The position numbers and the translations under genes were made by a program. Below the pieces are notes generated by a model. It was not told the DNA's origin and ran no database searches. It worked only from the letters and a program-made list of their open reading frames with translations. Below are positions 1 to 34,185 of a stretch of DNA of 34,185 nt, piece after piece (position 1 is the first letter of the stretch; the number at the start of each line of letters is the position of its first letter). Location: positions 1-34,185 of the forward strand of contig JAQYVF010000051.1 in the NCBI GenBank assembly GCA_030145625.1, written 5' to 3'. The DNA comes from Desulfocapsa sp. GTDB taxonomy: Bacteria; Desulfobacterota; Desulfobulbia; Desulfobulbales; Desulfocapsaceae.

Positions 1-725
1 CGCTGTTCGTCTTTTTCATCGTCCATACCCTCAAGTATTTTTCCGTTGGCATTGATCACCGTCACATTTTCCGGGGAAAGGCCGGTGACAGAGCCGGAAA
101 TGAGATGAATAATGCCCTGAACCTGTTCCTTGTCAAGGGAACGGCCTGGGGCCAGAGTAACGATTACCGAGGCAGTGGCAAGCTTCTGCTGATTTTTAAA
201 GAGTCGTTTCTCAGGAAGGGCAAGGTGAACCCTGGTTGACTCAACAGGACCAAGGGAGGTAACAGTTCTGGCCAGTTCACCTTGTAGTGCCCTGGTGTAA
301 TTAACTTTTTGAACAAAGTCGGTGAGGGCGAAAGACTGTTTGTCGAATACTTCAAATCCAACACCTCCACCGGAAGGAAGGTCAATTGAGGCCAGATCGA
401 GTCTGCTTTCGTAAATTTTATCAGCAGGTACCCAGATGTTTTTGCCATTGTTTTTTAGCTGATAGTCGATGCGCTGCCCTTTGAGCCAGGTAGTCACGGA
501 GGAGGCGTCTTTCGGCGTAAGATTTGCGTAGAGCAATTGATAATCTGCAGTTCGTGCCTGGATTATGATCACTGCAAAAAGAGCAATTGAGATGACAGCC
601 ACTGCAGCAAGGGCAATTTTTCTGGAGAGAGGCCATTCTTTTAACAGGGTGAGCAGGTCCTTCCTTTCCGGAACAGGTGTCTCTTCCTCTGTATTCTGTT
701 CTTGGATGAGGTCGTCTTCAGCCAT
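1..725 (-). CDS. fliF: Flagellar MS-ring protein FliF, N-terminal part (cut by window edge)
   Basis: FliF polymerises in the inner membrane to form the MS ring on which the flagellar motor and export gate assemble. About 241 residues are visible and the C-terminal part lies outside the window. The start is the ATG at 725, preceded by an AGGGA ribosome site; the protein opens MAEDDLIQEQ. A hydrophobic segment follows at about residues 35-55. Then comes the typical periplasmic ring-building region with YQLLYANLTPKD, an LPSGGGVGFEVFD stretch and ESTRVHLALPEKRLF, all hallmarks of the YscJ/FliF family. It is the last visible gene of the minus-strand basal-body operon behind fliE, with about 78 bp between them. 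No anomaly is seen in the visible part. Confidence 0.96.
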   Translation of the reverse strand, partial: MAEDDLIQEQNTEEETPVPERKDLLTLLKEWPLSRKIALAAVAVISIALFAVIIIQARTADYQLLYANLTPKDASSVTTWLKGQRIDYQLKNNGKNIWVPADKIYESRLDLASIDLPSGGGVGFEVFDKQSFALTDFVQKVNYTRALQGELARTVTSLGPVESTRVHLALPEKRLFKNQQKLATASVIVTLAPGRSLDKEQVQGIIHLISGSVTGLSPENVTVINANGKILEGMDDEKDEQ

Positions 726-803
726 GAAAAAATCCCTTTTTATATGTTATTTGATGAAAGTAGGCCGCACTATTTTTTCTATGGTACCTACAGGGTGAAT
801 TAC

Positions 804-1103
804 TTATATTTGCAGCCGCATAATATCATCGTAGGCCTGTAAGGCTTTGTTGCGAAACTGCACTAGCATTTTAAGCGAAATGTCGGCCTCTTCAACGGCT
901 ATCATTACCTCGTGCAGGTTCTTGGCCTCTCCGCTGTTCAGTTTGTCGATGGCAGTATTACTTTGCTGTTCAGCTTTTGTTGCCTGATCTATGGTGGACT
1001 TGATCATTTTTGAGAAATCCGACTCAGCTTTAGCCACCGGATGCGAATCAGGTTGTGTTAAGGGGATTGGGGTAGAACCAATCGGCATATTTATTGGATT
1101 CAT
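804..1103 (-). CDS. fliE: Flagellar hook-basal body complex protein FliE
   Basis: FliE is the small adaptor that joins the MS ring to the proximal rod. The 99-residue product has the family's usual length. Its C-terminal half shows the diagnostic pattern NLHEVMIAVEEADISLKM followed by LVQFRNKALQAYDDIMRLQI, which matches FliE proteins closely. The ATG has a GGGAGAT ribosome site about 7 bp upstream. The gene sits 6 bp behind flgC and before fliF, the standard order flgB-flgC-fliE-fliF, so translation is probably coupled. No signal peptide is seen, as expected for a protein exported by the flagellar type III system. Confidence 0.96.
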   Translation of the reverse strand: MNPINMPIGSTPIPLTQPDSHPVAKAESDFSKMIKSTIDQATKAEQQSNTAIDKLNSGEAKNLHEVMIAVEEADISLKMLVQFRNKALQAYDDIMRLQI

Positions 1104-1109
1104 TTGCTA

Positions 1110-1529
1110 TTATCTCCCGATTTCAAGCGCTTTGAGAGCCATGCGCTTTGCTGATTTAATAACCGTGGTATTGGCCTCGTAAGAACGTGTGGCAGACATC
1201 ATATCTACCATTTCCTTGAGAACACTGATGTTTGGCATTTCGACATAACCGTCTTCCCGGGCATCAGGGTGTGAGGGATCGTATACCTTTTTGGGTTCTT
1301 CATTGTCTTCTAATATTTGTGTTACTTCTACCCCTTTGATTGAAGCATCCAACTCTTCTTTGAAGGAGACTGGGCGTGTTTGAAAATACACGGATTTTTT
1401 CTTGTAGGGCCCGCCTTCAGGAGTGGAAGTCGTCTCCACATTTGCAAGATTTGAACTAATGGTGTTGAGCCTGATCCGTTGGGCTTTAAGGGCTGAGGCG
1501 CTGATGTCGAATGTGGTAAAGATATCCAT
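1110..1529 (-). CDS. flgC: Flagellar basal-body rod protein FlgC
   Basis: FlgC is a proximal rod subunit, exported by the flagellar type III apparatus and assembled above FliE. The 139-residue protein starts MDIFTTFDISASALKAQRIRLNTISSNLAN, matching the N-terminal rod-protein motif (ALxAQ, NxxSxNLAN). The C-terminal EMVDMMSATRSYEANTTV segment is the conserved FlgC helix that packs in the rod core, and VKEMVDMM-type and DPSHPDA signatures are present. The ribosome site AAGGGAG precedes the ATG. It lies 18 bp downstream of flgB. Length and motifs are normal for the family. Confidence 0.96.
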   Translation of the reverse strand: MDIFTTFDISASALKAQRIRLNTISSNLANVETTSTPEGGPYKKKSVYFQTRPVSFKEELDASIKGVEVTQILEDNEEPKKVYDPSHPDAREDGYVEMPNISVLKEMVDMMSATRSYEANTTVIKSAKRMALKALEIGR

Positions 1530-1547
1530 AATGTTTCTCTCCCTTAA

Positions 1548-1961
1548 TTATTTGCCTTCTGAAATCGCATAATTGAGCATAGTGAGCTTTTTCTTCAATA
1601 GCTGGGCTGCTGTTTCGTAGAGGAGTTCATTTTCAGATAAGGCAATCATTTCCTGATCAACACTTACTCCGTTTTCATCACCAATACCGGTTTTGTCCTC
1701 TATCCGATGTACAGTACCGGTGACGGAATCGAGGTCTTGTGGTCCAAGGGAGATATGCTTTTGATGGGTGGTGACCAATGAACCACTGTTTTTAGTTATG
1801 GCCTGTTGCAGCTCCTCTTCAAATTCAAATTTTGCCCTGGCATATCCTGGTGTTTCTGCATTTGCAATATTCGTAGCTATGACACTCTGATTTGCAGAAC
1901 GTAAATCCATTACCTTCTGCAGGAGTTGCATGTTGGAATCAAAAGGGGCTAGTGGTTTCAT
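1548..1961 (-). CDS. flgB: Flagellar basal-body rod protein FlgB
   Basis: FlgB is another proximal rod subunit of the flagellar axial family. The 137-residue sequence carries the N-terminal motif VMDLRSANQSVIATNIANAETPGYARAKFEFEEEL, in which NIANAETPGY is diagnostic. The C-terminal segment VDQEMIALSENELLYETAAQLLKKKLTMLNYAISEGK is typical of FlgB. The start has an AAGGAGAG ribosome site. It is 30 bp downstream of the large TPR gene, indicating that the TPR gene is the operon leader. No irregularity is seen. Confidence 0.96.
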   Translation of the reverse strand: MKPLAPFDSNMQLLQKVMDLRSANQSVIATNIANAETPGYARAKFEFEEELQQAITKNSGSLVTTHQKHISLGPQDLDSVTGTVHRIEDKTGIGDENGVSVDQEMIALSENELLYETAAQLLKKKLTMLNYAISEGK

Positions 1962-1991
1962 GATCTCTCCTTGTTTTCCATATGTGTCAGA

Positions 1992-4418
1992 TTATTGGGT
2001 GACCTTGGCAAACTCCAGCTCTTTCTGTGCCATTTTTATCCAAAGGGGACTGCTACCTGTTTCGACAAGTTCTTCGTATATTTTTAGCGATGCTTCATTG
2101 TCCCCGCGGTCTTTGGAAAGCTCTGCAAGTCGGTAAAGGGACTGGTCGTGATGAATTGAGCTGACAGGGATAGTTGCATAAAGTTTTTCGGCCTTATTAT
2201 AAGCACCCTGTTGGTAAAGACTTTCGGCGAGGAGAAAATCACTTCGTGATCGTTGGCTGCCGGTGACCTCTATAGGTTGCTCAAGAGTCTCAATGACTTT
2301 TGCGTAGTTGTCTTCGTGAAAGTAAAGTGAGGCAGCGACGAGTGAAAAATCAACACTGTCGGGGATGGGCTGAGGGAGAAGGGTAATGGCACCTTGGTAA
2401 TCTTCCTCAATCATAAGACTCTTTATACGCAGAAGTAAAATGTCATTTTTGTGAGTACCATTAGGATAGTGGTAACTGTATTGGTCGGAATAGTCCTCGA
2501 CTATTTTGTAATCTCCATGATCATAAGCGGCAGAGATAAGAGGTAGGTAATACTTCTCTTTCTGGTCTTCAGAAGAAATGTTTATAAGGTAGAGATAGAG
2601 CTTTGATGCCTCATTGTAAATGCCAAGTGCCTGGTAGGATTGAGCCATTTCTGCCAATAGACCGATATCTACCCAGTTTTTGAGAAACAGTTTCCGGTTC
2701 TGCTTGGCAATAACCAGTGCTTCCATATACATTCCCTTCTTAACATACTCTTTGATCACTTGAGGGAGGAGTTCGATGAGCAGGGCTTGACCTGTTTCGT
2801 AGAGTTCACCTTTCCTGAAATTTCTTAGAAAATCCATGAGTAGGTCGATACTCTTGATTTTATCATCATGCAGACTAAAGACCAGGGCTTCCTTGAAGCT
2901 CGCTTCCTCCCTTGTTGCTCGGGTGACGGATTTTTCTGCAAGAGCTTTATAGTAGAGCAGGGCCTGAGGGGCCCAGTTTTTGAGATTAAGGTATTTGATA
3001 TCTGTTTTTTTGAGAGCTCCTCTGAAGCCTGCTTCAGTACCTGGATAAGTGTTTTCAATGCGAGCAAAGTAATCTGCCATCTCCAGTTCAGGTTTGAAAT
3101 GGAGTTCTGCCATGTGTCTTCGGTAATTGATAATTCCAAGGAGCTGCTTGTCTTTGATGTGATTGGCTAACGTGTTGTAATAAAGGGCTGCATCAGGGAA
3201 TTGTTTTTGTTGGTACAGGGTGTCGCAGTAACCGTTTAACGAGAAAGTTTTATCAAGAAGGATTTCATGTTTGTTAAGCAGCTGGTATCCCACATAAGCT
3301 TTAATTAAGTCTCCGGTTGCATACCAGTAATCGGCCTGTCTGAGTTCTCTGATAAGAATTGTTTGGCCAGGGTAGGGGATGTCGTCTCGGTCAAGAAGTT
3401 TTTGCATACGCTCTAACTGACCGGTTGCCAAGGCGGTTTCAATCTGGGTAATAAGAAAATAAGGAGTCAAGGGATTGGCAGGACTCATGAAAGATTCGAG
3501 ATTTCGTAACTCATAGTCTGCAATGTAGGGATCTTGAAATTTAGCCCTTAACAGGGCGAGAAGGTATTTGGCAAAAACACTAATTTCCTCTTCTGAATAT
3601 TCTTCGGCAAGGAGATAAAATTGTTTGTAGGCGTCGGAAAATTTGCCTTCCCTCAGCAGGGTGTCACCATAGGTGAGAGCAAGCTTTTTTTTCACCTCTG
3701 GGTCTTTTTCACGTGCAATACTTCTGAGGAGGAGAGCCTGAGCATCAACCCAAAGGTTCTGTTCAGCAAGTTTATAGATTTCCTGGCTGAGAAGTTTTTT
3801 GTTTTTCTCTTTATCCGGAGGAAGAAGGGCTATGGCAGGAAAGGGAAGTACAGTGATCTGAATAGGCAGGGAAATTGTAACCTTGGATTCGTAAATCCGG
3901 AAGAAACTTTTCCAGTCTGCCGCATAAGGTGAAGCGATCAAGGGATTTGAGTAATCTTTTGTTGTCCTTTTTAATAAGGTCAAGCCCTCAAGTTTTGCTG
4001 AAAAATCTGGTAATGCGGTGCTATAAGGGTTTCCCAGTAGAATGTTGACAGTCATCTTCTGTTCTTTTTCATTGGGGACTACGTTAAATTGTTGTGGAGG
4101 ATAGCGGAAAAAAAATGAAAGGATGGTTTTATTGTTCTTATCGAGTGACAAAATTTTGACTATCTTGTCGTCAGGTTCAAAAAATTCAAATTTTGGCTTC
4201 AGGCTTGTGTTTTCAAGAATAAGATCTACTCTTTTTTCCCTGATATTGGTACGATAGCCTGGTGTCTTGGTGAAGGAAAAATAGAGTTCTACAGTGTCTT
4301 TTTCATTCACTTTGTTTATTCGCGTAAGAATGCTTTCAGCCAGAGACTGACTGGGAGTCAGGCATAGAGAGACAAAGAAAATTGAAAGCAGTATTTTTAT
4401 TGTATTATTCATAGACAT
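1992..4418 (-). CDS. Exported tetratricopeptide-repeat protein leading the flagellar operon
   Basis: I do not recognise a named family. The 808-residue product begins with a hydrophobic export signal (roughly residues 6-27, with a plausible cleavage after SLA), so it probably acts in the periplasm. Residues about 30-200 look beta-rich. From about 205 to the end the sequence is helical, with repeated A-x-x-x-Y/L and YxxxG patterns typical of tetratricopeptide repeats, for example ALYYNTLANH, ASKLYLYLIN and AEKLYATIPV. TPR proteins scaffold protein complexes. Position just ahead of flgB suggests a role in basal-body or motor assembly, but that is inference from context. The first ATG has no ribosome site, and a sigma-54 promoter match lies only about 15-30 bp upstream. 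Confidence 0.85.
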   Translation of the reverse strand: MSMNNTIKILLSIFFVSLCLTPSQSLAESILTRINKVNEKDTVELYFSFTKTPGYRTNIREKRVDLILENTSLKPKFEFFEPDDKIVKILSLDKNNKTILSFFFRYPPQQFNVVPNEKEQKMTVNILLGNPYSTALPDFSAKLEGLTLLKRTTKDYSNPLIASPYAADWKSFFRIYESKVTISLPIQITVLPFPAIALLPPDKEKNKKLLSQEIYKLAEQNLWVDAQALLLRSIAREKDPEVKKKLALTYGDTLLREGKFSDAYKQFYLLAEEYSEEEISVFAKYLLALLRAKFQDPYIADYELRNLESFMSPANPLTPYFLITQIETALATGQLERMQKLLDRDDIPYPGQTILIRELRQADYWYATGDLIKAYVGYQLLNKHEILLDKTFSLNGYCDTLYQQKQFPDAALYYNTLANHIKDKQLLGIINYRRHMAELHFKPELEMADYFARIENTYPGTEAGFRGALKKTDIKYLNLKNWAPQALLYYKALAEKSVTRATREEASFKEALVFSLHDDKIKSIDLLMDFLRNFRKGELYETGQALLIELLPQVIKEYVKKGMYMEALVIAKQNRKLFLKNWVDIGLLAEMAQSYQALGIYNEASKLYLYLINISSEDQKEKYYLPLISAAYDHGDYKIVEDYSDQYSYHYPNGTHKNDILLLRIKSLMIEEDYQGAITLLPQPIPDSVDFSLVAASLYFHEDNYAKVIETLEQPIEVTGSQRSRSDFLLAESLYQQGAYNKAEKLYATIPVSSIHHDQSLYRLAELSKDRGDNEASLKIYEELVETGSSPLWIKMAQKELEFAKVTQ

Positions 4419-4431
4419 TGTTTATTTATCT

Positions 4432-4450
4432 CTGCAAAAAATGATCCAAC
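4432..4450 (-). promoter_or_regulatory. Candidate sigma-54 promoter for the flagellar operon
   Basis: On the minus strand the bases read TTGGATCATTTTTTGCA. GG and GC are exactly 10 bases apart, and TTGG and TTGCA agree with the -24/-12 consensus. The predicted start of transcription is near 4422, leaving only a few bases before the ATG at 4418. That means either a leaderless transcript or a chance match. Class-II flagellar operons are commonly sigma-54 dependent, and a FleQ-like activator lies nearby. Confidence 0.5.
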
Positions 4451-4644
4451 TTGTGAGGGAATATGTCCTGTGTCTCTTTTGTCGATAAAAAGGAACTTTT
4501 TTTTGGGATTTTTTTTGGAAAGTTGTTTGATTTTTGTTCTTGATTGTTGATATGATTTTGTAAATGAATTCGGATGGCAATCTTTGATATTCAGGAAAGA
4601 TGCTGTGCGTTTTTTTTAACATAAAGCGTTACGGGAGGTAACGA

Positions 4645-5016
4645 ATGGGAAAGAATGTATTGTTGGTTGATGATTCCAGCACAATGAGAAAAATTGTTGG
4701 CAGGTCACTTCGTCAAGCCGGTATTGAATTTGATAATATCTTTGAAGCGGCTGATGGGATAGAAGCTTTAGAAGTACTTGAAAAAGAGCATGTTGATATC
4801 GTTCTCAGTGATATTAATATGCCTAATATGGATGGTATCAGCTTTCTCCGTGAAAAGGCAACTCGGGATAATATCAAGGGGATTCCAGTGCTTATGATAT
4901 CGACTGAAACCGGTGATGATATCATTGGGGAAGCTAAATCTCTCGGGGCTGTAGGGGCAATTAAAAAACCATTTACTCCAGATAAAGTAAATGAGGTGCT
5001 TGGACCGCTTCTGTAA
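4645..5016 (+). CDS. cheY: Single-domain response regulator, CheY-like
   Basis: A stand-alone receiver domain of 123 residues that would carry the chemotaxis phosphoryl signal to the flagellar switch. The acidic pair is D9-D10, the phospho-acceptor is D56 in VLSDINMPNMDG, the switch residue is in MISTETG (about S86/T87), and the conserved lysine is K108 in KKPF. There is no output domain. The ATG is preceded by a strong GGGAGGT ribosome site. It diverges from the flagellar operon and is followed by three genes of CheX-like phosphatases, which would dephosphorylate CheY-P. This supports a chemotaxis or motility role over a generic receiver. Stand-alone receivers of this type may also serve other pathways. 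Confidence 0.9.
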   Translation: MGKNVLLVDDSSTMRKIVGRSLRQAGIEFDNIFEAADGIEALEVLEKEHVDIVLSDINMPNMDGISFLREKATRDNIKGIPVLMISTETGDDIIGEAKSLGAVGAIKKPFTPDKVNEVLGPLL

Positions 5017-5411
5017 GCGGTTGGAAAAACCGGATTGTTGATCAAGAACAGATAGGAGGACTCGGAGTCTCTAATTAGCCAGTGCCTGATCATAAATGAC
5101 TTTTTTTCTAACTTTTCGTTGCTCTCAAGTTTAAAGTTGAAATATCAGATAGATACATGTGGCTAAATTCATTGGGCGTTTCGATTTAGAAAAAACTGTC
5201 TTATTAATTAACAGACACCAGCAGGGAGACTTTGAGGTCTTCTCGGACTATTCTTGCTTGCATCTCGCAGGAAAATTTGTCGAGAGGTATGTTGTTGTCA
5301 ATGTGATAGTACAATTTTTTTTCATTTGTTGGTTGTCGGTAAGTTAACCAAATCCAATGAATGGGGAAAAGATTTTTAAGAGAGCTTGTAATTACAAGAA
5401 GAGAGGGTTGC
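5017..5411 (+). other. Gene-free stretch between cheY and the first cheX-like gene
   Basis: No supported gene. A short imperfect hairpin (CGGTT/AACCG) follows the cheY stop without a T-run, so termination is uncertain. The rest is AT-rich. I found no sigma-54 pattern (GG-N10-GC) on the plus strand. A 62-codon reading frame from 5159 lacks a ribosome site and any recognisable motif. Confidence 0.4.
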
Positions 5412-5864
5412 GTGGATATCGAAGAGAAGATGATTGAAACGACCAAGGAAATTTTTTCTTCCATGGTTATGATGGAAATAGACGTTAAAAGGGCGATAGA
5501 AGAATGTGGTCCTCTGAGCGATACTATTACCGGTATGGTAGGACTTGCCGGTACTCACAAAGGAGTTTTGGCCATACATGTTCCTTATGCTGTTGCCATG
5601 GCCATTACCGGCAGTTTTCTTGGGATGGACGTGGAAGAAATGAATGCAGATGTCCATGATGCCATAGGTGAACTTGCCAACATGCTGGGTGGGAATGTGA
5701 AAACGATTCTTTCGGAAAAAGGAAGAGATATAGAATTGTCATTACCGTCCACCATTTCCGGAAGTGAATATAGTTTCCAGTTGGACAAAGAGGTCGACAA
5801 AGTAATCATAGAATTTGATACTGGTCAGGGCTGTTTTATGGTGCAAATGGAACTTGAAAAATAA
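5412..5864 (+). CDS. CheX-like CheY-P phosphatase domain protein (first)
   Basis: CheX/CheC/FliY-type phosphatases speed hydrolysis of CheY-P. Their active motif is an acidic residue, then E-x-x-N on one helix. Here D83-AIG-E87-LA-N90-MLGGN is present, and a proline follows about 21 residues later (SLPSTI), as in the family. I chose the GTG at 5412 (preceded by AGAGGG) because it aligns the start with the next paralogue. A frame open further upstream to an ATG at 5361 would add residues that the paralogue lacks. The product is about 150 residues with one domain and no signal or membrane segment. It lies between cheY and two more CheX-like genes. Confidence 0.85.
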   Translation: MDIEEKMIETTKEIFSSMVMMEIDVKRAIEECGPLSDTITGMVGLAGTHKGVLAIHVPYAVAMAITGSFLGMDVEEMNADVHDAIGELANMLGGNVKTILSEKGRDIELSLPSTISGSEYSFQLDKEVDKVIIEFDTGQGCFMVQMELEK

Positions 5865-6095
5865 TGTTATCGTATCTGTTTTGGTAGAGTTACAGAGAGT
5901 ACCCAGTGTCAGTTCACCTATGAGATAGTTTTGTTCTAACTTACATATACTTATTGTCACTAAATACAGGGAAATATGAGAAATTGTACAGTGGTGTTTT
6001 GTTATTTAATTACCACTGAAATTCAGCGTTGACCTCTTTTGTAACCTAAAAAAACAGCTGTAACGTTTTCAGAAAAAACAGGCAGTGTCATACAA

Positions 6096-6572
6096 ATGAG
6101 TAAAAAAGACATGGATGTTGGGCAGGCTATTATAGATGGTACTCAAGAGGTTTTCAGTACCATGTTGATGGTCGAATTGGAAGCGGATGGTCCCATCGAA
6201 GGGCAAGGGGGCGAGGTCGCTTCTAATATTACAAGTATGATTGGGCTCGGTAAAGATATCAGAGGGATGTTGGCTGTTCATTGTCCAGGTGCTGTGGCAA
6301 AGGATATTACCGGGACATTTCTTGGTATGGAAGTAGAAGAACTTGACGAGGATGTAAAAGATGCTGTCGGAGAAATTGCTAATATGGTCGCTGGCAATCT
6401 GAAGGTGTTTTTTCAGGAGTACGGTAAAGAGATTGAACTTGCCATACCAACCTCGGTTGTTGGTAATTCTTTTCGAACCAGTGGGATGTTTGGTGCACAA
6501 CGAGTTGCTGTTCCTTTTTCCATGAATGGAAGAACCTTTCTTGTTGAGTTGAAGTACATGGAAGCTACCTAG
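6096..6572 (+). CDS. CheX-like CheY-P phosphatase domain protein (second)
   Basis: A 158-residue single-domain protein related to the preceding gene. Both share the block GTFLGMEVEELDEDVKDA followed by the phosphatase motif, here D89-AVG-E93-IA-N96-MVAGN, and a proline about 21 residues later in LAIPTSV. The intact E and N predict activity on a phosphorylated receiver such as the CheY at 4645. The start lacks a good ribosome site (GTGTCATACAAATG). No signal peptide or membrane segment is visible. It could be a CheC-like scaffold rather than an enzyme, but retention of the motif argues for catalysis. Confidence 0.87.
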   Translation: MSKKDMDVGQAIIDGTQEVFSTMLMVELEADGPIEGQGGEVASNITSMIGLGKDIRGMLAVHCPGAVAKDITGTFLGMEVEELDEDVKDAVGEIANMVAGNLKVFFQEYGKEIELAIPTSVVGNSFRTSGMFGAQRVAVPFSMNGRTFLVELKYMEAT

Positions 6573-6726
6573 TTCCTGTACTATTATTTTACAGCTTTCG
6601 ATGACCTTGCTGGTTTTTTTCCTGATGTTTTCTTTTCTGTCGATGTTAAGAAATTTCTGTTTTCTGTCGATACTGAATTTATTGGAATATTTTCTTTTTT
6701 GATTCTTCTGCATGTAACGAGCTCAT

Positions 6727-9300
6727 ATGTCAGACAATAAAGCCCAAAAAAAATTAGATAAAATCCTTGAAGTTGTACAATCTCGCATTGGAGAGGAAGT
6801 AGGAGGGCTCATTGGCGCAACCCTTGCGCTTTCCAATTTTTCCACCCAGCTTGTCAGTAAAAAAGATTTTTTTGATGAAATTACAGGTAAGCTAGTTTTT
6901 GCAGAAATTGAAGTGGCGGGTGAGGTTGAAGGAAAAGGAGGGTTGCTGATCCCGGTCAAGGATGCCATTCGGTTGGGTGGTACTCTCATTATGCTTCCCG
7001 ATAATGAGTTAAATGAGATTGTTGCTACGCAAGAGTACAGTGAAGAATTAGCAGACTCGTATGGTGAAATTGCAAATCTTGTCGCGGGGTCCTACTCCTC
7101 TACATTTGAAGAGATGTATCCCAAGTCCTGTCGATTCATCCGTAAGAACTTAGAAGTTATTACATCTGTAAAAGTTGTTGTTGAATCTGATGAGCCTGTT
7201 CCTGATCAGAATTATTATCAGGTTACAGCGACGATGTCGCTGAATGATAAGGCCATGGGTGATTTGATTATGCTTATGCCGGCAGCGTCTTTTGGGGTAG
7301 ATGAGGAACTACCAGTTGTTGCAGAAGATCTCAATGAGCAAGTCGCACCTTCAGCTGAAACGGCTGCTCAGGAACCAGTTTTGAGTTCAGATGGAAAAAC
7401 AGAGTCTACAGATCCTTCTGTAACCAGCAACGAAAATGAACCTTCTGAACAGGTCTCAGCACCTGTAACACCTCCGTCAGTCGGCATGTCAGCCGATAAA
7501 GCAAAAAAGAAATTAGATGCTGTTCTTGGGGAAGTTCAGCCCCGTATCGGAGAGGAGGTCGGTGGACTCATAGGGGTATCTCTTACGTTTACAGATCTTT
7601 CCACTCGTCTTGTCAGTAAAGAAGATTTCTTTGATGAGCCATCCGGTAAACTTATTGGTGCAGAAATAGACGTTACCGGAGAATTAGAAGGAAAAGGGAG
7701 TTTGCTGGTGTCGGTCAAGGATGCCATCCGATTAGGTGGAACACTCCTTATGATTCCTGATAATGAGTTGAATGAAATTGTTGCCACAGAAGAATATAAT
7801 GAAGAGCTAGCTGATTCGTATGGAGAAATTGCAAATATAATTACTGGCACTTACACCAAGACATTTGAAGAGATGTACCCCATAGCCTGTCGCCTTATTC
7901 GGAAAGAGCTGGGGCTTATTGTGCCGGTAAAAGTTGATGTTGAATCTGATGAACCCATTCCTAATCAGAATTATTATCAGGTGTCAACAGCCATGACCAT
8001 GAATGATAAAGACATGGGCCAATTGATCATGCTTCTTCCGGCAGCAACATTTGGTGTTGATGAAGAAGAAGCTGCTTCTGAGGATGCGCAGAGTCCTGCA
8101 GAATCAGAAGAACTTTCTAATGCAACGACAACCAGTGAAGCCGTTGCAAGTTCTAGCCAGTCATCGGAATTTACAACGCCTTCACAAGCGGCCGAGGCGG
8201 TTCAATCAGAAAAATCTTTTGATATTGATAAACAGAAAAAGCGTGTTGATGATTGTCTGAAAGAATCTCGAGAACGTATGGCAACCGAAGTCGGCGCTAT
8301 GCTTGGTGCTGAAGTGAAGTTTTCAGAGCATGATCTTCGCCTTGTCAGTAAAGAAGATTATTTCTTTGATGAGGCTTCTGGAAAGCAGATCCTCGCCAAC
8401 ATGGATGTGGTTGGAGATATCGAAGGTAAAAGTTATCTTTTTGTAGGATTGAAAGATGCCATATACATAGGTGGAACTCTTGTTATGCTTCCTCCTTCCG
8501 AGCTGGATAGTGTGGTCAATGATGAAGATTTCAGTGAAGATACCGAAGATGCCTACGGAGAAATCGCCAATATTATATCTGGTATCTACACAGCAGTTTT
8601 TGAGGAAAAGTATCCTCAAAAATGTCGCTTTGTAAAAAGTAGTCTTGAGAAGGTAATTCCTCTCAAGGTGGATACAGATTCTGCGGAACCGATGCCGGAT
8701 CAACTTTATTATATGGACAGCAGTAAGTTAACCATCGGAACCCGTGAGATGGGTAAAGTTCAGATGCTTTTCCCTGCAACTCTTCTTCAGCTTGAACAAT
8801 TAGGGCAGGAGGATGCCCATGTTGATGAACAGAGTGATGAGTCAGGAAGGATCGGTGCAGCTCATACTGGACTGACCGTTGGGCCTGGGAATGGAACTGG
8901 TGGTGCATTGGCACGGGAAAGGAACAATGGCGCAAGTAATCCGGAATTCCTCATCGTCAGTAATAATAAACAGGAGTGTGTGAAATTAACCGCTGTATTG
9001 GATGAAAGAAATCTGTCGTATATAATTCTTAATTATAAAGAAAGTGTCAGTGATTATCTACCAGGAGAAGTCAGGGCGATTTTCCTTTTGATGACGGATG
9101 TTAATGAGAAGGGCTTAGGTGTGGCCATTAAAATTTCTGGTGTCAGTTTGCTGCCACTGATAGCAGCTGGTCCGGAATGGACACGAACAAAGGTTATTAA
9201 AGCGGTTAAATATGGTGTGGACGATATCCTTCTTACTCCAGCAACACATGTCGACATTGTAGAAAAACTCGATTCTCTTTCGGTCAAGATGGCCGCTTAG
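6727..9300 (+). CDS. Three tandem CheX-like domains fused to a degenerate receiver
   Basis: This 857-residue cytoplasmic protein contains three similar units at about residues 1-195, 254-450 and 497-695. Each opens with a K-x-L/V-D helix and a GEEVG or TEVG stretch. Each carries the same phosphatase-like motif: E114/N117, E367/N370 and E612/N615 in (Y)GEIAN. Ser/Glu/Ala-rich linkers separate them. The C-terminal part (about 737-857) has the strand-helix rhythm of a receiver domain (FLIVSNNK, AIFLLMTDV, PLIAAGPEW, VDDILLTPAT). The acidic pair, the phospho-Asp (Met in its place) and the conserved Lys are absent, so it probably binds without being phosphorylated. Context makes it part of the same CheY-P control set. 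The units are longer than classical CheX, so exact family assignment is uncertain. Confidence 0.82.
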   Translation: MSDNKAQKKLDKILEVVQSRIGEEVGGLIGATLALSNFSTQLVSKKDFFDEITGKLVFAEIEVAGEVEGKGGLLIPVKDAIRLGGTLIMLPDNELNEIVATQEYSEELADSYGEIANLVAGSYSSTFEEMYPKSCRFIRKNLEVITSVKVVVESDEPVPDQNYYQVTATMSLNDKAMGDLIMLMPAASFGVDEELPVVAEDLNEQVAPSAETAAQEPVLSSDGKTESTDPSVTSNENEPSEQVSAPVTPPSVGMSADKAKKKLDAVLGEVQPRIGEEVGGLIGVSLTFTDLSTRLVSKEDFFDEPSGKLIGAEIDVTGELEGKGSLLVSVKDAIRLGGTLLMIPDNELNEIVATEEYNEELADSYGEIANIITGTYTKTFEEMYPIACRLIRKELGLIVPVKVDVESDEPIPNQNYYQVSTAMTMNDKDMGQLIMLLPAATFGVDEEEAASEDAQSPAESEELSNATTTSEAVASSSQSSEFTTPSQAAEAVQSEKSFDIDKQKKRVDDCLKESRERMATEVGAMLGAEVKFSEHDLRLVSKEDYFFDEASGKQILANMDVVGDIEGKSYLFVGLKDAIYIGGTLVMLPPSELDSVVNDEDFSEDTEDAYGEIANIISGIYTAVFEEKYPQKCRFVKSSLEKVIPLKVDTDSAEPMPDQLYYMDSSKLTIGTREMGKVQMLFPATLLQLEQLGQEDAHVDEQSDESGRIGAAHTGLTVGPGNGTGGALARERNNGASNPEFLIVSNNKQECVKLTAVLDERNLSYIILNYKESVSDYLPGEVRAIFLLMTDVNEKGLGVAIKISGVSLLPLIAAGPEWTRTKVIKAVKYGVDDILLTPATHVDIVEKLDSLSVKMAA

Positions 9301-9313
9301 CTCTCGTTGTGAT

Positions 9314-9510
9314 TTAAGGCCACCTTGCAAAATTGCCTTTTCGACTAAACTCTTCGTTATGAGGAAAATTTTATCCTCGGAATATCAGATATATGCACCC
9401 CAAGGGCACTTGTAGCCGTAGTTAGGGTGATTCCTGCGGGGCGCCTGCGGGAAAATTCGCCTCATGCCTCGATTTTGAACGAAAATTCTAATTTTTCAAG
9501 ATACCCTTAA
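9314..9510. repeat. MITE-like element with imperfect terminal inverted repeats
   Basis: A 197-bp segment starts TTAAGG and ends CCTTAA. Its first about 30 bases (9314-9343) match the reverse complement of its last about 30 (9480-9510) imperfectly: TAAGG, CTTG, AAATT and TTTTCG agree. An internal GC-rich hairpin lies at about 9431-9453 (TTCCTGC / GCGGGAA). It has no reading frame of note and sits directly behind a stop codon in a convergent gap. This architecture fits a non-autonomous inverted-repeat element; copy number cannot be seen here. Confidence 0.5.
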
Positions 9511-9829
9511 TGTTATGAGTTTTCACGAAGAAGATCTGTGAATTGTGATTTTGGTTCTTGCACTTCTCGTGCTTGTCTCTCATTGACTATTTTACCCTGA
9601 ATTTACGTTTGTACGGTAATCATTGGAATAGTAAACAGATGAACGCAAAATTCCTGTACCCGGTGTTTGCGTGATTCACACAGGGAGCTGTGACTGAAAC
9701 TCTTGGATGCCACTACTTAGCCTGGCTGAGAGAGTCTGTGAGTCCTGGAACTATCTTTTTTTTCGGATAGATGCTCAGCAGTCTGGAGTTATTGCGTAAA
9801 GATGAGAGCTCCTGTTCGTCTCTCTCTGG
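9511..9829. other. Gene-free stretch with clustered hairpins, possible small RNA
   Basis: No gene is supported. Plus-strand hairpins cluster here: ACGCAAA (9643-9649) with TTTGCGT (9666-9672); CACAG (9679-9683) with CTGTG (9688-9692); and ACTCT/AGAGT enclosing AGCC/GGCT around 9700-9735. A run of eight T follows at 9756-9763. I recognise no known RNA family, and no strong GC stem abuts the T-run. Confidence 0.25.
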
Positions 9830-11323
9830 TCAGGATTCTTCCCACAATCCCTGTAGGTCTTTTTTCTTAATTTTTTCAAGCAGGGTTGTTCTTTTCAGGT
9901 TGAGCAGTTTTGCTGCTTCTTTTTTATTTCCACCGCTTAGTTTCATTGCCTGGATAATGAGCTGGGTCTCGTAATCATTAATGAGTTCTTTAAAATCCAC
10001 CTGTCCTGATTCGAGTTGACTGTCAGTGGGGAGATTTGTTTGCTGCGACTGAGAGGGGTCGTCAGCGCATGGTTGAGATGAAGATGTTCCTGCAATAATA
10101 GCTGCAATCCTTTCCTGGTCAATTGTGTTCGGGTCAAAATCATCCAGGAAGCGTTCCGGGATATCTTCCATTTGGATTTCTCTACCGCTACAGAGAATTG
10201 ACATGTGTTGAACCATATTTTGTAGTTCTCGTACATTACCCTTCCAGTCATAAGAAAGAAGGACCGTCATCACCTGATATGGAATTGAAAATCTTTTCCT
10301 TCCTCGTTGAATGGTATGCTGGTCAATAAACACATCAAGGAGAAGAGGGATATCCTCTTTTCGATCTTTTAGGGGAGGAATTTGCAAGGGAATGACCGAT
10401 AATCGATAATAGAGATCTTCTCGGAACTGCCCTTTGGAAACGAGCTGTTCAAGATCACAATGAGTAGCCGCAACAATACGAGTGTCAACCGGAGTTGACT
10501 TCAATCCGCCAACAGGTTCAAACTCTTTTTCCTGGAGTACGCGGAGTAATTTTGCCTGCAGCGATGGTTTCATGTCACCTATTTCATCTAGAAACAGGGT
10601 GCCTCCATCTGCATACTGGATTCTGCCAATCTTGTTTTGAGTTGCACCGGTAAAAGCCCCTTTCGTGTATCCGAAGAGTTCGCTTTCAAGAAGATCATCA
10701 GGAATTGCAGCACAATTGACAGGGACAAAGTTTTTATCTTTACGTTTGGAGTGCTGGTGGATTGCTTTCGCGACCAGTTCCTTACCAGTACCTGATTCAC
10801 CCCTGATAAGTACAGTTGCAAAATCATCTTCGGATATTTTGCTGATCAGATCAAACAGGTTCCTCATGGCCTGGGTCTCTCCAATTAGGCCATAAAAATT
10901 ATTCGTTATTTTTTTATTTCTTCCCGAATCAGGGTTATGTTGAATGCCGAGTTTTATACAGGCGCGTTTAAGGGCCAGTTCAACTTCTGCCTCTTTGTAT
11001 GGGAGGTTGATATAATAAAAAAGATTGCGGTCAAGAATCTCCTGTTCCAGTTCCAGGTCATCTTGAGGAACGGCGGCGATGATAAGAAGATCTGGGAAGT
11101 TGTTCTGGATTTTGGTAAGCAGCGTTATCCCTTTGAGTTCAGGGGTGAGGGCAAGATCCAGAAAAAGAATGTCAATTTCACTCTTCCGGAGTGTATCGGT
11201 CAAGTCTTCCTGGTTGGAACTAACATGGAAATTGCCCGAAGTGAATTGCTCAAAGAGCTGTAAGCAGATTGTCTGCATTTCGGGAGCGCGGGTAGCAAAA
11301 AGTATAGTTGGCACTGCTGGCAT
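9830..11323 (-). CDS. Sigma-54 activator, FleQ/FlrC-like, with degenerate receiver
   Basis: An AAA+ enhancer-binding protein that would activate sigma-54 promoters, probably of flagellar genes given its neighbours. Order: receiver-like N-terminus (about 1-125), AAA+ domain with Walker A GESGTGKE, the sigma-54 contact loop GAFTGA and Walker B GTLFLDEIGD, then a Fis-type helix-turn-helix (GGNKKEAAKLLNLKRTTL) at the C-terminus. The receiver keeps an Asp in LFLDLAL. It lacks the N-terminal acidic pair (FATR instead) and the conserved Lys of the KP motif (NLPY), so phosphorylation control is doubtful, as in FleQ. I prefer the ATG at 11323; the frame also opens at a TTG at 11332. Neither has a clear ribosome site. 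Product about 497 residues. Confidence 0.85.
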   Translation of the reverse strand: MPAVPTILFATRAPEMQTICLQLFEQFTSGNFHVSSNQEDLTDTLRKSEIDILFLDLALTPELKGITLLTKIQNNFPDLLIIAAVPQDDLELEQEILDRNLFYYINLPYKEAEVELALKRACIKLGIQHNPDSGRNKKITNNFYGLIGETQAMRNLFDLISKISEDDFATVLIRGESGTGKELVAKAIHQHSKRKDKNFVPVNCAAIPDDLLESELFGYTKGAFTGATQNKIGRIQYADGGTLFLDEIGDMKPSLQAKLLRVLQEKEFEPVGGLKSTPVDTRIVAATHCDLEQLVSKGQFREDLYYRLSVIPLQIPPLKDRKEDIPLLLDVFIDQHTIQRGRKRFSIPYQVMTVLLSYDWKGNVRELQNMVQHMSILCSGREIQMEDIPERFLDDFDPNTIDQERIAAIIAGTSSSQPCADDPSQSQQTNLPTDSQLESGQVDFKELINDYETQLIIQAMKLSGGNKKEAAKLLNLKRTTLLEKIKKKDLQGLWEES

Positions 11324-11482
11324 AAGTATCAATACGGGTAAAACTCAATTTCCGGTTATCTTGTAAAAATGTATTTCTGTTCAAGCTCGGGCTATGCAGA
11401 AATTGTATTTGCTATCCTCATCTTAAAAAGAGAGCTGGGCCATAAGTACATTTTAACCAATTAGGTACAGAAAAAATAATCA

Positions 11483-11977
11483 TCAGATTTTTGTTTGAAG
11501 AATGTCGGCGAGTTTGCTTGATGTTCTACGCATGTTGAGGCTGAGCAGTCTGGCTGTTTTTTGAATGACTTTTACACCAAGTAGTGGAGATTTTTCGGTG
11601 AGTCGATCAAAACCTTTACTTGTCAACGTTACCATGGTTGTTGGTTGTCTGCTGACCACGGTGGCAGATCGTGGAGATTTGTCGATGAGGGCCATTTCGC
11701 CGATGGAACTTCCTTTGGTAAGTCTGGCGATGACAATATTTTCTCCAGTGGCAGATTTCTTCAGGACTTCAAGGATACCATGAACAACAAAACCCATGAA
11801 ATCACCCTTGTCGCCTTCGACAAAGAGAAATTCTCCCCTTTGCAAATGGATAAAACTCATGTGCTTTGCCAGGGTTGTAAGTTCATCCACATTAAAACTG
11901 TCAAATAAGGGCAGATTAAAGAGGAAATCTCTAGTCTCCTCTTCAGAGTCAGTTAGTTTTTCTGGTCCGAGTCCCAT
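11483..11977 (-). CDS. Stand-alone cyclic-nucleotide-binding domain protein
   Basis: A 164-residue protein made of one CRP-type beta-barrel. The phosphate-binding cassette is visible as GSSIGEMALIDKSPRSATVV, with G93-E94 and R103 in the positions that bind the cyclic phosphate and ribose. There is no helix-turn-helix, kinase or channel domain, so it cannot act as a CRP-like transcription factor alone. It presumably partners another protein. It lies 150 bp upstream of the FleQ-like gene on the same strand and may be co-transcribed with it. The ribosome site before the ATG is weak. The ligand (cAMP, cGMP or c-di-GMP) cannot be decided from sequence. Confidence 0.82.
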   Translation of the reverse strand: MGLGPEKLTDSEEETRDFLFNLPLFDSFNVDELTTLAKHMSFIHLQRGEFLFVEGDKGDFMGFVVHGILEVLKKSATGENIVIARLTKGSSIGEMALIDKSPRSATVVSRQPTTMVTLTSKGFDRLTEKSPLLGVKVIQKTARLLSLNMRRTSSKLADILQTKI

Positions 11978-12277
11978 ATGGTATCACTGCTAACTTAAAT
12001 ACCCTTAACCTGGGTAGAAAAATTACTTCTGGAGAAATTTACAAAGGATAAAATAATCTCATCGTGGTTGAGATAAGCTTATCATAGCAAAGGAAAAAAT
12101 AACAAGGAGCTTTTCTTTCTTTTTTTCAGTTAGTAAGATGATATTTTATTTTACTCAACCAGCCTTTCTTCCTCTTGTAAACACCTTTGTAACTGAGAAA
12201 ACAAAAAAGAGTGAGGGCAACTGGTTGCATTTCAGATTGATATACACGGATAAACACGAGTTCTCAAGAGTCCTATT
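11978..12277. other. Divergent control region with palindrome
   Basis: Intergenic region between a minus-strand and a plus-strand gene. It holds a perfect 12-bp palindrome GATAAGCTTATC at 12072-12083, overlapping a hairpin ATCTCA (12056-12061) / TGAGAT (12069-12074). These could be an operator. No sigma-54 pattern was found. No gene is supported. Confidence 0.3.
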
Positions 12278-12805
12278 ATGCAGATAGAAAGAAAAAAAAG
12301 AGATGAGCTTATCCTTAATGTTTCGAGATACCTATTTGTTGTCTTACTGCTTTTCTGTATGGTGGCTCTTGCAGAGGCAGGACAGCACACTAAAGCGACT
12401 GTGACAAAGGTCGTTGATGGCGATACTATTCAGGTTTTATTTCAAGGAAGATCGATACGAGTGAGATTGTGGGGGATCGATACTCCTGAGTGGAGACAAC
12501 CTTTCTCAAAAAGCGCCAAAAAGTTTACCGTAAAGCTCGTTGCAGGTACAGAGGTCGAATTGGAAGAAAAAGATTGGGATGATTACGGGCGTCTGGTGGC
12601 AATTGTTACCACGAAGAAAAAACAGTGTTTGAATGAAGAATTGTTACGATCCGGTCTGGCCTGGGTTCATATCTATTACTGTAAAGAAGCATTATGTGAT
12701 AGATGGTATGAAATTGAACAAGAAGCACGGAAAAAACGATCTGGTCTTTGGAGAGATAAATCACCTACACCTCCATGGGTATGGAAACGGAAGAAGCATT
12801 CTTAG
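12278..12805 (+). CDS. Secreted thermonuclease-like (SNase) nuclease
   Basis: A Ca-dependent nuclease of the staphylococcal nuclease (OB-fold) family that would cut DNA or RNA outside the cytoplasm. The 175-residue protein begins with a basic stretch and a hydrophobic segment (about 17-34, ending AEA), consistent with a signal peptide. The core shows VVDGDTI (D48, D50), RLWGIDTPEW (R63, D68, E71) and DDYGRLVA (R105), which correspond to the catalytic Arg-Glu-Arg and metal-binding residues. LNEELLRSGLAWV and the C-terminal ARKKRSGLWR follow as in family members. The ATG has a weak ribosome site. The gene faces the peroxiredoxin across a shared terminator. No fusion or truncation is seen. Confidence 0.9.
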   Translation: MQIERKKRDELILNVSRYLFVVLLLFCMVALAEAGQHTKATVTKVVDGDTIQVLFQGRSIRVRLWGIDTPEWRQPFSKSAKKFTVKLVAGTEVELEEKDWDDYGRLVAIVTTKKKQCLNEELLRSGLAWVHIYYCKEALCDRWYEIEQEARKKRSGLWRDKSPTPPWVWKRKKHS

Positions 12806-12882
12806 CAGGGTCTGCTTCAAATTCCTGAGAAGCAAACCAGTTGAGTGGTGATAGATATTCGATAGCCCTTTTTAAAAAAAGT

Positions 12883-12926
12883 AACGCCACGGGAATAAAG
12901 AGAGGAATCCCGTGGCGTTTATTTTT
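12883..12926. terminator. Bidirectional intrinsic terminator
   Basis: A perfect 12-bp stem AACGCCACGGGA (12883-12894) / TCCCGTGGCGTT (12908-12919) has a T-rich tail on the plus strand and an A-run on its left (12873-12880), which gives a T-run on the minus strand. It serves the convergent nuclease and peroxiredoxin genes. Confidence 0.92.
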
Positions 12927-12955
12927 GCATTGGTACGTTCTTTAAAAGTTCCTTG

Positions 12956-13675
12956 TTAATCAAATGCCATGTCCGTTTTCCATTCTTTCCACACTTTACC
13001 TACGAGATCGATACCGGGTTTCAGTGTCATTTTTCCTGGTCGCCAGCCTGAAGGTGTTGCTTCAGCACCTTCAGTTTCGCGAACGAGTTGGAAGGCCTGA
13101 ACCTGCCGCATGGTTTCACTGACATTTCTGCCAACCGGAGGGGTGAGAACTTCATAGCCTTGGATTACTCCATCAGGATCAATGATGAATCGACCACGTG
13201 TTTCAACCCCAGCATTTTCATCAAATACTCCATAAACTTTCCCTACTTTTCCGCCGGCATCCGAAAGCATTGGGAATGGAATACCGCCGTCGACCATTTT
13301 CTTCAATTCATCATCATCCCACATCTTATGGACAAACATAGAGTCAATACTCATAGAAAGGACTTCAACGCCAAGTTTCTGGATTTCAGGGTATTTTTCG
13401 GCAACTGCCGAAAGTTCAGTGGCTCAGACGAAGGTGAAATCACCTGGATAAAAACAGAGAAGAACCCACTTACCGAGATAATCTGAAAGTTTGACATTAA
13501 CAAATGCATCTTTATGAAATCCAGGCGCGACAAAATCAGGCGCCTTCTGACCAACCATAACCATGTTTGTCACCTCTTTTTCTGATTGTTGTTTTTGTTT
13601 ACCATCTTCCGGTGGCGGTTCACCAACCGGTCCTCCAGTCGGGCGAGCACAGCCTACACTGGCCTCTTCTGCCAT
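12956..13675 (-). CDS. prxU: Selenocysteine-containing peroxiredoxin (PrxU type), TGA read through
   Basis: A thiol-type peroxidase that reduces hydroperoxides. The frame runs from ATG 13675 (ribosome site AGGAGG) to TAA 12956 and is interrupted only by TGA at 13424-13426. Both sides match one 239-residue peroxiredoxin: FYPGDFTFV before the TGA, then [14 protein letters not shown] and [12 protein letters not shown] after it. The TGA replaces the peroxidatic Cys of the FTFVCPTE motif, so residue 84 is selenocysteine. A SECIS-like hairpin follows it. No Cys occurs after U84, so the usual C-terminal resolving Cys is absent; C9 in the N-terminal GCARPTGG extension and C74 are the only thiols. GRFIIDPDG is typical of AhpC/Prx1. 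A standard gene caller would split it into two. Confidence 0.94.
13396..13413 (-). promoter_or_regulatory. Bacterial SECIS hairpin of prxU
   Basis: On the mRNA strand, TTTCGGC-AGTT-GCCGAAA forms a perfect 7-bp stem with a 4-base loop, starting 11 bases after the TGA. The loop G is about 22 bases from the first base of TGA and among the first two loop bases, as known for bacterial SECIS elements bound by SelB. It overlaps coding sequence. Confidence 0.88.
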
Positions 13676-13883
13676 GGATACCTCCTGTCAGCAATGTGTG
13701 GTAAGTAGTAATCTGGATATTAGCTATTTCAATGAAACTGCCATTTTGCTATCCATATCGCCTATAATTAATTTATAATAAAAGGGAGTGAATGTGGATC
13801 GTTTATAACAAGTATTGTCTCTAAAGAAACTGTTAGTATTGGGAAGTTACTCTCTGGAATTAAAGGAGATCCAGAAACAGAAA

Positions 13884-13922
13884 CCTTCCGTTCTCTCGTG
13901 TTGCTCTCGTGAGAACGGAAGG
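13884..13922 (-). terminator. Intrinsic terminator behind the small membrane protein genes
   Basis: Perfect 12-bp inverted repeat CCTTCCGTTCTC (13884-13895) / GAGAACGGAAGG (13911-13922) with a 15-base loop. Read on the minus strand it is followed by a T-rich tail (TTTCTGTTTCTGG). It lies 39 bp behind the stop of the 99-residue protein. Confidence 0.8.
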
Positions 13923-13960
13923 TAGTGGGGGAGGGGGTGCTAATTTATATCTTGAGAATT

Positions 13961-14260
13961 TTATTTTAGCGCCGTAGCCTTTTTGGGGGCCTTGTTTACA
14001 TATTTAAAGAAGATTGGGAAGGCCACGAAAAAGGCGACACAAATGAGATATTCAATGCCTTTAATATGTGTATAGTAATCGACCAAAGTGTGCAGTGGTT
14101 TGATCATTCCGGTTGCTGTCATGTATTGGCTTGCCAGTGTACTTACAGACCAGTTTACATGGTAAAGGGCGCCGCTAAGGGCGGCTGCAACCCAGAGACA
14201 CATTAATGAACCTGCTGCCAGGATAAGCCTGCTGGCTGTTGTTGGAGTGTTTTCTGCCAT
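13961..14260 (-). CDS. Small membrane protein, two helices (unknown)
   Basis: Not recognised. The 99-residue product has two clear hydrophobic helices, about residues 10-33 (RLILAAGSLMCLWVAAAL) and 69-87, with a Lys-rich C-terminus (KKATALK). There are no catalytic motifs. The ribosome site AAGGAGA is strong. It is the second gene after a sigma-54 promoter at about 14567. Its first helix shares a CLWxAxxLxxAL flavour with the 64-residue protein upstream (GLWGATCLISAL), so the two may be related subunits. Position beside a HybA/HybB-like redox module hints at accessory subunits of a membrane complex, comparable in size to the small Hmc subunits; this is inference only. Confidence 0.75.
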   Translation of the reverse strand: MAENTPTTASRLILAAGSLMCLWVAAALSGALYHVNWSVSTLASQYMTATGMIKPLHTLVDYYTHIKGIEYLICVAFFVAFPIFFKYVNKAPKKATALK

Positions 14261-14305
14261 GTTGTTCTCCTTAATTTTTTTGTCTTAGCTCGTATCGTGT
14301 CGGAA

Positions 14306-14500
14306 TTATCCGATTAATGCGGTAAAGTAATTTTTTAATATGTTGAGAGGTCCAACATTAGCCAGGGCACTTATCAGGCATGTTGCGCCCCAAAGACCAA
14401 CAAGTGCAGCCATGACAATCCCTACGCCGAGTGCGAATTTAGAAGTTTCGTATCCAACATCTTCTTGAGTTCTGGTTGTGGTTTGTGTGTTAGTTGTCAT
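14306..14500 (-). CDS. Small single-helix membrane protein (unknown)
   Basis: Not recognised. A 64-residue protein with a Thr/Gln-rich polar N-terminus and one or two membrane segments (about residues 24-47, FALGVGIVMAALVGLWGA). The ATG has a strong GGAGGAAAG ribosome site, which supports real translation despite the length. It is the first gene behind a well-formed sigma-54 promoter with upstream operator palindromes and is followed 45 bp later by the 99-residue membrane protein. Such tiny helices often serve as assembly or stabilising subunits of respiratory complexes. The regulatory link to the NrfD modules is the only functional clue. Confidence 0.78.
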   Translation of the reverse strand: MTTNTQTTTRTQEDVGYETSKFALGVGIVMAALVGLWGATCLISALANVGPLNILKNYFTALIG

Positions 14501-14557
14501 GCTTTCCTCCGTATCAGTCTGAATTTATATTGTTTCTTTGTGTCTTTGTCTTTTGTT

Positions 14558-14576
14558 TAGCATCTACGGTGCCAGT
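14558..14576 (-). promoter_or_regulatory. Sigma-54 promoter P1
   Basis: Minus strand reads CTGGCACCGTAGATGCT. The -24 element TGGCAC is perfect, the -12 element is ATGC, and GG and GC are exactly 10 bases apart. The predicted start is near 14549, giving a 5' leader of about 48 bases before the 64-residue protein. Operator half-sites lie 100-190 bp upstream, as expected for an enhancer-dependent promoter. Confidence 0.8.
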
Positions 14577-14665
14577 TTGTGTATTGTTGCTGAGATAGGT
14601 GCGTTGAGGTGCTTAACATGTTGATAATGTAAGGTAATGTGCTCTTTTCCATTGCTTCCTGGTCG

Positions 14666-14756
14666 TGCAACACTTCTGGGGTATGAAAGTGTGGCACGAT
14701 CAGATACGTGGCAGGAAATCAAAAGAGTGTGGTATTTTTCCAACGCAAGTGTTGCA
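14666..14756. promoter_or_regulatory. Operator cluster A/B upstream of P1
   Basis: Site A is an inverted pair TGCAACACTT (14666-14675) and AAGTGTGGCA (14687-14696) with an 11-base gap; the arms extend to 13 bases with one mismatch. Site B has two direct half-sites, GAGTGTGGTA (14725-14734) and AAGTGTTGCA (14747-14756), 22 bases apart. They match palindromes C, D and E elsewhere in the window. Probable enhancer sites for an NtrC-type regulator. Confidence 0.7.
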
Positions 14757-14980
14757 GGTTTTTGCAGATAGGTAAAAGACTGCGGGTGAATTCAAGAATG
14801 AAATGTGTAGTGAAAAGATTAGCGTAGTGGAAGGATTCACCTAAAATACAGTGCTACAATGAATTGTTGCACCAACAGAACGGCAAATACGCATATAGCA
14901 CAGGAAGGGAAAAGGCCGCTTTCTCTAAAAAAGATACTATGGAAATCAGCGATATAAAAAATAGTAGCGGGGAAGTGGAG
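14757..14980. other. Rest of the gene-free stretch 14501-14980
   Basis: Together with P1 and operators A/B this completes a 480-bp gap. No gene, terminator or repeat is supported in the remainder; it separates the degenerate kinase gene from P1. Confidence 0.4.
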
Positions 14981-16441
14981 TTATTTGATTTCTTCTAATG
15001 TCTTTTCGTGACGAGGGATGGAAATCGTACAGATATTTAACTGATTTTCTTCTCTGACAACATCTAGGCTGCCGCCAAAGGTTTGCAAAAACTGTCTGCA
15101 AAAATTCATATTGTGCCACGGTTTGTTGGAATTGTTACCGTGAAGAGACTTTTCGAGTTCCCAGGGAATGCCATTGTCATAGATGGATATGTCGATTTGG
15201 GATTCAGTGATGGAGTCACTGTTGATGATGATCTCTATTTTTTTATCTCCTGACTCATGATTTTTAAATCGAGCATTCAAGGCTGTCCTGCTGCTTTGAA
15301 TGGCTGACAAAATGACCAGTTGCAGATCACTGACATGGTAATTTAGCGTAAGTTCACTATCTGTTAAAGTGATGGTCAACTCAATGCTGTCGGTTTTGAG
15401 TGTTCCTTTGGTGAGGGTCAATATATGTTCAAAAATACCTTGTAGAGTCAGACTCTTTGCTTCACCACTTTCGCTGCCACTGGTAAACAGTATCATGTGA
15501 ATAAGGAGTTGCGACATCTTTTTTTCTTCGGAAAAAAGTTTTCGCAAAATATCTTTAGAATCACTATCTAACCGTGACTCATCAATGAGGTCTATAAGAG
15601 CCTGGGTGTAGTTTGTAATTCCATTGGAGAGATTGGTGAGCTCATGAGACAATCCTCCTAACAGATGTCCAATGCTGCTGTATCTGTAGAGACGGGCAAG
15701 TTCCTTTACCGGCCATTGCACATCCATTTCAGTTGTTGTTTGAGGACTTTTTGGGGCCTGTTGTGAGGCCAGTGATTCAATTGCTGAGTTGATTGTAAAA
15801 AGAGAGATTTCACCCGATGATTTTGTTGGAAAAAGAGATCTGCAATAATGAATAATGGGAGTAGTTATATATTTGTTTAACACCAGGAGCATGATACTGA
15901 CTGTGGCCACGATAAGGGCCAGCATTCCAACTAATGCACGATGGAGTCCCATTAGCTGTTTCTGTGTGTATCTTGTGATGAGTTGATGGAAACTCGTCAG
16001 TTTTGTGCTTATCGATCGTAGTTGTGTAGAGAGTAAAGCAAGTTGATTCGTAGTTGGTGATTCATGTCTGTTTTGCATACTGCGTAAGCTTACTGTGACA
16101 TTGACTAGATCCACCTGGGTTATATATGCAAGTTTGAATTCCTCAGGTATAAGGATATCGCTTAAGACTGAATTTAATTCCTTATCCAGTCCCTTAATCT
16201 CTTTAATAAGTATGGAACTGTCTAACGATTTCTGACTGAGAAGTGTTTCATTTATATGTTCTTTTATTCCAGTGAACTGAAAAAGGAGGTTTTGGCTGGA
16301 ATCAACGAGCTGTTCACAATGACGAAAGAGGAAATACTGTTTACTCGCAAGAAAGATGACAATAAAGAGCAAGAAGACTGTCGCTCCTGTAAAAACAAAA
16401 AAAACACTTTTCAACGAAATTTTTGAAAAAATGGTTTGCAT
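14981..16441 (-). CDS. Membrane histidine-kinase-like protein with degraded catalytic domain
   Basis: A 486-residue sensor with membrane helices at about 12-34 and 168-190 flanking a periplasmic helical domain. A dimerisation domain holds the phospho-acceptor H266 in LLGGLSHELTN. The ATPase domain is unusual. The N-box reads LVILSAIQSSRTAL without the Mg-binding Asn, G1 keeps DNG (IYDNGIP), and the G2 box GxGxGL is replaced by KPWHNMNF. ATP binding is therefore doubtful; it may be a pseudokinase or accept phosphoryl groups from another kinase. The start ATG has an AGGAAAAAGG ribosome site. It sits behind the NrfD operon terminator and ahead of P1, so it may sense the state of the electron-transfer complex. 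Confidence 0.78.
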   Translation of the reverse strand: MQTIFSKISLKSVFFVFTGATVFLLFIVIFLASKQYFLFRHCEQLVDSSQNLLFQFTGIKEHINETLLSQKSLDSSILIKEIKGLDKELNSVLSDILIPEEFKLAYITQVDLVNVTVSLRSMQNRHESPTTNQLALLSTQLRSISTKLTSFHQLITRYTQKQLMGLHRALVGMLALIVATVSIMLLVLNKYITTPIIHYCRSLFPTKSSGEISLFTINSAIESLASQQAPKSPQTTTEMDVQWPVKELARLYRYSSIGHLLGGLSHELTNLSNGITNYTQALIDLIDESRLDSDSKDILRKLFSEEKKMSQLLIHMILFTSGSESGEAKSLTLQGIFEHILTLTKGTLKTDSIELTITLTDSELTLNYHVSDLQLVILSAIQSSRTALNARFKNHESGDKKIEIIINSDSITESQIDISIYDNGIPWELEKSLHGNNSNKPWHNMNFCRQFLQTFGGSLDVVREENQLNICTISIPRHEKTLEEIK

Positions 16442-16478
16442 CCTTTTTCCTGCATCAAAAAGTATTAATTAACAAGAA

Positions 16479-16507
16479 CAAAGGCCCTCAAAAAATGAGG
16501 GCCTTTG
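16479..16507 (-). terminator. Intrinsic terminator behind the HybB-like gene
   Basis: Perfect 12-bp inverted repeat CAAAGGCCCTCA (16479-16490) / TGAGGGCCTTTG (16496-16507) with a 5-base loop. On the minus strand a T-rich stretch (TTGTTCTTG) follows. It closes the transposase-like/ftsH/cytochrome/ferredoxin/NrfD operon. Confidence 0.82.
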
Positions 16508-16518
16508 TTGGTTGTTCT

Positions 16519-17772
16519 CTATTTTTCACCTTTCCATCCATATACGATGGGGAGACGATAAACAATAAAGCGATAAGTCAGAAAATAGAGGGAGTATATA
16601 GTTATGGTAATCCATACTTCTTTCCAATGTGGGATTTCCTGGTAGAGCTGCCAGTTGTAGCAAATGAGTGCAGTGTTGAGACGATTCCAGATAATTCCCA
16701 GTGCAGCGATAAGTGCTGCAAATCTGATCAGGCCAACATAGCGATGCCTGATGCCTATGGCAAACATGAACATGGGGATTACAACAGCTACTCCAAGTTC
16801 CAGCATGTAGTAACTTCCCCATCCGGTGAGCAGATAGGACCATTCCTGGTCATGGGCGACAGCCACTATTTTGATTATCAGGTAGGTGATCATGGAATAG
16901 GAACAACCTTTTGCCAGTCCTATGGTTATGTAGTCCAAACTGTCTTTGAACTCATCATCACAGCGCCATGCCATAAAATACCTGATTAGCGTTGAGGAGA
17001 TGATGATCATGGAGAGGCCTGCGAAAATGGATGAACAGAAGAAATGAATCCATTGAAAGTTGACGGAAAGCCATAAAGGATGAACTTTTGCTGGAGCGTA
17101 GGTAAATAAGGCACCTAAGGCCCCCTGGTGGAGAGTGGAAAGAATGATACCGGCGATGGTCAATCCTAAGACCATTTTTCTAATGACTCGTTTTCCTTTA
17201 AGCCAGCCAATCCATTCAAAAAATGCAGGAAGAACTTCTGCTACCTGGACGGAAAGATAAGTCGCAACATGCCAGGCAACTAGGAAAAGAACGGCTGCAG
17301 GACCAAGAGAGACAAACATAGGGTAGGGCAGTCGCCACGGCATACCAAGGTCAACTTCCAGAAAAAGAACAGCAAAGAAATACCCCAGAAGCCCGTTCAG
17401 CAGTGCCAAACGTTCAATTGGATGAAAATCTTTTCTGCCGAACAGTTCTACAGTGGTACCCAGCATGAATCCTGATGCGGAAAGGGGAACCATTCCGAAG
17501 AGGCCAAAGCCAAGAAAAAGTCCCCAGGGATAATCATTGGAAGCGTGAGTTACAGCGCCGAGGCCATAAATGTAACGTTGGAGAAGAAGGGGTACACCAA
17601 GTGCAAAGATACCCATCATCAGCCAGTTTACAGGATTTCTGAAAAATTGTTTTTTATACTCACCAATGGACAATCCTAACCACAGTTTCTCCTTTATTGT
17701 CCATTCTGTTCCATCTGCTTTCAGATGATGGACAATTGGGATTTCAGGTCGTTCCTTTGAAAAGATTCTCAT
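16519..17772 (-). CDS. NrfD-family membrane subunit, HybB/HmcC-like
   Basis: A 417-residue polytopic protein with about nine to ten hydrophobic helices after a polar N-terminus. NrfD-family subunits exchange electrons between quinones and an adjacent Fe-S protein. The segment STLHQGALGALF is typical of the HybB/HmcC branch, and an acidic residue sits in the helix FLEVDLG. It overlaps the ferredoxin gene by 4 bp (ATGA), so translation is coupled, and it is the last gene before a terminator. With the HybA-like ferredoxin and the pentaheme cytochrome it forms a three-part transmembrane redox complex. No hydrogenase or molybdoenzyme subunit is nearby, so the cytochrome is the likely periplasmic partner. 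The direction of electron flow is unknown. Confidence 0.88.
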   Translation of the reverse strand: MRIFSKERPEIPIVHHLKADGTEWTIKEKLWLGLSIGEYKKQFFRNPVNWLMMGIFALGVPLLLQRYIYGLGAVTHASNDYPWGLFLGFGLFGMVPLSASGFMLGTTVELFGRKDFHPIERLALLNGLLGYFFAVLFLEVDLGMPWRLPYPMFVSLGPAAVLFLVAWHVATYLSVQVAEVLPAFFEWIGWLKGKRVIRKMVLGLTIAGIILSTLHQGALGALFTYAPAKVHPLWLSVNFQWIHFFCSSIFAGLSMIIISSTLIRYFMAWRCDDEFKDSLDYITIGLAKGCSYSMITYLIIKIVAVAHDQEWSYLLTGWGSYYMLELGVAVVIPMFMFAIGIRHRYVGLIRFAALIAALGIIWNRLNTALICYNWQLYQEIPHWKEVWITITIYSLYFLTYRFIVYRLPIVYGWKGEK

Positions 17773-18704
17773 ACCTGCCCCTCCTTATCTTCTTTTTCTT
17801 GTTCTTTAATCTTTTCTTTTCTCGTTGCCAGTAAGTGGAATCCAACAAAGAGACCAGGCCAGATAGTGAGAACCATGGGAACGATAGCTAAGAAATCTTT
17901 TACGGAATTTAAGATTGGTTCTTTTGGAACATGGGTGTCGAAACCAACCTGATCAAAGGGAACACTGGAGATATACATCCAGGCTGTACCGCCTACTTCT
18001 TTTTCTCCATAAATATGTTCTACATATTTTCCTGGAGTTTCACGGATACGTTGGCGACCCATGTTGATTAGATCGTTTCTACGACCAAAAGTCAGTGCTT
18101 CCTGTGGACATGCCTCTACACAGGCAGGAGGTTTACCATCTTTTAAACGGGTATCGTAACAGAAGACACATTTCATTATCCTTGGATCAAAGGCACTGGA
18201 ATATTTAAAGGTTGGAATGTAAAATGGGCAGGCAATCATGCATGTTCTGCATCCGACGCAGACCTTGGAATTGTAGATAACTGCGCCTTCCGGTGTCTTG
18301 GTATATGCGTTGACAAAGCAGGAAGTCAGACAAGCAGGTTCCTGGCAGTGATTACATTGGATCTTGCGAAAAAGGGGGTGATCGAGATTTGGAACATCGT
18401 ATCTGTTGACCACCGTATAGGCAGTTTCGTCGGTCCGTCTCTTCTGTCCATGTTTTATTTCGTCAAAGACTGAATAATCGTCAAAGGGTTTGGCAGGTTC
18501 CGGTAGCTCCTGTTCTTTGTTACAGGCAGCTTCGCAGCTTCTGCATCCAATACAGCGTGTGAGGTCAACCAGCACACCCATTCCCTCTGGATACCCTTCG
18601 AATGATTGTGCCGCATGCGCCTCTTTGTTTTGTATCACCGCAACAGCTGCAGTACCTGCAAGACCGCCTTTTAGAAAATTTCTACGGCTTACTGTTTTTT
18701 TCAT
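17769..18704 (-). CDS. Tat-exported HybA-like ferredoxin with C-terminal anchor
   Basis: A 311-residue periplasmic electron carrier. The N-terminus has a twin-arginine signal (SRRNFLKGG), so it is exported folded. Cys groups for four [4Fe-4S] clusters are visible: CIGCRSCEAAC, CNHCQEPACLTSC, CVGCRTCMIAC and the CVFC...CVEAC pair. A hydrophobic helix near residues 268-290 and a charged tail (KEKIKEQEKEDKE) anchor it in the membrane, as in HybA. It connects the pentaheme cytochrome upstream with the HybB-like quinone-site subunit downstream, which it overlaps by 4 bp. Ribosome site GAGAGGA. No cluster ligand appears missing. Confidence 0.9.
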   Translation of the reverse strand: MKKTVSRRNFLKGGLAGTAAVAVIQNKEAHAAQSFEGYPEGMGVLVDLTRCIGCRSCEAACNKEQELPEPAKPFDDYSVFDEIKHGQKRRTDETAYTVVNRYDVPNLDHPLFRKIQCNHCQEPACLTSCFVNAYTKTPEGAVIYNSKVCVGCRTCMIACPFYIPTFKYSSAFDPRIMKCVFCYDTRLKDGKPPACVEACPQEALTFGRRNDLINMGRQRIRETPGKYVEHIYGEKEVGGTAWMYISSVPFDQVGFDTHVPKEPILNSVKDFLAIVPMVLTIWPGLFVGFHLLATRKEKIKEQEKEDKEGQV

Positions 18705-18791
18705 TTTTTTTCCTCTCTTGAAGAACTGTCGCTTTAGTACCTTTGCAATAATTTCCTGAATTTTATTGAAAAATTATTTGATAAAGGTAAT

Positions 18792-18823
18792 TACACAGGT
18801 CCTTCGTTTCGTTTCCCTGTGTA
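18792..18823 (-). other. Intercistronic hairpin between cytochrome and ferredoxin genes
   Basis: TACACAGG (18792-18799) pairs with CCTGTGTA (18816-18823) across a 16-base loop inside the 126-bp gap. There is no T-run, so it is more likely an mRNA processing or stability element than a terminator. Confidence 0.4.
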
Positions 18824-18830
18824 GCTTTGA

Positions 18831-19361
18831 TTAATGACCAGGAGCCGAGTGTCCTTTTGCTGGGCTGTATTTACCGGTATAGAACATTTTTTCACCGGCA
18901 TCGGTCATGGTATGACAGTCCTGGCAACCGGTTGGGCCGGATGTTGTTTCGTGACAGCTTATGCAGTTAAGGTGATAAGCACCTTTGAGTCCTGGCTTGT
19001 CGATATGATAAAGCTCTGGAGCTTCAAGGGTTCTGATGTAGGTTTCGTTAAAGCGATCTGTTGCATGGCATCCGGTGCAGGTTACTTCGTCGGCTTCTCC
19101 ACTGGTACTGTGACAGCGTGCACAATTCGGATTAACAACTTCTCCACCTGTGGTGTGATGATGGCATTCCTGGCAACTCGCGTAGTCTACATGCATGGCA
19201 TGATCAAACTCAACTCCAGTATAGAGATTTACCAGGCTGTCAATAGTTACAGACTCCGGAGCATCTTCTGCATCCATGGACCAGATTTGGGCAGGAGCAA
19301 TGAGAACTCCTCCAATGGCAATGGCCAATGCCGTCTGCATTATTCTTTTTCGTGCTTGCAT
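18831..19361 (-). CDS. Periplasmic pentaheme c-type cytochrome
   Basis: About 176 residues with a signal peptide ([18 protein letters not shown]...). Five CxxCH heme sites are present: CQECH, CARCH, CTGCH, CISCH and CQDCH. The first is followed by extra histidines (CHHH) and preceded by FDHAMHVDY, resembling class III cytochrome c3/c7 domains in which distal His ligands precede the motif. I set the start at the ATG at 19361, with AAGGAGG eight bases ahead, rather than the ATG at 19385 in the same frame. Even so it overlaps the end of ftsH by 22 bp. It would pass electrons to or from the HybA-like ferredoxin. It has one heme site more than tetraheme c3. Confidence 0.9.
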   Translation of the reverse strand: MQARKRIMQTALAIAIGGVLIAPAQIWSMDAEDAPESVTIDSLVNLYTGVEFDHAMHVDYASCQECHHHTTGGEVVNPNCARCHSTSGEADEVTCTGCHATDRFNETYIRTLEAPELYHIDKPGLKGAYHLNCISCHETTSGPTGCQDCHTMTDAGEKMFYTGKYSPAKGHSAPGH

Positions 19362-21238
19362 TCTGTTTCCTCCTTGTAAAAACATCTGGGTAATCCTGGA
19401 ATTTTATCGTCTAGTTTTTCTTTTTCCTCCTTCTGTTTGTTCATAAGTTTTTTCTCAATATTTTTTTTATTTATATAACAATAATGGACGATATCCATTT
19501 CTTGGCCATCTACGGTTTCGTTAACAAGCAGGGCTTCGGCAAGTTTATGGAGAAATTTATTGTTCTCGGTAAGCAGCTCTACTGTTTCCGCGTAACATTT
19601 TTCTATGATTCTTTTGATCTCATTATCGATATTTTCCGCCGTTTTTTCGCTATAGGGTCTAGTTGTTGTGGAGCCTCCAAGAAAGCCCTCCTGTTCTTGA
19701 ATGTAGGCAACAGGACCAATGGCTTGACTCATGCCAAACTCGCAGACAAAACGGTTGGCAATCTCGGTTGCTGTGAGGATGTCATTGCTGGCACCAGTAG
19801 TCTGATGACCAAAAACAATCTCTTCAGCGACACGCCCACCCATGAGAATTTTTATTCTGTTGATCAGATACTCACGTGAATAGGTGTATCGATCATCAAG
19901 GGGTAACTGCTGAGTGAGACCTAAGGCCCTCCCTCGAGGAATAATGGTAATTTTATGGACAGGGTCGGTCTCTGGAAGGAGTTTGGCTGTGATGGCATGT
20001 CCAGCTTCATGATAGGCCGTGACGCGCCGCACTGTTTCATTGATAACAACATTTTTACGCTCAAGACCGAGACTGATTTTATCTTTGGCTTCTTCGAAAT
20101 CAGAAAGTTCTACACTGGCTTTATTGTGCCGTGCGGCCATTAATGCTGCCTCGTTGACCAAGTTGGCAATTTCAGCACCACTGAATCCCGGTATAGACCT
20201 AGCAATTTCAGAAAGATTAACATCGTGTTCCATAATGATTTTTTTTGCATAGACTTCGAGAATTTTACGTCTGCCCTCCAAATCCGGTAGACTAATGGTC
20301 ACCTGACGGTCAAAACGACCTGGACGAAGCAGGGCAGGATCAAGGATGTCGGGACGGTTTGTGGCAGCAATGATGATGACAGTTTCGTCGGAATCAAATC
20401 CGTCCATTTCAACGAGCAGGGCGTTCAAGGTCTGTTCACGTTCGTCATTGGAACCGGTGGCATTCCCTCCACTGCGTTTTCCGCCAATGGCATCTATTTC
20501 GTCGATAAAAATAATGGCTGGTGCATTTTTCTTTGCTTCAGTGAAAAGTTCTCGTACTCGAGAGGCACCAACACCTACAAACATCTCTACAAAATCTGAG
20601 CCGCCTATGGAAAAAAAGGGGACTGATGCCTCTCCCGCTATCGCTTTGGCAAGAAGAGTTTTACCTGTTCCTGGAGGACCCTGTAGTAGAACACCTTTTG
20701 GTATGTATCCTCCAAGTGCGCTGAATTTTTCAGGGTTTTTTAAAGATTCTACTATCTCTATCAGTTCGGATCTGGCTTCGCTGATACCAGCAACATCCTC
20801 AAAGGAGACTTTCGTATTTTTGCTTGGCACAAAAGAGCTGTACTTGTTTTTGCCCAAACCAGAACCGCCTGCTTTTTGGGTCCGACTAAAGATCAGGTAT
20901 CCACCAAGAATAAGGAAAACAGGGACCATAGATTTAAGAAAGGCTCCTATATTTTCGGTATCTTTCTCAGCTGTTATTTGAACAGATTTTTCTTTGAGAA
21001 TGGTTAGGGTGGCTGGGACATCAGGAGTAAAGGAGCTGAAAGATTGTTTTTTAATGTCTTCGCCTTCTATGGCCCCCCCCTTTAAGTGAACGGTTTTAAT
21101 TTCACCTTTTTGTAGTTGCTCCATGAAGTCTGTATAGGAAATTTCATTGGGAGTTGTTTCTTTGAGGTAAACATTGTAGCCAACAACCCCTAAAAGGGTA
21201 AGAAGCAGTAAGAGTAATCCTATTTGAATTTGAGACAT
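19340..21238 (-). CDS. ftsH: ATP-dependent zinc metalloprotease FtsH (operon-specific copy)
   Basis: A membrane-anchored AAA+ protease that unfolds and degrades membrane and regulatory proteins. The 632-residue protein shows a first helix (about 6-22), a periplasmic domain, a second helix (about 102-117), Walker A GPPGTGKT (187-194), Walker B IIFIDEID, the arginine-finger region [10 protein letters not shown], and zinc ligands HEAGH (410-414) with D486 in TGASNDI. All catalytic residues are intact. It starts 4 bp after the transposase-like gene and overlaps the cytochrome gene, so it belongs to a redox operon behind a sigma-54 promoter. That is unusual for the housekeeping enzyme; a second copy elsewhere in the genome is likely. 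The weak ribosome site suggests translational coupling. Confidence 0.93.
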
Positions 21239-21242
21239 AGAA

Positions 21243-22157
21243 TCATTCCGTGGTAATATGGGCAGTTAAGTTCTTGTATGATCTGGATTTCTGTGCAAGA
21301 ACACCTGATAATAGGAGATTGAATATAGCCTCATTGTCGGAAAGCATTGCTACATTGCTACGAAAACAAAATTCATCGAGATAGAGTTGGAGATGTTTGG
21401 CAACTACTCCTCCTCTGTGGATCTTATTCAACCAGATCTCAAAACTTTGTATGATTTGTTGGATGCGAACAGTAGTGGCACTCTTTGAATCGGCAATAGT
21501 GAAATATGCGTCCTGATCTATACCTTGATAACCAGTGCTGTCGGGGACAACAAGTGACGACCCGGTGGCCACATGTTTGTTTAAGAAACTGGTTACTGTA
21601 TTTTTTGAGAGTTCACCTATGGATTCCATTTTTATTCTTCCGGTGATCCCTGATGGTAGAATGATTTCCGCAGCTGCAAGAATTTGTGATTTGCTTCCCT
21701 TATCTCCACCTAATAATATGCTGTTAGAGCAGAGTTCAATAGTGCCACGACACGGCTTGTTATCGGCAACTGCCATAGCCATGCGAAGCTTCTGCAGCCA
21801 TGTCCAGGCAGTTTGATAGCTTGAGAGGTTCAACAGGCGTTGTAAATCTTTGGCGCTATGGCCACCATCAGTAGATGCAAGCCACCAAATACACTCCAAC
21901 CACCCAAACAAGGGTTTTTTCGTTCCATGCATTATGGTGTTTGTAGTTATTGAGGTGGGATGTCCGCAATGACTGCAGGTAATAGTTTTTGCTGGTTCTT
22001 GTTCCCTTTTTATCCAGTTGCAGTAAGGGCACATAAATCCCTTTGGCCATCGTTTGTAAAAGAGAAAATGTAGGCAGGTAGTCTCGTTATGAAACTGTTT
22101 TTTGAATTCTTCTATAGTTTTGGGAAATCGATTTTTAGGAGTGAGAATGTCCTGCAT
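21243..22157 (-). CDS. IS1595-type (ISXO2-like) transposase homologue with lost catalytic residues
   Basis: The 304-residue protein has the IS1595 layout: a zinc ribbon (C43-x2-C46, C61-x2-C64), a helical LQRLLNLSSYQTAWTWLQKLRMAM segment and an RNase-H-like part ending KHLQLYLDEFCFRSN. The first catalytic Asp (normally in VEVDET) is replaced: residues 141-145 read ELCSN, with C143 at that position. The second Asp is kept (D206 in VVPDSTGY). The Glu upstream of the KHL motif is Q234 by ungapped alignment. No terminal inverted repeats are visible, and the stop lies only 4 bp before ftsH. It has a strong GAGGAG ribosome site and a sigma-54 promoter 48 bp upstream. It looks like a DNA-binding protein adopted by the operon rather than an active element. 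Confidence 0.85.
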   Translation of the reverse strand: MQDILTPKNRFPKTIEEFKKQFHNETTCLHFLFYKRWPKGFMCPYCNWIKREQEPAKTITCSHCGHPTSITTNTIMHGTKKPLFGWLECIWWLASTDGGHSAKDLQRLLNLSSYQTAWTWLQKLRMAMAVADNKPCRGTIELCSNSILLGGDKGSKSQILAAAEIILPSGITGRIKMESIGELSKNTVTSFLNKHVATGSSLVVPDSTGYQGIDQDAYFTIADSKSATTVRIQQIIQSFEIWLNKIHRGGVVAKHLQLYLDEFCFRSNVAMLSDNEAIFNLLLSGVLAQKSRSYKNLTAHITTE

Positions 22158-22202
22158 GTGTTCTCCTCAAATTTTTGAACTTATCCACTTTAATTTGAGT
22201 GA

Positions 22203-22221
22203 TTGCACATACGATGCCAGA
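22203..22221 (-). promoter_or_regulatory. Sigma-54 promoter P2 ahead of the transposase-like gene
   Basis: Minus strand reads CTGGCATCGTATGTGCA. The -24 element is TGGCAT, the -12 element is GTGCA, and GG and GC are 10 bases apart. Predicted start near 22193, about 36 bases before the ATG at 22157. It closely resembles P1 (TGGCACCGTAGATGC). Palindrome C lies about 235 bp upstream. Confidence 0.7.
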
Positions 22222-22419
22222 GAAACTATCTCTTTTATTATGCAGGTAACTATCTAAAATATCGTATTTATGTTGATTCTCGTGGCGGGTTGAATATTTT
22301 TTTGGGAAAGGGGTGGAGAGTATTAAACAGAAAAATATGTGCTTTTTTCTTGTTTAATATATATTTAATACAGTTAGTTGCGGTGAATTTGTTGCTGTCA
22401 GATGGTAAAGAGAAGGGCT
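22222..22419. other. Remainder of the gene-free stretch 22158-22481
   Basis: AT-rich DNA between P2 and operator C. No gene or insertion-sequence end is seen. Confidence 0.4.
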
Positions 22420-22477
22420 GCCACACAAGTGCTTCCAATGCAACACTTGTGATTCTACACAAGTGTTGCATTGGAAG
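22420..22477. promoter_or_regulatory. Operator C: perfect 20-bp inverted repeat plus extra half-site
   Basis: CTTCCAATGCAACACTTGTG (22432-22451) is exactly inverted at 22458-22477 with a 6-base gap. A third half-site, GCCACACAAGTG, starts at 22420. The inner TGCAACACTT/AAGTGTTGCA matches sites A, B and E. It ends 4 bp from the stop of the response regulator gene and lies upstream of P2. It could also act as that gene's terminator, but there is no T-run. Confidence 0.72.
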
Positions 22478-22481
22478 AGGG

Positions 22482-24293
22482 TTAGATATCGATGGTGCTG
22501 AGGTCGATTTTTAGTTCTTTGAGTTTTCTATACAGCGTTGATCTGTCCATGTTGAGTAGTCTGGCTGCCTTGGCTTTATTCCCACCTGTTTTTTTTAAGG
22601 CGGTAATGATACTACTCTGAAAGGAATGATATTGGGCGGGGGCGGTAAACGAGGCTGAAGTTTCAGTTTGTTGGATTGGTTTCTCTTGCAGGAGAGGGGC
22701 TGTGTGCTCAGGAGGTGCATGAGCATGCTGAATTTCGAGAGGAAGTTGTTCGGTTGAAATGGTAGAACCACTGCAGAGCACACATGTACGTTCGATTACA
22801 TGTTCTAGTTCTCTGATATTCCCTGGCCAGTAATATTGAGAAAGCAATGTCATGGCCTGATCTGTAATACCAGTTATAGGTTTATTCATTTTTTTGCTGA
22901 ACTGCTGGATAAACATATTCACCAGGAGTTCAACATCTCCAGTACGCTCTCGAAGGGAAGGAAGAATAATATCAATAACTCTGAGACGAAAATAAAGATC
23001 TTCACGGAAGTTTCCCTGCTCTACTTTTTCGCGTAGATTGACATTGGTTGCTGCAATTACTCGCACATCTACATGAATGGGAGTATCTCTTCCAACAGGA
23101 TAAAAGGTTTTTTCCTGAAGAAAGCGAAGGAGTCGCAGCTGCATCATTGGCGAAATATCTCCTATTTCGTCAAGAAACAAGGTCCCTCCATCAGCTTGCA
23201 AAATTCGCCCCATCCTGTCCTGATCTGCTCCGGTAAAAGAACCCTTTTTATGTCCAAAGAGTTCGCTTTCCAGAAGGTTTTCTGGGATAGCAGTACAGTC
23301 TACTTTTACCAGAGGGCGGTTTTTTCTGTGACTTTCCAAGTGCAAGGCCTCTGTTGCCAACTCTTTGCCGGTTCCACTTTCTCCAGTAATAAGAACAGCT
23401 GAATCTACCTTGCCAACATTTTCGATCATGGCATAGACGGTTTGCATAACAGTACTGGCACCAATCATTCGATGGAAAGAGCTACGTTGTTGAGAATTGT
23501 TTTGTACCTGGCATGTCATGTCACGGATCACAATGACAACACCATGGACCCCCCCCCGACCGTCTTCTAGTGGTGAGATACAGAGACTAAATACATTCTC
23601 TGTTTGAGAGGCAGTGATTAACTCAATTCTGTGTTCCTTGATTTCAATACCGGATCGTAATACTTTTTCTGTATCCTCTTTAAAAAAACAACATTTATTT
23701 TCGGAGCAGGACAGGGAAAGATTATTTCCTTCTCGAATGTCCGGATTGATTGATGCGAACATGGAACGGGCTGCCTGATTCATTTTGATGATATTCAGGT
23801 TCTCATCAATCGTCATAATACTGTCGGAAACACTTCTGAAAAGGGTGACTAAGTAGCTGCGATACTTGTCTTTCTCTTCTTTTGCCAATTGTTTTTCCTG
23901 CTGGAGCCGATATTGTTGCAGGGCAAGGCGGGTGGTTTTGAGGAGTAATTCCTTGTCAACCGGTTTCTGGATGTAGTCAAATGCGCCAAAACGCACTGCT
24001 TCAGAGGCTGTATCCACAGTAGGATAGCCGGTTATCATGATGACTGGACTGGAGAGGCCAAGTTCACGGATTCTCTTTAAAAGATCAATGCCTGAATTGC
24101 CACCCAAGACGATGTCGCTGATGATCAAATCAAAGGGCTGACTGGTGAGTTCACTGACCGCCTTTGCAAAATTTGAGGCCATTACAACCGGCCCATATCC
24201 CTCCCGTTTAAGAAAAATTTGAAAAGTGTGGCGCAGGCTTTCCTCGTCGTCAACTATGAGAATTGGAGTGTTAGCGGTTGATTCATTATTCAT
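22482..24293 (-). CDS. NtrC-family sigma-54 response regulator with PAS domain (first)
   Basis: A 603-residue transcription activator. The receiver (about 10-125) has VDDE, phospho-acceptor D60 (IISDIVL), a Thr in MITGYP and the Lys of QKPVD. A PAS-like domain follows (about 145-260) with a Cys cluster CSENKCCFF. The AAA+ domain has GESGTGKE, the sigma-54 contact loop in the variant GSFTGA, and GTLFLDEIGD. A Fis-type helix-turn-helix (GGNKAKAARLLNMDRSTL) ends the protein. It is the last gene of an operon with the kinase at 25476 and the PAS protein. It probably binds the palindromes of this region and activates P1 and P2. Ribosome site AGGGGAAAG. Confidence 0.92.
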   Translation of the reverse strand: MNNESTANTPILIVDDEESLRHTFQIFLKREGYGPVVMASNFAKAVSELTSQPFDLIISDIVLGGNSGIDLLKRIRELGLSSPVIMITGYPTVDTASEAVRFGAFDYIQKPVDKELLLKTTRLALQQYRLQQEKQLAKEEKDKYRSYLVTLFRSVSDSIMTIDENLNIIKMNQAARSMFASINPDIREGNNLSLSCSENKCCFFKEDTEKVLRSGIEIKEHRIELITASQTENVFSLCISPLEDGRGGVHGVVIVIRDMTCQVQNNSQQRSSFHRMIGASTVMQTVYAMIENVGKVDSAVLITGESGTGKELATEALHLESHRKNRPLVKVDCTAIPENLLESELFGHKKGSFTGADQDRMGRILQADGGTLFLDEIGDISPMMQLRLLRFLQEKTFYPVGRDTPIHVDVRVIAATNVNLREKVEQGNFREDLYFRLRVIDIILPSLRERTGDVELLVNMFIQQFSKKMNKPITGITDQAMTLLSQYYWPGNIRELEHVIERTCVLCSGSTISTEQLPLEIQHAHAPPEHTAPLLQEKPIQQTETSASFTAPAQYHSFQSSIITALKKTGGNKAKAARLLNMDRSTLYRKLKELKIDLSTIDI

Positions 24294-24314
24294 TCTTTCC
24301 CCTGTGCATAAAGA

Positions 24315-25436
24315 TCACGAAAAGGTAGTGAGATCGCGAAAGACCACCACTGCTCCGGTTAGTTTATTGCCCTCAATAATAGGGGTGGATGTATATTCAA
24401 CGGAAAAACTGTTTCCATCTTTTGCCCAGAAGGTGTCGTCGGACTTGAAGTGAACCTTCCCGTCTTGGTAAGCCATGTAAATCGGACAATCTTCTACTTT
24501 GTAGTGGGTTCCATTGATATGACTGTGATGGATAAGGTCATGATGTGATTTGCCGATTAATTCTTCCTGTTCCCAACCAAGCATGATACTGGCTGCCTTG
24601 TTCATGAACGTAACATTGCCGTCAATATCCAAGCCGAAAATACCTTCTCCGGCAGAGTTGACGATGAGTTCAAGTTGTTTTTTGAGTTTTTTGATTTTGC
24701 CGATATCCTTAAATACTACCACTGCACCTGTGACCTTGTCTTCATCAAGAAGAGGAGTGGATGTGTATTCTACGGAAAAGCTTTGACCAGATTTCTTCCA
24801 GAAAACATCATCGGATTCAGAATAATCCTGTCCATCTTTATAGGCCTTGAGGATCGGGCATTCATGATCAGGAAAATTAGTGCCGTCCTGATATGAATGG
24901 TGGACCATGTCATGGTGGAGACTTCCGATGAGTTCCTCTGAACTCCATCCGAGTAACTCGGTTGCCTTCCGGTTGACAAAAGTTACTTTACCCTTGATGT
25001 CAAGGCCAATAATGCCATCTCCTGCCGAGTTGAGGATGGCATGCAGCCGTTTTCTAAGTTTTACCCCTTCTGCTTTAGCCTGAATGCGTTCAGCTATTTC
25101 TCTGTTTAAAGAGCCATTGATAACTGATAGTTCAAAGGTCTTTTTTTCAACTGCATCGTCAAGACTGGACTGGACATAGTTTAAGGATTCAGTTGTTGAA
25201 TTCAGGGAGTGCTCCAGTTGCAGCAGCTTTTTTTTATAGGAATTGAATTCACTGAGAAAAAGAAAGAGAGTGAAACCATAGAGTGAAGTGAGCGTAACAA
25301 GGGACCAGGACTCATAAGGAAAATATGATACCTTGTTTGCGTTTGCATTAATTTTAAGGTCAAGAACGTATATGATTACAGCCACAGAGAAGAACGCCAA
25401 AGAAAGTAACAGAGAAAACCGGAATTTTCTGCTCAT
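24315..25436 (-). CDS. Membrane protein with two PAS domains and no output domain
   Basis: 373 residues: two membrane helices (about 7-26 and 43-62), a coiled-coil linker (about 64-130), then two PAS domains similar to each other (about 128-250 and 255-370). Both carry the unusual block HHD-x2-HHS-x2-(D/N)GT followed by a CPI motif (HECPI, VEDCPI) and end with FSVEYTSTP...GAVVVF(K/R)D. There is no kinase, cyclase or other output domain; the protein ends shortly after the second PAS. It lies between the kinase and response regulator genes (40 and 21 bp gaps), suggesting it is a sensory partner. The conserved His and Cys residues could bind a cofactor or metal; that is inference. Ribosome site AAGGAG. 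Confidence 0.86.
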   Translation of the reverse strand: MSRKFRFSLLLSLAFFSVAVIIYVLDLKINANANKVSYFPYESWSLVTLTSLYGFTLFLFLSEFNSYKKKLLQLEHSLNSTTESLNYVQSSLDDAVEKKTFELSVINGSLNREIAERIQAKAEGVKLRKRLHAILNSAGDGIIGLDIKGKVTFVNRKATELLGWSSEELIGSLHHDMVHHSYQDGTNFPDHECPILKAYKDGQDYSESDDVFWKKSGQSFSVEYTSTPLLDEDKVTGAVVVFKDIGKIKKLKKQLELIVNSAGEGIFGLDIDGNVTFMNKAASIMLGWEQEELIGKSHHDLIHHSHINGTHYKVEDCPIYMAYQDGKVHFKSDDTFWAKDGNSFSVEYTSTPIIEGNKLTGAVVVFRDLTTFS

Positions 25437-25475
25437 AAAATGCTCCTTGTAAAACTTTACCAGAGACTAGAGTCC

Positions 25476-27482
25476 TTAGTAATCTGAACTCGGTAAATCA
25501 ACAATGATTGAGGTAAATGAACCAAACTCACTTTTAATTCTGAGGTATCCTTTGTTGTCATGAATAAGGCCGTGGCTGATGCTAAGTCCAAGCCCTGTTC
25601 CTTCTCCTTTTGGTTTTGTTGAATAAAATGGATCAAAAACCCGATTAATAATATCCTGCTCAATTCCAATACCGTTGTCTGTAATGGTGAGGCGGATATA
25701 AGTTTTATCGTCTATTTCTACTTTCCTGCTGGAGATGAAGATTTTTTTTAGGGGGTGTTTTTTTTGGAAGCGTTTGTTCAGTGCATACCTGGCATTGGAG
25801 AGTATATTGAGCAGGACCTGCTGGACCTGTTGAGCATTGCAGCGAACATTAGCTAACCTTGTTTGCCAATGAAACTCAAGGAGGGTCTGATCTTTCCTGA
25901 ACTGATGGCCGACTAGTTCAAGGCAACTCTGAACAATCTTGTGAATAGAGACATTTTCAAGTTCCTCTGAATTTTGCCTGGAAAAATCGAGAAGATTATA
26001 AACAATGCCAGCAACTCGTTTTCCCTCTTTGATAATCCGCTTAAGGATATCCTGGTTATCAGGATCTCCAGGGTCGTCTAAAATTATCTGAGCGTAATTG
26101 ATGATACCATTAATAGGATTATTAATTTCATGAGCAACACCGGCAGCTAACTCACCGAGTGAGGCCAGTTGCGCGGCACGGATGGCCTCTGCCTTCATAC
26201 GTTCTTCTTCTGATAGATTTCGGGCTACGAGAAGCGTCGCTTCAATATCATTCTCGAGTTGCTGTAACGGACTGATTGTGAGCAGGTAATTTCCATGGAG
26301 GCCACTAAGTTCTGTTTCTATGATACGACTTTCTCTTGTTTTAAGTTGTTGTTCTAAAGGGCAGGTGGCTCCGCTTCTTCTACCTTCATGCAGAATTTCA
26401 CATACGTCATGGCCAATGATGTCTGATCTGTTCTTTCGGGCAGAAGTGAAAGTGGCAAGATTAGCATCGAGAATTATACCATCAATAGAAACGATTAAGG
26501 CAGGATCCTGAATTGCTGAGAATATATTTTCCCATTTAGCAATAGCCTGATTGAGATCTTGTCCAGCCTGTATTTGACCGGTAATATCCATACCAAAGAG
26601 AACAAGTCCGACTTTTCCCTGGTCAATGTTTTGCCGAAAAGAGCCATGCCAGCTGATTGTTCTGTTTTGGTTATCTTTCGTGAGGAGACAGGACTCAAAA
26701 TTTATCTGCAGTTCTGTACCTTTTAGTAAGTTAGCCAGGAGCTGCTGGTTTGCTGTCCGATGCTCTGGATCCATGAGCACATCAACCCAGTAGAGATCAA
26801 GAACCTCTTCTTCTTTGTATCCTGTAATTTCTTCAGCTTTATGGTTGAAAGAAAGAATTTGCCCGCAAGGTGAAACAGAGACAAGCAGGGCCTGCATTGT
26901 GTCGACGATTTCTCGATTGAAATCACGTTCCACTTGCATACTCTGGGCCATTGCCTGTGAATAGAGGGCCAGGGAGATATCTGCAATGACTGTTTTTAGA
27001 AAGGAGACTTCTTCTTCTGTGAAGTAGTTGATTTTTGCGGAATGGATACTGAGGACACCGAATTCTTTTTCTTTGTATGTCAATGGCCATGAAGAACAGG
27101 ATTTGAATCCTGTTTTTTGTGCAATGTCACGCAAGGCTTTGGAATCGATTTCTTGAAGGACATCTTGACAAATAACATGCTTTCCTGAGAGGAGGGCTTG
27201 AGCTGCAGGGTGCGATTCGTGCATGTCGGCTATGACCTGTTCGACCAGATACATGCATTGTTCGTTCGAGATATTTGCCAATGTCAGAGCAACCAAAGGG
27301 GAGAGCGCTGTACCATCGTTATCATCGCGTCTACCTGCCCATATCAGACAATATTCCTGATTATGCATGATGATTTGGCAGCATTTTTCAAGGAGGTGAT
27401 TTTGAGAAGAAATTCCTTTGGCATCAGATGCTACTAATTCATTGATAGCTAGCAGTATGGTATTTCTTCTGGAAAAATCCAT
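25476..27482 (-). CDS. Cytoplasmic GAF-PAS-PAS histidine kinase (first)
   Basis: About 668 residues without membrane helices. Order: GAF domain (about 10-180), PAS (about 190-305), second PAS (about 320-430), histidine phosphotransfer helix with the acceptor in GELAAGVAHEINNPINGI, then an ATPase domain with N-box NILSNARYAL, G1 TDNGIGIE and G2 GEGTGLGLS, all intact. The second PAS contains VCEILH...TCPL, a Cys/His set shared with the kinase at 31383. This NtrB-like kinase should phosphorylate the regulator two genes downstream. I chose the ATG at 27482; the frame also opens at a TTG 6 bp earlier. The ribosome site is weak. Palindrome D lies about 85 bp upstream. Confidence 0.92.
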   Translation of the reverse strand: MDFSRRNTILLAINELVASDAKGISSQNHLLEKCCQIIMHNQEYCLIWAGRRDDNDGTALSPLVALTLANISNEQCMYLVEQVIADMHESHPAAQALLSGKHVICQDVLQEIDSKALRDIAQKTGFKSCSSWPLTYKEKEFGVLSIHSAKINYFTEEEVSFLKTVIADISLALYSQAMAQSMQVERDFNREIVDTMQALLVSVSPCGQILSFNHKAEEITGYKEEEVLDLYWVDVLMDPEHRTANQQLLANLLKGTELQINFESCLLTKDNQNRTISWHGSFRQNIDQGKVGLVLFGMDITGQIQAGQDLNQAIAKWENIFSAIQDPALIVSIDGIILDANLATFTSARKNRSDIIGHDVCEILHEGRRSGATCPLEQQLKTRESRIIETELSGLHGNYLLTISPLQQLENDIEATLLVARNLSEEERMKAEAIRAAQLASLGELAAGVAHEINNPINGIINYAQIILDDPGDPDNQDILKRIIKEGKRVAGIVYNLLDFSRQNSEELENVSIHKIVQSCLELVGHQFRKDQTLLEFHWQTRLANVRCNAQQVQQVLLNILSNARYALNKRFQKKHPLKKIFISSRKVEIDDKTYIRLTITDNGIGIEQDIINRVFDPFYSTKPKGEGTGLGLSISHGLIHDNKGYLRIKSEFGSFTSIIVDLPSSDY

Positions 27483-27566
27483 AAGCAACGTAACTTGTTA
27501 AAGTTAAAAAAAAGAAACAAAATGTAACTTGACTTGGCAAGTATTTGCAACATATGTGTGTCACAA
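27483..27566. other. Left part of the control region 27483-28192
   Basis: The plus strand at 27533-27551 reads TTGGCAAGTATTTGCA, which has both sigma-54 elements but with GG and GC only 9 bases apart, so it is probably inactive. No sigma-54 match points toward the kinase gene. Confidence 0.3.
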
Positions 27567-27615
27567 AATCACATTATACCACACTTTTCCCACACAAGTG
27601 TGGTATAATGTGATT
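27567..27615. promoter_or_regulatory. Operator D: perfect 20-bp inverted repeat
   Basis: 27567-27586 (AATCACATTATACCACACTT) is exactly inverted at 27596-27615 with a 9-base gap. The inner TACCACACTT/AAGTGTGGTA is a variant of the half-site in operators A-C. It lies between the two divergent halves of the island, upstream of the kinase gene. Confidence 0.68.
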
Positions 27616-27796
27616 AAATAATGGTTAATAATCAGTGTTGCATAGCTTGTGCCTGAATTTATTTTTTACTTTGAAAAAACCATCTGAAATTATAAGAAAT
27701 TAAATTAAAATAGAGGGGATTTCTATTGATAATTATTACTGTTATGCCCTGTTAATAATATGTTTTGAAGATAGAATTGTACTGTCTTTAAAAAAA

Positions 27797-27970
27797 GTGG
27801 CTCTATATGAAACTCAGCTTAGAACTGTGTTTTCCTCGACTGGTGTTGGATTCCAACACTGCCAGAAGGTATTGTTAGAAAACCTTCGTCATTCTAGTAT
27901 AAGCAAGGCCTCAAGAGCTTTTGAGCAGAGACTGCTTAAGAGGCACATAAAAAAATACCTTGACTCCTAA
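27797..27970 (+). pseudogene. Possible remnant of a small gene, no proper start
   Basis: A frame that could begin at GTG 27797 gives 57 residues (VALYETQLRTVFSSTGV ... RAFEQRLLKRHIKKYLDS). The composition is protein-like, with amphipathic basic helices near the end. There is no ATG and no ribosome site, and no family is recognised. The palindrome GTGTTGG-ATT-CCAACAC (27843-27859) lies inside it, so it may just be regulatory DNA. Confidence 0.2.
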
Positions 27971-27994
27971 AAAAAAAAGTGTACTTTGCACAAA

Positions 27995-28031
27995 CATAAA
28001 GTGTTGCATAAATGTAGCGCAACACTTTATG
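27995..28031. promoter_or_regulatory. Operator E: perfect 13-bp inverted repeat
   Basis: CATAAAGTGTTGC (27995-28007) and GCAACACTTTATG (28019-28031) with an 11-base gap. The half-sites AAGTGTTGCA/GCAACACTT match operators A-C but point the other way relative to the centre. A further half-site, GCAACACTCT, lies at 28082. It is 160-200 bp upstream of the ferredoxin gene at 28193. Confidence 0.65.
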
Positions 28032-28118
28032 CACATAATTTTTTATATTAAATCAATGTATTGTTGTTATTGAACTTTTAGGCAACACTCTACAATGAAT
28101 GAAGCCTCATTTATAATT

Positions 28119-28137
28119 GTCGGTTTTTTGTCCGCCT
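28119..28137 (+). promoter_or_regulatory. Weak candidate sigma-54 promoter for the plus-strand redox operon
   Basis: TCGGTTTTTTGTCCGC keeps the invariant GG-N10-GC but poorly fits TGGCAC and TTGC. It is the only such spacing between operator E and the ATG at 28193. GG lies about 109 bp from the centre of operator E, nearly the same distance as P1 from operator A (about 108 bp). Confidence 0.3.
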
Positions 28138-28192
28138 GAACTACCGGCTCGTTTGAACACATTTACGTGTTTCAAGTATTAGGAGGGGAAGA

Positions 28193-28957
28193 ATGAACAT
28201 TAAGGATTTGGAAAAGGAAAAAAATGAGGGAATCGACTCATTGCCTTCATCAGAACGTCGTAATTTCCTGAAAATAGGACTGGCGGTCACTGGTGTTTTC
28301 CTTGGAGGCTCTGTGCTGTCGCTAACTTCGGTAAATACCGCCAAGGGAGGAAACAGTGATTCCGTAATTCCTGCTGAAGGACAATATCCTTACGCCAAGC
28401 ATTACGGAATGATAATAAGGCAGAATAACTGTGTTGGTTGTGAAAAATGTGTCGAGGCTTGCAGAGAGACAAATCATGTTCCTGTTGGCCATGGTGCCTG
28501 GCGAACAGCTGTTCAGGAACGTTTGACCACTGTTGATGATGTGGAAAAAAGAGAATTTAGACCAATCCTCTGTAACCATTGTAATCGTCCCCCCTGTGTT
28601 CGAGTATGTCCTACCAGAGCAACCTACAAAGATCCGGAAACCGGTATTGTTGTCATGGATTACAAAAAATGCATCGGATGTAAAACCTGCATGGCCGCAT
28701 GTCCATATAATGCCAGATATTTCAGCCATGACAAGTATGCCATTGATAAATGCAACTTTTGCTTAGATACAAGGCTGGCAATGGGTGAGAAAGAGACCGC
28801 TTGTGCGGCTGCTTGTCCTGCAAGAGTAAGAATTTTTGGTGACATAAAAGATAAAAGCACTGAAATCTACCAGTTATTGCATGAACCTGACCATAAAATC
28901 TGGGTGTTGCGTCCGGAAACCGGCGCGTTACCTAATGTTTTTTATATGAATGCGTAG
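28193..28957 (+). CDS. Tat-exported ferredoxin, NrfC/DsrO-like
   Basis: A 254-residue periplasmic Fe-S protein. The twin-arginine signal SERRNFLKIG is followed by a hydrophobic stretch to about residue 50. Cys groups for four [4Fe-4S] clusters are present: CVGCEKCVEAC, CNHCNRPPCVRVC, CIGCKTCMAAC and the CNFC...CAAAC pair. Unlike the HybA-like protein at 17769 it has no C-terminal membrane anchor and is shorter, matching NrfC or DsrO. Ribosome site AGGAGGGG. It is followed by a hexaheme cytochrome and an NrfD-type membrane protein. The trio resembles the DsrJOP arrangement of sulfate reducers, though the cytochrome is not DsrJ. Confidence 0.9.
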   Translation: MNIKDLEKEKNEGIDSLPSSERRNFLKIGLAVTGVFLGGSVLSLTSVNTAKGGNSDSVIPAEGQYPYAKHYGMIIRQNNCVGCEKCVEACRETNHVPVGHGAWRTAVQERLTTVDDVEKREFRPILCNHCNRPPCVRVCPTRATYKDPETGIVVMDYKKCIGCKTCMAACPYNARYFSHDKYAIDKCNFCLDTRLAMGEKETACAAACPARVRIFGDIKDKSTEIYQLLHEPDHKIWVLRPETGALPNVFYMNA

Positions 28958-29327
28958 GAGGTGTTGTCCATTTAGAAACGATCATTTGAATTGTTGCAAG
29001 CTCGTTTACCTTCACGATATCTTATGGTGTTTAAAATGTGTCCTTGGAATATCTACTATATGTTTCCAGACTTTCTTCTTTCGGGGCGTATTGTATTTCG
29101 TTTCCAGAGGGTACCTTGTGGTAAGTTTTTTTACATATCGTTATTCCGAACAGGAAAGTGAACTGGAAGGTTGGACTTATCTGCAAGGCATCAATAAATT
29201 CGTTTCTATCAGGAGACTAGGTAACTCACGGTCCAGGAAAATGATGCTGTCTGGGAATCCAAGTGATTGAGATTCTAAATCGCAGCCCACTTACAGTATA
29301 CCACTCAGATTCTAGGAGATCATAAAA
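28958..29327 (+). other. Gene-free stretch between ferredoxin and cytochrome genes
   Basis: 370 bases with no supported gene. A 106-codon frame overlapping the ferredoxin stop from 28950 has no ribosome site in register and an unlikely composition (Cys/Arg/Phe-rich). No sigma-54 pattern or strong hairpin was found. The gap is long for an operon of linked subunits. Confidence 0.4.
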
Positions 29328-29993
29328 ATGAATAAGAAGTTAGTTAATGCTATCGGTATCACCATACTCGCAGGAACATTTTTGCTTGTGAGCAATAGTT
29401 CTGCAACAGAAGAGTATGATGTGAAGGCATTTGGCCCTAAAAACCCAATTGTCTGGGATCGGCCTGTCAAAGTTGTCTTTGAACACAGAGTGCACACAGA
29501 TGAAATCGGTCTTGAATGCAGCGCTTGTCATGGCGAGATTTTTGCCATGCAGCGTGGTGTTGCGCTTAATTCAGGTCAATTGACCATGGCTTCCCTTGCA
29601 GAAGGAAAATTTTGTGGTGCCTGCCATGATGGGGATACTGCCTTTGCCACTGATACGAATTGCAGTGCCTGTCACATTGTTCCTGAGGATTTGATTGTCT
29701 GGACTAAACCTGTTAAGGCCGTGATATTTCACCATCAATTACACATAGATGAATATGGTCTAGATTGTGACTCTTGTCATGACAGTGCGTTTGCCATGAA
29801 AAAAGGTACAGCAGAGAAATCAGCAAACTTCACAATGAAGGCCCTTTACAAAGGACAATACTGCGGTGAGTGCCATGATGGCGAAACTGCTTTTGCCTCA
29901 AATACCCTCTGCAATACATGTCATATAGGAGTTAAAGGATATAACAGGATGATGGGTGTTACTCCTCACGCTGAGAAGAAAAGTGGTCATTAA
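29328..29993 (+). CDS. Periplasmic hexaheme cytochrome built of two c7-like triheme halves
   Basis: 221 residues with a signal peptide (hydrophobic about 7-24, cleavage near NSSA). Six CxxCH sites form two repeats: CSACH, CGACH, CSACH and CDSCH, CGECH, CNTCH. Each half begins VW-x2-PVK and has H-x4-H before the first heme, then (M)A/K-x-L-x2-G-x-(F/Y)CG-x-CHDG-(D/E)TAFA. This pattern is typical of cytochrome c7 and related c3 domains, so the protein arose by duplication of a triheme unit. It would shuttle electrons between periplasmic donors and the Tat ferredoxin/NrfD pair. Ribosome site AGGAGA. It differs from the pentaheme cytochrome at 18831, so the two complexes probably use different periplasmic partners. 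Confidence 0.92.
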   Translation: MNKKLVNAIGITILAGTFLLVSNSSATEEYDVKAFGPKNPIVWDRPVKVVFEHRVHTDEIGLECSACHGEIFAMQRGVALNSGQLTMASLAEGKFCGACHDGDTAFATDTNCSACHIVPEDLIVWTKPVKAVIFHHQLHIDEYGLDCDSCHDSAFAMKKGTAEKSANFTMKALYKGQYCGECHDGETAFASNTLCNTCHIGVKGYNRMMGVTPHAEKKSGH

Positions 29994-30096
29994 TTGACAA
30001 AGAGATTTGTAGTTCTCTCTAAAAGAATGATCTGCAGAAAATTATATCAAATGCACAGGCTAAGAGCCTGAAAAATTTATTGCGCAGGAGATTAAA

Positions 30097-31290
30097 ATGG
30101 CGAACAATTCATTGGCTAATATTTTTGCCGAGACACAGGATCCCCGTCTGGCAACTCCCGGTGTAAACCGGGCAACGATTTTCTTCCTTATTACCGTCGT
30201 TGCTGGTCTCAGTTGTGGTGTTGCTTCCTTTATCTTTGGACATGAGGCCATATATAATAATACTCGTGAAGTACCATGGGGAATGTTGATTTCCACCTAT
30301 GCATTTTGGGCTATTACCTCTACTGGTCTTTGTATGTATGCTGCTATTTCTCATCTCTTTGGTGGTACAAGGATGGCTATCGTCAGTAACAGGATGGTAT
30401 GGATGTCAATTGTATGTATCCTTGCAGCATTTGCTACCATTGGAGTGGAGATTGCAAGTCCCCACAGAATGATCATTTATAATATTATTTCTCCCAACCC
30501 CACCTCAAATATCTGGTGGATGGGTACTCTTTACGGTCTGGCTGTGGGTTGTATGATTGTTGAATTCTTTGGCATTGTTGCCGGGTTGGCTCGTATTGCA
30601 GTCATTTTGGGAACGATGGGTGCCGTTGCTGAAGTTCTTGCCAACAGTTGTCTCGGTGGCGTTTTTGCAACCCTTCCGGCACGTCCTTACTGGTATGGCG
30701 GGCAACTCCCTATTTATTTTCTGACAGCAGCTTTTCTCTCAGGAGCAGCAGCTACTATTCTATTTAATTATATGGCTTATAAAATTCGTGGGGAGAAGAT
30801 GAACGAAGCTGTCCTGCTTGGCATTAAGAGTGCCGGAAAAGCCATGACACTTGTACTTGTTCTTTATACCGTTGCCACTTTCTGGCGGCTGATTATGTAT
30901 TATGTTGGTGGTGCGGAACTTGGCCGTATTGCAGCCGGTGCATTGATTAACGGTCCTCTTTCTATTAATTTTTGGGTCTTCGAAATCGCTATAGGGCTGA
31001 TCGTGCCGCTCGTACTAGTTGTTGTTTCCCGTTTGCAAAATGTTGGGTTGATGGCCTTTGCTGGACTCTTGATTCTCGTGGGACAGTTTGTAGCGCGCTA
31101 TGATCTCGTAGCTGCAGGTTTGCTTGTTCCTTCAAGTCTGGGCTGGGACAATGTCCCTACCTATTTCGATTACGTGCCGTCGGTCTTTGAGTTTGGGGTG
31201 ATAATCGGGAGTATCAGTCTTGTTTGTTTTGGTTTCCTCATGGGGGAAAGAGTTTTTGGTAAAATATTTGATCAGAAAGAACATCATTGA
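30097..31290 (+). CDS. NrfD-family membrane subunit, DsrP/TtrC-like
   Basis: 397 residues with about ten membrane helices. The start WGMLISTYAFWAITSTGLCMYAAISHLFGG is typical of the NrfD/DsrP branch that takes electrons from or gives them to the quinone pool. It belongs to a different NrfD branch from the HybB-like gene at 16519: it has no LHQ motif and a different helix arrangement. Ribosome site AGGAG. It follows the hexaheme cytochrome after 103 bp and is closed by an intrinsic terminator, so the redox trio forms one unit separate from the downstream kinase/regulator pair. Substrate and electron direction cannot be told. Confidence 0.88.
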   Translation: MANNSLANIFAETQDPRLATPGVNRATIFFLITVVAGLSCGVASFIFGHEAIYNNTREVPWGMLISTYAFWAITSTGLCMYAAISHLFGGTRMAIVSNRMVWMSIVCILAAFATIGVEIASPHRMIIYNIISPNPTSNIWWMGTLYGLAVGCMIVEFFGIVAGLARIAVILGTMGAVAEVLANSCLGGVFATLPARPYWYGGQLPIYFLTAAFLSGAAATILFNYMAYKIRGEKMNEAVLLGIKSAGKAMTLVLVLYTVATFWRLIMYYVGGAELGRIAAGALINGPLSINFWVFEIAIGLIVPLVLVVVSRLQNVGLMAFAGLLILVGQFVARYDLVAAGLLVPSSLGWDNVPTYFDYVPSVFEFGVIIGSISLVCFGFLMGERVFGKIFDQKEHH

Positions 31291-31304
31291 GCTAATAGCT
31301 CTTT

Positions 31305-31330
31305 AAAGGTCACTCTTGGAGTGACCTTTT
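31305..31330 (+). terminator. Intrinsic terminator behind the DsrP-like gene
   Basis: GGTCACTC (31308-31315) and GAGTGACC (31319-31326) form an 8-bp stem with a 3-base loop, extended by AAA/TTT and followed by a T-run. It lies about 15 bp after the stop codon. Confidence 0.92.
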
Positions 31331-31382
31331 TCGTTAAGGTATATTTGTTGGGTGTATTAAATAACTAAATATAGGCTTTCTT

Positions 31383-32585
31383 ATGGATTTTATTACTACT
31401 AATTTATGCACTATGGCAGACACAAATGATAAAATAGGAAAACAACTTATCCATACGGAAAACCCTGACACTCAATATTTTTATTTAGATCGTAGAAAGG
31501 GGGGACTGGAGACCAGAGGTGGAAATGAACTTTTGCAGGCCATCCAAGATCCGGTTTTTGTCGTCACACCTGGCGGAATTATTGTTGGTGCCAATCAGGC
31601 TGCCCTGAAGGCTGCCCAAAAGACCCGATCGGAAATCATTGGTAACGGTATCTGTGAAATTATCCATGGTGGCAGTTCCCCCCATCTTCAATGTCCTTTG
31701 GAAGCATGTTTGCTTACCTGTTCTCCTCGAGTGGAAGAGAGCATACTTCCTGGCCTCTCCGGTGAATACCTCCTTACCATCTCACCTGTAAAAAACCACG
31801 ACGGAACTGTAGGAAAGATTCTTATTGTAGCAAGGGAGTTGACCAGCGATGAGATTAGAAAAGAAGATTCCATGCGAACTGCTCAGTTGGCCGCAATCGG
31901 TGAACTTGCTGCAGGTGTTGCCCATGAGGTCAATAATCCTATTACCGGGATTATAAACTTTGCCCAGTTGCTCCTTGATGATAGCGAAAAAAATTCATTA
32001 CAGGAAGAACTGTTGGAAAGAATTGTTAACGAAGGAGAACGGGTTGCCTCAATCATAAAAAAGCTTCTATCTTTTGCCCGTGAAAGTGAAAATGACTATG
32101 AGCCTATCGAAATGGTACAGGTTATTCAAGATAGCCTCTCTCTAGTTGAACATCAGTTTAAAAATGATGGTATTAAAATAACCACTGATTATTCTGAGGA
32201 ATCGTGTGGTATTTTTGGTAATTTCAGGCAATTACAGCAAGTTGTTCTGAATATATTAAGTAATGCCCATTTTGCCTTAAAGGAACGTTATCCTAACTCT
32301 TTGCCTGATAAAGAAATTCGAATCAGTTGCCATTCTTTTATTAAGGAGGAAGGCCATTCAATAATCCAGATCTCGATTAGAGATTCAGGAACTGGTATTC
32401 CTCAAGGAATCCTGAATAGATTGTTTGACCCATTTTTTACTACCAAGCCCTCGGGGAAGGGAACAGGGCTTGGTCTTAGTATCAGTTATGGAATTATTCG
32501 AGATCACGGTGGCATTATCAAAGTTGATTCAAAAATAAATCAATACACTGAGATGATAATAGTTATTCCGGCATTCGGTGCTTAA
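31383..32585 (+). CDS. Cytoplasmic PAS histidine kinase (second)
   Basis: 400 residues, no membrane helix. One PAS domain (about 47-155), then the phosphotransfer helix with H181 in GELAAGVAHEVNNPITGI, then an intact ATPase domain (N-box NILSNAHFAL, G1 DSGTGIPQ, G2 GKGTGLGLS). The PAS holds C91, H95 and C104 in GICEIIHGG...QCPL, equivalent to the second PAS of the kinase at 25476, to which the whole protein is clearly paralogous from there on. The earlier GAF and PAS domains are missing here. The regulator gene begins one base after its stop codon, so the pair is translationally coupled. The ribosome site is poor; a start at M11 (31413) is possible. Confidence 0.9.
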   Translation: MDFITTNLCTMADTNDKIGKQLIHTENPDTQYFYLDRRKGGLETRGGNELLQAIQDPVFVVTPGGIIVGANQAALKAAQKTRSEIIGNGICEIIHGGSSPHLQCPLEACLLTCSPRVEESILPGLSGEYLLTISPVKNHDGTVGKILIVARELTSDEIRKEDSMRTAQLAAIGELAAGVAHEVNNPITGIINFAQLLLDDSEKNSLQEELLERIVNEGERVASIIKKLLSFARESENDYEPIEMVQVIQDSLSLVEHQFKNDGIKITTDYSEESCGIFGNFRQLQQVVLNILSNAHFALKERYPNSLPDKEIRISCHSFIKEEGHSIIQISIRDSGTGIPQGILNRLFDPFFTTKPSGKGTGLGLSISYGIIRDHGGIIKVDSKINQYTEMIIVIPAFGA

Positions 32586-32586
32586 T

Positions 32587-34185
32587 ATGGAAAATCAAGC
32601 TACTCTAGGAAAAGATACCCCTATCTTGATAGTAGATGATGAAGCAAGTATTCGCCTAACTTTCGAGATGTTTTTGGCTCGTGCAGGGTATGGACCAATA
32701 ACAACTGCTTCAACATTGGACGAAGCACTCATCGCAATCAAAGAAAATGAGTTTGATCTTATTATCAGCGACATTGTGCTGGAAGGAGAAAGAGGGACTG
32801 ATCTTCTCCGTAAAATACGAGACTCCGGTGTGGAGTGTCCAGTGGTTATGGTTACCGGTTTTCCAAATTTGGATACTGCAGCTGAGGCTGTTCGATATGG
32901 TGCCTTTGATTATATTTCCAAACCAGTAAACAAGGAAACGTTGCTTAAATTTGTCCAACAGGCCCTGAAGCATTGGAAACTGGAAAATGAAAAAAAACAA
33001 TTGTTATTTGAAAATGAAAAATTTAAGCGCTATCTTGAGGCAATCTTCAGTTCTGTACGTGATGCGATTATTACAATAGACAATGAAATGAATATTGTGC
33101 AGCTCAATGATACAGCTAAGCAATGGCTTCACTATTCAGATGAAGATAAATTGGTAAATCTTGAATCTTATCTAGGCGAAATGGGTACAGCCTGTTTTCA
33201 GGACGCAAAGCAAGTATTAACCACCAGGCTGGAGGTAAGAGAACATCAAGTAGAATGTAAAAAACGTGATGGGAATTTAAGAATTATAAGTCTTAATGCT
33301 GCGCCGTTGGAAGATGGATTCGATGAATTTAATGGTGTTGTTATCGTAGCACGGGACATCACTTTGCCTGAACCTGTTGTCGCTAGTCATTCCAGGAATC
33401 GATTTCATGGCTTTATAGGTTGTAGTGGGGCAATGCAGCATGTTTATAATTTAATAGCAAATGTAGGGAAAGTAGATACCGCTGTCCTGGTGACAGGTGA
33501 GTCCGGAACTGGTAAGGAGCTGGCAGCTGAAGCATTACATGCAGAAAGTCAGAGGCGTGATATGCCTCTTGTTAAAGTAGACTGTGCTGCAATGCCAGAA
33601 GAATTATTGGAAAGTGAGCTTTTCGGACATAGAAAGGGAGCCTTTACTGGTGCTGATAGAGATCGTCCCGGTAGACTCCTTCAGGCAGACAACGGTACCC
33701 TTTTTCTGGATGAGATTGGAGATATTTCACCACGCATGCAACTGCGTTTGCTCAGGTTTCTTCAAGAAAAAACGTTTACTCCGGTTGGGCAAGATACCCA
33801 TGTATCTGTTAACGTTAGAATTGTTGCCGCGACTAATGTAAATTTTACAGAAAAAGTTAAAGATGGAAGTTTTCGAGAAGATCTCTATTACCGGTTAAAA
33901 GTTGTAGAGGTTAAATTGCCTCCTCTACGTGATAGAAAGAGCGGTATACCTATTCTTGTACATCATTTTCTTTCTATGTTTCGAGAAAAACTCAATCGCA
34001 ATATCCATGGTATTTCTGATCAGGCTCTGGAGGCGCTTGCTCGTTATTCATGGCCGGGGAATGTTCGGGAATTGCGTCATATAATTGAGAGAGCCTGTGT
34101 CTTATGTGATGGTCCCACTATTTCCTTAGAACACTTTCCCGAGGAAATACAAAAAACGGCAGATCAGCTTCTCGAACAGGTGGCA
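32587..34185 (+). CDS. NtrC-family sigma-54 response regulator with PAS domain (second, cut by window edge)
   Basis: 533 residues are visible; the DNA-binding end lies beyond the window. The receiver has VDDE, phospho-acceptor D62 (IISDIVLEG), T in MVTGFP and K in SKPVN. A PAS-like domain lies at about 150-265. The AAA+ domain has GESGTGKE, GAFTGA and GTLFLDEIGD, and PGNVRELRHIIERA leads to the missing Fis-type helix-turn-helix. It is closely similar in every domain to the regulator at 22482 but has the canonical GAFTGA loop, where that one has GSFTGA. It is coupled to the kinase just upstream. It could share operators with its paralogue. Confidence 0.93.
   Translation, partial: MENQATLGKDTPILIVDDEASIRLTFEMFLARAGYGPITTASTLDEALIAIKENEFDLIISDIVLEGERGTDLLRKIRDSGVECPVVMVTGFPNLDTAAEAVRYGAFDYISKPVNKETLLKFVQQALKHWKLENEKKQLLFENEKFKRYLEAIFSSVRDAIITIDNEMNIVQLNDTAKQWLHYSDEDKLVNLESYLGEMGTACFQDAKQVLTTRLEVREHQVECKKRDGNLRIISLNAAPLEDGFDEFNGVVIVARDITLPEPVVASHSRNRFHGFIGCSGAMQHVYNLIANVGKVDTAVLVTGESGTGKELAAEALHAESQRRDMPLVKVDCAAMPEELLESELFGHRKGAFTGADRDRPGRLLQADNGTLFLDEIGDISPRMQLRLLRFLQEKTFTPVGQDTHVSVNVRIVAATNVNFTEKVKDGSFREDLYYRLKVVEVKLPPLRDRKSGIPILVHHFLSMFREKLNRNIHGISDQALEALARYSWPGNVRELRHIIERACVLCDGPTISLEHFPEEIQKTADQLLEQVA

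Follow-up and report, generated by a model that had tools for sequence, protein, structure and literature searches.

A catalytically dead IS1595-type transposase and a linked promoter element in an FtsH-cytochrome-HmcBC operon of Desulfocapsa

The window examined here is the whole 34,185-nt stretch of contig JAQYVF010000051.1 from Desulfocapsa sp. It carries a minus-strand operon with the order TNP-ftsH-cytochrome-hmcB-hmcC, in which TNP comes first behind a sigma-54 promoter. The sequence data below indicate that TNP is almost certainly a conserved domesticated transposase, which has lost catalysis and mobility and has long been kept under purifying selection at a conserved locus, while its host function is inferred. 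What is new here is a conserved sequence element linked to TNP in the promoters of TNP-containing (TNP+) operons, which is shown by sequence. The view that this TNP-linked, operator-like element resembles a transposon end is well supported apart from the exceptions named below.

The TNP operon and its promoter

TNP is a dead transposase of the IS1595/ISXO2 type with 304 amino acids (21243..22157, minus strand), identified by its open reading frame and profile matches. The start of ftsH lies 4 bp past the TNP stop. It encodes the M41 AAA+ protease FtsH (19340..21238, minus strand; profile match), and the genome of the window has five FtsH-like genes in all. The next genes on the minus strand encode a multihaem c-type cytochrome (18831..19385; open reading frame and profile match), an HmcB/HybA-like Fe-S protein (17769..18704; profile match) and an HmcC/HybB-like membrane protein (16519..17772; NCBIfam profile match). 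Both of the latter miss the NCBIfam cut-offs of the Hmc equivalogs (410.1 vs 420 for HmcB and 356 vs 550 for HmcC); the Fe-S and membrane proteins are related to the Hmc complex and are not classed as Hmc. A histidine-kinase-like protein with a weak profile match follows at 14981..16441 on the same strand.

Upstream of TNP, profile matches on the minus strand indicated an NtrC-type response regulator with receiver, PAS, sigma-54 AAA+ (Sigma54_activat) and Fis-type HTH domains (22482..24293), a two-PAS-domain protein (24315..25436) and a sensor histidine kinase with GAF, PAS, HisKA and HATPase domains (25476..27488). Positions 28193-32585 hold a divergent second module of an NrfC/DsrO-like Fe-S protein, a triheme cytochrome, an NrfD-like membrane protein and a kinase, which adjoins the same sensor kinase in several relatives.

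A promoter scan located the sigma-54 (-24/-12) core TGGCATCGTATGTGCA at 22204..22219 on the minus strand, with a score of 13 of 15 and a shuffle p of 0.01. It is the sole exact occurrence of TGGCAY-N6-TGCA in the window and is separated from the TNP ATG by 46 bp. The locus thus has both a sigma-54 promoter and an adjacent NtrC-type activator. A repeat scan also found a 20-bp inverted repeat, CTTCCAATGCAACACTTGTG / CACAAGTGTTGCATTGGAAG, at 22432..22477 on the minus strand. Its motif occurs in 29 of 38 TNP+ operons and in 10 of 21 operons without TNP (TNP-), with shuffles giving 0.3 and 0.4. Since the motif is common to TNP- operons, we rejected the palindrome as a TNP site; it is more likely the enhancer site of the response regulator, the terminator of the regulator gene, or both.

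An earlier, sequence-only reading of this locus had placed the feature at 21243-22221, 4 bp before ftsH and 48 bp after a sigma-54 promoter that follows an operator palindrome, and had named the downstream genes HybA and HybB. The 4-bp gap and the promoter held. The TNP gene stops at 22157, with 22157-22221 being the promoter, and the spacing to the promoter is 46 bp. The palindrome is present, with the more probable role in connection with the regulator or as a terminator, and the HybA/HybB naming held in part, HmcB/HmcC-like being the better name by the NCBIfam profiles.

Catalysis, mobility and descent of TNP

The profile matches of TNP are confined to IS1595 families and one weak zinc ribbon, with no TnpB family among them. 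TNP scores 41.1 bits against PF12762 DDE_Tnp_IS1595 (cut-off 27) and 96.2 bits against NCBIfam IS1595 (cut-off 75), and its 24.6 bits against the PF12760 zinc ribbon are slightly below the cut-off of 25.4. The protein contains the zinc ribbon cysteines C43, C46, C61 and C64, a helical region 'SYQTAWTWLQKLR' at residues about 113-125, an RNase-H-like core at residues 137-273 and a conserved tail, HLQLYLDEFCFRxN, at residues 255-268.

The alignment combined 57 operon-type homologues, each from a different genome, and 20 further IS1595 transposases of the same order. The strongest matches of a homologue search together with genome G024 make up the 57, which are not a census of the order. The four cysteines are found in 56 of the 57, the remaining row being truncated. 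W118 and R125 are likewise kept in 56, and Q257 and N268 in 55. In the catalytic columns the window TNP has C143, P205, Q233 and E240. Among the operon-type proteins, the first Asp column (143) holds Asp in 13 of 57 and the second (205) in none, and the complete D-D-(E/H/N)-K set is absent from all 57. The 20 other transposases all possess both Asp residues, and 19 of them have H/N at 233, the last one showing a gap. An intact triad recovered through a shifted alignment was considered and rejected: in nine rows D143 is accompanied by an acidic side chain at 205 or 206, and no row completes the set with H/N and Lys.

An AlphaFold2 model of TNP (mean pLDDT 85) shows an RNase-H-like core. The top Foldseek match of the model is the ISCth4 transposase (E 3.6e-5), and in VIA-align the Z scores are 12.4 (Hermes) and 11.9 (core of the avian sarcoma virus integrase). 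The structural pairing places residue 137 of the model on integrase residue 58. If the strand is ungapped, TNP residue 143 therefore pairs with integrase D64, the first catalytic Asp of that enzyme. A PDB sequence search with TNP yielded chance-level matches only (best E 0.33).

A scan within 500 bp of the window TNP detected no inverted-repeat ends above background. The scores of the window and of ten other operon genes (L034, L035, L036, L039, L045, L048, L131, L134, L146 and L148) were 8.5-12. Six of seven sister elements tested (L157, L158, L159, L160, L163 and L164) have inverted-repeat ends, with scores of 15-40.5. These ends are 23-43 bp long and located about 48-85 bp beyond the coding homology, and most are based on a GGGTAT(C)C-like sequence; at L158 and L163, 8-bp direct duplications could in addition be read by eye. 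No ends were found for L161, the seventh sister element. The scan is imperfect, as several distant genes with the Asp pair also score just 10-12.5. TNP is single-copy in the genome of the window, where three other matches were seen, two of them IS1595 genes with just 31-37% identity and one at chance level (E 0.45).

Chance does not account for TNP lying in front of ftsH, given that conservation of the gene and of its neighbours in the operon extends across an order. The gene order is shared by Desulfocapsa- and Desulfobulbus-named relatives and is found across the order; the cultured Desulfobulbus rhabdoformis and D. elongatus are among those with the operon. In 54 of the 57 genomes ftsH is located on the same strand no more than 300 bp downstream of TNP. 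The exceptions are G177 (L150), which has TNP, cytochrome-HmcB-HmcC and the element in the absence of FtsH and so separates TNP from FtsH naturally; G140, which has the regulator and no FtsH within 2.5 kb; and one locus cut by a contig end. An NtrC-type gene is found within 800 bp upstream of TNP in 45 of the 57. Among the other 12, the available upstream sequence is shorter than 1130 bp in seven; in five it reaches at least 1480 bp and the regulator is lacking from it. The distribution of the operon itself exceeds that of TNP: of 257 genomes of the order, 135 have an HmcC match at E 1e-60, and many operons in other lineages have FtsH without TNP. TNP is thus widespread in the operon and not universal.

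A phylum-wide draw of 395 genomes searched at E 1e-55 gave ten genomes with matches, of which two were operon members. The nine other matches, from eight genomes, were flanked by neither ftsH nor hmc genes within the 2.4-3.9 kb examined, and at this threshold the sample contained no operon-type TNP relative outside the order. Two further observations concern other IS1595-like proteins. L243, from a different family of the phylum, by eye lacks both the first and the second Asp motif, and the operon neighbours are absent from the stretch examined. Eight proteins from Paenibacillus (L053, L054, L055, L056, L057, L059, L060 and L076) lack VExDE/TDG by eye; the six of these placed in the tree form their own clade, distant from the operon clade and with varied neighbours, and this group could possibly be another dead IS1595 lineage.

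In the TNP tree, from which three truncated rows were left out, the operon TNPs form a single clade of 55 rows (SH-aLRT 100). With midpoint rooting, the sister group consists of the eight nearest IS1595 rows, which have the Asp pair. In the regulator tree, 45 TNP+ rows are placed inside one supported clade of 51, and four TNP changes are required, most simply one gain and three losses. TNP likely goes back to the capture of an IS1595-type transposase by an ancestor of these families, a single capture being the simplest assumption. In the TNP- operons of L184, L185, L187, L188, L189, L191, L197, L200 and L207, two small, apparently membrane proteins sit between the regulator and ftsH in the slot of TNP; the first has 70-140 amino acids as called, and the second has 102-106 amino acids and the motif VD(F/Y)YTHIKGxEY.

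The dN/dS of TNP, paired with each of the three closest named loci, is 0.09-0.13, within the range of 0.03-0.13 of its operon neighbours. Within TNP the RNase-H core changes faster than the helical region and the tail; the values are 0.16-0.20 for the RNase-H core, 0.04-0.08 for the helical region, 0.04-0.07 for the tail and 0.06-0.14 for the zinc ribbon.

The sequence-only reading had proposed that TNP keeps the zinc ribbon and IS1595 fold, has Cys at the first Asp (C143) and Gln at the Glu position (Q234), lacks visible inverted-repeat ends and is kept by selection. The zinc ribbon and fold held by profiles, alignment and predicted fold, and C143 held by the alignment, consistent with the predicted fold. 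The Gln was off by one, as the third catalytic column is Q233. The lost triad, checked by alignment with IS1595 transposases and by a fold model, was confirmed, an intact one not being found. The lack of ends held in the end scan, and selection is supported by the conserved setting, the catalytic loss in 57 of 57, the dN/dS values and the single clade. Two observations named as able to refute the reading were several identical copies in the genome, which were not found in that of the window, and absence of the gene from the same operon in relatives, which does occur, in other families and through about three later losses.

The element downstream of the sigma-54 core

Comparison of promoters indicated the TNP-linked element AAGTGGATAAGT at 22179..22190 on the minus strand, about +4..+15 relative to the expected start. 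We compared 55 TNP+ promoters, leaving out of the 57 L152, which has no upstream sequence, and L141, which has no good sigma-54 site. In 32 of the 55, GTGGATA has its first base exactly 15 nt beyond the 16-nt core, and all 32 occurrences of GTGGATA downstream of the core share this offset. The spacing between GTGGATA and the point where TNP homology begins is variable, from 17 to 156 nt. In 35 promoters belonging to the larger group, the information content is 1.5-1.9 bits per base at offsets 13-24, with one position at 0.94, and falls to 0.23 bits at offset 25. This level matches that of the -24/-12 element, in which GG and GC had been fixed as search requirements. The set of 35 was picked by genus and family after the element had been noticed. 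Five loci with at least 1480 bp of upstream sequence and no regulator in it (L116, L117, L131, L143 and L144) keep the element or a GATAGG variant.

The TNP- promoters were taken from 40 regions, of which L181 proved to be TNP+ and L204 was a downstream stretch. Twenty-three were examined, and removal of L186 and L183, which lack a good sigma-54 site, gave 21. The remaining 15 mostly have no regulator or ftsH in the stretch; at seven of these loci ten sigma-54-like sites were found, and GGATA follows none of them. The set of 21 includes close relatives that lost TNP (L173, L175, L182, L203, L174 and L180) and that keep the regulator and a sigma-54 site. With the best site for each promoter, GGATA at offsets 10-25 is present in 41 of 55 TNP+ promoters and 0 of 21 TNP- promoters. 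When every qualifying site was counted, it was present at one of 28 in the 21 TNP- stretches. The best-scoring site in some TNP- operons may not be the true promoter.

Several exceptions should be noted. Fourteen of the 55 TNP+ promoters are without GGATA, and a second group of TNP+ promoters has the variant CAGGATAGG one base nearer the core. Offset 13 is somewhat conserved in TNP- promoters as well (0.78 bits). In the TNP- locus L210, AACAGGATAATT follows a second sigma-54-like site between the regulator and ftsH; it is the one positive among the 28 sites, and is possibly an exception to the link between TNP and element, or possibly chance.

The element co-varies with TNP. Partial Mantel tests gave r=0.58 for the element and TNP given the regulator (44 operons) and r=0.46 given the regulator and FtsH (40 operons), these sets being drawn from the 55 promoters. 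The corresponding value for the element and FtsH given the regulator and TNP was -0.11, and that for the sigma-54 core and TNP was -0.01. By part of TNP, co-variation with the element was 0.64 for the tail, 0.60 for the helical region, 0.41 for the RNase-H core and 0.12 for the zinc ribbon. One upstream flank also correlates (r=0.21). Element distances were ungapped, and differences to the group with GGATA one base nearer are thus overstated. As partial Mantel tests overstate significance, the contrasts weigh more than the p-values. The regulator tree offers just four independent TNP contrasts, which leaves a paired test without power; the element agrees with TNP in one to three of them and contradicts it in none (median p 0.25).

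The element was also compared with the ends of the sister elements, a comparison made only once the likeness had been noticed. For five of the six sister elements the element matrix fits the ends with a single strand and register, as seen for L157 with AAAGCGGATACCCA against AAAGTGGATAAGTC. The fit of L163 is weak (p 0.04), and the L164 end does not fit. The mean score of the element matrix over the six ends was reached by 0 of 5000 shuffles, and for five more distant IS1595 elements the scores of the ends are at the level of shuffles. When a matrix built from the ends (TIRs) was run over the promoters, its top-scoring position fell at one exact place in 33 of 55 TNP+ and 0 of 21 TNP- promoters, or in 36 and 3, respectively, with one base of slack; it scores at least 5 in 32 of 55 and 3 of 21.

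The element is a single half-site, whose orientation is reversed with respect to the left transposon end. Inspection of the promoters by eye revealed no constant second half-site. At L126, CTTATCCAC-N6-GTGGATAAG just past the sigma-54 core joins the element and an inverted partner into a perfect palindrome. A hairpin in the mRNA around the element was rejected, as it appeared by eye in just the four closest genomes. We also rejected a regulon in the genome of the window. Allowing one mismatch or fewer, the element has 21 sites there against 30 for the reversed control, and the sole other exact site lies inside an apparent aldehyde-dehydrogenase reading frame (by eye). With no enrichment of the element elsewhere in the genome, the data agree better with a regulator that acts locally and limits itself than with a global one.

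Proposed autoregulation, rival explanations and related systems

A probable mechanism, and the best explanation of these data, is as follows. The response regulator and sensors would switch on the FtsH-cytochrome-HmcBC operon through sigma-54. TNP, the first product, would still bind the relic-like end through its helical region and tail, perhaps also the zinc ribbon, and, once bound at about +4..+15, would block or slow the sigma-54 polymerase. TNP would in this way limit its own operon by feedback, and FtsH may remove or tune TNP. We lean slightly towards this autoregulation through a relic-like transposon end over its negation; both the binding and its sign are inferred, in the absence of expression data. 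Repression rather than activation, itself inferred, is the least certain step. The suggestion in the sequence-only reading that TNP is a regulator or DNA-binding partner is supported by the TNP-linked, transposon-end-like element, with DNA binding remaining an inference.

Several rival explanations can be considered. TNP might be a protein partner of FtsH, such as a substrate, adaptor or inhibitor, with DNA binding being incidental. The position of ftsH directly downstream in 54 of 57 genomes and the 4-bp spacing in the window speak for such a role. However, G177 retains TNP and the element without FtsH, many FtsH operons are without TNP, and TNP co-varies with the promoter element; we regard this explanation as unlikely. 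It is similarly improbable that the element is read by the response regulator, another factor or the polymerase, or acts as a 5' signal in the mRNA, with TNP having a different role. Its fixed distance from the promoter, the partial conservation of offset 13 in TNP- promoters (0.78 bits) and the similar sequence at L210 would agree with another reader. Against this, GGATA is missing at the best site in all 21 TNP- operons, which have a similar regulator, and the element co-varies with TNP and not with the regulator or FtsH. The wide variation of the distance between element and gene speaks against an mRNA signal.

TNP might also bind the element and activate the operon by DNA bending or by helping open-complex formation. 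No evidence here separates repression from activation, although a site over the transcription start more often blocks than helps, and we consider activation unlikely. Finally, TNP could be a recently immobilised, decaying insertion sequence, as would agree with the IS1595 homology and the lost triad. This explanation is all but excluded by the conserved setting in most of the 57 genomes, the open frame, the dN/dS of 0.09-0.13 and the absence of ends; a recent insertion was likewise rejected, as the locus is conserved and no ends were found. Autoregulation by TNP remains the preferred reading.

By descent, TNP is an IS1595-family protein. The IS1595 family is characterized by a zinc ribbon, a DDE_Tnp_IS1595 domain and usually 8-bp duplications (PMC8101967). 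TNP is homologous to these elements throughout, with the zinc ribbon, the RNase-H-like core and the C-terminal motif, whereas it has no catalytic set or detected terminal repeats, a fixed position in an operon and vertical descent. As catalysis and ends were tested and not met, TNP is not a member of the mobile family by function.

TldR proteins are TnpB-like, nuclease-dead, RNA-guided repressors (PMC13418256, citing Wiegand 2024). Of the known systems, TldR is the one that TNP would resemble most in the way it works. Like TldR, TNP is a transposon protein that lost catalysis, kept nucleic-acid recognition (inferred for TNP) and became tied to host genes. TldR is RNA-guided and derived from TnpB, whereas TNP is of the DDE type and would read DNA directly; in addition, the candidate target of TNP, unlike that of TldR, is its own operon. 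SfsB/Ner, Xre-type and antitoxin regulators are co-opted DNA-binding proteins of mobile elements (PMC8987985). TNP resembles SfsB/Ner and the antitoxins as a mobile-element protein serving as a host regulator. However, those proteins were regulators beforehand, while TNP comes from a transposase. The relevant passages of this review name no DDE transposase turned regulator, and IS1595 is absent from the review.

The Ohc operon of Desulfovibrio has genes for a cytochrome, an Fe-S protein and a HybB-type membrane protein, and DVU3142, a predicted sigma-54 activator, is its predicted regulator (PMC4641369). The window operon likewise combines cytochrome, Fe-S and HybB-type genes with a sigma-54 activator. 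FtsH and transposase are mentioned nowhere in PMC4641369. In the open-access literature searched we found no description of the TNP gene or of a dead IS1595 regulator; PMC3608642 mentions both a 'transposase-like protein' and FtsH, in unrelated places.

It is commonly suggested that new DNA-binding regulators arise from transposases, and the worked cases with both a protein and an ancestral-type site are mostly eukaryotic. In a bolder reading, which may as well prove wrong as right, TNP is a DDE transposase acting as a protein-guided autoregulator that still reads a relic transposon end, by now fixed over the transcription start of a sigma-54 respiratory operon, and has co-evolved with it across an order of sulfur bacteria. 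If true, it would be the DNA-reading counterpart of the RNA-guided TldR repressors. As mobile sister elements with ends, immobile descendants, a candidate operator and lineages that have lost both are all available, the path from transposon end to operator is testable. If the reading is true, it would also mean an unexpected layer of control on electron-transport operons of sulfate reducers and sulfur disproportionators.
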